Source of the DNA: Melampsora larici-populina 98AG31
Lineage: Eukaryota; Basidiomycota; Pucciniomycetes; Pucciniales; Melampsoraceae
Direction of reading: 5' to 3'
Assembly: GCF_000204055.1 (NCBI RefSeq)
Contig: NW_006768823.1
Span: 179,064 to 243,063 of the forward strand
DNA length: 64,000 bases
The notes under the pieces were generated by a model. The model was not told the origin of the DNA. It ran no database searches and saw only the letters and a list, made by a program, of their open reading frames with translations. Each line of letters begins with the position of its first letter. The stretch's first letter is position 1. Of this stretch, positions 1-64,000 are shown piece after piece. The translations under genes were made by a program, and so were the position numbers.

Positions 1-419
1 AAACATGTCTTTTTTACTTTTTCTGACCCGTGAGCCCGCTTGGAGCCTGTATTTGGTGAAATTGATTGATCTTCAATCACTCAAAAGTGCAAGTTCCCAG
101 AAAGATACAAAGGAGCTTGCAATTGGAGCATATGTAATGAGATCTTAATGTTATCTTTTTATTTTGCATCAAATATCGTTTCTTGTGGGATAAAAAAAAT
201 AAACCAATGTAGAGCTTTTCAAGCCAATACAGGCTACTTCTCAGGCCACGCTTTTCTTTTTAGCGGTAAGTCCCTTGCTCGAGCCTCGGGCCTTTGGCGA
301 GGGACTTTGATAAGTTTGCGCAAAACCCCGGGAACGGGATCCAAATTTACAGCCAAAACAAAAGGCACTGTCCATATTTGGAAGGCGGGTTCAGGTGGAT
401 TTTTTTTTTGTTTTTTTTT
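1..419. other. Left-edge sequence without recognisable gene
   Basis: The stretch is moderately AT-rich. Open frames of 64-96 codons on both strands overlap each other and show no domain-like composition or intron signals. I see no gene here. It leads directly into the dispersed repeat that starts near 420. Confidence 0.5.
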
Positions 420-640
420 AAAGTGCATTTCCGCATAATTGCATATAACACTAACTGAACAAGTTAAGTAAGAAGGAGACTAGTATACCTTGGAGAAACG
501 GCCATCTAGTCGGAGCAAGGGTTTTCGTCGTCTTTTGGCTTGTAGATTTTTTCCTCAACTTTTTTTTTTTTTTGACACTTTATCCTTTTTTTCCTTTTTA
601 AAGAATTGGGTTGTTTCCATCCGCATGGATTTTGGAATTT
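420..640 (+). repeat. Dispersed repeat, copy A
   Basis: This segment aligns by eye with 62590-62805. Shared stretches include aattgcata(t/c)aacactaact, aacaagttaa(g/a)taag, the run ggccatctagt(c/a)ggagcaag, and a downstream ggtttccatcc...ggattttgga block. The two copies lie in the same orientation about 62 kb apart. No coding capacity or terminal repeat is evident, so the repeat class is unknown. It may be an internal part of a longer family. Confidence 0.6.
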
Positions 641-997
641 ATCATCTTTTTGTTCAGATCTTATTAATCTTGGAAGTCACCTTTGTGCTTTTAGCACACC
701 CGCAGGAAAGCGGTGACCCTCTGTAAACACCTTTGTGCAAGCACACCCTCTCGGAATTCAGTGTAAGTACAGAGTCATTTAGTCTCTAACTTCTTGTGGT
801 ATCTACAGCGCTGAGCAGGTTTTTGATCCCCCTCCCTAACCCCCTATCCTAGAGTCAACTGGAGTCACGGGGGAGAGAGGGAGTTGCTTTTGGCGTGGGG
901 TAGCAGTGACAAGCCGTACCGAGATGTTGATTTAACCCATTCAAGTTGTTGTTTGAGCTAAGTGAAAGGAATCTGTCTCGGTAGCAATTTAATGTCT
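641..997. other. Non-coding stretch downstream of LINE fragment
   Basis: No gene is seen. A short imperfect direct repeat, cctttgtgc...agcacaccc, occurs near 678 and 727. The segment is probably old intergenic sequence or the 3' flank of the minus-strand LINE fragment. Confidence 0.35.
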
Positions 998-1094
998 ACC
1001 GAACCCTTTCATTGGGATTGAACAGTCCTAGGAAGCTGTTTCAGACGCAATCGAGTTGACATCCGAACCCTTTTGATGGGATTGAACAGTCCAT
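998..1094. repeat. Two direct repeats in the LINE 3' region
   Basis: The block ccgaaccctttcattgggat plus ttgaacagtcc near 998-1030 recurs, with minor changes, at 1061-1094. The start-to-start distance is about 63 bp. It lies just beyond the coding end of the minus-strand LINE fragment and may be part of its 3' untranslated region. Confidence 0.5.
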
Positions 1095-1118
1095 TGTGTC
1101 GTTGTGTTATGTGAGAGT

Positions 1119-2992
1119 TTATCCTCGGCTTTCCAGACGCGTATTCCCCTTGCTCTTCGGCCGTTCTCCTTGGCTCAGTTCCTGTAGGTATAAATTGAAA
1201 TGTACAAATCTTTTAGTCTCGAATATGTATTTAGCTAGTAAATGAAAAATCTTAGGCGAGTCTAACAATTTGGAACTGCTGTTCCAGTTGACTCGGATGC
1301 CTTCTTCTTTCATCTTCATCCTCATCCTTTTTCTTGCCTTCAAGTATTTTCTGCAGTCAAGTAAGAGCGATTAGTGTTTTCAATGAGACCACAGTTGTCA
1401 CATTTGGGAGTGTCAGCTAAACTTCTTTTGTGGAGGTGAGCATTGAGTGGACTATGTCCCGCTCTGAGTTGAAATATTACCGCTGCACAGCCTTTCTCTA
1501 AGTTGTCTAGTTCCTTGGCAATATCCTTTGCTTTTGTTCTAAACTCATTTTTACCTGGTTTAAAAGGGAAACTGTTGATGTTGAAGTTTTCGTTGGTTCG
1601 TTTCTTAAGGCTTCCTAAGCTTGATGGTAGTGACATTGCCATCTCTTGATCAGTGGCTGCCTTTCCTGCCCATTCATCGGCTAGTTTGTTCAATTCGATT
1701 CCTTTGTGTCCCGGTGTCCAGAAGAAGTTGATCTTTGTGTTTTCTGGTAGTTTTCTTAGTGTTGTACGTATTTGTATTTGCAAATGTTGTCCTGAGGTGG
1801 CTTTGGGTATGTCGTGTATTAATCTTAATACCCCTTGATTATCGCTGAAGATCGATAGTCTTGTCGGTGGAGGCCTTTGTTTTTTGAAGATATCAACTGC
1901 CAGTTCCGCTGCGAGGAGTAAACCTAGGAGCTCTGTCTCGTGGTTTGAGTAGTTGTTATTGTAGGTAACTGATTGAATCCTGCTAAGTTCTTTCGACACC
2001 GCTGCTGCTCCACCACCATCTTCTTTTACTGATCCGTCCGTGAAAATTATCAGGGCGTCTTCTTCTTCCTCCTCAGCGATTTGAGTTGGTAGTTTTTTGA
2101 TGACGTCTTCTCTCTTCTGATCTAGATTGAACACTTCTCCAATACGTCTAGCCCAAGGTGCTATAGGGAACACGTACACTGTTTCCACTACCTCTTTGGC
2201 TAATCGTCGTAGTTGATGGTCATTGATGATGTCTTGAATGGGTCCTCCGTGGGTTTTTGGTGTTTGTGAAAGCTCGTTAATGATGAACGTCCTCGTGGGG
2301 TGGGTTTCAGGTGCTGTCAACCTTTTTAGAATGAATCCGTGATGATTTTGGGCCGCTATCCATGAAAATGGGGGGAGAAAGACATCGTGACTCATCATAT
2401 TGTTTGATGTGCCTCTGAAGGCACCGATTGCAATTCGGTTAGCGCTATTTTGTATTTTGTCTAGGAGTTTCAGAGATTTTTTGTATGTTTTCTTTGTGAA
2501 CCAAGCTATGCTGCCGTAAAGAATTCTCGGTATGAGTACTGTTATAATGAGCTTTTTGACTTCCTTTGAACCTAGTCCTGAATAGCATTTGTTGAGTCTT
2601 CTAAACTGTTGTAGTGTGAATTCAGCGTTCTTTGACATGTGATGTAGATGACTGTTATATGAGAGTTTTGGGTCTAACCAGAGTCCCAACCATTTCACCT
2701 CTGTTTTTGGTTGTATTATGGTCTCGCCAAAATTAAACGGTGGGAAATTTTGGTTGCGTTTGTTGGTGAAGTGCCTAAGTTGAGCTTTCTTCTTATCGAA
2801 GATTGCGCCGTGTTTCCGGGCCCATTCCAGTGATTTGTCGGCATGGGTTTTGAGTAGGGCTAGGTTCCTTTCCCAGTCAGGTGACACTACTAGGTGAACC
2901 ACATCATCGATGAATCCTAATGACAATTTCTTGTCCTTGGGATTTGGGGTGTTGCAGGGATGCAGGTATGAGCATGAGCATACCGTGCTCAC
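1119..2992 (-). pseudogene. LINE ORF2, 3' half: reverse transcriptase end, RNase H, C-terminal region (frameshifted)
   Basis: This is the C-terminal half of a non-LTR retrotransposon polyprotein, which copies element RNA into DNA at the target site. The reading frame runs from the LTR junction at 2992 down to a stop at 1340. It opens just before the catalytic FIDD (RT xxDD) motif. An RNase H domain follows with the expected acidic residues: FTDGSV, HETELLG, FSDNQG and ADEWAG. A C-terminal CDNCG motif precedes a frame break. After the break a second frame (1343 to 1119) continues plausibly with LLLDCRKY and LLAKYIFETKRF, which resemble the usual LINE C-terminus, so one frameshift near 1360 splits the tail. 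The N-terminal RT and endonuclease are missing, and the chromovirus LTR begins exactly where the frame ends. The copy is inactive. Confidence 0.85.
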
Positions 2993-3186
2993 TGTTATGA
3001 ACACATATCATGTCACGTACACGAAAGCTATTACACACATGTCATGTTGTATAGATTGGTCTATTTATCCGCACTCCACGTTGTACTGTTTTCTCTTCCC
3101 TTATCCGACAATCTCAATAACCCAGTTGGACTACCAGGAACTCATCTTCACTCCGTGCTCCAAACCCCGGCAGGACAGCCGTAACA
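2993..3186 (+). repeat. 5' LTR of chromovirus 1
   Basis: This 194-bp LTR begins TGTTATGA and ends CCGTAACA, with TGTTA/TAACA as the inverted termini. I see no difference from the copy at 8845-9038. Flanking bases are ctcac on the left and cacac on the right of the element, a 4 of 5 match for a target duplication. A TCCACGTTGTAC motif at 3075-3086 and the ATCCGACAAT sequence at 3103-3112 are also present in the LTR of chromovirus 2, which places the likely transcription start near 3103. Confidence 0.95.
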
Positions 3187-3197
3187 TATTGTCGGAT
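3103..3197 (+). promoter_or_regulatory. Self-priming pair: LTR start of R and primer-binding site
   Basis: ATCCGACAAT at 3103-3112 inside the 5' LTR is the exact reverse complement of ATTGTCGGAT at 3188-3197, one base after the LTR end, where the primer-binding site belongs. Tf1/sushi-type chromodomain elements are known to prime reverse transcription by folding the 5' end of their own mRNA onto such a site. The site does not start with TGG, as a tRNA 3'-end match would. The same 10-bp pairing occurs in chromovirus 2. Confidence 0.75.
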
Positions 3198-3544
3198 CTC
3201 CAATAACGGACTGAAGATATTCATTAAAAGAATCGATTAATTGAAGAACGAGAAAATTAAGATTAGAAATCAAGATTAGATTAGAATTTAAAAGATTTTC
3301 AGGATTTACACCGAACCTTATCTCCACAAGAACCCTCACTAGAACCGAACACAATCTAAAACCTTCCGCATATACGTAGACTTAGTTGAATCGAAGCTCC
3401 AACACCACGTCGCCCACATACCAAACTCCCGGTGATAGCGACGACGCTTCCGAATCTGAGACGCCCACCTCCTTCGTTGACGCCGACGAATTCACCGGCG
3501 TACTTACCGATACTGAACCTTTCATTAGTTCTAACCCCGCACTA

Positions 3545-4627
3545 ATGGAGGAAATCCAGAAACAGTTGGCCGAACTCGCTAGTTCAGTTCAGGAAGAACG
3601 ACGCATGCGCCTCGAGGCAGAAGTTCGAACGTTGAACGCCGAAGCTAGGCTGGCAGCGATAGAGGCAGCTCAATCCTCTGACACCTCTGGCCAACAACCA
3701 CCACCTCCACCTCCATCCTCGGAGACCCCTCGAGAACCTCCCACACAACATGTGATGACTGCTACCACCCCTAAAGGACCAAAGGTCGCAGTTCCCGATA
3801 AATTCGATGGGACTAGGGGTGGTCCAGCCGAGATTTTCGCCAGCCAGGTGCAGCTTTACATGCTAGCCCAACCACACCTGTTCCCGGACGATAAGAGCAA
3901 GGTCATTTTCGCTCTGTCCTACCTGACTGGAGCCGCGAGTAGCTGGGCGCAACCACTCACTGCCGAATTATGCGACGCTGCCACCGCCCACCAAGTTACC
4001 TTTGATCGATTCGTCACGAATTTCAAAGCGATGTACTTCGATACGGAAAAAAAGTCCAAGGCCGAGCGTGCCATCAGAGCTCTATCTCAGAAGGGGTCAG
4101 TCGCCACGTACACCCATCAGTTTAATATCTACGCTAGTGCCACTGGATGGGAAGTACCAACCCTCATCAGTCAGTACGAGCAAGGACTCAAGAAGGAGAT
4201 ACGTGTTGCTATGGTGATGATGCAGGACGAATTTAAGTCATTAGAACAAGTCGCAAACCTCGCTATTAAAATCGACAGCAAGATTCACGGCGTATCTGAT
4301 CAGACCTTTGCCACCGCCAACTCCGCGCCTGACCCGAATGCGATGGATATATCAGCCGCCTATGTGCGACTCTCTGCTGATGAACGAGCGAGGAGAATGA
4401 GAGGGGGTTTATGCTTTAGATGTAACGGTCACGGGCATATTTCGTCTGATTGTCCTGATAAGAAAGCGGGGAGACCTTGGAAGGGGAAGAGTAATTTTAA
4501 ATCTAAGATAGCTGAGTTAGAAGTGAAGTTAGCAGCAATGAAGGCTAAAGATGAGGGTCAAGATGATAAACAAGAGGGAACGAGTAGGGGAGATACATCA
4601 AAAAATGGAGGAGCTCAGGATTGTTAG
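3545..4627 (+). CDS. Gag of Ty3/gypsy chromovirus 1
   Basis: Gag is the capsid and nucleocapsid protein that packages element RNA. The first ATG of the frame is at 3545 (MEEIQKQL), giving 360 residues. The equivalent Met is conserved in chromovirus 2. An N-terminal coiled-coil-like segment rich in E, L and R is followed by a proline-rich linker. Next is a retrotransposon gag domain with LYMLAQPHLFPDD and YFDTEKKSKAERAIRAL. Near the C-terminus is one CCHC zinc knuckle, CFRCNGHGHISSDC, and then a basic, low-complexity tail. The frame stays open upstream to a TAG at 3383-3385 without an ATG, and that extension is conserved in the second element. Gag ends at a TAG inside the frameshift stem-loop, overlapping pol in the -1 frame. 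Confidence 0.93.
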   Translation: MEEIQKQLAELASSVQEERRMRLEAEVRTLNAEARLAAIEAAQSSDTSGQQPPPPPPSSETPREPPTQHVMTATTPKGPKVAVPDKFDGTRGGPAEIFASQVQLYMLAQPHLFPDDKSKVIFALSYLTGAASSWAQPLTAELCDAATAHQVTFDRFVTNFKAMYFDTEKKSKAERAIRALSQKGSVATYTHQFNIYASATGWEVPTLISQYEQGLKKEIRVAMVMMQDEFKSLEQVANLAIKIDSKIHGVSDQTFATANSAPDPNAMDISAAYVRLSADERARRMRGGLCFRCNGHGHISSDCPDKKAGRPWKGKSNFKSKIAELEVKLAAMKAKDEGQDDKQEGTSRGDTSKNGGAQDC

Positions 4628-4644
4628 GTGTGCCTACCCTGAGC
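4600..4644 (+). promoter_or_regulatory. Programmed -1 ribosomal frameshift signal (gag-pol)
   Basis: In the gag frame the codons tca aaa aat give the canonical X_XXY_YYZ heptamer A_AAA_AAT at 4600-4606. A six-base spacer follows. Then a stem forms between GCTCAGG (4613-4619) and CCTGAGC (4638-4644). The gag stop TAG (4625-4627) lies inside the 18-nt loop. Shifting back one base enters the long pol frame. Chromovirus 2 has the same heptamer, the same spacer length and an equivalent stem with a compensatory base change. Confidence 0.8.
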
Positions 4645-7600
4645 CACCGAGAAAGTGTTATGACAGTTGAAGTTGGATCTACTAGAATTATGCATTGCAA
4701 TGAAAATGATCACCGTGTTTTCTTCAAAACTTCAGTATCCCTGTCCCACTTTCCTCGCGCCACACCACCCAAACTTTTTCATCCATTTTTCCTTATTGAC
4801 TCTGGTGCCACTCACAACGTCCTGAGCGAGTCATTTGCATCCAGAGTAGGCCTCCTTGACCACGCCGACAAAACCACAAGAGTAGTGACTGGCTTCGACG
4901 GATCTGTCAGTCAGTCCTCCTACGAGATCAACCTGAACCTTGGCAACGACACAACTCCGACACCCTTTATCATTACGAAGATCAAAGACACCTACGACGG
5001 GATATTAGGTATCCCATGGATCAAGAAGAACCACACCCGCATTGATTGGACATCCGGATCGATACGACACGATGAAGACCACATAGCAACTGCGGACGCA
5101 GTTTCGTCATGTCCGACAACACCCTCCGCAGGCCATGGTATGGACCCCACGAGGGAAGCTAGGATCAGTGACGAGGGGATGTGTATTAAGACTGTAACAT
5201 CCCCGCTATGTGAGTACCTTAATCCTTTAGACCCTGAATCGAAAGAAACAGCTGGAAAGCATTTCTTTACCACTATATCTCAGACGACGACAAGCACGAC
5301 ACCACCTGAAACCACAACACCAAACTGCGACACAAATGATGACCAATGCAACGACGACGACGCACATGCGACCACACCAGTGGTCTCGTCCGTTCCACAA
5401 CTGAACCCCCTGGAACCCGACGAGGAGCCTGAGGGGCATACTAGGAAACGTGACGAGGGGGCCAGCACTTTTAAAAGTACTACAGAGCCCCCGCAATGTG
5501 AGTACGATACAGTCCACCCTGATCCATCCCGTGAAGCAGCTGGCCAGTTTGACTGCCTCCTGAATAGTGCCCCACCCGCCACCATCGACGCAGCGAAGAC
5601 TTCATGGTCTACATCGGCAAGAATAGCGGCGGACTCAAAGATGAATGCCCCAGTCAAAACGGTCGAAGAGATGGTGCCAACCCGCTACCACCGCCACCTC
5701 CATATGTTTCAGAAGTCGAAAGCTCTCTGCCTACCACCGAGAAGGAAGTACGACTTCCGAGTAGACTTGATCCCAGGTGCTCAACCCCAGGCTAGCCGAA
5801 TTATTCCACTCTCACCAGCTGAGAATGAAGTTCTTGATGAAATGATCCAAGAAGGCCTGGCAATTGGCACGATTCGAAGAACCACATCACCCTGGGCGGC
5901 GCCTGTCCTCTTCACGGGGAAGAAGGACGGGAAGCTAAGGCCTTGTTTTGACTACCGAAAGCTCAACGCTCTCACTGTCAAGAATAAGTATCCTCTGCCC
6001 TTGACCATGGACCTGGTAGATAGCTTACTTGATGCCGAGAAGTTTACCAAACTGGACTTGCGTAACGCATACGGCAACCTGAGAGTTGCTGAAGGCGACG
6101 AAGACAAGCTAGCATTTATATGCAAGCAGGGACAATTCGCACCTCTTACAATGCCATTTGGGCCTACCGGAGCGCCGGGATATTTCCAATATTTCATACA
6201 GGATATCCTCGTAGGCCGTATTGGAAGAGACACCGCTGCTTACCTGGACGACACAATGGTTTATACAAAGAAAGGTGTGGACCACGAGGGAATAGTGGAT
6301 GGAGTTCTAGAAACATTGAGCAAACAGCAATTGTGGCTTAAGCCTGAGAAATGCGAATTTTCAAAGGACGAAGTCGAATACTTGGGACTGATTATTTCAA
6401 AAAACAAGATTAAAATGGATCCAGCTAAAGTCAAGGCAGTCAAAGAATGGCCAGCCCCTCGTAACACCCAAGAACTGCAGCGTTTCATCGGATTTGCCAA
6501 CTTTTACCGAAGATTTATAGACCAGTTCTCAAAACAAACTCGCCCACTTCACGATCTGACAAGACTGAATAGACCCTACACGTGGAATGAAGCATGCGAA
6601 AAGGCTTTTGAGGACTTAAAGACAGCTTTTACTTCGGCGCCAATTCTCAAGATTGCGGACCCATACAAGCCATTTATCTTAGAATGTGACTGCTCGGATT
6701 TTGCGCTGGGCGCAATACTGTCCCAAAAATGCGAAACCGACGGCGAACTTCACCCCGTAGCTTACTTGTCACGATCCCTAGTCCAAGCCGAACGAAACTA
6801 CGAGATTTTCGACAAAGAGCTTCTAGCGATAGTGGCCTCCTTTAAGGAGTGGCGTCACTACCTAGAAGGTAACCCCAACCGACTGGAAGTCATAGTGTAC
6901 ACGGATCACCGTAATCTCGAACACTTTATGACGACGAAGCAGTTGACGCGCCGACAGGCCAGGTGGGCCGAGACTCTTGGTTGTTTCGACTTCGTAATCA
7001 AGTTTAGGCCAGGCAGACAGTCCACGAAGCCCGACGCGCTATCACGACGCCCGGATCTGAAGTCTGACGATGACGACAAACTCAATTTCGGTCAAATACT
7101 CAAACCACAGAAAATCACACCGGACACATTCATGGAACTAGATGCTATAGAAGCCTTCTTTGACGACGAATCAATCCAGCTGGAGGACGCCGAACATTGG
7201 TTCGAAATTGACGTATTGGGAGTATCAGATGCAGAGGAGGAGACAAACGAGATATTGACTGACAACACATTGATTAGCATGATCAGGGAGAGTAATAACG
7301 AAGACAACCGTATCACAGAACTTATGAATGCCTGCCAAAATCCTATATCGTCAAAAGTCAAGAAAGCTTTACAACATTATACGGTAAACGATGGAATTCT
7401 GTACAACCAAGGTAAAATTGAAGTGCCCAATGTCGAAAAAATCAAGTACGAAATAGTCCGCAGCCGTCACGACACATTATTAGCGGGACATGCTGGAAGA
7501 GCTAAGACACTCGCGCTGGTCCGCCGTAGCTTTATATGGCCGTCACAAAGAGCATATGTGAACAGATACGTAAGTGGGTGTGATTCATGTCTCAAAGTTA

Positions 7601-8748
7601 AGACAAGCACGCAGAAACCTTTAGGCACATTGGAACCATTGGCAATACCATCGGGACCCTGGACAGACATCTCATACGACTTAATCACTAAACTCCCGGT
7701 CTCAAACAACTGCGACAGTATCCTAACAGTTGTGGACAGATTAACAAAAATGGCGCATTTCATCCCTTGCAGGGAAAGCATGAGCGCGGAGGATCTGGCC
7801 GACCTGATGATCAAATACGTCTGGAAACTCCATGGGACACCTAAGTCTATTATTTCTGATAGAGGTAGTATTTTCATATCCCAAATCACAAAAGCACTAG
7901 ATGCTCGATTAGGAATCAAACTACACCCCTCCACTGCTTTTCACCCCCGCACTGATGGTCAATCCGAGATAGTGAATAAAGTAGTCGAGCTGTATATCAG
8001 GCATTTCACGAATTACCGTCAAGATAATTGGGAGTCGTTATTACCTATGGCCGAATTCACGTATAACAACAACGACCACGAGTCGACAGGCGTTTCACCA
8101 TTTAAGGCGAACTACGGATTCGACCCAATGTTTAACAAGGTCCCATCCCCGGAGCAATGTATTGCAGTAGTAGAAGATAGGTTGAATAAAATCGAGGAGG
8201 TACAACTGGAGCTAACTCATTTTCTACAATTAACGCAGGAGAGAATGAAGCAGCAATTCGACAAATAAGTAGAGAAGACACCACACTGGAAAGTGGGCGA
8301 GCAAGTATGGTTGAACGGAAAAAACATTTCGACCACAAGGCCCAGCCCGAAATTGGAACATAAGTGGCTAGGTCCTTTTGACATTAAAAAAAGAATATCT
8401 AATTCTACTTACGAATTGAACCTCCCACTGTCAATGAAAGGAATTCATCCAGTTTTCCATGTTTCTATCCTTAGGAAGCATCAAACAGATACCATTGATA
8501 ACAGACTGCAACCACCACCAACCCCTATCGAATTAGAAGGTCAAACAGAATGGGAAGTTGACTCAATTCTAGATTGTCGAAAAAGAAGAAATCAACTTCA
8601 ATACCTTATAAGCTGGAAAGGGTTTGACGCAAGCCATAATTCATGGGAACCGGAGAATAATTTAAAAAACTGTAAGGATTTACTTCAAGAATTCAAAATT
8701 AGATTCCCAGATGCTTTAAGCAAGTACAAAAGAAGAAGGAGAAGATGA
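4621..8748 (+). pseudogene. Pol of chromovirus 1: protease, RT, RNase H, integrase, chromodomain; one in-frame stop
   Basis: This polyprotein carries out replication and integration. In order it shows an aspartic protease (LIDSGATHN, near residue 60), a reverse transcriptase with YLDD (residue 541) and RNase H (LECDCSDFALG, near 690). The integrase has an HHCC zinc finger (HDTLLAGHAG...CDSC, from about 945) and DDE-core stretches VVDRLTK and ISDRGS. The C-terminal chromodomain (EWEVDSILDC...YLISWKGF...NSWEPE, about residues 1310-1355) places it among chromoviruses. It is expressed by -1 frameshifting from gag. A TAA at 8266-8268 interrupts the frame between integrase and chromodomain. The frame resumes at once and matches chromovirus 2, so this is a nonsense change (a CAA to TAA change would explain it) and the copy is probably defective. 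Confidence 0.93.
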
Positions 8749-8831
8749 GAGAGGGCATAGCTTTTTCCCAAGTGGTTTTTTAACGCTGCCCGGGGAGGAT
8801 TGCAGAACTTGCAAGAGGGAGTTTGGGCAAT

Positions 8832-8840
8832 AAAGGGGGG
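8832..8840 (+). promoter_or_regulatory. Polypurine tract of chromovirus 1
   Basis: The purine run aaagggggg lies four bases before the 3' LTR, where plus-strand DNA priming takes place in LTR retrotransposons. Chromovirus 2 has aaaagggggg at the matching place. Confidence 0.8.
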
Positions 8841-8844
8841 ATAA

Positions 8845-9038
8845 TGTTATGAACACATATCATGTCACGTACACGAAAGCTATTACACACATGTCATGTT
8901 GTATAGATTGGTCTATTTATCCGCACTCCACGTTGTACTGTTTTCTCTTCCCTTATCCGACAATCTCAATAACCCAGTTGGACTACCAGGAACTCATCTT
9001 CACTCCGTGCTCCAAACCCCGGCAGGACAGCCGTAACA
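8845..9038 (+). repeat. 3' LTR of chromovirus 1
   Basis: This copy shows no difference by eye from the 5' LTR at 2993-3186 over 194 bp, which indicates a recent insertion. It starts TGTTATGA and ends CCGTAACA. Confidence 0.95.
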
Positions 9039-9762
9039 CACACACTCACTCTGTCGGATTTATGGCCCCGTGGGGGAGTACCTACTCCCCGTCGGAACAT
9101 ACATGTGAGTACTGTATCATGTAGTACTCACATGTTTGGGTCATATTGAGCCCTGGTACTCAAGGGCACCTCCACCTCTGCGCCCCCTACTCACAAATCG
9201 ATCCAACCCATGCGCACCTTGTTTGGATGAGTACACTCATCCAAACAAGTGGATATCCAATCATCGATATCGCCTCATTCATCCATCACGCCATCGATAT
9301 CATTCCAGTTCAGCGATTCCCCTTCGTCAAATCCGGCCACCCATTACTGGCCTCTCGTTCATAACTTCAGCCTCCTCACATAACTTTTCACTATCTTTGA
9401 TTTAACTAGACGTCTTGACAAGCCCAATCGAACTGTCGCTTTGGACTTTATACCGCCCTGGATATAGATTCGTATCATCTCCTTCGTGGGTCCGTGATTG
9501 TACTAGCCTCATGGCTCACGACTCATTAGGTAGCCACATTGTAATGTGGCTACCAGCGCTGGCGTGGGTTAACTTCGATATGAAAGAACTTGAGGACCTC
9601 GAATGGATTTCGGACGCTCGGTGAGTTGTTCTTCCTACCAATGACTTGTTTCTTCTTGCACACTCCTGGTTCAAGTACCTTTCTCAAATATTTTTCTTCT
9701 ATCTTTTGTTTCTTTCCGGTCAATCCTATCTCTTCAGCCCGTTCCAATATTTCAAAAGCAAC
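9039..9762. repeat. Hairpin-rich segment between chromovirus 1 and hAT transposase
   Basis: There is no credible gene. Four perfect inverted repeats lie close together. They are ggggagta/tactcccc at 9073-9090 (spacer cc), acatgtgagtact/agtactcacatgt at 9101-9135 (spacer 9), cttgtttggatgagt/actcatccaaacaag at 9218-9249 (spacer ac), and ggtagccacatt/aatgtggctacc at 9529-9554 (spacer gt). Their position upstream of the transposase suggests subterminal sequence of the hAT element, but I could not find its terminal inverted repeats. Confidence 0.6.
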
Positions 9763-12430
9763 ATGCCTAAAGCTCCACCTAAACCCAATCCGTCCCAATC
9801 TCCTTACAGCCGTTGCGTTACGACGGCCGCTATGTCACAGTCCACTCGTGTTATCTCTGCGTCATCAAATCGAGTTACTTCGACTGGCCGTCCAGCCAGC
9901 GGGTCTGGAGTGTTCTCACAAGGTTCTCGCATCGCGAATAACGACGACGACGATGATGGCGATGGCCACGTTTTGAGTGCTGGAAAACATCGATCCAATG
10001 TTTACCTTTATTACAATGTAAGTAGTTAATCCAGCTGTTCAGCCGGTGATGTGATAATGCTTACTAATAATCATTCTCACGTTTAAGGACCCAAAGCCTT
10101 CGCCTGACGTCGGCGACGGCGATGACTCGAAATGGTATTCTTGCCTCCATTGCCCGTAAGTCTTTTATTTCTCTCAACTAATGCCAATCTTCGCTGCTGA
10201 CTTCTCTTTCTCCCAGAACGGATGTCCAGATTACCGGGCGTCCTAACTCAGGTCTACACAAGCATCGCCGCAAGTGCCCTGGTCTTCCTGACGCCTGGAT
10301 GCACCAACTCCCTGGCAGTATCCCACCAAACAAGGACCCGCTTGTTGCTGCCGAGCGATACAAGCAGCTTCGGACCCTGCTTGTCGGAGCTGTGATCAGC
10401 AAGAATCTGCTGTTTACCATTTTCGAGGGCGACTTGATGCAGTCGGCTTTGCGTGCAATCTGCCCCGGTTTTAGATTTCCCGGTCGTATGTTGATCAAAG
10501 CCGATTCCGAGGCTCTCTTCTTGGACTTGGAGAAGAAACTGATTGCGGAAATCGCTCGAGTGCCTGGTTTGATCTCAACGGCCACCAACTGCTGGACTTT
10601 GGCGGATTTTTCACACACGTACATGGCCATCAATGGTTTCTTTTTCAATTCGCAGGGACTGTTCTGTCGTTGACTTCTCGCTTTCAAGGTATGTATGTGT
10701 ACAGTCTTATGTGTTATGTTTCTAACTAACATAAACATTCCTTCTTCCTTCTCAGACTCTTGTCGGGAAACATACCGGGGAAAACCTCGCCCAGGTCTAT
10801 TGGACCGCTCTTGAACACTTAGGGGCACTACGTAATCACTTCTCGGTTACTGGGGACAACGCGTCGTCCAACCGGGCCATGGTCCGCATTTTGGGAGACC
10901 GATACAGACATCTCGGTATCCATTGGCCATTCGAATCCCGGTTCCATGGTTGTATGTGTCATGTGATCAACCTGGTCGCCAAGGATTTTCTTGAGGGAAT
11001 GGGCAAGTTAACGGATGCGGATATAGAGGCTTATGAGACTGCGGGAATGGCAGAGACACGAGCCTCATTTGAGCCTGATGAACTCCCTGCGACTGATGAC
11101 AATTCTAGCCCAGACGACCTTCCCAGCGGAACTCAAGGAGCTACGTCTTCCTTGGACCCATCATCCATGGATGCGACTCCGGACGGCTTCGAAAACTACG
11201 ATTTAACTGAAGAGCCCATCACTGATACCGTCGGAGACGGTATTGCCTCTGCTTCAGCCGGTACTCAAAAGAAGAAAACAATGGTGGTCAGTCAAATCCG
11301 AGCTTTGGACACGCACATCAGAAAGAGTCCCTTAGAACTGGAGTGCTACATCACTATCCGAGATAGCGTCCAAGACCCTGCGCTACTTCCTCTTAGCTGC
11401 CCTACGACACGATGGAACTACTTCTATTATGTGGTAAGACTCCTCTAATAGAAGTAAAAGATAGTGAACCCAAGAACTGATCCGATGTTTCCTTTCATCC
11501 AACATGTAGGTTCAACGGACCCTAGCCCTGAAAAAGTCCCTTCAACTTTACACCACATCAGATCCTAAACGAGCAAAATTAACAATCTCACAATTGGACT
11601 GGGCACTTATCGAGTATATGCGACCGGTCCTCGACATGTTTGAGTCCGCGACCCAACTGTTCCAATCAAACGAACCTACCAAGCAGTGGGTCCTCCCGAC
11701 CATGTGGGCTCTTCAAAAGGTGTTGAGGAAGCACCAAAACGTTACGGGAGCTTGGGGTCGCGCTTGCAAACATGCGGAAGACAAGTTGGTTAAGTACATG
11801 GTTCGCGAGGAATCTAATGCACAGACCTTGATTGCTACCATCCTTGACCCCTAAAATCAAGATACCGTCTTTCGTGAGCGTGAAGATGTTGAAGCGCAGG
11901 CCAAGAAGTGTCTTCGTGACGAATACGACCTCTGGAAACCCGAAACGGCTCGTGACAAAGGGCCACCACCTCGAGCTGACCGCCGCCCTGTAGCCAGCAA
12001 ACTTCAAGCTATTTACTCGTTGTTGGGCAACAACGCCCCTACCCCAATAAACGATGCCAGCCACGAACATGATGAAGTATATCGTTACTGTTCCGGGAAG
12101 GAGCCGCTCCTGCCAGACAAGACTCTGGGACAATACTGGACTGTAAGTGATCATTTCATGATTGTCCTGTCAAACCTCGCGTGCCCTTGATGACATCAGT
12201 ATATGTTTCAGCGTATGGCCAAGCCTGGCGGTCTTCCAACTTTGTCCGAAATTGCCCTACAACACCTCACCATTCCCGCATCTGGTGCCTCGGTTGAGCG
12301 AGTTTTCTCGATCTTGGGAAATATCGCCGTTCCCTCCAGAGGCCGTCTTCACACCAACATCATATGTCACCTTGTCCTAATACGCCACTGGCTCACAAAT
12401 GACGCTGCCTCAATGGATTTGGAGGAGTAA
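9763..12430 (+). pseudogene. hAT-family transposase, intron-containing, decayed
   Basis: This is a cut-and-paste DNA transposase. An ATG at 9763 opens a Ser/Asp-rich N-terminus. After introns 10018-10086 and 10156-10216 comes a BED-type zinc finger (CLHC...HKHRRKC). The catalytic region includes CWTLADFSHTYMAI, HTGENLAQVYW, VTGDNASSN and HGCMCHVINLVAKD. A further intron occupies 11434-11509. The C-terminal dimerisation region has PASGASVERVFS and the end is near 12430. Defects are visible. Near 10660 the frame is shifted (the reading that matches hAT proteins needs a one-base adjustment), and an in-frame TAA at 11852-11854 follows ILDP. The downstream frame continues with sensible hAT sequence, so these look like inactivating changes. 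Confidence 0.85.
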
Positions 12431-12504
12431 CTGTTGTGGCATTTAATTCTTATGTTTCATTTCACGTGACCAAATGTTCACCAGTACAAACAGACATGAC
12501 ACCA

Positions 12505-12525
12505 ATTCTAAAATTGTTTTAGAAT
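12505..12525. repeat. Short hairpin downstream of hAT transposase
   Basis: The arms attctaaaa and ttttagaat pair perfectly around ttg. It lies between the transposase stop and the LINE fragment, close to where the right end of the hAT element should be. It could also act as a simple transcript-end hairpin. Confidence 0.35.
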
Positions 12526-12530
12526 AACTT

Positions 12531-13055
12531 TCAAAATTTTGCTACATACATATGTGATTGATGAGAGATAAATGAAATGTTACCCGTTTTGTGTCCTACA
12601 ATCACCACTAGTTTGAAGTTGTTCTGTTGGGGGTTGTTTGGGTTTCTGATGTCTACGCCAAGAATAATATCCGATAGGCTTGGTAGTATTGTATAGTGTG
12701 ATGATTCAAATAGTTTTGAGATATATATAACAACTCTAGGCCTTTCTTCCCATGAAGTTGGGTTGTAGTCGTATGCTGTTACTCTATGCCAAGCTTTGTG
12801 TGACGGGAAGGATAGGTTGAGTGGGTTAAACCACGGTTCTTGAAGTGTGAGGACTGTGTATTGAGTTTTGGTGAGGGCTTCTAAGGTGGTTGCTTGCGAT
12901 TTCTGGCAGTTGAAGTGAAAGATGGAAAAGTTGCTGAAGGTAGTTGGGAGGTCTGATGTATTGTCGCTTTCCGAATGGGTGTCGTCGGTGAGGTCTAAAT
13001 TTGGTATATGATTTGGGGGACTGTTGGGTATTTCTTGAGGACTATTATTACTCAT
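12531..13055 (-). pseudogene. LINE ORF2, 5' end: start of APE-type endonuclease (truncated)
   Basis: This is the N-terminal part of a LINE polyprotein. After a Ser/Asn/Pro-rich leader come FSIFHFNCQKSQ, TVLTLQEPWFNP (the LQEP motif of exonuclease-endonuclease-phosphatase domains) and ERPRVVIYISK. The endonuclease stops being recognisable near FKLVVI, and the frame ends after about 174 codons. ORF2 begins inside the ORF1 stop: the bases ATGAGTAA hold both the ORF2 ATG (13053-13055) and the ORF1 TAA (13048-13050). The remaining endonuclease and the RT fingers and palm are absent here. The RT end and RNase H occur 9.5 kb away at 1119-2992 in the same orientation. Confidence 0.8.
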
Positions 13056-14367
13056 GGTCTTTGTGTTGGAGGAGGGTGATTTGGAACTTCGTGTTTCTAA
13101 GTGGGCAGGTCAGGCTTTTAGGGGAGTGGGCGTATTGAGGTAAAAATCTATCGACTTTCTCTTTGGTTTTTTGACTGTCATAGTTTACACACCTGGCACA
13201 TACTTGGCTAGAATCGTTGTTTGCACAATCTCTCGTGTTGTGGGGGTCTGCACATTTAGCACAGTGTGCTATAGCATTGCATGTGGCACGGGTATGGTGA
13301 ATATCTAGACAATTAAAGCACTGAGTGGGGCCTTGAACATAGTTTCTACTTCTGATGCGGGTGCAGTCCACAAATAAACCTCCTCTTTCAATCATGTGAG
13401 CTAGTTCTTTGTCCAATAGATTAACGATAATTGTGCTGTGTTTCTTCTTGATGTTGTTGGGGTTGGTGAGCCATCTGATTGAGTGGATAGTCTCCCGTGG
13501 AATGTCGTTTTGTTGGCTTAGTCGATCTGGGAAGCTAGCTTCTTCCACGTCAATGTCGGCCGGTACGGAGTTGAATAGCACTGGGTATCTTGTTTGATTC
13601 GTTTCGAAGTCCTTGTGGGCGATTTTGGTCCATTGATGTTTGTTGGCCAGTAGCCACGATTTAATGTTGCGATTTGCTACGTTCATGAGTACGTCTCCTG
13701 ATTTGAGAATAGCTGCTCCGAGAATCTTAACCGGTTGATCATCGATCTTGGCGTTGATTGAGAGGAGGGCTGCGTTGACGTGTTGTACAATTTCCGTGTT
13801 GGTCATGTCTTTAAAAGGTGTCTTGTCATGGGCCTTGTGAATAATCAGTGTCGCCACTTTGAATTTGTTTATTTCGGCGTTTCTAGGTGGTTGTTTGGGT
13901 GTTGCTTGCGTCTGTTGACCAATCCGTGGGTTTGGGTTACTCCACGCTTGGGGTTTCGCTGGTAGGGGGTGTTTAGTCGTTGCTTGTACCGGTAAGATCG
14001 ATGATGTGATTTTGCTGAGTTCGGCTTTGAGCATCTTGTTTTCTTCACGGAGTTGATTGATGTTCTCCATGCACATGGTCATCATCTTGATGAAACTCTG
14101 GACTAAAGTATTGTTCGAGATCGTTTTATTTGACGACATAGCAGTCAGGATGTCGGCCATGGTTTCCGATTCCGTATTTCCACAATTTTGGTTCGGATTT
14201 TTGGGGGGAGGGGGGGATTGTCGGCATTGGTGCCGGGGGGGGGCGTTTCGAGGGCATTTGGAGGGGGGGTTGCTTGGTTCCGATGAGGTTTGATGATGAT
14301 GTTTTTTGTCTGTGGTTGATTGAATGATTCTCCGACAACGTGATTTTGGGTGGATTCCCCCCGACAT
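13048..14367 (-). CDS. LINE ORF1 (Gag-like, zinc-knuckle nucleic-acid-binding protein)
   Basis: This 439-residue protein probably coats element RNA in the retrotransposition particle. The N-terminus is basic and Pro/Asn-rich. A short coiled-coil-like stretch (MCMENINQLREENKMLKAEL) follows, then a central domain with LLSINAKIDDQPVKILGA. Near the C-terminus are CCHC knuckles CFNCLDIHHTRATC and CAKCADPHNTRDC, followed by a third Cys cluster (CARC...LTC). Two or three knuckles at the C-terminus are typical of ORF1 in fungal Tad/I-like elements. The frame is intact from ATG 14367 to the stop at 13048. A G-rich tract at 14200-14270 encodes a Pro-rich region. Confidence 0.85.
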   Translation of the reverse strand: MSGGIHPKSRCRRIIQSTTDKKHHHQTSSEPSNPPSKCPRNAPPRHQCRQSPPPPKNPNQNCGNTESETMADILTAMSSNKTISNNTLVQSFIKMMTMCMENINQLREENKMLKAELSKITSSILPVQATTKHPLPAKPQAWSNPNPRIGQQTQATPKQPPRNAEINKFKVATLIIHKAHDKTPFKDMTNTEIVQHVNAALLSINAKIDDQPVKILGAAILKSGDVLMNVANRNIKSWLLANKHQWTKIAHKDFETNQTRYPVLFNSVPADIDVEEASFPDRLSQQNDIPRETIHSIRWLTNPNNIKKKHSTIIVNLLDKELAHMIERGGLFVDCTRIRSRNYVQGPTQCFNCLDIHHTRATCNAIAHCAKCADPHNTRDCANNDSSQVCARCVNYDSQKTKEKVDRFLPQYAHSPKSLTCPLRNTKFQITLLQHKDHE

Positions 14368-14451
14368 GTTTCATTATCCATATCAATGCCCTACACCTAC
14401 CGGCCGCTGAGCGAGAAGAAATTTCCATTTAATAACGTCGTGTTTTCATAA

Positions 14452-15117
14452 TTTTTGTTTTTGTTTTTGAAACTCATCATGCCAACATCATGTCCTCGCG
14501 CACCGTCAAAGACGGAGTGAAGTACTTAAGACCAGCTATCACTGTCTGGAGGTGCTCTGGGAGGTCTGGTTCGGCATCTTGAACGATTGCTGCATCAAAT
14601 ATTCATGAAAGAATGTCAAGAAAATGACAACTACAAGGGAGCTCATGGTCACCTGGAAGACCGCAATCGGGGGAAGCACGCGGTTGAAGTTGAACTTGGT
14701 GGGGCTTTCGTTAAGCCCAGCGCGTTCAACTTCTAGAGCGCGGACGCGGCCGCGCGAAGACCTAGCGCATATAGCCCCAAATGGATGAAATGACCAAAGA
14801 GAATTGGAGACCCGAGGTGGCGGACCTTATCCAAGGTTTTCACTGATGTGGATTGATAACTTTCTCTCTTCTGTTTCTCTCTCACCCTATCGCCTTGGAC
14901 ATGATATATAGGCCTTCATCGACTGTTTACCACCAGCCAATCAGAACTTGAGGAAGACTTGGGTCGTTCGTCCAACCGATAACTCATACTCCATGATCTA
15001 TACGGATTAAATCAAGAACTTGAGTTCGTTATCGAAACAGTCTGTTCACCAAAACTTTTTGATATTTTAAGTTTCAAAGTGTTTTCGAATTCCTCAGTCA
15101 TCCCTGAGAAGAAATTT
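14452..15117. other. Intergenic; no gene seen
   Basis: It contains a GC-rich patch near 14700-14770 (gcggacgcggccgcgcgaag) in otherwise AT-rich DNA. No ORF, tRNA or terminal repeat is supported. The LINE 5' end probably lies near 14450. Confidence 0.4.
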
Positions 15118-15842
15118 TCAGTTTTTTATACATCAAATGGAGAATCAACCCATCAATATTGATCATCATCACACCAATATGGAAAAGTATCGCATCCGTA
15201 TGGAATAACATGTTGATGAAGATTTAGCAACCCTCTTGAGGACGTATGACGAAAACGGAGGTAGCTCAACATATTCATTGCAATGCGAACCTTACGTGAT
15301 CAATTTGCAACATGGGTTACGTATACTCATCCAGATTTTCATCCAAGTTTCCCTGCTTTTGCAAATGATGCTGCAGAAACAGATAGAGAATCAGGAAGAT
15401 CTTATGAACCAGTTGGAGTTCAACTTATCCTCATATATATCATAGGCATCCTGCGGAGGTTAATGTCACTGGGCAATCTCTCATTCAGAACCGACCTCCA
15501 ATTATCCCGCAACCATCAGAAACCCACACTCAAGCTATGCTGAATGTGGAAACATAACATTTGAGACGATCTTTTTCAAACGACGTAGAGATTGAGAATA
15601 AAAAATAAAAAAAGAGTAAGTCAAAGCATAAAAATTAAAGGAGGTCAAGAAGAAACAGATCAGATTCAGAAGATTCGTCATCAGATTCAAGTTCTTCAGA
15701 CGATAATGATATTTATTCAGTTGATAGATATCAGGTTGAAAGAGGTAGAGAATTATTAAAGGAGGCAAATGAGTTCATAAAAACAGTAGGACAATATTAT
15801 AACAGACCCGGAATCTCACATGCGACAGAAAAGTTCAAATGA
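15118..15842 (+). pseudogene. Possible decayed gene remnant
   Basis: Coding-like stretches occur in shifting frames. Near 15135 is an ATG followed by ENQPINIDHHHTN, then a stop. Near 15283-15400 is HPDFHPSFPAFANDAAETD. From about 15642 to 15835 a 64-codon stretch without ATG reads like real protein: a Ser/Asp-rich run, then YSVDRYQVERGRELLKEAN, then YYNRPGISHATEKFK and a stop. I recognise no family. It may be a degenerate gene or exons whose introns I could not resolve. Confidence 0.3.
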
Positions 15843-16900
15843 TGCAGAGATATACCAATATATATCTTCCACAACTTCTTGTTCCTGATTTATAACGATA
15901 CAATTGTATTGATTTGGAACGAGTAAATGCGTGTTCAGTTGGACCTATCGAATAAAATGAGATCTTCAAGAGAGCGATCAAGACCATTTCAAGATTCGTG
16001 TTTTTAGAAAAGCACTATCGCTGGTCTTTCCTTGCGCAAAAGATTTGTTTAAAAATTATTGTAGACATATCAAAGATACGGTGATTAACTTCTTAAAACA
16101 AGTGAGTCATAGATTTTGAAAACAAACTCTTTTTCCACAGTCTATACCAATCTCAATCCTATTTATCACAACGTCCAAGCGAATTTGATAAATAACACCC
16201 TCAATCAATTAAGAAAAGACGTACAGATTTTTTTATATTGTGGGTTTTACATACTTCAGATTCCCTGGTCTGATATTGTGACGGTAACAAACTGATGGAT
16301 GGTGGTCCAGTGAAGCTTATGATGGTTTGTCTCTATGAAGTATCTTGATGTTACCAAACGAATCCCTATTTCAAAAGTCTGACCACAGGAGAAAGTAATC
16401 GTACTCTTGCCTATTATGGAAAGAATTCGTGAGTGAAGAAGAATTTGAAATGCATTTCTACTTTTTCATTCAAATAAAATGTTCTTATGCTGAATAGCTC
16501 TCTCTCTCGTTTTACATTTCTTGAATGAACGATAATCGGATCCGAATTCATTTATCCCATCACCTGACATTTCTTCTCAACTCTTCAAATGCGTCAAAAA
16601 AAGCTCTTTGGGTTTTGAGAAGCTTTTGATACGATGATTTTATTTTACTTTTCTCTGATGATGAGACTTTGAATAGTTCAAGTCCAAGAAGAGAACTTTT
16701 GAACCGAAACATATATATAAGAAATGAACAATCTGGTTGAACGGTTGAACAGAAATTATCAATCTGATAACAAACCAAGCTCACCACTCCAACACATCCA
16801 CACACACACAAAAAAACACTAACCACCTTCGAATCTCAATTACTTTCAAGCCAAACTCATCACCAAATCTCACATCCAATACACCTACCTTTTTTTCAAA
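15843..16900. other. Intergenic and presumed promoter of the RRM gene
   Basis: No gene is supported. The last 150 bp are rich in CA and CT runs (cacacacac near 16801), which are common in fungal promoters and 5' leaders just upstream of the ATG at 16901. Confidence 0.4.
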
Positions 16901-18205
16901 ATGTCAGTCAAAATTTCTAAACCAACTTCTACTCAACCTTATTCTTCGGATAGATCATTATACGTTGGAAACTTAACCGATGATGTGAATGTTCAAGATT
17001 TACTTAACATCTTCAGCCAAGCTTCTCCAGTGATCAATGCAAGAGTTTGTATCGATAGAATCACTCAAAAACCTCGTGGTTATGGATACGTTTCTTATGC
17101 AACTCCAGAAGAGGGTAAGTGAAAGTTCTGATAAAAGTCTTGAAACGAAGATGAATTGAATCACTAATTCTGGTTTCTTTTGTCTTTGTTTTTTTTAGCT
17201 GATCTCGCTTTAAGAGAATTTAATCATATCAACCTCAAAGGTAAACCTATCAGAGTGATGAGATCATACTCAGGTAAACCAAAAGAATTTCCATCAGAAG
17301 CTAATTTATTCATCAAGAACTTACCTAAATCATTCACACCTATCAATTTACATGATAGTTTCGAAAGATTTGGTAAGATCTTATCTTCCAAGATTTCATT
17401 TGATCAATTAGGTAATTCAAAAGGATATGGATACATTCAATTCGAAAACCCAAAAGATTCAAACGAAGCGATCCTTAATTCAAACGATTTCCAATTTGAT
17501 ATAAAAGATGAAGAAGAATCTAAGAACATGAAGAAATTAAAAGTTACCAGTTATGTGAAACCAGAAGATAGAAAACCAAAGTTTACAAATGTGTTTTTTA
17601 GAAACTTACCATTAGATTTCACAGAAGAATCTTTCTCGAAATACGCCAGTGAATTCGGTAAGATTACTTCATTAATCTTGAATCCGATTAACAAATCAAA
17701 AGCTAAGACTAGAACTGGAAATGTAAACTATGAAGATTGGAATGTAGCAAGTAAATTAGTAGAAGAAAGTAAATCAAAAGGACCAGGTGAGATCATTGCC
17801 TTACGTTCGATCAAGCGATCTACTCTAAAAGCAAGTTTAACTCCCAAGAAACCATCCAAGGAATCCAAAGAAAACCCACAAACCAAACCTAAACATAAAC
17901 CATTATATTCCAAAACGACCATCAAAGTTAGTTTTGTTCCAATTCATTTTTCAGAAACTCATTTGATTGAAAGTTTTTCAAAATATGGTAAAGTTTTATC
18001 TTCTAAAATTATTGAAGATAAAAATCCATCTTCTGATGATCGATTTGGATTTGTTACATTTGAAAATCATGAATCGGCATCTGAAGCTATTAAATCTTCA
18101 ATTTTACAACAAGATGTTTGGAATGTTAGACCTGCTATTAATAATCAACGTCGAAAATTCAAAAAAGTTGATCAAATCCCTAATCCTACTGAAAAATCAA
18201 CTTGA
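16901..18205 (+). CDS. Poly(A)-binding-like protein with four RRMs
   Basis: It is an RNA-binding protein, likely acting on mRNA in cytoplasm or nucleus. Two exons, 16901-17114 and 17199-18205, are joined by an 84-bp GTAAGT...TTTTAG intron and give 406 residues. Four RRMs are visible: RNP2 LYVGNL with RNP1 RGYGYVSY; LFIKNL with KGYGYIQF; VFFRNL with a weak RNP1; and a divergent IKVSFVP with DRFGFVTF. A Lys/Ser/Pro-rich linker separates RRM3 and RRM4. The order resembles PABP-family proteins, but the C-terminal MLLE domain is absent, as in the yeast Pes4/Mip6 group. The third RRM lacks the aromatic RNP1 residues, so it may not bind RNA in the usual way. The family level is sure; the specific orthologue is not. 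Confidence 0.85.
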
Positions 18206-18849
18206 TGGTTCATTAGTATTTGATCATACGCGCAATTCAATTTGGTAAGTTTTTCTTTTCTTTTTTTCTTTTCAATTGGTTTGTAGATAAATTCATCAAG
18301 TTTACAACATTGTAAGACTTTGAAGTCGATTGTTTGTTATTTTCATTTTTGTGTCTAAAGTTGGTCTATATACAATGGTAGACCAAAGTTTGTTCTTCGG
18401 TGATGTTTTTTTGGATATCAATTCAGGAGTGCTCCACTTTTTAGTAAATCAATATCATCAGTCCTTATTGCATTCAGCGTTGAAAAGATCCAATGAAGGA
18501 ACCCTTTTGATATATTTATTTCATTTTAGTCAGAGGAAATTGAATGCCATGATGATGATGAAATGAATAAGAACCATGCGGGAATTCGATGAAGATCTCT
18601 ATCATTGTTTTGGTATGAAAGTGCTGATGAATTGCAGTGAGAAAGTGTTTTGAAGAATCCCAAACCTTTCACTTGTAAAGCTGTATGGGAGTATCGTAAA
18701 TGTCAAGGATTGGTGTAATGCCCTGCAGTCTCTGAGAGTTGCCATCCAATCGAATTCAAGAAAAGTTTAAGAACACTTCTAGCTAACGAACCAAGAACCA
18801 AGAACCAAGAACCAAGAACTAAACATTCATTCTAAAATACAAATCGACA
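18206..18849. other. Intergenic; short tandem repeat before the next gene
   Basis: No gene is seen. At 18789-18818 the unit gaaccaa repeats about four to five times, roughly 30 bp upstream of the ATG at 18850, in what should be the 5' leader or promoter. Confidence 0.45.
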
Positions 18850-19529
18850 ATGACTTCAAATCCTCAAACTACGACTTCTTCATCTTCTAATTCAAAACCA
18901 GCATTCAACTTTACAGATTGTTCAAAATATTTAACTTCACGTCAGTACACTTCTATTCGATTAACCCTTCCATCATACAAATTCAAAAGTTTAGTCATTT
19001 ATTTTATTTTATTTCATTTAGGTCATACTGCTACAATCGAAGGTTTACAAAATGCTACAAATGGTACAATACCAGGTAAATTGAAAGAAATCTAATACCT
19101 TCATCTCCTTTTTCCCTTATAAAACACAACCAACATATACGATTCGAATTTCTTAATATTAATGAGAATGATTTTTATTTTCCAATCAATCAGTTTCAGA
19201 AAGAGTTGAAGTTTATAAACCACCAGGTTCATCCAACTTACCAAACATTGCAGGATCTTGGGGATCAGGAAAACGTAAATCCGATTTCTCTCTCAATGTA
19301 TCATTCTTTAAACTCACTCAGACTTGATTTATTTATTTGGTTGGTTGGGTTTCCTGATGAATCTTTAGCTACTTCAATGTCAAACGGTCAAGATTTCATA
19401 ACCACTCTTTGGAATAAATTCGAACATTCTCCTCTTTATCAATCACATCTTTCTTCTTTATCTAATCCTAATTCGAATCATCCTAATCCTAGTTCAAATC
19501 CATCACAAGTTCCAGCAACAAAATCATAA
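18850..19529 (+). CDS. Small conserved-looking hypothetical protein, four exons
   Basis: The gene model is my reconstruction. Exons are 18850-18940, 19022-19075, 19194-19274 and 19369-19529, all with GT...AG junctions and in frame, giving 128 residues. The third exon has two possible acceptors six bases apart (19193 or 19199). The protein starts with a Ser/Thr-rich leader. Then come FNFTDCSKYLTSRHTATIEG, VYKPPGSSNLP, SWGSGK and LWNKFEHSPLYQSHL, before a Ser/Asn/Pro-rich tail. It has no signal peptide or membrane segment. I do not recognise the family. Dense short exons that splice to one clean frame argue for a real gene. Confidence 0.6.
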
Positions 19530-20177
19530 GCGTCATCCATCCCATCTCATGGTTTTAATTGGTTTTAATCACAGTAATGATGATGATGATGTGGATAATG
19601 TTTTCAATCTTAACTTATTTCAAAACCTTGTTCAGAACTCTCATTTCTTGTTCTTTAGATCATTCATCTCTTTCTAAAAAAAATCAAATTCTTTCTTTGT
19701 GCCAGACATCTTCCAAACAAATCATACAAAAACATATAAAACTTGATGGAGTGAGTATCAATCACCAAAATCTCAATCGAATGTATTAGAATACACACTG
19801 AATGTACGAGAGTGAGATCAAACAGTGAATAAGAATTCAATCAGAAAAGGTAAGCCTATCTTTGGTGACATAATCATAAACCTAATCTTTTCAAACCAAT
19901 CAATTTCGAATAACACAAACCAATATAACCTAATGATAAACATCTATCTTGTCCTTCCTTCTAAACACCAATTCCAAGAAAGAAAAAAAAACTAAAAGAA
20001 AATCAACTCAAACCAAACCCATACCAAAGAAAAAACCAATTCACATCATTTCATATCTTATATGTTTCCAACAAGTTTTCATTTCATTTGATTTCATTTA
20101 ATTTCATCATATATAAAGATCCAAAAAATTTTAAAACCTTTTTCCGCTTCTTGAAAAAAAATCAATCAATCAATCCA
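19530..20177. other. Intergenic between convergent genes
   Basis: AT-rich 3' flanks of the hypothetical gene (plus strand) and ATG7 (minus strand). Short ORFs here look like chance frames. No feature is called. Confidence 0.45.
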
Positions 20178-23100
20178 TCATAATTCATCATCATCTTCAT
20201 CCCAATCTACTTTTTCCATCATAGCTTCACTTTCATCATAAAGCAAATCTAATCCTGTAAGTTTTTCTAAATATTTCACTTCATTTAAAACTTCTTTGAT
20301 CATTTCAAATCCTTTTGATTCATAAGCTTTTACAACCTACATCAAAAAAAACACAAACACCCATTAGTTTTTTTTTTATTTGATTTTTGATTTTGAAAAA
20401 GATTGTAAATTTAAATCAATCAAACTTGATCACTTAACTGATTCACTACAACCTGTACATTTCTCATAAGCAGGTCCAACTAATTTCATACTTTCAAACT
20501 TTGAAAGAAATCCTCTAATCTGATGTGGTACATCACCCAATACAGAAGAAGATACCTCTTTTTTTTCCTTCACTGTTTCTTGATTCGGTTCATCTTTTTT
20601 TAAATTTGGTACTTCACTCATAGCTTCTGGTCTAAAGCAAAAAAAACACCCAAAAAAACAGAAAATCAGGTTGAAATTAAAAATCATTTGTTTAAAACAC
20701 AAGCATTCAAGTTGGTTTTCTTTGATGTGTGTTTTTGAAAGATTTACCCATCTGGATGTTGTAAAACTGATGCCATCACTTCTACTACTGTTGCACTAGC
20801 AATCGCAGCCAATCCAGGTCGAGTGACCGTACACATTTGATCCAAAGTTCGATCAGTTAAAGACTAGATCCCAATCATTTTGATCAGATACGATCAACAC
20901 TTCAACCTGTTTTCAAATGAGATCAAGAGATTGACATACATCTGTAGGAGCCACGATATCATTACAAAAGTAACAACCTAATTGTTGGATGGCAGGTGAA
21001 GTTGAAGAACCCAATGAATCGGATCCAGATAAAGTCTTATTCTTTGAAGACCTTACACCATGTCTCATCACCAAATAAGAATCAAATCCAAGTGCAGCAT
21101 TCATGACCAACTAAGATCAACCAAGTTCGTTGAGATCCAATCAAGATCAACCGAAAGATCTTTCCATTCCAAACAAAACGAAAATCTTAAAATTTTATAC
21201 ATCAACATTTCACTTACTTTTCGTTTACTTGCTCCTAAGACAGTGGGTAACCATCGACTTTCACGCGAATCCATCAAAAGATAAATCACATCATGTTCAT
21301 CAAACAAATCTTCTAATCGTTTCACATCTTTTTGAACTTGATCGACTAAATGAGCCGGGATTGGATGACCAGGCATAGGAATTGACATTTGGATTCCTGT
21401 GGCATCCTAAACCGCAAAGATGTAAATTGATGATGTAAATCATAAGATCTTTTACTTTCAAAACTCATCAAGAAATCATAATACTCACCACACCTGGATA
21501 AATCCTTTTGAGTGAAGCTGCAGCGCAAGCTGCTTTAGGTTTTCCTCCTTCAAGACAATCATTAAATTCAAACAATGGTTGTCGAACTGGATTGGAAAAT
21601 GAAACAGTCGAAGAATCTACAAAAGTGATCTTTCGTACTCCCCATGCCTAAACCGAAAACCCCATGAAACCTCAACTTTGATGCCGTATGATGATGATGA
21701 AATGATATAATCCTTACCATCAATGTACGTGCCACATAACATCCCAACGTTCCAGCTCCTAACAGTAAACATCGAGCCGAAGCAATCTTATCCAAATTCA
21801 AATCCGGTAGGATTCTCCATCTCATCAATTTCAAATTCAAGTCTACAGCTTGATCAGCGAGTCTATAAAAAGATCATGAAAGGTTTAGTCTTAGCAAGGA
21901 AATCACTTGAAAGTAAAAACCCCGAAGATCTACCTTGTTGGATCCATCATCGGTCCTAGATCTGCCATCTTAGGACCAAGTTTACCAGCCGAGTTTTTTT
22001 CCCATCCGATTGCACTTGGCCTTCCAGTAGCTATATCATATATTCAAACACTCATTAGACTTAGGTATGAGAAAAGAGTAAGAAAAGAAATCCAAAGTGG
22101 ATGAGTTTACATTGAGGTTCTTGATCAGGTAATTCGATCGTAGTTATCAAACTTCTGGTCACCGTCATATTTGGCTTTGAAGTTAACGGATCTCTAAAAG
22201 CAACCACTTGAAAATGACGAGCATCTGAACCATGTAGTTTGTTGAGTTCAGCTAATAAGTTTCGGAGTGGCCAACCAACAGCTTGAGGATGAGCAGAAGG
22301 ATCAATAAAGAAAAGGTAACGCTAATGAATCTCATCAGTTAACTGTCCATTCACTCATTTTTCAAAAAAAATCAATCTTGATTTAAAATAAATTATCACT
22401 GACATCTATTGGTAAAACTCCTTCAAAAAACTTGTGCCAAGATCGAGTAGAATCCAAAACCCATTTCCCATTCAACTTTTTCCCAATCCAATTTCCCTTA
22501 AAAATTTCTAAATCAAATGAATTCGATTGATTTAAAAGATTTTGAATCTCATGTGTTTCATTTGAATTGAAATCTGACCAAACTCCTTGATTTCCTACAT
22601 TCATCCAAGATGGTTTTGCTATGAAAGCTGGATATGCAAACCAATAAAAATATTTATATTTTTTTAAATCTGAAAAAGTTATGACTAAAAATGTAGGTGA
22701 TTTGGTTTGAAAACTTTCGACTTGTCCTAATGAATTCCACATCTATTTGATTGAAAAAAAAACAAAATCACTTTAGTTTGTATTTTCTTTTTCTTCTTGG
22801 TTGGATGAGATGATTGGATAAGAATACTAACTTCATCTGCATATTGATTAAAAAGTGATTGTTTATCACAAGCTTTAAATTCTTCAATCGTATTAAAATT
22901 CTTCAAGACACCAAACATAGTCACTCTATCATTCAAACTAAACCATAACCACCAAACCAACCAATCAACCAAGAAATATATGAAAAAAAATACCAAGATA
23001 AAAAACCTTACGTTGAAAGACTAGACTCCGATATTTCCAAATCAAATGATTTCCCATCCAATCTAATCTCACCACCTAATCCAATTTCTTTTCCAAGATG

Positions 23101-23262
23101 ATGTTCTTTATCTTTTACCCATCTACCTCTTTCATATATCCCTTTGATAGGAATCGGTTGATCTCCTAATTTTAATACATCAATTTTTAATTTCGTTAAT
23201 GTATGCCAAAAAGTTGGATCGATTGAAGATGAGAATGGAATGAATTGTAAAACTGATGTCAT
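20178..23262 (-). CDS. ATG7: Autophagy E1-like activating enzyme Atg7
   Basis: Atg7 activates the ubiquitin-like proteins Atg12 and Atg8 with ATP and passes them to the E2 enzymes Atg10 and Atg3. I resolve 12 exons: 23262-23012, 22937-22832, 22742-22404, 22321-22111, 22030-21934, 21862-21718, 21647-21489, 21406-21218, 21110-20940, 20863-20748, 20631-20439 and 20336-20178. They join in frame to 711 residues, close to family size. The N-terminal domain begins with [18 protein letters not shown] and [12 protein letters not shown]. The adenylation domain has [29 protein letters not shown] and [13 protein letters not shown]. The catalytic cysteine sits in [14 protein letters not shown]. The C-terminus ends in an acidic tail (DWDEDDDEL). 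Introns are 64-117 bp. Confidence in identity is very high. Confidence 0.96.
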
Positions 23263-23774
23263 TCTTGTGTAAACTGTCTTATTCTTTCGGTTTGATTGGG
23301 TTTGGTTTGATTGGGTTTGAGTTGAGTTGAGTTGTGCTGAGCTGATTATGAGGATGTTGAATGATATTGTGAAGGGTTCATTTCTTGATTGGTCTTCAAA
23401 ATGCTCCGGATTGGAACATCACATATCACCACATCACATGTCACATCACATTTCACTCATCTCAAGTGCAATTTGCGAATTTCAACTTCAATTGAAACAC
23501 AAAGGGCATAAACTCAATCAAACTCAACACACAACTTATGAACAGCTATAATACCCTCAAGTGTCAAGTTCTTGATAGTTTCATCAAACATATTCATCAA
23601 TCAATCCCCAAGAATCTATTAGTATGATCATCAGTATATAATGAAGCAGAAGAAAACAAATGATCGAATCAAAAAAAATTGATCAAGAAACATCACACTA
23701 CAAATACTACAAAACCTCTATTTTATGAAATATACTTTTATTACTACAATCTTTTTCGTTCTTTCTTTTTAGCT

Positions 23775-25930
23775 TCAATCACTAAAAACATCATGAGATG
23801 AATGATTTGAATGATTTGAATGATTTGGAGGAGCAGGAGAATTAGATGTAGTAGCTTTTAATGCTTTAATCCTTTCGATCTCTTTAACTCTTTCTCTAAT
23901 CCCATAAGTTCCATCCCTACCACCTTGATTGATTCCATGTTGAGAGAGTCCTAAAGACATTCCCCAAATCCCTCCAGCTCCTTGTGTCCATCTTTCTGAT
24001 GAAGACAAATTAGATGATGAGATCGATTCATTTCCACTTGGATGATGATGATGATTACTATTCGCAAAGGCTGCTCTATAGATTTGATTGGGGTTGGGGA
24101 CCATCATCGAAGTAGAGTGTCTTAAGATTGGATTACGTTGATTGGATGGGAAACTATCGGATAAAGTCTTTTCTGAAGTCAAATTCGATTGGAATGTAGA
24201 AGGATAATTATCAGGTCTTCCTGTTCGGTTTAATTGAGGTGGAGTTGTGAATTCATTAGGTAATTGAAGAGATGGTCTCATAGGTCGTGAAGAAGTAGAA
24301 TTAGATCGATATCGAGTCGAACGAGGCGGATGAGATGGTACAACATCAGATAAATGGGTGACAGTATAATCCACTGCTGTGGTATGTTGATCAAGACTTG
24401 ATGTTGAAAGACTGGTAGGTATTGATGAGATATCTTCATCAGCTTCAGGTGTAAGTGTGCTAGTAGGTTTTACAGGCTTTTCAACTGGCATCGCTTCACT
24501 TTCTACCCAAACATATTCTCCTGTTCCGTTTTCGGCATTCTCTACTGCTCCTTTACTACCCACACCCGGTAGTTTAAGAACTCGAACTTTAGGCCATACT
24601 AAATTATCCACAATCCAACCTCGTAGTCGTCCTAAGATCAGTTGTTCAACTTTTGGAATATCTTCGAGTTTTGCTCGAGCTCCTAATAAAGATGTCGTCG
24701 ACATGCAAAGTGTGAAATCTGGATCAAGGGAGAGCAGTATCGCCGGTGTAGGTGCAGCAGGATCATGTTCGACAGGTAGTGGAATAGCCACAGGGGGTAT
24801 TTCAGCCATAACCTAATCAAAACCGTATTTAATCAGTGAGAATTGCATAGAAATAGATTGGTAGCACTGGAATCAGGGAAAAGAAGCTTACAGTGGCCGA
24901 AAGTTGATTCAAAGTGATACCCAAGCAGACAGGCAACACAGCGAAGCGGGAAGTTGGAAAGTTGATAACGACCTTTGTTTCAATCGAAAGTGTAACGTGA
25001 TCCGAGTAATCCACATCCACCTCAATCCTCTGGTCAATTTACAAAAAAAGTTACAGAGGGTCAGATAAACCATTGATCGGGTAAACCTCGAAGAATAGAA
25101 TCTCACCATTCTTCCAGTTTCATCAGCAGGTCTCACACGTGCGTTTGTGCACAAAGGAAATTGATCACCAAAGTCCACCTCAGTGACGGTGATGTAATCC
25201 TATGAGCCAGACCGAAAAAAGCAAAACAAAAAAGATGAACCAAGATTTGAAAAGTGAATCATAAGATGATTTGATCACTCACAATACTGATAAAGCCTGG
25301 CTCACCATCTCTGACTGAGTTAAGAGCCTCTTCGACCATCCTTTTTGCTTTTTCGCCTCTAGAGGAAGAAGCCGATTCTTCATCAAGTTCACCATGAACT
25401 AAACTACGATATGCTACAATGGCTTGAGCGACCAAAACGTTGAGCCAGTCTGCTGTCTCGGGTGGATGAGTTGAAAGATCATAAGATAGTTTGGATAAGA
25501 CGTCAGGTACGAGTGGTTTTACATTTCGATCCGCAAGTGAGGGTCGATTTCGGCGAGAAGAGATGATGGACGATCGACGAGGTTTCTATGAGATTTGAAG
25601 TAAAGGAACTGATTAGTTGTGTAAAACTTTTGAGATTTCAAAAAATTGATAAAACCATTCCGACAGGGAAACAAAAACCTGCCTTATGACGTCGATTGTG
25701 ACGAGCAGCTTCCGGATCTTCGAAGATTACATACCTAACAAACAAGATCACCACGATGATACTAAAATATTCGTAATCAGAAAAAGATTAGTGATAAGAA
25801 ACTGATCATGGAACTGATTGACTAACAGAGAAAGTTGGCCAACAAGTACCCCTTGAGTGAAAGTAAGACGTAAAAACCGAGAAGATTGATCGGGTGCCGA
25901 AGGAGGAGTCTTGTTGGCTGCTTGGACCAT
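23775..25930 (-). CDS. MMM1: ERMES complex subunit Mmm1 (maintenance of mitochondrial morphology 1)
   Basis: Mmm1 is the ER-membrane anchor of the ER-mitochondria encounter structure and transfers lipids through its SMP domain. Exons are 25930-25827, 25761-25683, 25585-25283, 25199-25107, 25029-24892 and 24812-23775 (584 residues). After LTFTQGVLVGQLS a transmembrane helix, SLIIVVILFVRYVIF, is split by the first intron. The SMP domain includes DWLNVLVAQAI, YITVTEVDFGDQFP, VTLSIETKVVINFP and a segment ending KLEDIPKVEQLILGRL. The remaining C-terminus of about 230 residues is Ser/Pro/Asn-rich, longer than usual, and probably disordered. The second intron only stays in frame with a GC-AG boundary (gcaggt...catag) or an unusual downstream donor. 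Its divergent neighbour upstream is over 1 kb away. Confidence 0.9.
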
Positions 25931-27126
25931 GATCGTTTGTAGTTGAGGTTGGATGGAAGATTGTCAAGGTGGAAAGCGAATGTAAGGTAAAGTTGAGATG
26001 GTGGGGAGTAGAGTAGATAAAGTGAACTGACTCAAAAGTCACGCATACACCTTGGTTTCATGAAACAACTGGTCTTCTTGTCTCAGCAAAACTTCAACTG
26101 CGACACTTTCAAGTTTCATTTCATCATTCTCATTCTCATTGCTCACCACTGCCTCTCTACCAACTCACTCATCATGTTTCTATGGTCAGTGGGAATCCTC
26201 TCAAAGCCTCTATCGGCCAAAATGGTAAACATCTCAAACAGAGGAATGGGTGAACTCCTGTGTGGCAAATAGGTGCAAATCATGCTTCTCTTGGTGAAAC
26301 CTCTCACATTGATTGAGCGATATACCAATCAAACATTCAACTTGTATGGGTGGGCCATTCTTACCTCGAGAACTATGTATGACGCAGTCATTGTGCAGGA
26401 AAGCCCATCCAGCGCATTCTCCGAATTTTCCCGTATGTATTCTCAAGATTCTGGATGAAGAAGATGTCCTTCCGCGCAAACATCCCTCCTCCCGCAGAAA
26501 AATCATTGTTTGATGAGGCTTTTGATACCATTGCATGTCCATCTGGAAGTTGACATCTGACTTGACCGCCCAAGCGAGTGACAGCATTTCGTTTCTGGCT
26601 TCACCATCACCTTGCGACTGACCACTGTTAAGTTTACGACCGACCATCGTTCTGGGGCTAGTCTGGAGGTGGGATCCAGTGGTTCGAGGGGCATGAAGCC
26701 AATAGACCGTGTAACCGATTTATGTGAGGTGATCACTGAGCTCAAACGCCAAGTTGAAGCATTGATAAGACTGATCAAGGCATTCACGACGATAGCTAAA
26801 AATTGACCACAGCATCTTGTCCGTCAGACCGGCCAGAAAGAGCGCGACATCAATCTCGTTTACAAATAACTTCGTCAAACGCTTGCCTAATGACGAGTTT
26901 CACACTCCCGAAATTGATCAAACCTCATTTCCGAGGTTCTACAAGCTTACCTCACGCGTCGTCTGCTATCCCTGAACGCAAGTTAAACCCTCGATCCCTA
27001 CAATTCGACTGGTCAAATTGTTGGAAAGAGTCTATCTTTTGAGCACGATATAGCAGCGTAGCCAGTCATCCAAGTCATCCCAGGAAGCCAACACACCGAT
27101 TCTAATCTGATCTTACCTAATTTGCC
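25931..27126. other. Intergenic; overlapping short ORFs, no recognised gene
   Basis: Many overlapping frames up to 137 codons lie on both strands at 26060-26810, with less AT bias than the flanks. They have no clear domain and no consistent intron-exon model. This could be a decayed gene. It includes the promoters of MMM1 (leftward) and of the glycosyltransferase (rightward). Confidence 0.35.
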
Positions 27127-28922
27127 ATGGAGTCTCTCCTTCCCATGCCAATAGGCGAACCCACCGGAAAGTCAAAATATTTAGATTTCCAGCCAATCCT
27201 GAAATCGGTACAAACAACATGGGTAAGAAGATTCCTTGAAAGCAAGAGCTTCAAAATTCCATCTAATCCTCACGTGTGTTTTTTATATTCCTAGGGAAAG
27301 TACAAAACTTTGATCTCCGTTTCTACTTTGGTATTCTTCATAGGATCATCCTGGCTATTCATTCCTTGGTCAAAATTGTTTGTCAATTCAGCTCATGTCA
27401 TTGAACTTTGATTCTTAAAGCAGATTCTCCCTTTTTCCAGTGAATTTCAAAGTAAACCAATTCATAGAGCACGGATAGGTGTTGCCCACATGTCTGATAC
27501 TCGAGGAATACCGGTAGAAGAGCTCCCACTGTGTAACAAAACAATGCTTTATACATTGAGAGACATTGCTGGATTGGGGTCTGAACTTTCTTACTACGTA
27601 CGTAGAACCTTATTATCTTGGTCTTTGATAAGATTCTGATGTGTTCATCTTTCAGGGTGAAGCGGCTGCTGTGGCATCTTTGCTCAACTACACGATGATT
27701 TTGGACGATTCAAAGTGGAACTACGGCAAACTAAGTGTGAGCGAGATCTATTTGAGATGAACAAAGAGTGAACTCACTGACCTTTCATTTGCAGGATTAT
27801 TTTGATGTACCTCCACTTGATTGCCGACCCCCTCAAAACTGGAGGGAAATGCCACGTACCCTTTTTGACAACGTTGGATTGAACGAGTCTGATCACGTCT
27901 GGGCAAGCCGCGACAAGTGAGTTCAGATGGATTAACAATATCTGGCGATGATCCTAATGTGGCTCTTCCTCGTTTATAGTGACGGTTACAGTCGCTATCT
28001 GCTGCAACATGTCGACTCTCGCGCCGTAGAAACTCACGCTGTCTGGAACTTGTTTAATCATCGAGAACAGAGGAGCATCTTACCCGCTGTGCAAAATCTA
28101 CATCACTCAGTGAAGCCCATCTTTGATGCTAAATCAGACGCTTACCGACACATATGGAAACCAAACCAAATGATTCTGGACGAAGTGATGAAATTGAAGG
28201 TTGAGCTGAATGATAAGCTACTTGCGCCTCAAAACAAGACGTCCCATGGCACTTCATCAGCTGGATTTGATCTAGATTCACCAATGGCCAGAAAGGTGAT
28301 CTCTGTACAATTCAGAATGGGAGACAAGATAGACGAGAATGATTATACGAAACCCGCCGCCGCCATCGGAATGAAACCAGCTCAAGGAAATCCTCATCCA
28401 TTCTTTGAGGTAGTGAAATCCTATGTACCCGATTGGAAGACATCCAAAGAGCTCCCAGTCCTATTCGTTCTGTCTGACGATCCTGAAGCCGCCTTGAAGA
28501 TGTTCGACGAATATCAATCATTCTATCCCCCTTCACAACGCTTTCCACTCATAGTCTCACCCAAAGCCGCCTCTATCACTGAGCACGGTCATCTACAGTC
28601 ATCATTCAACTCTGCCCCTTTGGACGTCAGAAAGAAGCTTGCCACAGCATTGATCCGTGATCTCACATTCGCTGTCGACAATTCCGACTCAATTGTCTGT
28701 AGTTCAGCAAGCAATCTTTGTAACATAATGCTTCACCTACGTGGTTCTGAAGACCTTATTGGGCCCACAGGCTCATGTAGAAGTGTAGATGTACGATGGT
28801 TTCCTAATGCGATGATTCATTCATTGAACGCTCTGAGTCTCGATGCAATCAAGGATCGGGACCAAATCCTCGCTATGGTTCCACGCTTAGCCACTGATGC
28901 CAGGAACTATGTGGACCTCTAG
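27127..28922 (+). CDS. Type II membrane glycosyltransferase, fucosyltransferase-like (paralogue 1)
   Basis: Six exons (27127-27222, 27295-27377, 27441-27597, 27656-27736, 27795-27916, 27980-28922) encode 493 residues. A single hydrophobic anchor (ISVSTLVFFIGSSWLFI) near residue 45 suggests a Golgi type II protein with a lumenal catalytic domain. Motifs resemble the GT23/O-fucosyltransferase fold: ELSYYGEAAAVASLLNYT, WNYGKLSDYFDVPP, VQFRMGDKIDEND (compare the HxRxxDK signature), VLSDDPEAALKMF, and DSIVCSSASNLCNIM near the C-terminus, where such enzymes have a conserved SS motif. The donor and acceptor cannot be told from sequence. A paralogue with the same exon structure lies 1.4 kb downstream. 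The family call is moderate; membrane topology is well supported. Confidence 0.72.
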
Positions 28923-30365
28923 ATTACAATCATGTCGGAAAATACCTCAAGCATCAGAATTCTGACGGGAGTCCTAATGGCAGAGTTATATCAACAAACT
29001 TGTTTATATTGAACGACGGAGAAAATGATACCCTGAAGAGCTTGTTTCTGGGAAAACAAGACGTTGTGATGAGGTAATTCAAGAGCTTGATGCTCAATGG
29101 GATCAGTTATTGGTAGACTAATTTTATTTCCGAATTCTTTGTAGTGTACAACACTCTTAAAATATATAACTTATCCTCAGCGCCAGCGTTGCTTCTTGTA
29201 ACAAATAATTTACCTACATAATAACATGCATGAATGCAGAAAGACATTCGTGATGATCTGGTTCATCTTCAAAATGTAATTTTTTTGCCACAGCTACGCT
29301 CAACAAAGAGACCATCAACAATTTTCTTTTCAGAGGTAGAATCGCATCCACAAACGTTTTCTACAGTTGACAAAGTTTTGCTAGCGTTTTGATGATTTTC
29401 TCAATACTGATTTCAGTTTCGAATGCTGCTTTCTTTGATCATTTGTCCTGCAACAGATGCTTCATTACGAGACAACCATAATCTGTGATGCTAAGGGTGA
29501 AAGGCCAATGTGACCAATCGAAGGTTACAATCTGATCAAGGTACGCTTAACATATCATGTTGAATCCAGTATCAATCCAGTCCACTCAACTTTCTACAAA
29601 GTTCAGGATCTTATAAGTAAGCCATTGAGAAATCTGATCCAAAAGATTGTCATGATAATCATCAATCCACGATTACACTTTTTTCCAAGCGAGAAGCTTG
29701 TCATCATGCACCTTGTCAATAATCAAAAGTACAACCATCTTGTGCGATTCGTTGTGAGTGGTGGCAAAGGTAGGGCCTCGTGCTGCGAAGGATTTGGGGG
29801 TTCTGCAAAGGCTCAAGCTACCTGCACAAAGCCCATGGCCTCATGGCGACGTCCATCTCCCTGGTCCACGTCACTTTTGCACTTGTTTCTCTTCACAACA
29901 ATCTCTCTGCGACTTTTCAAGAATCAAGTAACCATGGCATTTGTAACCTCAATGGAGTCCCTCGTGGCGGCTGCGAGGTGGCTCGGAGCGACTCGACGCC
30001 TCGCCGCTGCCACGAAGCATTCCATTGAGTTCGAACATTTTGCTCTCGCTACCTACCTACCAGCAACAGCCAGCAACACCAGGCCATGGGCCAAACAACT
30101 TTGTCAATAGTTTTTGGGCGCGACATTTGACCAAGGCGTTCGAACCATCCATTCCAGCTTTCTGGGATCGACTGTATAAACCTCATAATTATTTCAAAGG
30201 ATCACTTCACCCGTCGCCTGCTTTTCAAATACACAAGTTCAATACGTGCAATCAGACTCGTCATTGTTGACAGACAGGAGTTTCAATTCTGAGCGAGACA
30301 TCGAATATCGACCGGTACTTCAGAGTTCAACCCACCGATTTTACACTGATCACTTCAAAACGACA
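28923..30365. other. Spacer between tandem glycosyltransferase genes
   Basis: The first 250 bp resemble the 3' flank of the downstream paralogue (for example gagcttgatgctcaa with gatcagtta, at about 29073-29116 and 32327-32357). This shows that the duplication included the 3' untranslated region. A 161-codon ORF at 29625-30110 has no recognisable features and is probably spurious. Confidence 0.5.
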
Positions 30366-32167
30366 ATGGAACCTCTCATTCCCGTGCACATGGGCAAACA
30401 TACCGTAAAATCAAAATTCTCGGATGTCCGGGCAATTCGAAATTTCATGCACACACCACGGGTACGAATCTTCTCTGAAAGCAAGATATGCAAATTTTGG
30501 TCTGATTGTCACACACACTTCCACCTTATTAGGGAAACTTCAAAACTTTGATGGCTGTTGTTCTTTTGATGCTCTTCACGGGATCATCTTGGTTATTGAA
30601 GTCTTGGTCACCACAGTTCGTAAATCTGCCATATCCTCAAAACACTAATTTTGAATGCTGACTTGATGTTTTTCCAGTAAGACCGAGATTGTTCAAATTC
30701 GCAGAACACGGATAGGGGTTGCCCAGACGGATGGTATGGCAAGAAGACCTGCTGAAGAGCTTCCACCGTGTGCTAAAACGATGTTATATACATTGAGAGA
30801 TTTTGCCGGATTGGGGTCTGAATTGTCTTACTATGTACGTGAATCCCTATTCTCTTTGTCCTTGATAAGAACCTGATGTACGTACTGTCATCTTTCAGGG
30901 TGAAGCGGCTGCTGTGGCATCCATGCTCAACTACACGGTTCTTCTGGATGATTCAATTTGGAACTACGGGAAACTGAGCGTGAGTGATGGCTATTTTGCT
31001 TGAAGAGGCGTCACATATACTGACTCTTCATCTCCAGGACTATTTCGATATACCCCCACTAGCTTGCCGACCCCCTCAAAATTGGAGAGAAATGCCACGT
31101 ACACGCTTCGCAAACGTTGGAGTGAATGAGCCTGATCACGTTTGGGCAAATCGTGACATGTGAGTCGATATGGTCCTATACTTTCTGGTGATGGCTCTTT
31201 TGAATACCTTTCTATTTGTAGTGATGTCAGTTATAGTGGCTACCTCCTGCAACACGTCGACTCCCGCGCCATAGACACTCACGCTGTTTGGAACTTATTC
31301 AATTATCGAGAACAGAGGACTATCTTACCCGCCGTACAAAATCTCCATCATTCAGTGAAGCCCATCTTCGATGCGAAATCAGAAGCTTTTCGGCACATAT
31401 GGAAGCCAAATAAAATGATTTTGGAAGAAGTCCAAAAACTAAAGGTTGAGCTCAACGAAAGAATGCTTGCTCTTGAAAATATTGTGTCTCATCGCAGGTC
31501 TTCAGCTGACTTTGACTTAGATTCCCCCATGGCCAGAAGACTGATTACTATACACTTCAGACTGGGAGACAAGATAATAGAGAATGATGCTATGAAGCCC
31601 GCCGTGACTATCGGAATAAAGCCAGCTCAGGGAAACCCTCACCCATTTTTTGAGGTAGTCAAATCATATGTGCCCGACTGGAAGACATCCAAAGAGCTAC
31701 CAGTCTTATACATCCTGTCCGATGATCCCGAAGGCGCCTTGAAGATGTTCGAAGAATATCAATCATTCTATCCCCCTTCACAACGCTTTCCGCTAATAGT
31801 CTCACCCAAAACCATCTCGATTTCTGAACACGGGCATCTTCAGTCAAAATTCAACTCCGCCCCATTGGATGTCAGAAAGAAGCTCGCCACAGAACTAATA
31901 CGTGATCTCACATTCGCTGTCGACAATTCCGAGTCAATTGTCTGTAGTTCCGCTAGCAATCTTTGTAACATCATGTTCCTACTGCGTGGCTCTCAGGATC
32001 TGATTGGTCCAACAGGATCATGTAGAAGTGTAGATGTGCGATGGTATCCCAATTACATGATCCATCCATTCAACGAGCTGAGTCTCAATATGACCAAGGA
32101 TCGTGAAAAGATTCTTGAGATGATTCCACGCTTAGCTACTGATCCAAGAAACTATATAGACCTCTAG
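30366..32167 (+). CDS. Type II membrane glycosyltransferase, fucosyltransferase-like (paralogue 2)
   Basis: Exons 30366-30461, 30533-30615, 30678-30834, 30899-30979, 31038-31159 and 31222-32167 encode 494 residues. The first five exons have exactly the lengths of paralogue 1 (96, 83, 157, 81 and 122 nt) and the sixth is three bases longer. Hydrophobic anchor MAVVLLMLFTGSSWLL, then RIGVAQTDG, ELSYYGEAAAVASMLNYT, WNYGKLSDYFDIPP, IHFRLGDKIIEND, ILSDDPEGALKMF and ESIVCSSASNLCNIM. The N-terminal 60 residues diverge more than the catalytic domain. All key motifs are kept, so both copies look functional. Function is as uncertain as for paralogue 1. Confidence 0.72.
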
Positions 32168-33017
32168 ATTTCCTTCACTTTGGAAAATACTCACCATAAT
32201 TTTCACGGGATCTATAATGGCAGATCTACTTCGATTCAAACAACATCTGTATATAGCGACGCAGGAATTAGTATTCTCGATGAGCTTGTTTCAAGGATAA
32301 CAAGCCGAGGTGGTGGGGCAATTGAAGAGCTTGATGCTCAAGGAGATCAGTTACTGGCAGATTATTTTATTTGTAAATTCTTTGTACATATGGCACTTTC
32401 CAAATATATCTTATCCTCAACGCATTAGTGACTCCTTGTACCAAGTAATTCTAACATCCATGAACGCACACAGACATTCTCAATGATCTCAACAGTTTTC
32501 AAAATAAAAGAATTCTTTTGTATCAAGTGTTTTAAGCACAACCGTTGCTTTTCGTATTTCCACTTCATATGCTTTTCCAAGAATATGGATTCCTTTATCA
32601 CATAAAGTCGAACAATAAGACCGATGTAGTTAACAGTCCTTCATCGTTCACACTATCTGCTGGATGACTTCAGGGAGGGCAAAGGTAGACCGTGCTAGAA
32701 AGGTCAAAGTGCATTTGCTCTTCAGGCAGCGCGATTGATCCACAAGATCAAAGATCATGTAAAGCAGCGTCACACGTCGTAGTGCTAGGTATGAATGGTC
32801 CTTCAGCCATACTGTTGTTTGTAGAGATAGCCACATTGCTATTTGAAAAAAGTCTTCCAAAATGCCCTACGTTGCAGTCAGGTTCTCTCTCACATTTCGC
32901 ATGGAGGCTCGGAGAGAAGAAGAGTACTGAGGAAGATTTGGGGGCCAAGGCACAAGTCTATGTTTATTCATTACATAGGTAAACATACAGATGTGCGAGA
33001 TTATGACGCGCATTGTA
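32168..33017. other. 3' flank of paralogue 2 and intergenic
   Basis: The first ~260 bp align with the 3' flank of paralogue 1. The rest holds overlapping short ORFs on both strands without domain signals. Confidence 0.45.
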
Positions 33018-34370
33018 TCATTTCAACCTCCTTTCACCCAAAAAGCTGACCTGTTCGGGAAGACATTCCGATGCAACTTGCCGATCAATGGTCGGGAAAG
33101 GAAGACTTTTGATTCGACCGGGTAGCACCCAGCTCCCTGCCTCACCCTCTTCCTTCCGGCCAGTCCAGCCCTTACGAATCCAGTGCTGACCGACCCGATG
33201 GACGCCTTTCTCAGCGTCTGAGATCTTTACATAACCCTTTGTCGGACCTGGTACTTGTCCCTTCACGTAAACTACATTCAGCGCGGTGTCAATCCGAGCT
33301 ACCAGCAAGTTCCGTACTGTGATGGGCTGATTTCCCATTCGTCCAGCCATCTTCTTTCCGGGCCATACTCGACCTGGATCCTATGAGGTCATGCAATAGT
33401 GAGTGAGAAGCGAATATTATTCGATGCTCGTAGATCACAGCTTCTCACTCACCTGATGTTGACCTGTGGATCCCGCTTTTCGATGATGCTTCGTTGATCC
33501 GTGCGAGGCGTTACCTCCACTGAAACCCCATCGTTTCATCACACCCGCAAATCCTTTACCTTTCCTGTAGAAGTAAGTCATGACGTAGCCAGATATAGTT
33601 GGCAAACCAGTGAGCTCGATAAATTACCAGAAGCGCTTATATTGGGAAAATGACCCACGAATTTGCTTTGACATCGACAAATTGGCCTGGTACAAAATGG
33701 GCCGAAGATATTTCCGTACCTGGTTGACCCAAAAATATCACCACAAGCCCCGGTGAGCTCAATAATTCAGATCGAAAAACTAATGGCAATCCTAAGAGGG
33801 GCCAGTGAGGAACATGATATAGCTTACCGACTGGTACTAATGAGGTCTCATCTGTCACCTGAAATTCAGCCACTCGATGCTTAGGGTTAACTCCTGCATG
33901 CTCGAACCACTTCCTCTGCGAGCTATTTAAATTATTCCGAGTATTCCGATTTGAGCATCCAACCTGGACAGCACAGTAACTGTCTCGGGCGTGATATTTA
34001 TGACCAATCACTTGAACATCTTCGAGCTATCAATATAATCTATCCTATCAGCAAAATAGATCTTGTACTGATCCGGTAGAATCCAGAGACTTACCTCTAG
34101 CACTGTCACCGGTACACGAACTCCATCTGCGTCCCAAAAGCTTGTCATACCGCGCTTTCGAGCTATAACTCCTGTTCTTCGAATCCCGGGTGTCCATTTA
34201 GGAAGTACTAATTCCGAACTCTGTGAAGGTTCGGCGGCCGTTTCGGTTTGAGTGTTGGAATTGGCAGATGATGCCGATATCGAAAATGATCGGAAAAGAT
34301 TGAATAAAGAACTAGCGTTCGTTGGGCCCAAGGAATGCAGAGATAGACGACATCGTTGAAGGGAAGTCAT
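33018..34370 (-). CDS. Mitochondrial large-subunit ribosomal protein uL3m
   Basis: uL3m binds 23S-like rRNA near the peptidyl-transferase centre of the mitochondrial ribosome. Five exons (34370-34095, 34026-33828, 33719-33659, 33564-33453, 33380-33018) encode 336 residues. The N-terminus is Ser/Arg-rich with few acids ([13 protein letters not shown]), as expected for a mitochondrial presequence. Family motifs are [91 protein letters not shown] and [15 protein letters not shown]. The length fits the mitochondrial rather than the cytosolic protein. Saccharomyces calls its orthologue MRPL9. No near neighbour shares the strand, so it stands alone. Confidence 0.93.
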
Positions 34371-36158
34371 AGTCGAAGGTCAAGGTGAATGAGGTTTTCG
34401 ACACCAAATGGGCCAGGACTTGAATCTTTGGGATGAATGTACATGAAAAAAATCGGTACTACTGAGTATAGCCGGGTCGGGCTCGGACCACCCGCTGGCC
34501 GACTGTGATGACCGATGTATTTTACATACATATGTTACTGTACAAGTATTGCTTCACAAAATTGAGTTATGAGCTGTTGCAACAGGTGCAGCTTGTATCC
34601 ATTTGATTGATGATTTATTTTCTTTGCCCAGGAGAAAAAGTCATGGGAACCAAACAAAGCGTGTTAGCGGAGCAAAGAGTTTGATGAGAGGTTTGTATGA
34701 GTTTTTTTACTGAAAGAAGGAAAGATGTGAAATAGTACATCATGACATGCATTACTATGTACTAGATCTGAAGAGGTAAAATTTGAAGGGACATTGCCTC
34801 AATAAGAATAGATCATATATCTCCAAAGTCAAGTAGAAGGAACATGGAATTGATGAAGTCAAGAATACTTCCAAAAGTTTTTCAAAAGACCCTGATATCA
34901 TGAAGACATCACTTCCAATAAAATGCCATTCTGTGGAGGGCCATAATGATACAGGACATTTTGGCTCCATATCTTCCTGGATACTCTTGTTTGAGTACAT
35001 CCTAGATTCCCAGATCCAAGCCAACAATGATGGCCATTTACATAGTATCACTAGTCCATTTGATCTAACCAAGGATGAGAAAGAAAAGAAAAAAGGGTTG
35101 ACTGTGAAAAAAATGTACAATTTATGGCACCACTCAATGGAAGATCATGAAACAAAAAGTCTGAGCAGTAGCTGACTCTCAGGTTTTAATACTTATAGGC
35201 ATCAATAACTGAAACAGTAGTTCTGGAAAAGGGACATTCTTTTCAATGGTATTTGATAATTGATTACCTACCTTAACTAGCACAGATGTCACTTGCCTGT
35301 GTGTCATGATGAAGCCTATCTGAATCTCAAGTGCTCTCTAACAGTTCCTTCCTGGCCTCAAAGTGAGTGATGATTCCTGATCTACGCAAATAATATTTTG
35401 TCAAGCCCTATCAAGCCCCTTTGAGGATATCAGTCATGACGCTCTGCTTACTAATTTGCTCTGTCAGCTAACTTTTGCTTCAAAGCTATTTCTTATGGCA
35501 GGTCGTTTTCTGTTTCTTAGATTTCTCAAACTCTGTGTGTCTAGTAGTACAACTCTAACCCCTCAAATGTCATCATCATTCACGTCATTGCCACTTTATC
35601 ACTCACCACATAGATTCCACAACGCTCGCGGGGCAAACATGCAGATCATCTCAATGTGCCGCGAGCTAAACTGTTCTGTAATACGACCGTTATGCCGAAC
35701 CCACACGATATATAGTTTACCTCCACGGCCCTGGCCAGACACGACTGGGGCACGGTAGTCCTATTTTTTTATTGCATGGCTTGAAGTGTTGTTGCCCCAG
35801 CTCCCGGCTCCATCCCTCTATGTGGCTGGATCCGAGAAGCTGAGCTTTTGCTCCAACAGGTTTGAAGTTGCAATCACCTAGGTCACTTGTAGAGCTGTCA
35901 ATGATCTGGTATGTATCAGGTGAGATAAATGATTAGAAAGCGTAAGTTAAATCATACACCGTGACCCATTAAGTAAAACTTAGATGATATGTGAAAAGTT
36001 GAAGTGATGATGTCATCGAGTTATGGTCAGAATGGTCAACGGGTCAAGAGAGGAATTTATAAAGCAACCCATTTCATCGAGACTTGTTATCCCAATACTT
36101 CATCCATCCATCATCCCAGTTTTTGACTTCCTAAAGAACCTCTGCTCGTCTTATCATC
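34371..36158. other. Intergenic; no gene seen
   Basis: About 1.8 kb between the divergent uL3m and NRPS-like genes. ORFs up to 121 codons (34755-35175, both strands) lack motifs and codon regularity. A CT- and CATC-rich leader directly precedes the ATG at 36159. Confidence 0.4.
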
Positions 36159-38888
36159 ATGTATTCAACCACTCAATTCTCATCCTCGGATAATTATCAT
36201 AAACTCATTACACCCATTCTACCTACTTTCAAGAAACCTAACTTGGACTTGAAAACCTTTAACTCCATCTCACTTGCTGAATTCCATCCTCTCAATAATC
36301 CTAATTATCCCATTGCAATCTTGGCGGGATCTGAAACCCAATCCATGAAACAGGATGTCATCACTTGGAACGAGGTAGGGAGTGCGATGGTTGGAGTTGC
36401 CCATAAGCTACGTCACACCCTCGAGAGCTCTCCAGCTAAAGAGCCTGCAGTAATTGGTCTCATCGGGCACAAGGACCCATTGACATACTACGCCATTCTT
36501 TTGACCATCATCAGGACAGGATCCATCGTCAGTCTATCATTTTTAGCGCAAGAAAATCCTTTTTTTGCCGATCAAACTTTCACCATCTGTTTTCTGCGTT
36601 AACACTTTGCCTTGATTCTTTTGACTTAGCCTTTGCTAATCTCACCCAGGAACTCGATTGATGGAATCGTTCATCTGATCCAAGCAAGCGGCTGTAAACA
36701 TATTTATGTCGAATTTGACCCTGATGTCAAAGCCTCTGATTTCCCAAATATGTCAATTTCAGAGAAGCTCAGTCGTGATCAAATAGCGGATATAGAACGA
36801 GAATTACCAAAATCTCACTCTCTCAACCTACTTGGCTTTCCAAATGCATTCGAACTTTTCCCTCGCTTGATCAAAGGTTCTCCATATGAATTCAATCACG
36901 ACTTACCACATCAACTCGCGCAAATCCCCAAACCAAGTCAATCTGAATTTGCTCCTGTTATGATCTTACATTCTTCAGGCTCAACTGGCATACCAAAATT
37001 AATCCCTCTCAATAGAATCACTTTTCAATGTTTCTTACGCTCATCTGATTTTGGACAATTCTCTTGGACGGGAGAATTGATTTCAGCAATGGCACTTCCA
37101 CCGTACCATGCATTAGGAGTTCAAACATGTTTTAACGTTTGTCTTTCAAGTGGCCTTGTATGTGCTTTCTTTCGTCCTGAGCTTGACCAGAACAAGCGTT
37201 GCGTGGTGAGGACACCGAACCCAGTGTCGATTATGGAAGCCATGCGATTACTGGGTTGTACTCTAGTAGTCCTGAGCCCTCTCACAATCGCTGTGAGCCA
37301 ATTTTACTGTCACCTTTGGCCTGGTATATTCTTGCTCTGTGTGGTTTTGACACGTCTCGACTTATTATAGGAATACTCTAAAGAGCCAGAGAGTATCGAG
37401 TTTTTAAAAGGTGTTAAACGCATCGCTTACGGCGGCGCACCCTTATCTGTCAACATTGGGAATTTACTTCAACAGAATGGTGTCAAGATCAGTTCTTTGT
37501 ATGGCATGTGAGTCATTATTTTTGGTATTTAAGCACCTTCAAATCTTGAAGCTCATTCTCCTGGATCTAGCACCGAAGTAGGGATAGTCTCGGTTTGCCT
37601 ACCTGATCCTTGCTACGGAGCGGATTGGGAATACTTCGAGATATCGCCACAAATCAAGGCTCAACTGGAGCCACATGAGAACGGATTGTATGAGCTGGTG
37701 ATAAATGTGGGCCACATTTTACAACATTGTTATGAACATCAAAGCTTGAATTGAATGATATTTCTCGTAATCGTATAGGCTACCGACCAACATAGGTGCT
37801 CTTTGGGGTTCGAAAAAGAATTCGGACCACAAACTTATCATACATCTGATCTTTTGGAAAAACATCCAACCCGTTCTATGTATCGCCTCGTGGGTAGACT
37901 TGATGATCAGATCACTCTGTCTAATTCGGAAAAAATAAACCCGTGAGCCTCCTTGTTCCTTCAAACACTACTCGACGATTTTCTTGATGGTGGCCTTTGT
38001 CATCAGAATCCCATCAGAAACAACCATCCGATCCAATCACGCGATCAACGGTGTATTGTTATTCGGGCGTGGAAAGCCTCAAATTGGTGTCGTCATTGAA
38101 CCGCACGAGAAATATGCTGTGGACGTAAATGACCGTTCCGCCGTTGAGCGCTACATCGACTTAATCTGGTATGTCGTGCTTTCCATGCGATACTAGTGCT
38201 CGTACGAGCATACCTCCTTTACTTATGATTATTATTTTCAAAGGCCCTCAATTGAAGAAGCAAACAAGCTTGCACCTGCGCATGGTAGAATAACGCGAAA
38301 TATGATCCTTGTCATTGATCCGCGATCCAAATCAATTCCTAAGAACTCCAAAGGATTAGTGTCACGACCTAAAACTTTACAGCTTCTAGCCGAAGAAATT
38401 GAAGCGATTTATCAACAAGAGCCTGATGATGATACTGTCTCTGGATTGCGGCTCCTTGATTCTTCTGGGAAACCTTCGGAATCCTCAGTCACATTGAGTA
38501 TCAAGAGCATTATTCAAACCGTTCTCAAGCGGGAGGTCAAAGTGAATGATGACCTATTTCTCGATCAAGGCTGCGATAGGTTAGCGAATTTCTTTTTGAA
38601 CGAGATCATCATGTCAAGTCACCATGAACTCATTACATTTTTCTACTCAGTGTCCATATCACCTCTATCCGATCAAAGACTTCGCATCTGATCAAGGCCA
38701 ACACCGAGAAACAGATCAAAATTCCAACGAACGTAGTGTATCAATACCCATCAATCGAAAAAATGACCAGATGGCTCATGGGCGTCTTGTCTGAAGACGA
38801 AGGAGGTAACCATAAGAAGGGAGATGGACTTGACCCGTGTCTACAACTCAAAGCCATGATCAAAAAGTATCTACCTCTCCAAGTATAA
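36159..38888 (+). CDS. NRPS-like adenylation-carrier protein without reductase domain
   Basis: It probably activates a carboxylic or amino acid as an adenylate and loads it on a phosphopantetheine arm. Eight exons (36159-36527, 36630-37292, 37371-37507, 37571-37706, 37779-37942, 38007-38168, 38244-38579, 38651-38888) encode 734 residues. The adenylation domain shows ISPRNSIDG, the A3 motif [24 protein letters not shown] (A5), GRLDDQI and [15 protein letters not shown]. The carrier domain has [12 protein letters not shown], whose attachment serine codon is split by the last intron (AG before, T after). The protein ends at [13 protein letters not shown], where A-T-R enzymes would pass into the NAD(P)-binding reductase. 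Fungal NRPS-like and aminoadipate-reductase-like enzymes usually carry that third domain. Substrate is unknown. Confidence 0.85.
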
Positions 38889-39824
38889 AACTTCTTCGTG
38901 AAATGATCCATTGTATTTCTATCATGACATCCACCAACGTGTAAGGTGTCATTGTGTTTTCAATACATCATAAGATATTAAACTTCCTACAATCCCAAAC
39001 TTTATTGATGAGGTTTTAAGATAGCCTCTAGGTAATTTATTAAATCAATTTTTCTTGACAATTGAAGCTACATAGCGAGTCAAAAGACAGGAGGTACCCA
39101 GCCTCAAGTAAATCAGGTAGATGAACTTGCCAAATGACACCTGCAAACTTTGAAGATGTGCCCATGTGCGACCTGTGAAATTTGATAAGATTGGAGCTAT
39201 GGGTATAATTTGGCAGGGTCAAAGCAAAAAAATGCGCATTTGATTCGAAGCAAGCAATGTTCCAAGAAGAAAATGAGTGTCATAAGTCCAACATATGTTG
39301 AAGAGTCAATCAAACAGAGGATAATCTCTCCGGGAGCGCACTCTGGACAGCACTATTTGGCGCCCGGTTCTTCCGACCCGACGTCCGGTTCTCGGATAGC
39401 TAGACCGGGCAGAACTCGTTTGACGCCGATTTGAATTGAAACCGGTTTTAAACCGGGCTTGAGCCATTCTTGATCCACCGGCCTTGAACGATACATGAAT
39501 GGATTGTTATTTTCTTTCCCACATCATGAAGTTCTTTCTAGACTTATACCATACACCTAGATAACCGATAGGTTACTGATTCGACTTGAGATGTGAAGAA
39601 TATAAGATATCCAAAAATCGAGTGACAATGATTAAAATAAACAAATCAAAGTCTAAGCTAAGGATAATGACAGATATGCTTTTTTGGTTTCATTTGTTCA
39701 GTTAATTGAAGAGATAATTAGTGAAATATCTGATGATAATTAGTGTGATATCTGATGAGCTTTTGTGGCCAGGGGTCACAATGGCTGTCCAAGATGAAAC
39801 AGATAGGCAAGAACAATGTGGTGT
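38889..39824. other. Intergenic; GC-rich patch
   Basis: No gene is supported. A GC-rich patch at 39330-39460 contrasts with the AT-rich surroundings and includes the near-palindrome aaaccggttttaaaccggg. It may be a fragment of a mobile element. Confidence 0.35.
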
Positions 39825-39895
39825 GTGATCATGGTGTAGTGGTATCTGTTCTCATCTGTGATCCATGGGCCCTGGGTTCAATTCCTGGGTGTGAG
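39825..39895 (+). repeat. tRNA-like Pol III promoter sequence (possible SINE head)
   Basis: A box A match, TGGTGTAGTGG, at 39832-39842 and a perfect box B, GGTTCAATTCC, at 39875-39885 are 43 bp apart, the spacing of a tRNA gene. The order and the ttCTCat loop resemble tRNA-Glu. The acceptor stem does not pair and the anticodon stem is largely broken, so it is not a working tRNA. Together with the gene-free tail to about 40090 this fits a tRNA-derived SINE or a tRNA pseudogene. No second copy is seen in the window. Confidence 0.5.
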
Positions 39896-40095
39896 CCATA
39901 GGTGGGTGCTGGTGTGTATGGCGAGCACTCGTGCTACTGTTGACTGGTATCCAGTCTTGACAAAGAGCTCTCACACAATTTTTGATGTCAAATACATTGT
40001 TCCTGGGTGGGCAACACCTGTCAATCAAACTGTGACAGTGGGTACCAGCCATGCAACAGCTTTGAAAATTCTGTGCAACAGTGCAGTGACTTTAT

Positions 40096-40246
40096 TAAGG
40101 GTGCGTTCACTTAAGGAATTTCTGACCAGAAATCACATTCTGTAAATTTTTTAATGCAAAAATGAAACATACACCACCAAATAGACACTTTAAATTTTAC
40201 AGAATGTGATTTCTCACCAGAGATTGCTTAAGTGAACGCGCCCTAA
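40096..40246. mobile_element. MITE with TAA target duplication (family M1, copy 1)
   Basis: The element is 40099-40243 (145 bp), flanked by TAA on each side. The ends GGGTGCGTTCACTTAAG and CTTAAGTGAACGCGCCC are inverted repeats that extend inward over about 50 bp (tttctgaccagaaatcacat and its mirror). A 3-bp TAA duplication suggests the PIF/Harbinger superfamily. Related copies lie at 53236-53546. Confidence 0.85.
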
Positions 40247-43200
40247 GAATGCTTAATGCCTCACTCTGGAGCACCCATCACGGCTACTTGAGGGTCTGGA
40301 GCTTCTTCAACATGCCAACATGCTCAAATGGGCTTGAATATTGGCAAATAAGCAATCTGAGAGTTGTAAATCAGGGAATGTGCCAAAACTCCAAGCCTTG
40401 TAAATAAAACAGTTTCATTCCCAATTGTTCTTGCAATAAATCATCTTGAGTACACTCCAGATTTTATAATGTTATCATTTTGTACATGCTCCAAGTGTAT
40501 TGAACATCCCTGGGTCAACTCCACTGGTAAGACTCAAATGGGGAAATATCAAAGCCGCTCAACCAGGAACCAATATGTCCAAAATGACAATGAGCACCTT
40601 CAAGAAGAGGCCAAGCACCTCTGAAACATTCAAAGACCATCAGTGCAGACCAAACCAACACTCTCATCAGATGGTGAAAGTGACTCAAACACAAGTGAGG
40701 CCAGCAAAGGGGTGCTGTCATTTGGAGCTTATATACATCAGTGGAAACTCACTATCCATAGATTAACCTCCAAAGTTGTTGATTGTCTTTTATATCAGGT
40801 GTTGTATTTGTCTTTATTGCTTGGCTTCATCTTCATTGCAATGTTAGCGTTAAAAACTGCCGCATTGCACAAGATCACCACCTCAAGATCATCTGTGTCC
40901 AAGGACAACTTGGAACCTGAGGCTGCAGGCTGATTCTTTTGCACGTCAGGGTCAAAATCAGCATCCTCATCAGCATCCTCATCAGCATCCTCATCAGATC
41001 TCACCTTTTCATCTTCAAATTTGCCTTCCTCAAAATAATCAGCCTCCAAATCCTCCATGTCTACAGGTGCTGTCAAATCAATGTCTCAAGAGCCTTTGGA
41101 TTGAGCATCATCATCACCACCATTGGACTATTCATCAGAGGAGTCTGGGGGTGAATCAGCAGATGGGATGTGGTAAGGAGCTGATCATCAATTTCTGATG
41201 TGTGTCAAGTTCTTTTGTAGAATTCAGCCAGCATCCAGAGCGCATCCATGAGGGGGACAAGTAAACATTGATGGACCTGGAACTTTAGGGACTCTTCACA
41301 TGTGAAAAAGGTCAAATTCTTTGGAAACAGCTTTAGCTTTCTCAATCCACACAAAAAATGAACTTTGTGGCATTTTTGGATCAATAAGAAAGTCTCTTGA
41401 TGATGTGGAAAGGGAGCCTAGGATGCTTCTTGTCATTGCTGTGAGCAGCCACATCTTTCAAGAATCTTTGGTCACACTAAGGATAGTTGTTGAGGAAAGC
41501 ATGGCACGAGCCAAGACTTTGAATGTAAAAAGACATGAAGCAGGAAGTGAGAAGTGCACAATGAACAAGAAAAAATTGTCAATACCTACACATTCTTGAT
41601 CTTTTTGGTTAGTCTTTTGTTCTTGATCTGCCTTTACTTTCCCAGCTGCCTTTTGCACCTATTAGAATTGGCCAGGCAAGTAGTGATGTACACAATGGTA
41701 GTAAATCATGATTAAATGGGGCAAATTGTTGATGTACTGCATATCCATGTTGGCATTGTCAAAGGCAGAAGTAGCAGTTAGCTGGCAAAAGGCTGATATT
41801 GCACTGAATTGACAAGCACAATTGAGAAGGGAATTGGTTGCTTTGGTCAAGTCAGGTCCCCAGTATCAAAGACCCAGCTTAGCAAGGATGGCATGGATGA
41901 ACATGATGTGAATTTTCTGGAGATTGAAAAGGGAATTTGCTTCATAAGGCTTCATAAGAAATATATCCTGAAATTTCACTGAGACAATTAATTTAAAAAT
42001 GGTGAGGAGAGCTCATACTTAAGTACTTGATACATGACTGGGGAGATATACCTTCTGTATATCAACTGTTACAACTTGGAGAAGAGGATATAGGAAGAAT
42101 GATATGATGAAAAATGAAATTGAACTACAGCTGATTGGCATATGCAGTCCACATAGCTCTGGATGAAGTCTGACATATTTTGTATGTACACTGTTTCTTC
42201 AAATTAAGACCCTTCTGTTCTTTCCCAAACCTTGCACATTCCACAGAACACACTTGAGCTAGTGTCTGTATGTGATTCTGGATGCCACATCAACAAATAG
42301 TCTAATACAATGATGGAGGTGTCAACATACTTATCAAACCTCCTGACACTTATAGAATCCATCTGACAAGCTTTTTCCAAATCATTTTCTCCCAGACCTC
42401 AAGTTCCTTCAAGAACTCAGAGCCTCAAACTATGGTAAGAGTTTTCTTATATTGGGTAGTCTTGAATGTTGTGATACAGAAGGTCAAGGACTTCTGGTAT
42501 TAGAGTCTGCTACAAATTCAAGAACAAATCATCTGATGCAGTCACAATACATTGAGTTTGGAGATTGACAAAGTAGTTCTCATATCCAGGGATCTCTAAA
42601 TGTAAACACATACAATCAGACTCATGAGGAGTGCATCAATCAGGTAAGAAGAGCACATCATCTTGAGAACTGAAAAGAAAAATGTCAGAGGCTGAATTTT
42701 TCTCCAACCAGATTCATTCAGACTCACCCCAAAACTTTTTCTTGAAAGTAGGAATTCAAACTTGGGTCTTGAGACTCAAATTCCTGACAGAACACCAGAT
42801 CATGAACGGAAAAAGACTTTCAATAGTTGTACTGGTGTTCCAACACCAGAGCTTTATGTACCAGTTGAACAAACTCCAACACATCCCATGATAGCCAATC
42901 TGACATGCATCTCATATTTGACTCAGGGTTTGATATGCAAACATACCCTATTCCCTCTGCAGGCTCCAGGGGACGTCTCTGTGATACTGATTTGTGGGGC
43001 TTATGTTAGGTAGATCTTGCCCCCATGCTTGATGCTAGAACTAGCAATGCATGGAATCATCTTACAATCAACTCTTATCCAGTCCCCTTGGCATTGTATG
43101 TCAGATGTCTATAAATCCCAGCTGATTCCACTCAAATAAGAACCTACCAGCATATAAGCAGTCTTCAGGAAATAAATCTCAGCCTTCCATTTGATTGAAT

Positions 43201-43353
43201 GATAGAAAGCACATCACACTCATTTATAATGTCAGGTAGGTAAAATGAGACCTCTTTTGATTAAGATTGCAAGAAGTTGAATTAACATTTTTCTTAATCA
43301 ATCTCTCACCACACACACCTCTCTCTACTGATCAAAGCACTATCATCACCATA
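40247..43353. other. Gene-poor interval with possible degenerate ORFs
   Basis: Three kilobases without a confident gene. On the minus strand, 41076-40795 is an acidic frame containing repeated Asp-Glu-Asp-Ala, caused by a 12-bp tandem repeat (tcagcatcctca, about three copies at 40958-40993). 41850-41662 is a frame with AISAFCQLTATSAFDNANMD that reads like protein but ends abruptly. These could be pieces of a decayed mobile-element gene on the minus strand. I do not recognise a family and could not join them. Confidence 0.35.
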
Positions 43354-43397
43354 CAGTTGACTTTGTCAAAACCAATACTCAAAAAAATGGAGGTAAA
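43354..43397 (-). mobile_element. Left terminus of a pogo-like DNA transposon (cut by chromovirus 2)
   Basis: The bases CAGTTGACTTTGTCAAAACC start just after a TA (43352-43353). They are matched in inverted orientation by GGTTTTGAACAAGTCAACTG, which ends at 51437 just before TA. Termini starting CAGT with a TA duplication are typical of pogo/Tigger elements. Only 44 bp of this end remain before the chromovirus LTR. Confidence 0.75.
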
Positions 43398-43593
43398 TGT
43401 TAGGACTGCTCTCGGGGTTTGGTTCTGACGGAGGGTTAAGGAGTCTTCCGTATATCTATCCTAGTAATGCAAATTGTCGGATGAAGAAGAAAGAGAGGCT
43501 CTCGCCGTACAACGTGGACTACACTATGAGGTATCTGTGATATGTAGCATCGGGCCTTTCACATCCTGTTACATGCTGTATAGGATCATAACA
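43398..43593 (-). repeat. 3' LTR of chromovirus 2
   Basis: This 196-bp LTR reads TGTTAGGA...ATAACA on the plus strand. It differs from the other LTR (49210-49405) at one position that I can see (ctcgggg against cttgggg). GTAAA at 43393-43397 matches GTAAA at 49406-49410, a perfect 5-bp target duplication. Confidence 0.96.
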
Positions 43594-43597
43594 GTAT

Positions 43598-43607
43598 CCC
43601 CCCTTTT
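43598..43607 (-). promoter_or_regulatory. Polypurine tract of chromovirus 2
   Basis: Read on the minus strand this is aaaagggggg, four bases before the 3' LTR. It corresponds to the tract of chromovirus 1. Confidence 0.8.
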
Positions 43608-43679
43608 ACGCCCAAACTCCCTCTTGCGAGTTCTGCGTCCTTTCCATGGGTAGCATTAAAAAACCCAGTGGGAAAAAGC

Positions 43680-46600
43680 TTACCCTCTCACCCTTCTCCG
43701 TGTCCTTTTATGTCTACTTGATGCGTCTGGAAACTTCTTGTTGAATTCATTTACTAAATCATTACTATTTTTTAAATTAATTTCAGGTTCCCATGAATTG
43801 TGTTCCGTGCTGAATCCTTTCCAAGCTACTAAATATTCCTTCTTCTTGTATCTTTTGCGACAGTCTAAGATTTCAGATACTTCCCATTCCTCATTGTCAT
43901 TGATTGTGATTGCTGAAGGTTCTGTTTGCCGTCTTTCATCAATTGTGTCTTGAGTGTGCTTCTTCAGTAAAGATACGTGAAATACCGGGTGTACGCCCTT
44001 CATGCTGATCTTATACGCTGATCTTGATATTTTTTGAATGATGTTGAACGGGCCAAGCCATTTGTGATCTAATTTTGGGCTTGGTCGCGTAGTTGAGATA
44101 TTTTTTCTGTTAAGCCATACTTGATCTCCCACTTGCCAGTCGGGTGTTGGCCGTACGTTCTTGTCGAAATGGTACTTCATGTCCTCCTGTGCTATGTTCA
44201 AACATTCAGTCAGTTCTTCTTGTACATCATGTAGAGTTTTAAGCCGTGCTTCGACTATTGGTAGACATTGTTCTCTTGACGGTACTCCACTGAAACAAGG
44301 TTCGTAACCGTAGTTTGCCTTGAATGGCGAGACTCCTGTTGATGCGTGATCCCTGTTATTATACGCAAACTCGGCGATCGGTAGTAATGTGTCCCAATTG
44401 TCCTGTTTATAACACACAAAGTGTCGCAGGTATTGTTCAATTACCTTATTGACAATTTCCGTTTGCCCATCTGTGCGTGGGTGATACGCGGTTGAGAGAT
44501 GTAATCGGATGCCTAGTTGTTTGTCTAGTTCTTGTGTAACCTGTGAAACAAATATACTACCTCTATCCGAAATGATCGTCTTAGGTGTGCCGTGGAGTTT
44601 CCATACGTGTTTGATCATCAGGTCGGCTAATTGATCCGAGGTCATAGTTTCTCTGCACGGAATGAAATGGCCCATTTTTGTTAGTCTGTCAACAACCGTC
44701 AGGATGCTATCATTGCCGTTTGACAGAGGTAAACTGGTAATCATGTCATAACTTATGTCGGTCCAGGGTCCCGCCGGTATCGGTAGTGGCTCTAGTGTGC
44801 CAAATGGCTTCTTCGTGCTGGTCTTCATCCTCAGGCATGAGTCGCACCCGTCGACGTATTGGTTAACGTATGCTTTCAGCGAAGGCCATTGGAAGCTTCA
44901 ACGCACTAATCCGAGAGTCTTGGCCCTTCCCGGGTGTCCTGCTATCAAACTGTCATGTCGACTCTTCAGTATGTGGTGCTTGATGTAATCATCGTCTGGT
45001 ACCTCTATCCGGCCTTGATTATACAATACCCCGTCCTTCGCTTTGAATTTGTTCGTCAGCTCGTGGAATTTGGCCGATATGGGGTTTTCGACAGCTTGAA
45101 TTGTATCTTGCAGTCTTGAGCTCTTAAGTGTCGCTGTGCGTATCAGGTTAATGATCTCAGTATCATTCAAAATGGATTCTTCAGTGTCCGTCTCCGTGAT
45201 TCCTAGTATGTCAACCTCGAACCAGTGGTCAGCATCTTCCAATTCAACCTCTTCGTCATCAAAAAACGCTTCAATGCATGCAAGTTCTGGTGGGAATGTG
45301 TCTTCACCGATGTTTTCTGGTCGTAGCATCTGACCGAAAGTCAGCTTCTCTTTCTCACTTGGTGCTAAGTCAGGCCTTCGAGATAAAGCATCAGGTTTGG
45401 TTGCTTGCCGGCCGGGTCGGAACTTGATTTGGAAGTCAAAACAGCCCAGTGTTTCCGCCCAACGGGCTTGCCTCCTAGCTAGCTGCTTCGTGGTCATGAA
45501 TGTCTCGAGGTTGCGGTGGTCGGTGTACACAATGACGTCTAGCCGGTGTGGGTTGCCTTCCAGGTAGTGGCGCCATTCTTTGAAAGAAGCTACAATCGCC
45601 AGCAGCTCTTTATCGAAGATCTCGTAGTTGCGTTCAGCTTGAACCAGAGATCGTGATAAATACACTACCGGGTGCATCTCACCGTCCTCCTTACATACTT
45701 GTGATAGTACCGCTCCCAAGGCAAAATCAGAACAGTCACATTCGAGTACGAAGGGTTTGTACGGGTCCGCGATCTTCAGTATAGGGGCGGATGTAAATGC
45801 AGTCTTTAGAGTGTTGAATGCTGCCTCACATTTAGTGCTCCATACGTACGGGGTCTTGTCACACGTCAGTTCATGTAGGGGTCTAGTTGTTCTGGAAAAC
45901 TGGTTGATGAATCTTTGATAGAAGTTTGAAAAGCCTATGAATCGCTGCAGTTCTGATACATTCTTGGGTGCAGGCCATTCTGCTACTGCTTTCACTTTAG
46001 CCGGGTCCATCTTGATTTTGTTCTTTGAGATTATCAGGCCTAAATATTCGACTTCGGGTTTAGAAAATTCGCACTTCTCAGGTTTAAGCCAGAGTTGATG
46101 CTTTTCGAAGATGTCGAGTATCTTGTTAACCACTTCTTCATGTATTACACCATCCTTTGTATAGATCATAGTGTCGTCTAAAAACACCGCCGCGTCCTTC
46201 CCGATATGAGCAAGAAGGATGTCCTGCATGAAGTATTGGAAATACCCCGGTGCGCCTGTGGGTCCGAACGGCATTGTCAGTGGTGCGAACTGGCCTGCTT
46301 TACATATGAAAGCTAGTTTGTCTTTGTCGCCTCCAGCAACTCGTAAGATCCCGTATGCATTACGCATATCTAATTTAGTGAATTTGTCGGCGTCTAGAAG
46401 GCTATCCACGAGGTCCATAGTAAGAGGCAGGGGATATCTATTATTGACGGTTAATGCATTGAGTTTCCAATAATCGAAACACGGTCTTAAATTACCGTCC
46501 TTTTTTCCCGTGAATAAGACCGGAGCGGCCCAAGGAGATGTTGTTCGGCGTATTGTACCGCTAGCCAGTCCTGCATTCACCATCTCGTCCAAAGCTTGGC

Positions 46601-47801
46601 TTTCCGCTGGTGATAATGGGATTATGCGACTGGCTTGGGGTCGTGCACCTTCAATGAGATCAACTTTAAAATCGTACTTGCGCCTTGGTGGTAATCGCTG
46701 AGCCTTTGATTTCATAAACATATGTAGGTGTCGATGGTAGCAAGATGGTACCATTTTTTCCAAGGGTATAGTTGGAGCTTTCAGTTTCTCGTCGGCTGCT
46801 ATTCGGGCTGACGTCGACCAAGATGCTCTGGCTGCTGATATCTCGAGAGGGCTGCTAGCATTCAAGGGAGACAAAAGCTTGCTAGCTGTTTCAAAGACGG
46901 GGTAGATGGGACGGGTATCGAACTCACATTGCGGGGGCTTGGATGTATTCAATAAGATACTCGCCCCCTCGTCATAGTTCCTAGCGTGCCCTGTGGGCTC
47001 CATTGGGCTTCCAGGGTTATGTTGCGGACTTGACAAAGCTGTTGCGACAGCTGCAATGTGGTCCTTCTTGTTGGGTTCCGGGTTCGTGTCGTGTACGTGT
47101 GTCGGGATGGTGTTGTTCAAAAATGTTTTGGTGTCTGTCTGTAATTTTAGAGGAGGTACAAGCTTGCCAGTCTCTTCTAAGGAATCACGGATTATAGAAT
47201 CAATATCAAACTCACTCTGCGGGGATGTTAATGCATCATTTTGAATGCGCATCCCCTCGTCACGATTCTTAGCGTCCCTCCCAAGTTCCACGTTAGGGTC
47301 CATAGAGGGTTTTGTCAGATCGGACGACTCCAAAGCCACGGAGGCAATTGATGTTCTTTCAGATTGAATCGTGCCGTTTGTCCAGTCGATGGTGTGGTGA
47401 TTCTCGCGTATCCATGGGATACCTAAGATGCCGTCGTAAGTATTCTTGATGTCAATGATAATGAATTTGGTCCGGTGATTGTCATTCTTGATGATGAGGT
47501 CTACTTCATGAGTTGAGCTGGTTGCTGAACCATCAAAGCCTGTAACAGCTCGTGAAGTCTGGGTTGCGTGGGGAAGAAGGTTTGCTTTCCGAGCATATTC
47601 TTCGCCTAAGACATTATGAGTGGCTCCTGAGTCAATTAAGAGACGAGCAGGGGGTGAGTCAATTGGTGTGGCACGGGTTATTTGGGGCAATGAGAATGGG
47701 ACTGAGTAAAACAAGCGTGGATCACGTGAATTGCATTTTACAACAGTGCTAGCCCCTAAATCAATTGCATCTAAAATAACCTCTTTGCTCAAGCTAGGCA
47801 C
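43680..47801 (-). pseudogene. Pol of chromovirus 2: protease, RT, RNase H, integrase, chromodomain; one in-frame stop
   Basis: It has the same domain order as in chromovirus 1: protease LIDSGATHNVLGEEYA, RT with FLDDTM, RNase H LECDCSDFALGAVLS, integrase zinc finger SRHDSLIAGHPGRAK...CDSC, DDE-core VVDRLTK and IISDRGS, and a chromodomain EWEVSEILDC...YLVAWKGF...NSWEPE. It is fused to gag by -1 frameshifting. A TGA at 44898-44900 cuts the integrase zinc-binding region, where chromovirus 1 has Arg-Arg-Ser. A CGA to TGA transition explains it. The frame continues cleanly on both sides. The remainder is intact, so the lesion is probably young. Confidence 0.93.
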
Positions 47802-47831
47802 GACCTTCAGGCTTGAGCGCCTCCATTTTTT
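47787..47831 (-). promoter_or_regulatory. Programmed -1 ribosomal frameshift signal (gag-pol)
   Basis: On the minus strand, codons tca aaa aat give the heptamer A_AAA_AAT (47831-47825). A six-base spacer follows, then an eight-base-pair stem GCTCAAGC (47818-47811) with GCTTGAGC (47794-47787). The gag stop TGA (47809-47807) is in the 16-nt loop. Compared with chromovirus 1, the sixth stem pair changes from G-C to A-U on both sides, so pairing is preserved. Confidence 0.82.
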
Positions 47832-48856
47832 GAATTATCAGATCTACTACTCCCTTCACCTCTATCCTCTTTATCCTCTCCTTTCCCATTCAAAGCTGCC
47901 AACTTCACTTCTAATTCTGCTATCTTAGCTTTATAACTATTCCTTCCCTTCCCTTGACTATCTGATTTGCGGTTAGGGCAGTATGTAGATATGTGACCTT
48001 GTCCGTTGCATCTGAAACAGTGTCCTGTGCGTAATCGTTTGGTACGTTCTTCTTCGGATAGTCTGGTGAATGATGCTGATATGTCCATTGCGTTAGGGTC
48101 GCGGATTACAGGAGCTGAAGCTGTGGACGTGTCAGGTACACCGTGGATCTTGTTGTCTAATTTAATGGCTAAGTTAGAGATTTGTTCAATGCTTGTGAAC
48201 TCTTCTTGACACATAACCATCGCCACCCTAATTTCACGTTTCAAGCCTTGTTCATATTGACTGATCAACGTAGGGGTCTCCCAACCAGTACTAGCCGCAT
48301 GCAGATTGAAATCATGGGTATAAGCTGCTACCGTTGATTTCTGAGTGAGAGCTCGGATTGCTTTTTCAGCTTTGGATTTCTTCTCGGTGTCAAAAAACAT
48401 TGCTTTGAAGTTGCGAACAAGTCGTTCATAGGTGACATTGTGGGCAGTTGACGAGTCAAACAGTTCGTTCGTGAGTGGTTGAGCCCACGCGCTAGCAGTA
48501 CCCGTGAGGTAAGATAGGGTGAAAACTACCTTAGCGCGATCATCCGGAAAAAGGTATGGATGGGCCATCATGTACAATTGTACCTGGCTGGCGAAGACTT
48601 CAGCCGGACCACCACGAGTGCCACTGAATTTATCAGGTGCTGAGACTTTTGGTCCCTTCAGGACAGGGGGATGTTCAGGTCGCACGGTATCGACGGCAGG
48701 GTTGTTTCCGCCGTTAGACGCCACCGATTGGGAGGCTATCATAGCCTCTAAAAGCTCTTCGGCTTGTCTGCCTCTAGCTTTGGCCTGTTCATGAAGTTGT
48801 CGCTCTTCGTTCAACGAGGTCTGTAAGTTTGCGATTTGTCGTTGTATTTCTTCCAT
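47807..48856 (-). CDS. Gag of Ty3/gypsy chromovirus 2
   Basis: 349 residues from the first ATG (MEEIQRQIANLQ). A coiled-coil-like N-terminus is followed by a gag domain with DKFSGTRGGPAEVFASQVQL and FFDTEKKSKAEKAIRAL. One CCHC knuckle, CFRCNGQGHISTYC, precedes a basic tail ending SKNGGAQA, which is encoded over the frameshift signal. The frame is open for about 65 further codons upstream to a TAA with no ATG. Part of that extension (TTSPSYRTPADDVESDSES) resembles the chromovirus 1 extension. It is otherwise uninterrupted. Confidence 0.93.
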   Translation of the reverse strand: MEEIQRQIANLQTSLNEERQLHEQAKARGRQAEELLEAMIASQSVASNGGNNPAVDTVRPEHPPVLKGPKVSAPDKFSGTRGGPAEVFASQVQLYMMAHPYLFPDDRAKVVFTLSYLTGTASAWAQPLTNELFDSSTAHNVTYERLVRNFKAMFFDTEKKSKAEKAIRALTQKSTVAAYTHDFNLHAASTGWETPTLISQYEQGLKREIRVAMVMCQEEFTSIEQISNLAIKLDNKIHGVPDTSTASAPVIRDPNAMDISASFTRLSEEERTKRLRTGHCFRCNGQGHISTYCPNRKSDSQGKGRNSYKAKIAELEVKLAALNGKGEDKEDRGEGSSRSDNSKNGGAQA

Positions 48857-49198
48857 GATGTCTGAGTTCGAATCACTCAAATGCGGGGTAGTAGAAGTAT
48901 CGAGAGGGTTTGATCTTCCTTCAACTACGGATGTGTATGATTCGCTGTCTGACTCGACGTCGTCGGCGGGGGTTCTGTATGAGGGAGACGTGGTAATAGG
49001 ATTCCGAGGGGTTCGATGCAGGTCTGTTGAGTATCTTGAGGTTTAGTAGAAATAAGGTTACGGCTGAATCTAATTGGTGAACCTTGATTATTGAGATGGG
49101 GATTAACCGGATCTGAGTTTGGGGTTCTGGGTTCTTCGAGAAAATCTGATATCGTGGGTTCTAGTCTAGAGTTGATTCCTTAACGCTTGTCGATTTGG

Positions 49199-49294
49199 AT
49201 CCGACAATATGTTAGGACTGCTCTTGGGGTTTGGTTCTGACGGAGGGTTAAGGAGTCTTCCGTATATCTATCCTAGTAATGCAAATTGTCGGAT
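49199..49294 (-). promoter_or_regulatory. Self-priming pair: LTR start of R and primer-binding site
   Basis: On the minus strand ATCCGACAAT in the 5' LTR (49294-49285) is complementary to ATTGTCGGAT (49208-49199), one base after the LTR. The spacing matches chromovirus 1: U3 is 111 against 110 bp, and R-U5 is 85 against 84 bp. TCCACGTTGTAC lies upstream at 49330-49319, as in chromovirus 1. Confidence 0.75.
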
Positions 49295-49405
49295 GAAGAA
49301 GAAAGAGAGGCTCTCGCCGTACAACGTGGACTACACTATGAGGTATCTGTGATATGTAGCATCGGGCCTTTCACATCCTGTTACATGCTGTATAGGATCA
49401 TAACA
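49210..49405 (-). repeat. 5' LTR of chromovirus 2
   Basis: A 196-bp LTR nearly identical to 43398-43593 and followed by the GTAAA target duplication at 49406-49410. It carries the predicted promoter motif and start of R on the minus strand. Confidence 0.96.
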
Positions 49406-49703
49406 GTAAAGCTATTGGTTTTGACCAAGTGTCTGTTCAGATCTCTGTCAAAACCGATAGAAATTGCATTGCAGACAAATTATTGGTTATGAAAGAGAAA
49501 CATATCTACAATTTATATCACAAAGTATCTTTAGAGAAGACATCTTTGAGGCTTTGCTGCTTGGCAGCTTTGAAACGGACTAAGAGACAATGTCTTACAG
49601 AGGCACTAATGGTGTGTTCAAACCCTTTGATTTCATCACTTGGATCTTAACCAAGATATCCTAACATAATTTCTGAGGCTTTGAGGAAGGCTTTGTGAGT
49701 TGG

Positions 49704-50531
49704 TCAAGGTGGCAGTGGTGTGATTTCAACTTCATTGTTTTCTTTCATAACCTCTTGTATACTTTCAAAAATCTCTTTGGGTGTCCATTCTTCTAAGACA
49801 CCTGAATGTTCACCAACTGGCATGAGGAGGTCAGAGATCAACATTCGATTTGGTTTATGGACAATATTCAAACTTTCAAGACTGTACAAGTTGGATTTTG
49901 TAGTGACTCTAGCTTCTTCATCAATGATTGGAACCAAATTTAGATCATGAGGATTGAAATTATCATCTTGATTCATGACTGATCCGTCTGGATCTCAATC
50001 AGAAAGAATACCAGACTTTCTCCAGCAGTTTGTGATTGTTGTGTTGGAGACCCTAAACCAGGCCTCAGAAGCAAGTTTCATTGCATGCAGTTGATGACTC
50101 TTGTAGATCTCAACATATTGAGATTTTGCGCTTGTAACAATCAATCACATAATTGATAAATTCAGATTGATAGTAGCACTTGAGATTGGCAATAATTCCT
50201 GCATTGAGTGGTTGGACGTGAGATGTAAGATTTGGGGCAAAGAATTCCAGACAGATGTTTGTGAAAGGTCTGTCTGGGTTGACTGAGTGACCAGAAAAGT
50301 TGTCAAGAAAAAGTAAAATCTTGTGGTCCTTCAATCTAAGCTCTTGGTACCATTATTTGATCCACTTGCAAGAAAGTCCTGTCTGCATCCAGGCTTTTGT
50401 GTTGTTTTAATAGTAAAAGCCAAGTTGCTCACCTGTCTTTCCTTGAAAGCAGACAGGCTTATGAGGGTTTGGCTGCAAAACTTCCGTACAGTTCCGTTTT
50501 TCTGGGAATAAAGTTGAAAAACTTCATTCAC
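49704..50531 (-). pseudogene. pogo/Tigger-like DDE transposase, C-terminal remnant
   Basis: A cut-and-paste transposase of the DDE_1 (CENP-B/jerky/Tigger) type. 50531-50334 reads FKERQVSNLAFTIKTTQKPG. 50334-50110 holds the second catalytic Asp in KILLFLDNFSGH, followed by FFAPNLTSHVQPLNAGIIAN, which is strongly diagnostic. A frame change and stops follow near 50110; another frame continues with ASEAWFRVSNTTITNCWRKS, as in the family. 49976-49704 forms an acidic C-terminal piece. The N-terminal DNA-binding helices and first Asp are not recognisable. It is non-functional. Confidence 0.8.
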
Positions 50532-50561
50532 TTAGAATGAGCTTCATGGTCACACTTTTGT

Positions 50562-50903
50562 TCAAGATGCAAAGGCCGTAGAATCACTATTTGCTTTCAC
50601 CGTCACTGGACTTGGCTGGTCAGCCTTGAGGAGTAGGACCTCCAACATGGCCTTCTCCTGCTTGTCAAACTCAATGGCGGCACAGGATACATCTCCAATT
50701 TGTTTGATGTGCTCCACTAACCTCGACTCATCAACAAGGTTTGCTGTTATATCCATGAATTGCTTGTCAGCTTTGGTGAGTCTCTTTTCTGAGCTGAGCA
50801 GCTCTTTCAAAGGTTTTAAGTGAGCATTGTTCTTGGTTTGTAAGGTTTCAAATCCTTTTTCAATGTGACAAATATTGAATTTGGAAAGATCCCTGGGAAG
50901 CAT
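50562..50903 (-). CDS. Hypothetical ORF inside the pogo-like element
   Basis: 113 codons, uninterrupted. The composition looks protein-like with a predicted helical stretch (LLSSEKRLTKADKQFMDI...LVEHIKQIGDVSCAA). It lies upstream of the transposase remnant on the same strand. It may be a decayed N-terminal transposase region or a separate small ORF. I recognise no domain. Confidence 0.35.
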   Translation of the reverse strand: MLPRDLSKFNICHIEKGFETLQTKNNAHLKPLKELLSSEKRLTKADKQFMDITANLVDESRLVEHIKQIGDVSCAAIEFDKQEKAMLEVLLLKADQPSPVTVKANSDSTAFAS

Positions 50904-51054
50904 TTTATCAGAATTGATGATTACAATTGCAAGGTGATGAACATTGTGTGATAAACGAGTTAAGATGTGGAACTACACCAATTGTAGAGACAAAAACATG
51001 CAAAAAACAAACAAAAGATGTACAAAAACCCAGAACCACCACTGCCAGCATAGA

Positions 51055-51233
51055 TGCCTCGGGTTGAGAAATCCGAGGCATCATCGGAGGCAAATCCTCG
51101 GACAGACCTTGTCCGAGGTTTTTGCCCAAGGTATTTTTTTGCCCTGAGAATTACCTCGGATCAAAACCTTGGGAAGCTTCTGTCCGAGGTTGTGCATCCG
51201 AGGATACCTCGGATTACAAAATCCGAGGTAAAT
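51055..51233. mobile_element. Palindromic CCTCGG-rich miniature element
   Basis: About ten copies of CCTCGG or its complement CCGAGG occur in 180 bp. Both ends are themselves hairpins (cctcgg...ccgagg), and the left half pairs with the right half. For example, tcctcggacaga on the left corresponds to tctgtccgaggt on the right. Internal and outer inverted repeats together form a fold-back structure. No target duplication was resolved. It lies inside the pogo-like element. Confidence 0.65.
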
Positions 51234-51440
51234 ATGTTGGTGGTGCACAAGTCACATGACCCACTATGTTATTGGGTTTGAACTTGGGATCTTGAAAAAA
51301 AAGTATTGGTTATTGGGTTTGACAAAGGTATTGGTTATGGACTGATTTCCCTGCAAATAAAAAATATTCGACTGAAAAAGTATCAGTTTTCCGAGAGTAT
51401 TGCTTTTGACACAAATTGGTTTTGAACAAGTCAACTGTAT

Positions 51441-52568
51441 ATTGAAACTGAGATGTCTAGTAGCAACACCCAAACCCCGCCGCAGCACGGCGGATTTTGG
51501 GTTCACGGAGGCAGCGGTGCAATCGACCCCAGTTTCAAGTCGACCTCACCGCATCACTACCACAGTGAGAAAAATTCTCAAGGGGACCGCGGCCCGCTTG
51601 AGACCATTGCAGCGCCCTGCAGACTGGGGTTTTTTTCACTAAATTCGAAATAAACAAATGGCCGCCAAAAAAAATCCAAGCTCGCTTTTAACGGACAAAG
51701 TGGAAGGATTCATAGCACAGAATGCATCTGAGAAATAATTTGAGAAAAGAAAATTCAAGACAGAACTTGAATTTGAGGAGGACAGAGGAGAAATTTAAGT
51801 GGAAAGGGGATTTGATTGAAGGGGTGATAGGATTGGGAGATTGCTAAAGGCCTTGTTCTATTCTATTACCAAGGATTCAACTCTGAGATAGTGCTTTGGA
51901 ATCAATATTCTGATTCACATTCACTTAAAAGTTGATAAAAATTGATTGATCAAGTTGAACCACCGATTTCCACTTAAACCTTTTACAAATTCTCTGTTTT
52001 TTTGGTTCCCTTCATCTTGATTGATTTTCACCACTTTTCAATCACATCTTCAATCGATCCTTTGGTTTCATTCTTGAATGAATTCATCAAACATGTTCTT
52101 TGATCTATTGGTTAAGTACAGCCTTTGATCAATTTGTTATATATTTCTGCATTGGTCCGTTACTTTTGTTCTTGAATTGATCTGAACCTCTTCTTCAACC
52201 AAAAGATGTTATTAGTATGACATCATTGGCTTTTAAATCATCAATTGTATCAACTTTCCTCAGTATGATTCAGTCCAGTTGATTAAGTATACATCACTGA
52301 TTGCCTTATATGGTTAAACAATATCTAGATAGCAGGAAAATATCATTCAACTATCTTGTTTTGCTCTTTGAGCCCAACTGGGCCCCTGGGTTCCCCCTGG
52401 GCTCCCGTCAATGGGGCAGCGGCGGGTCAGACCCCAGTAAAAACCGGGACCCGGCGCGCTTTTATCCCAGTGCCACTTCAGTAGACTGAGGGCGCGGCGG
52501 GACCCTCGCACTGCCCCAGTTTTCCGCGGTGGGGTTTGGGTGTTGCTAGCAGTCATCTTGAGATTGAA
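51441..52568. mobile_element. 1.1-kb non-autonomous element with GC-rich inverted ends
   Basis: The left end has tagtagcaacacccaaaccc near 51458-51478. The right end has, inverted, gggtttgggtgttgctagca at 52532-52551. Similarity extends outward through gatgtct/agtcatc and a degenerate ttgaaactgag. GC-rich blocks (51470-51630 and 52370-52530) flank an AT-rich centre with no ORF. Its left end starts within about 5 bp of the pogo-like element's right TA, so the two are adjacent or one targeted the other. Confidence 0.6.
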
Positions 52569-52901
52569 GTGTATTATTTCAACAAAATATGGATCTACTC
52601 AAATTCCTTCATGTCCTGTGAAGATAAATGTGAGAAACAAAAACATGCACATGCATTCCTTGGGATAGACCCAACACACCCGTTAGGGTTTACTATATGA
52701 CTCTTGCTTATCTTCTTTACACATTGCAATCCCATTTTTTAAGCATGCAAGTAAGGGAAGCAAACTACATTCCAATGCATGATGTATTGATGTTACCAAT
52801 GGGATTCTGATTGGGTTCTACATGGGGTTCAGTGTCACTCCTGATGTCTCCTATTTGCTTAGACCACATGAGCTCCAAGGCAAGATTTCCAAAAACTATG
52901 G
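52569..52901. other. Intergenic gap between two elements
   Basis: AT-rich, with no ORF or repeat recognised. Confidence 0.4.
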
Positions 52902-53230
52902 GTGCAATCAGGACTCCGGAATGCCCCTATAAAGGGTAGTGATCTAAAGAAGTCCCTTTTTGACTTCCGCGGAGTTAAAATTCATGGGATTATACACAGC
53001 TTGCTTTGATTCTGCCCGTTTCTGCCTTCTGTTATCATTGGTTTTTGTGATCCATTCCAGCCTTTGAAAGTCTCAAGAAAGTCCAAGGATAACTTAAGAC
53101 CCTCTTAAAGGTATGGGTGAAGCCAGGAACCGAATTAGCCATTTGGCAGAGGTGGGGATCCACGGAAGTCAAAAAGGGACTTTTTCAGATCACTACCCTT
53201 TATAGGGGCATTCCGGGGTCCTGTGCAATC
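52902..53230. mobile_element. MITE with 8-bp target duplication (family M2)
   Basis: The element is 52910-53222. The inverted ends AGGACTCCGGAATGCCCC and GGGGCATTCCGGGGTCCT continue for about 65 bp (ctataaagggtagtgatct...cccttttt gacttcc). GTGCAATC flanks both sides (52902-52909 and 53223-53230), so an 8-bp duplication, as in hAT-type elements, is likely. A ninth matching base leaves 9 bp (Mutator-like) possible. There is no ORF. Confidence 0.82.
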
Positions 53231-53235
53231 ACTTA

Positions 53236-53546
53236 GGGTGTGTTCACTTAAGGAATTTCTGACCAAAAATCACATTCTGTAAATTTTTCAATGCAAAAAT
53301 GAAACATGCACCACCAAATAGACACTTTAGAATTGCAGAATGTGATTTCTCACCAGAAATTGCTGAAGTGAACGCGCCCACTTAAGGAATTTCTGACCAG
53401 AAACCACATTCTGTAAATTTTTTAATGCAAAAATGAAACATGCACCACCAAATGGACACTTTAAATTTTGCAAAATGTGATTTCTCACCAGAAATTGCTT
53501 AAGTGAACACGCCCTAAGGAATTTTTGACCAGAAATCACATTCTGT
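53236..53546. mobile_element. Tandem MITE array (family M1, copies 2-4)
   Basis: 53236-53379 is a full 144-bp unit related to 40099-40243. 53380-53514 is a second unit lacking its first ten bases, joined directly so that the right end of one serves as the left end of the next. 53515-53546 is a further left-end fragment. All share tttctgacca(g/a)aaatcaca. Copies 1 and 2 have the same central sequence, caccaccaaatagacacttt; copy 3 has one change in it (caaatggac). Confidence 0.82.
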
Positions 53547-53841
53547 CCTTTTTTGTGTCTTCTCAATGACTCTCAACAGTAGTTGTTTTTGAGTAATCCC
53601 ACTGATTGTCTTCTTTCTTCTCCATGATACACCAATCCTACTGGCTTGATGAAAATGGACCGGGGTGGAATTCCATTTGACTTGGGTTTTGTTCATGAGA
53701 AACATAGAATTACATTTCATTGATGGTTGGGAGATCAAGAGATGATTACATATGAATTGATCATTCCTCAAGATAGCCACCCAAGAAAGATGTGGTTGAT
53801 CAGTGATGTGATTAGTAAAGAAAGACCCATGATGATGAATT

Positions 53842-54520
53842 TTAACCCCAAGCCGCTGTAGAACTAATCTAACCAAATTCATCAGATGAAAAAGAAATCC
53901 ATGAAAGTGGAATGAAATGATTAGTCTGATTTTTTGAATTTTTCCGGTTTCAAAGAATAGTAAATTCAAATCAAACCAAAAACACATACCTATAGTTTAC
54001 AATCAAATGTCCATCAGTTGAGAAACATTTAAATAAGTTCACGACTGTATCATCAGGCGCAGGAGAAAAAGAAGAATTGATGTAAAGAAACTTTTGAAGA
54101 CCCGAACCAAGATAACCATTGAAATGTCAGATGAGAATTGTAAATCACCGAAATTAAGAAAGAAAGAAAGAAAGAAACTAACGACTGAATCTGAAGGTTT
54201 AAGACCTAATTCTTTACGTAAGAAAGCAATGACCGTCTGAAACCGATTAGAAGCAGTGATCTTGTAAAAGTTTTGCTTCATGATCGGTGCAGCACCAGTT
54301 GCTTTGAAACGTACGACCACTGTTTATGAAGAGACCGAACCCAAAGAGTGGAAAACAGGGAAAACAAGGAAAACAGATTTGATTAGTATTTTTTGTTTGA
54401 AATTGAAAGATAGAGAGAAAGAGAAAGATCAGATTGAGTACCTTTTGATAGATCTCTTTTTTTGTAATCATCTAAAGCTTTTGTAGCTTCGATGATGATT
54501 GGATCATCAGTAGAAGACAT
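53842..54520 (-). CDS. ATG12: Ubiquitin-like autophagy protein Atg12
   Basis: Atg12 is conjugated to Atg5 by Atg7 and Atg10 and forms the E3-like complex for Atg8 lipidation. Exons 54520-54442, 54319-54183, 54090-53990 and 53863-53842 join in frame to 112 residues. Key sequence: [70 protein letters not shown], and the ending SSTAAWG with the C-terminal glycine required for conjugation. The last exon encodes only seven residues. Its acceptor (53864-53866, tag) is the one that restores the family ending. The N-terminal extension is short. Identity is very secure. Confidence 0.95.
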
Positions 54521-54784
54521 TTGTAGTTTGAACGAAGTCAGTGAGACTCTGATTCAGACTCAGACTCAGAGTGGTGAAGTGAAAGTCATGAGAATGGTAA
54601 AGTGAGTTTAGTAAAATAGTTTTGGACTACAGACTACAGTTTAAGTGGATTTGATTTGATCTGATTTGATTTAAATCCAGTTGACCGTCTCTTCACTCTT
54701 CAATCTTGATCGAGACATCATCAACTTAAACTAATCAATCAACCATCAACCATCAACCATCAATCATCAAATATCAATCTCAAG
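54521..54784. promoter_or_regulatory. Shared promoter region of divergent ATG12 and TPD3
   Basis: Only 264 bp separate the two start codons, which point away from each other. The interval has direct repeats (gactctgattcagactcagactcagag, and repeated aaccatcaa and atcaatc) and CT/AT-rich leader sequence. No TATA box is obvious. A shared regulatory region is inferred from spacing only. Confidence 0.5.
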
Positions 54785-57386
54785 ATGATGGCTGAACCTC
54801 AACATATGAACGTACCACCTTTCGATCCAAGTCTCATTCATCATTCTGGTTTAGCTAATTTACATCCTTTAGCAGTTTAGTACTACTCTTCATTCGATCA
54901 TCACTCATCATTCTCCTGACTTACAACTCATCTCATTCGATCTATTTCTTGGATTCAGATTCTCATTGATGAACTCAAATCTGATGATGTAGCTTCTAGG
55001 CTTACATCTATTCATCGATTAACTACTATTGCTTTAGCTCTTGGACCTCAACGAACACGTGAAGAATTATTACCTTTTATTCATGAAGGTCTAGATGATG
55101 AAGAGTTGAGTTCGATTCTACTTCTTCTCTTTCGCACTCACTATCACTAATCTAAATTTCATTTGGTCACTTTCTCGATCTTCAGTGAAGTATTGCTTGC
55201 TGTGGCTGGAGAGCTGAATGCAGCCTTTGTTGAATACCTTGGTGGACCTGACTATGCTCATCTCTTGTTAGTGCCCTTGGAGAACCTGGCATCAGTCGAA
55301 GAAACCTTGGTTCGGGATAAGGTAAAATGACCATTCATCTGATCGTATCTTCTCACCTATCATCCATTTAGCTTGACTGATATGTAATCTATCTTCCCAC
55401 TGGACTTCTTCTAGGCTGCCGAATCTGCCACACAAGTTGCCGGTGTACTTTCTCCAGCGCAGATCGAAGAATTTTATGTACCCGCTATGAAAAGGCTAAG
55501 TGTAGCCGAATGGTTCACCAGTCGATCAGTAAATCCTCTTCGATTTCGAATTTGATCTTTTTTCCCACTACCCATGAATCTGAATCGTCTTTCTTGGTCA
55601 TGAAAACAGACTGCTACAGCTCTCTATGCACCTGCTTACCAGAAAGCCACAGACACTACCAAAGATGAGATGCGCCGGATGTATGCTGCTCTTTGTACTG
55701 ATGAAACACCTATGGTCAGGCGAGCGGCTGCCAAAGAGCTTGGGGTAAGTGACAAATTCCTTCTCTTTCCTCCATCGCTCGCAGCCTTTCCGATGATCAC
55801 CATCCTTTATACAGATCTCTAATTGAACATATAATTTATATTCTTGAACTCATCTCAACCAAACTAATCTCGTACATCCATCTCGCTTTGGGACATTTAA
55901 CTTCAGCCCTTTGCCAAGGTTCTACCACAGAACTACCTAGTCTCAGATGCAATTCCTGTCTTTCGAAAACTAGCAGCGGACGATCAAGATTCGGTCCGAC
56001 TGTTGACAGTGGATGCCTTGATCGCAATAGCATGCTCATTACCGGACAAGGCGATTTGTAAACAACAGCTCGGTCCTACTATGAAAGCTATGGTTAGCGA
56101 CAAGAGTTGGAGAGTACGTTATATGATTGCGGATCATTTCGTCCAACTCGCGGAAGGAGCTGGTGAGGATGTCATCCGGGAGGAACTCGTTGGTGCCTTT
56201 GTACACCTCTTGAAAGATAATGAGGCAGAGGTACGCACTGCAGCTGCGGGACAGATACCAGGTGAGGCATACTCTCCATCATCTACACGTTATGCACCTC
56301 TGGATGATTGGCTGACGTAATGTGGCATTGTAGGATTTTGTAAACTCATTGACCGAGAGGTGATTCTATCGCGGATCTTGATTTGTGTCCGAGAGCTTGC
56401 ATCAGATACATCACAATATGTCCGTGCTGCCTTGGCAAATCAAGTAGCTGGACTTGCCCCACTTTTGGGCAAGGAGGCTACAACTGAACAACTTCTCCCA
56501 CTCTTTCTTCAATTGTTAAAAGATGATTTTGCCGATGTTAGACTTAACATTATCTCGAAAATTGAGCAGGTCAATGATGGTGGGTCCCTTGTCTTTTCAA
56601 TCTCATAACTTTTGAAGAAGTCACTCATTTGTTCACCCTATTGACTAACTCGACTTATCTTCATCAGTGATCGGAATTGAACTTCTCTCTCAAGCTCTTT
56701 TGCCTGCAATCATGGAACTATCTGAAGACAAACAGTGGAGAGTCCGACAGGCGATCATTGAATACATTCCATTATTGGCTACTCAACTAGGAGTGTCATT
56801 TTTCGATGAACAATTGGCAGACTTATGTATGAGCTGGCTAAATGATGCAGTCTATAGCATCCGAGAATCAGCAACCATCAATTTGAAGAAACTGACAGAA
56901 GTGTTCGGTGTCGAATGGGCCAAGACGGCTATCCTTCCAAAGGTCTTGGCTATGGCCAGCGATTCAAATTATTTACATCGAATGACTACTATCTTTGCTA
57001 TTCGGGTGGGTTTTAAATCCTCATCTTCCCTTTTAACATTGTGACTAAATTTTGATTGGCGGATGTTTTTTCAGACTATGGCACCAGCATTAGATGTAGA
57101 AGTGATCAAAGGACCGATCCTAGATACAGTGATTGGATTAGTATCAGATCCGATTCCCAACATTCGATTCAATGTAGCCAAAGCATTTCAAACGCTTGCT
57201 ACAACGATTGCAGGACAACCAGGTGGTAAAGAAGTAGCAGGAGAACGAATCTTACCTAGTTTAGCTAAATTAAGAGACGATAGTGATGCAGATGTTAGAT
57301 TCTTTGCAGAAGAAGCTATGAGTGAAACTGCGGCGGTTGCATCGGGTGAACAAGCTGGAGCTAGAGATACGTTGATGAAATCATGA
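54785..57386 (+). CDS. TPD3: PP2A scaffold subunit A (PR65/Tpd3), HEAT-repeat protein
   Basis: The scaffold of protein phosphatase 2A holds catalytic and regulatory subunits. Nine exons: 54785-54874, 54959-55104, 55186-55321, 55415-55528, 55610-55744, 55907-56261, 56334-56579, 56668-57005 and 57075-57386, in frame, 623 residues, against 589 in human and 635 in yeast. HEAT repeats run through the protein, for example [103 protein letters not shown] and [17 protein letters not shown]. The repeated (D/S)xxxxVR pattern is the PR65 signature. Two ATGs are adjacent at the start (54785 and 54788). The C-terminal 30 residues are a short acidic/Ser tail. Confidence is high. Confidence 0.95.
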
Positions 57387-58955
57387 ATTACAGTTTGATT
57401 TGATTATTTTTGTTTTGTTGATTTGGAAGAAAAAAAAGTAGAGGTGATGGTGGTTTTGAGGATTTCTTAATGTTTTCTTTTTTTCTTTGTAATGTGATGA
57501 AGTGTGTGTGCGTGTGTGTGTTTTTTTTTCATAAAATTGTTTTTACATGATTTTTTTTTGTGAAGAAAAAAAAAACTTTCATTTTTTTTCTCAAATTTCT
57601 TTATCTCTATTTTTATTTCTATCTCTCTCTCTCTCTCTTACATACTTTTGCACCTTATCTTGACTGATTTTCAAATTAGGATAAGAAATATATTCACAAA
57701 AAAATAAGTTGAGAAGGTTTTGGTTTTTCCAAAGTTTGTTTATTAAGGTTTGTTTTGATTTGTGTTTTCAAAAAAAAATTTAAAAAAATTTTTTTTTTAT
57801 GAAGGAGTGAGATTAAATTAGATCATTTGTCTTCTGAAAAAGGAAATTGAAAGGGAGAGAGAGAAGGATAGAGGAAGTAAGATTTGAAAATTGTGGATTT
57901 ATGTAAACTAAAGGGATGATTATATTTTGAATTGAGGATTTGATACAGCTGTTTCAAAAAAAATGTGGCTATTGTTGTTATTTATTTTATTTTTTCATAT
58001 CTGTGGTTTTCAATCTAGTAAGAAAAGCACGGAAATGGCCAAGAATGAAGGCCAAGGTTGAATCACATTGCTTGGCCAAACCCAGCTTCAACCCAAAGAA
58101 TTTAGAGGAAAAAGTCAATGATATCAGGTGCAATAAGTTGGAAAATGGTTTTTAAGTTACTAATAATTGATTTGAAGGTTCAAGAAGGTTAAAATGTGAG
58201 ATAGGAGGGATATATTAGTCAGCAAGAACTTTGATCATGAGGATTGATAAAGGAGGAGTGAAATTATTCAAGAGAAAGGGAAATTTGAGGATGGTAAACA
58301 AGGGCACTACACCACAGGGTAACTTTTTGTTGGAATACAAGCAAAAAATTGGTCCTGTCAAAATCTGGCTGGTTGGCCTGGAAAGAGAACAACCAGTCTT
58401 TTGGCGAGCAGAAGATGGTAAGAGGAAGTGTTCTCAAGGAACGTAAAACCAGAGGCTATGAAGTTAAGGTTCAGTTTTCACGTTTGCCTCCATAGATGTG
58501 GTTCTAGGCATCCCTGTTTTATTCTGACAACAGGAGAGCTCCTAGAATCCATTCTTTGGTCTGGGAGCTCCTCTCCATCTTCCTCAACATTGATGCCTTA
58601 ACCCACAAGGGGTGGATGGTGTGGCTATGGGAGGGAACAAAGAGGTTCACTCAATCAGCTCGCCAATGATTTGTGAGGGTTGGGTATGCAAAAGAGTACT
58701 CAAGGCTCAGTAAAAATGGCAAGGTAGGTTTGTGATTTTATATAATTAAGGTTAAATTTCATATATAATGTAATTACAATAAAATTATAAAGAAAAGAAA
58801 GGATGAGGGAGAGGGGAACTGGCCTGTTTGGGTAAATCCAGACAGGCTACAGTTAAATGACTCCTGAAGAGGAGATTATTATTATTAAGAATATGAAAGC
58901 TGGATCCAGGGCTTTCCTTCAATCTTCAAAGGGACTGATTGGAGAGTGAGGTATA
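57387..58955. other. Low-complexity 3' flank and gene-free interval
   Basis: 57440-57850 is dominated by T/A runs, a (GT)n stretch near 57507 and a (CT)n stretch near 57620. From 57960 to 58900 short ORFs (71 codons each at 57940-58155 and 58231-58446) lack motifs. No gene is called. Confidence 0.5.
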
Positions 58956-59160
58956 GAGTCACTAGTCCGGTTGTTATAAAGTCACCAACTTATGGTTATT
59001 CAAAAGGTACACCAACCTGAGAGTTGATATAGGTCACTAACCTACGGTTGTTCAGAAGGTACACCAACCTGTGAGTTGATATAGGTCACTAACCTGTAGT
59101 TGTTCAAGAGGTAACTAACCTTGAAGTTAATTGGGAGGTCACTAACCTAGAAATGATCTA
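58956..59160. repeat. Tandem repeat, unit 52-53 bp
   Basis: The block ggtcactaacct(a/g)(c/t)(g/a)gttgttca(g/a)(a/g)aggtac recurs with starts near 58980, 59032, 59084 and 59137. Older, more degenerate units flank these. It has no coding meaning that I can see. Confidence 0.75.
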
Positions 59161-59477
59161 CTTAGGGAAAGTAGAGGATCCAAAGAATGAAGGAAGAGAC
59201 TACTTTATCTTTTAGTCAGGAAGCTGCTTTAAAGATATGAAGTGAATCACTAGTCTTATGATTATAAGACTTTTGATTATGTACTTCAAATGAACTTTAA
59301 AGGGTTCTTTAAAAGAGGTATGTAATAAATTGCTTGAGGGAAAGTCCTTGAAGGCTGAGAGAGGAGGGGTTTATATACTCTCCTCTCTAAACCTAATTGT
59401 AGTGATATTTGATTGTATCATTACTGTGGTTTAGGGTTTAATGATTATTATTAATTATTATTATTATTAATATTACA
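59161..59477. other. AT-rich interval
   Basis: No gene. Runs of att/tta precede the inverted-repeat element at 59478. Confidence 0.4.
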
Positions 59478-59688
59478 TACAGCCATTCCGATATTGCTTG
59501 TCGCGCCTTTTTTGAAAAGAAAAAGTTTGTGAGCTTGAAACCTAAGTTTTAACTGGTTAAAACCTGAAATTTGGCTGTATCGCCTTGAATTACAGCCAAG
59601 TTTGAAGTTTTGAAGAGTAAAAACTTAGGTTTCACTTTTTCTTTTTCAAAACGGAGCGACAAGCAATATCGGAATGGCTGTAATTACA
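59472..59688. mobile_element. MITE with near-perfect fold-back ends (family M3)
   Basis: The element is 59478-59682 (205 bp). The first 27 bp, beginning TACAGCCATTCCGATATT, and the last 27 bp, ending AATATCGGAATGGCTGTA, are perfect inverted repeats. Weaker pairing extends inward to about 70 bp. The centre carries a second inverted pair, tggctgta/tacagcca. ATTACA flanks both sides. Alternatively the outer TA is itself the duplication and the ends start CAGCC, as in Tc1/mariner-related MITEs. Confidence 0.82.
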
Positions 59689-61352
59689 TATACGTGTTAT
59701 GTAATTTACGTAGTATAAGCATTTTAACTCTTGACACTGAGTTATGAGGTGTAATTGGTGTTTCATTACATGTTACATATGTTATTAAATGTATATGTAT
59801 ATGTAATTGATGTTTGTATATGTTTGATTATATGTTACATGTGTTTTATAAGCTGTATGTACATGTAATTAGGTTTATAAGTGAAAGTTCAATATTATAA
59901 GTTAGTTTTGGGTACATGTATATGTACCCAGGGCTGACATGATTGGTGGCATACAAACCTGTTTTGGAGACGGTCTGTAGGCTGCCAGATGGCCCATCTG
60001 GCGGCGGCAAGGCATTCTTGCCTTTTGACCGCTGCACCACTGATCATCCGGTGGTGGTTCTCCACCACCAAGAGAATCTCGTCTTCTGATGGTATTCCAT
60101 GCCTGGCATTTGACGGTATGGATTACCCTGTGGTGGACAGGATTGATTCTTATGTAATGATTGATTTGAGGGATTTGAGGGTTGCCAAGATTTTTATGAT
60201 GATTTTTAAAGGTGATCTTAAGAATACAATGATCTATAAAGATCTTATAGTGGAAATATATTGATAATAGACTTGTAGAGTGGTGAAAATGGAGGTTTTT
60301 ACTTAATTACATATGTCAAAACTTGTCAGATCAGGATGGGTGATCAGTCTTTTCACAAGGCACAAAGTGTAAAGCAAGTCCATGACAACGTACCTCAGTA
60401 TGAGTGATGAACAAAATCAGGTAGGAAGAGACGGACTTTACCCAAAGTTCCCCTGTGGGTATTTACACAATTCCGGCAGTCTTTCGTAAGCACATTGCCT
60501 ATGACCATATTTGCGCCACTGGTCAAAGTATAACTACAGAGATGAATTCTCAAGTTATACTTAAGAATGGTGCTCACCACCAACTCTCCCTCCTATGTGC
60601 CTATCTGTCTCTTGCATTTTTAAATTTTTGTCAGTCTGTTACACCCCATCCTGAATCCGTTTTCAAATTTTTCTTAACAAATATTAATATCTAATATTAA
60701 GAAGAAATTTTGTCCATCCCACCCTCCCTTCTTTTTAGGAGAGACATACCCCCCTGAGGGAGACTATGGCTCTCCATACTCACTTCTTTCTAAGGAATCT
60801 CATCTTCATGTTCTGATTTTGATAAGGTCTTTGAGTAAATAGACTCCTCATCAAAAGTTGCCAGAATGAAGATGGATTTCCTTAAAACTGGCCCTCTCTT
60901 GAACCTCTGGTTAGGAGAGGGCCTCTAGCCCATACAGTTATATCCTCAACAGGTTGAAGACCTGTCGAGGGCATAACATTTCCCAGAAAGAAAGAAAAAT
61001 GAGGAGAAATGGATAATTCAATCAATGTAGAATGTTCCATTTCATAATTTACAAACTTTACTCCACTTGTAATGAAGGATTTGTGGAAACATTATAAGAA
61101 ATCAAAGAGAATGGCGTGAATTTCAACTTTTGTGCTAACACACATGTAACAGCATTTACAACACAAAAGGTTGATTTTGTCAATCTTGACAGCTCAATTA
61201 CTCATTTATCACACATGAAAAGTAGCACTGTGTCCGTGTAGGGTTTGCTCATTGACAAGCACACACCGACTCCCTTTGAGGCAGAAAGGGAAGTTGTGCA
61301 TGCTTGTCAACAAGCAAACACTACCCGGACATGTTGTAGGTCATGTCATGCC
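59689..61352. other. Gene-free interval with a cluster of short hairpins
   Basis: No gene is supported. Four perfect stem-loops lie close together: gggtacat/atgtaccc (59910-59929), gccagatg/catctggc (59984-60002), ggcaag/cttgcc (60006-60022) and ggtggtgg/ccaccacc (60050-60069). ORFs of 62-91 codons overlap them without domain signals. A (ta)-rich patch with repeated tatatgtatatg lies at 59770-59860. Confidence 0.45.
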
Positions 61353-61739
61353 CTCAGAGCATTGCCACCAGGCAGTGCAAAATCTCCAATACAGGCTGTT
61401 TTCACCTCTTGTGGGAAAATATTTGAGCCATTGGACCGTGGAAACAGCCTGTATGGGTTACACAACGTCCAAATCTTGACCGGGAGAGTGCAAATTTGGA
61501 TGGCATACAAAAAGCCAAAGATCACCAAAATCTAAAATATTGTCTGACCTTCCCTGTTATTTTGGACGAGTTGAACAATCCTATGCTTGGATTCAAAGCA
61601 TATACTGTTTTCACCTGCCCGATTTTACATGGCCACGGTTTTGCCTACCTCTGTGCAAATCTGGCATACAGGCTGAGACCTGTCAAAAGGTCATTGTACA
61701 GAGTACTTTTTTACATGCCAGCAGTGGAGATGCTCTAAG
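61353..61739. repeat. Degenerate inverted-repeat element
   Basis: The left end ctcagagcattgccaccagg and right end cagcagtggagatgctctaa are imperfect inverted repeats about 390 bp apart. Inside, atacaggctgttttcac (near 61391) pairs with gtggaaacagcctgtat (to about 61455), with one mismatch. No target duplication was resolved. It is probably an old MITE. Confidence 0.5.
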
Positions 61740-61745
61740 ATTTGT

Positions 61746-61910
61746 GGGATACAAAGTCAAAACTGGGATTTTTTTCCCAGTTTCCCAGTTTTTGTTTTTG
61801 GCTGTGTTTGGAACTTTCCCACGTTCTCCCAGTTTCCCAGTTTGTGTTTTTGGCTGTATTTTGAAAACTGGGAAACTGGAAAAAAACTCCCAGTTTTAAC
61901 TTTGTATCCC
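61746..61910. mobile_element. MITE with GGGATACAAAGT inverted ends (family M4)
   Basis: The left end GGGATACAAAGTCAAAACTGGGA and right end, inverted, GGGATACAAAGTTAAAACTGGGA match for about 48 bp, continuing through ttttttcccagtttcccagttt. The 165-bp element contains repeated cccagttt units and ggctgt(g/a)tttt. No clear target duplication. Confidence 0.75.
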
Positions 61911-61938
61911 CTAATTGCTCAGAATCATGAGATCTACA

Positions 61939-62174
61939 CACTGCAAATATAATGTATTTTTCCAAGGTGAAAAATGATTACATTTATTCTACAAAATAAT
62001 CAATTCTGCATTAATTCTGCATTAATTCTGCATTAATTCTACATTTTTCTGCATTAATTCTGCATTTTTCTGCATTTTTCTGCATTAATTCTGCATTAAT
62101 TCTGCATTATTAATCATTTTGTGCATTAAACTCGATCATTTTTCACCTTGGAAAATTACATTATCTTTGCAGTG
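61939..62174. mobile_element. Inverted-repeat element with a minisatellite core
   Basis: The ends CACTGCAAA (61939) and TTTGCAGTG (to 62174) are perfect inverses and continue as an imperfect ~65-bp inverted repeat including ttttccaaggtgaaaaatga. The centre (about 61998-62110) is a tandem array of ttctgcattaa and ttctgcattt units. CA-TG ends resemble hAT elements, but flanking 8-mers do not match. Confidence 0.72.
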
Positions 62175-62589
62175 ACAAGATGAGTGTAGTAATTCAAAAT
62201 TGGAGTGCTTTATAAAAAATGGTAATTCTAAAATTGGTTTTTCTGTGTGTGTGTGTAGGTTTGTGTGCTGAACCCTTCAAAGTCACTTGATATCAGAATC
62301 ATGTTTTTGCACAATACAAGAGTGGTGACAGGCTAAAATTTGTATGAGGAAAATTTGAAAAGCTTGGAGAAGCTCGGCTGAATTTATTTCAAGGTTTCAC
62401 ATTGTTTAGAGCCCTCAAAAAGGGATTTCAAGCAAAACCACTTGAAAAATTTTCCAGTCTCTGGCCAAACTTGGGGCATAGCCCCCAAGCCCATCTTTGA
62501 GAGCAGTTGTGGTTGCATTGGAAGTCAGGCTGAGCCCTGGACCCAAATCCCTGACACTCCCGCCCCCAAACCCTTGGAGCAAGGGTTTT
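62175..62589. other. Gene-free interval
   Basis: A short (gt)n run is present near 62243 and a C-rich stretch (ccctggacccaaatccctg) near 62530. No gene or element ends are seen. Confidence 0.4.
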
Positions 62590-62805
62590 TTTAAAGTGCT
62601 ACTTGGCTTTAATTGCATACAACACTAACTAAACAAGTTAAATAAGAGAGAGACAAGTTTACCTTTGAGGATTGGCCATCTAGTAGGAGCAAGTGAATTT
62701 GTTGACTTTTTGGACATCTGTGGATTAACTATTTTTTTGACATTTGTCTTATCACTTTTGGATTTTTCTCTTCCAAGAATCTTTAGAAATGAATAATTTT
62801 CACAG
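62590..62805 (+). repeat. Dispersed repeat, copy B
   Basis: It aligns with 420-640 in the same orientation, with scattered substitutions and short indels. See copy A. The match is most convincing from aaagtgc through ggccatctagt and again at ggtttccatcc. Confidence 0.6.
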
Positions 62806-64000
62806 GTTTCCATCCTTGAGGATTTTGGATCACTTGTAAATGTGCTGACTCAGGATCTATAAATGGCTCAAATTCACTTCTAAGAATATTGATTAGGGGT
62901 AGATTAGAACTCTCTGTGAGCAAATGTTAAGAGAGTATCTGGAGTGTTTTGATTGTGGATAAGATTGAATTAATTAAGTCTCCTTTTGGTTTGGTTGTAA
63001 TGTATGAGACTTATTCCAGACTTGAGTCAAGTAAGGGAGTAGGATGATCTAGAATGTTGGAGTATGTGTGGGTGGCTAGCCTTGTTTTTTGATCTTTGAT
63101 GAATTAGAATCCAGTTCTCCAAGTTGAATGCTGAAAGTGGATCGAGTTTAAAATTAGGTGGAATGATCTAGTCTACTTGCAGTTTTTGATTTTGAGATTG
63201 ATTGGTTTGAAATTTGAAGCCTGAATGAGAATTGATAAGTAGATGAAGAAGTTGAATGAGTTTGATTGGATTGGTTTGAGATTAATTGAATATGATTTAT
63301 GGGAAAAAAGTTGAAGAAAACTTGAATATTTTAAGATATTCGAAAGAAAAGACTTTACATAAGCTTGGGAACGAATTAGAACATCATCAAGGATTCACAA
63401 GTTTAACTTTGACTAGAATAGTAGATAAATACTCATCCTCATACACTCACTACTCAACTCACTCATAATAAGATGCCAAGTCAGTCTGATCAAATGGACC
63501 CCTCAAGTTGAACATTTTAGAATTTTAATACCAGAAAAGAGTGTCTGTTGGATATCATCTCATTCAATCGATTTAACAAACAAACGAATCAATCTACCAA
63601 TCAAACTTGACTATTCACAACTTTCTACGAATTCCAATTTACGCTAACACAGATCGACTAAAATTAGAAAAACTCATTATTCTCAATTCTCAAATCAAAC
63701 TCGCTTCGTTCCGACTACATATAGACCCGTCGCCTCTTAATCTGCCAATACTTTCGGTCACGCTTCTCACACCTGGATTTCTTCAAAACTCCTTTTCTAG
63801 ACTCACTGTCCTTGGGCTGATTCTTCGGGACAGACACACTTTTGACCACCCCAGGGATCTCTTCAAAGCTTAATTCTATACATCCCAGACACTGGTCACC
63901 ATCTCTGTCGAGTTACGTTACTTAGGAAGAGCAATCAGTTGAGAAACTAGGACCTGCAACTGTTCTTACTCACTGTTTACACCCCGGCCTTGCTTCAATA
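62806..64000. other. Right-edge sequence; no gene identified
   Basis: AT-rich DNA with short ORFs (60 codons at 63286, 88 codons at 63607). The latter starts MTIHNFLRIPIYANTDRLKL; I do not recognise it and it may be a chance frame or a first exon of a gene that continues beyond the window. Confidence 0.35.

Follow-up and report, generated by a model that had tools for sequence, protein, structure and literature searches.

Introduction

In SARS-type coronaviruses a slippery heptamer lies a few bases upstream of a pseudoknot, and the stop codon of ORF1a is found near the slip site. Frameshift stimulators are typically located about 5–9 bases 3' of the heptamer. To our knowledge, most of the frameshift pseudoknots described come from a modest number of viruses, and the change that a working pseudoknot tolerates has mostly been inferred from designed mutants. 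As summarised in PMC5009743, the signal of SARS-type coronaviruses is a three-stemmed pseudoknot, IS elements carry a second stem-loop 44–104 nt downstream, and fungi use +1 as well as −1 frameshifting.

Here we analysed a window of 64,000 nt from Melampsora larici-populina 98AG31 (the whole stretch of DNA under study, positions being counted from its first base), which holds two retrotransposons, referred to below as elements 1 and 2. A first-pass annotation had placed a conserved −1 frameshift signal with a stem-loop at both gag-pol overlaps. Judging from the comparison of related copies in the same genome, we consider it highly probable that the overlaps contain a −1 programmed frameshift signal with a three-stemmed H-type pseudoknot as its stimulator, belonging to a large Ty3-type (chromovirus) retrotransposon family.

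Materials and methods

The genome was searched with two 160-residue pol queries, one per element, and 150 scored matches were used for each, of 290 and 312 candidates. DNA was taken for 140 loci (L009–L148), of which 136 yielded a heptamer-like site; these correspond to 133 places and 107 distinct segments. Left out were 20 regions, C31:589898 and five places whose match started at query residue 27 or later; L099, L115, L121 and L132, with matches likewise starting there, were placed by the heptamer pattern. Eight loci found by the signal's own pattern (L001–L008) were excluded from the 107-segment counts. Three loci (L061–L063) were dropped as the same places as L012, L011 and L023, and four (L036, L059, L096, L139) because they had no heptamer match, L036 having five A and L096 reading AAAGAAT. 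For the tests on stem 3 and on the bulge, L099 and L115 were dropped because the partner was misaligned.

A segment was said to have a long open pol when the open frame reached at least 1226 aa, rows listed with stops being removed; this class includes L102, whose frame of 9104 aa is implausible, and L058, which has a pol-frame stop directly after the heptamer. The 5343-aa frame of L035 is as implausible for the family as that of L102, and both may run through masked bases. The tree-aware null simulated the evolution of the 3' base, its tree being derived from flanking protein columns, and the stem 1 result was obtained in two runs. The held-out set consisted of 15 copies outside model building, picked by hand for spacer resemblance from 100 listed places matching AAAAAATGGNNNNNCTC. 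The DNA evidence comes from one host genome, and the cross-species evidence is protein.

Results

Both elements encode gag, protease, reverse transcriptase, RNase H and integrase domains and are Ty3-type retrotransposons (Table 1). In each element the two long terminal repeats match without a difference (over 194 nt in element 1 and 200 nt in element 2), and the insertions are therefore probably recent. The first-pass annotation had called both of them chromoviruses. This was borne out for element 2, in which a chromodomain (PF00385, E = 1.7e-13) lies at the C-terminus of the integrase; its pol is broken by a single in-frame stop at 44898. In element 1 no chromodomain was found in the pol frame of 1226 aa, a length that many relatives exceed (commonly 1385, up to 1502 aa). 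Adjoining element 1, the open frame at 1343–3007 (−) encodes an RNase H domain (PF00075) and is possibly a non-LTR retrotransposon remnant. Host-like sequences in the window were a gene with RRM domains at 17168–18205 (+), a gene for an MMM1-domain protein at 23775–24812 (−) and a fragment of an AMP-binding enzyme at 36630–37370 (+). The RRM gene (17168–18202) matches a protein of M. larici-populina at 100% identity over 49% of its length and one of M. americana at 73% over 93%, which agrees with the poplar leaf rust fungus as the most likely host.

On re-reading of the two overlaps, the A_AAA_AAT heptamer was found in the gag frame of both elements, followed by a spacer of exactly six bases and by a stem of 7 or 8 bp with the gag stop codon inside its loop, and pol overlapped gag in the −1 frame. 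All of this was as the first-pass annotation had described it, and the double change from G-C to A-U that it had noticed between the elements is real and falls on stem pair 6. Stop-codon readthrough of the Tca2 type was ruled out, pol being in the −1 frame rather than in that of gag.

Table 1. Positions in the window of the two retrotransposons and of the parts of their gag-pol junctions.
Feature	Position	Strand	Remarks
Element 1, 5' long terminal repeat	2993..3186	+	194 nt matched, 100% identity to 8845-9038
Element 1, 3' long terminal repeat	8845..9038	+	match to 2993-3186
Element 1, gag frame	3386..4627	+	stop to stop; PF03732, PF19259, PF00098
Element 1, pol frame	4588..8268	+	-1 relative to gag; protease, RT, RNase H, integrase domains
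Element 1, slippery heptamer A_AAA_AAT	4600..4606	+	in gag phase
Element 1, six-base spacer	4607..4612	+	direct read
Element 1, stem 1 5' strand GCTCAGG	4613..4619	+	
Element 1, gag stop TAG in stem 1 loop	4625..4627	+	last base is first base of stem 2
Element 1, stem 2 5' strand GGTGTG	4627..4632	+	in stem 1 loop
Element 1, stem 1 3' strand CCTGAGC	4638..4644	+	
Element 1, stem 3 5' strand CGAGAAAGTG	4648..4657	+	
Element 1, stem 3 3' strand CACTTTCCTCG	4747..4757	+	one bulged base
Element 1, stem 2 3' strand CACACC	4761..4766	+	inside pol
Element 2, long terminal repeat	43397..43596	-	200 nt matched, 100% identity to 49209-49408
Element 2, other long terminal repeat	49209..49408	-	match to 43397-43596
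Element 2, gag frame	47807..49042	-	frame analysis and domain matches
Element 2, pol frame, first part	44898..47834	-	ends in in-frame stop
Element 2, pol frame, second part	43680..44897	-	integrase core and chromodomain
Element 2, slippery heptamer A_AAA_AAT	47825..47831	-	in gag phase
Element 2, six-base spacer	47819..47824	-	direct read
Element 2, stem 1 5' strand GCTCAAGC	47811..47818	-	
Element 2, gag stop TGA in stem 1 loop	47807..47809	-	
Element 2, stem 2 5' strand GGT(C)GTG	47799..47805	-	one bulged base at 47802
Element 2, stem 1 3' strand GCTTGAGC	47787..47794	-	
Element 2, stem 3 5' strand GGTTATTT	47774..47781	-	
Element 2, stem 3 3' strand AAATAACC	47676..47683	-	
Element 2, stem 2 3' strand CACACC	47665..47670	-	inside pol

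The combination of heptamer and stem is widespread in the genome. The pattern AAAAAATNNNNNNGCTCA matched 159 times in 98.3 Mb, against 8 times for the reversed pattern, and this excess argues that the signal is not due to chance; AAAAAATGGNNNNNCTC gave 241 matches, against 14 when reversed. Among 109 distinct 67-nt segments, the heptamer read AAAAAAT in 102, GAAAAAT in 6 and AAAAGAT in 1. The variant GAAAAAT, with five A in the same phase, was present at 8 located loci (7 places, 6 distinct segments), and G_AAA_AAT is a poorer fit to X_XXY_YYZ. When the 5' arm of stem 1 was tried at +2 to +10, all seven pairs formed in 93 of the 107 segments at +6, in 63 at +7, a register that draws on the eighth stem pair, and in at most 19 elsewhere, making six bases the best of nine spacings. 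The first-pass annotation had proposed to look for family members that lose the heptamer or the stem while keeping pol open. The signal largely survived this test: the 37 distinct segments with a long open pol had A_AAA_AAT in 34 and G_AAA_AAT in 3, and seven stem pairs in 36 and six in 1.

Some observations concern how copies are distributed. L021 and 16 further loci make up 17 places identical over the 67-nt signal, many of them with a 1385-aa open pol, and this subfamily is probably a recent burst. On contig C10, two heptamer-stem signals lie 251 nt apart on the same strand (G000:C10:1266607-1266624 and 1266858-1266875), as if the gag-pol junction had been duplicated in tandem. No relatives were found in viral contigs by protein search; a DNA pattern scan of these contigs gave at least 120 matching stretches, which we take as chance.

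We then considered stem 1 across the family. With G-U counted, all seven standard pairs were present in 93 of the 107 distinct segments, six in 11 and five in 3, and the stem was complete more often beside a long open pol (36/37) than in other segments (57/70; p = 0.031). The 29 arm combinations, among them GCTCAGG/CCTGAGC, GCTCAAG/CTTGAGC, GCTCGGG/CCCGAGC, GCTCGAG/CTCGAGC, ACTCGGG/CCCGAGT and GCTCAGA/TCTGAGC, formed 166 Watson-Crick pairs, compared with at most 159 in 20000 re-pairings. Corrected mutual information over about 4850 column pairs (102 columns) ranked stem 1 pairs 6 and 5 as the top two. Under the tree-aware null, pair 5 was formed in 100/107 segments (null mean 57) and pair 6 in 101/107 (null mean 56.5), each as high in 0 of 2000 simulations; the tree was quick-built, with 29 of its 104 inner branches well supported and several rows on long branches. 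An independent-pairs sign test gave a median p of 0.016 for pair 6 and had too few contrasts for pairs 1, 5 and 7. The covarying stem that the first-pass annotation had proposed from a single double change is well supported, pairs 5 and 6 exceeding the tree-aware expectation. The hairpins alone were not unusually stable (z = −1.19 and −0.09 in 60-nt folds of the two elements), and the evidence for the stem, drawn as it is from aligned copies, is comparative and not thermodynamic. An eighth pair was rejected as a general feature, since it occurs in some clades only. Likewise, a mini-hairpin inside the loop (AGG...CCT), seen in folds, was not taken as general: three of the loop bases are missing from one clade (span 35), and G occupies column 19 in just 60/101 rows.

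A second complementarity links the loop of stem 1 with pol. The loop carries the motif G(N)(N)GUG, whose complement CAC(N)(N)C is found in pol about 115 nt 3' of stem 1, and the two occur in matching forms: GGACGTG/CACGTCC, GGATGTG/CACATCC, GGTGTG/CACACC, GTTGTG/CACAAC and GATATG/CATATC. Codon usage at both ends was fixed. The pol-frame Val codon in the loop was GTG in 104 of the 104 rows with Val (three rows do not have it), compared with just 43 of 205 Val codons further downstream. The partner includes an Ala codon, followed by Thr, that lies about 150 nt from the heptamer and was GCC in 95/95, whereas a second Ala-Thr pair in the protease active site, about 45 nt beyond it, was synonymously free (GCC 43%, ACT 37%). 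Between stem 1 and the partner, a Ser AGT, an Asn AAT and a Ser TCC codon were also unusually uniform, for which the relatedness of the copies alone may account.

Within the 300 nt that follow stem 1, the mean duplex energy was lowest at the partner site (−8.1), the mean of all offsets being −3.55 (sd 1.1) and the next lowest value (−6.3) that at the second Ala-Thr pair. In 36 of the 107 segments (4.8 expected) the partner surpassed every other site within 300 nt, and in the other 71 another window outpaired it. Among the 56 loop/partner combinations, own pairing exceeded all of 20000 re-pairings. The two variable pairs of stem 2 were equalled in 0 and 4 of 2000 simulations of the tree-aware null (0.002 for the latter), and the independent-pairs sign test had too few contrasts for significance. 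By class, 65 of the 107 segments formed a direct stem 2 of 6 bp, 29 formed 6 bp around a one-base bulge, 7 reached 5 bp and 6 were weaker or broken; the 37 with a long open pol comprised 19 direct, 14 bulged, 4 five-pair and no weaker ones. A bulged stem 2 predicted an extra G at loop column 19 (26/26, against 35/75 of the direct ones; p = 2e-7). One subclade (L120, L124, L137, L138, L142, L147) has the loop GGATGTGTC in place of GTGCC, with the partner CCCACATCC.

A third covarying helix was found between the bases directly after stem 1 and those directly before the stem 2 partner. In 105 segments, the duplex of own strands had a mean energy of −16.2 kcal/mol, compared with −12.2 for swapped strands, which was beyond 20000 re-pairings. 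When windows were scanned downstream, the lowest mean energy belonged to the one whose end lies a single base short of the stem 2 partner; in 59/105 the best window ended within 5 bases of the partner. The insert (97–121 nt), folded alone, had its ends paired in 103/105 segments, including 37/37 of those with a long open pol, against 292/1050 dinucleotide shuffles. The stem 2 partner sits 3' of the second strand of stem 3, outside the stem 3 loop. With respect to the stem 3 hairpin, a kissing-loop or apical loop-internal loop stimulator was rejected, since its partner would lie within the loop of a second hairpin.

In the held-out copies, all 7 pairs of stem 1 were present in 11 and 6 in the remaining 4, the search pattern itself fixing three bases of one arm. 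By a scripted rule (at least 5 pairs in the expected range), stem 2 passed in 11 of the 15 and failed in 4; swapped loops also pass in 57% because many copies share GTTGTG. By eye, the failures were a register shifted by one in L272 and L273 and weak pairing in L271 and L281. L283 has a changed stem 2 pair (loop ...GTC, partner GAC...), yet an equally good site is present elsewhere. In terms of energy, own pairing was matched by none of 20000 re-pairings for either stem 2 or stem 3, and by 1 of 20000 for each after removal of two near-duplicates. The gag stop was at +15 in 10, at +18 in 4 and at +12 in 1. The fifteen copies support both the loop-partner pairing and stem 3.

The placement of the gag stop was also conserved. 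Counted from the heptamer in the 109 distinct segments, it was at +15 in 98 (all TGA), at +18 in 6 (all TAG) and at +9 in 5 (4 TGA, 1 TAG), the last of which fall in the 5' arm of stem 1, outside the loop; L124, L138 and L147 are loci with the stop in this arm. Among 33 gag relatives (7996 candidates scored), 18 end in SKNG..., including 5 proteins from Puccinia graminis, P. striiformis and P. triticina, and the stop follows the Asn by 5 codons in 17 and by 6 in one (P0014). A further 4 (P0013, P0015, P0017, P0026) end in PLN or ALN in place of SKN, the stop likewise being five codons on; 4 are truncated or different and 7 are distant. An SKN C-terminus fits A_AAA_AAY. The PLN and ALN endings would fit a slippery site changed to U_UUA_AAY, as read back from the protein.

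Discussion

The frames, the phase of the heptamer, the spacer, the three covarying helices and the conserved stop are features of the sequences themselves, and a stimulator can be proposed from them. The first-pass annotation had described it as a stem-loop. Its covarying stem holds, and a plain stem-loop does not, since the loop finds its complement about 115 nt downstream and the stretch between is closed by a third helix. The distal pairing and the third helix together are therefore best read as a three-stemmed H-type pseudoknot, and on this reading the loop-embedded stop codon is mostly a stop in pseudoknot loop 1. The best account of the geometry would have 7–8 bp in stem 1, about 7 nt in loop 1 and about 6 bp in stem 2, with stem 3 closing a long third loop. 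That the pseudoknot forms in the cell, and that ribosomes slip at some frequency, we infer from this arrangement.

It could be argued that the local stem-loop alone is the stimulator and that coding or composition gives rise to the distal complementarity and to stem 3 as by-products. In the account given in PMC7618472, a 7-bp stem with a 10-nt loop in human astrovirus 1 is thought likely to act alone, and the 71 segments in which another window outpairs the partner point the same way. We nevertheless regard this as quite unlikely, because the loop Val and partner Ala codons are synonymously fixed while the second Ala-Thr pair is free, because loop and partner covary, new combinations in the held-out copies included, and because stem 3 beats every re-pairing and most shuffles. 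Loop-distal pairing can serve packaging or dimerisation signals too, and coding sequence can be overlapped by structured RNA elements; the structure might then be such a signal of the element RNA, merely overlapping the gag-pol junction. Since nearly every segment has an in-phase heptamer six bases from the 5' edge of the structure, the placement that a frameshift stimulator needs, this is very unlikely as the explanation, and a dual role in frameshifting and in packaging or dimerisation is possible.

The shift of frame could also arise elsewhere than in ribosome slippage. A run of A is a classic substrate of transcriptional slippage, and RNA polymerase might slip on the six-A run. We find this highly improbable, given that the five-A GAAAAAT keeps the same phase at its 8 loci, 3 of its distinct segments having a long open pol, and that the preferred six-base spacer and the covarying pseudoknot would be left unexplained. 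Pol might instead be reached by termination and reinitiation at an ATG overlapping the gag stop (NTGA): a TGA stop makes the overlapping pol codon NTG, and some copies do read ATGA. The base before TG is A in just 16/101, however (C 34, G 31, T 20), element 1 with its TAG stop has no ATG there, and the heptamer would have no explanation, all of which makes reinitiation extremely improbable.

If the three-stemmed pseudoknot does stimulate −1 frameshifting, the signal would set the ratio of Gag to Gag-Pol. The pseudoknot, six bases ahead, would stall a ribosome that has AAA in its P site and AAU in its A site, and some of the ribosomes would re-pair on AAA AAA and continue into pol. Stem 3 would close the intervening stretch and park the stem 2 partner beside stem 1, and ribosomes that do not slip would terminate at the stop codon within or at the edge of loop 1. 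We further speculate, with considerable doubt, that the position of the gag stop is part of the machine, making the signal a self-limiting switch by which Gag-Pol output depends on how ribosomes are spaced. In such a switch, an in-frame ribosome would end at or near loop 1, where it could melt stems 1 and 2 and would never reach stem 3; the intact stem 3 would keep the partner parked, and the knot would re-form quickly for the next ribosome. A slipped ribosome, on the other hand, would plough through stem 3 and the partner, disarming the signal for its followers. If this is true, the Ty3 elements of rust fungi would have retained a self-limiting switch, and hundreds of its natural variants would be at hand for testing.

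One fungal genome thus offers more than 100 natural versions of one signal, 37 of 107 distinct ones lying beside a long open pol. Their variation spans compensatory changes in three helices as well as variants of the bulge, the heptamer and the stop, and the sequence rules of a complex frameshift stimulator can be tested directly. A further implication is that distal parts more than 100 nt away may be overlooked where a simple stem-loop is called at the gag-pol junction of a retrotransposon.

In the titles and abstracts covered by a partial literature search, we found no description of a three-stem arrangement for a fungal Ty3 element, and the survey summary in PMC5009743 gives no covariation-supported three-stem pseudoknot for one. 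The rust elements resemble other LTR retrotransposons with −1 sites in having pol in the −1 frame relative to gag and a classical heptamer (a 2003 survey, as summarised in PMC5009743). They also resemble PEG10, a domesticated Ty3-type gag-pol with a −1 frameshift and a pseudoknot stimulator (PMC5009743; direction as given in PMC2800197). PEG10 differs in being a mammalian gene, and the summary in PMC5009743 describes its stimulator simply as a pseudoknot, with a third stem unmentioned there. As in the elaborated pseudoknot of HCoV-229E and the apical loop-internal loop pseudoknots of IS elements, in the form outlined in PMC5009743, the apical loop of a proximal hairpin would pair with a distal segment; in those systems, however, the partner is in the loop of a second hairpin, whereas in the rust elements it lies just 3' of stem 3. 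The SARS-type coronavirus signal, as outlined in the same source, is built alike in that stem 2 is made from the stem 1 loop and a 3' segment, with an extra stem between (PMC5009743). In contrast to it, the rust elements have a connecting loop of 97–121 nt, a stem 1 of 7–8 bp and a stop codon in or beside loop 1. The likeness is one of topology, with no sequence relation claimed, and the rust signal belongs to a fungal retrotransposon.
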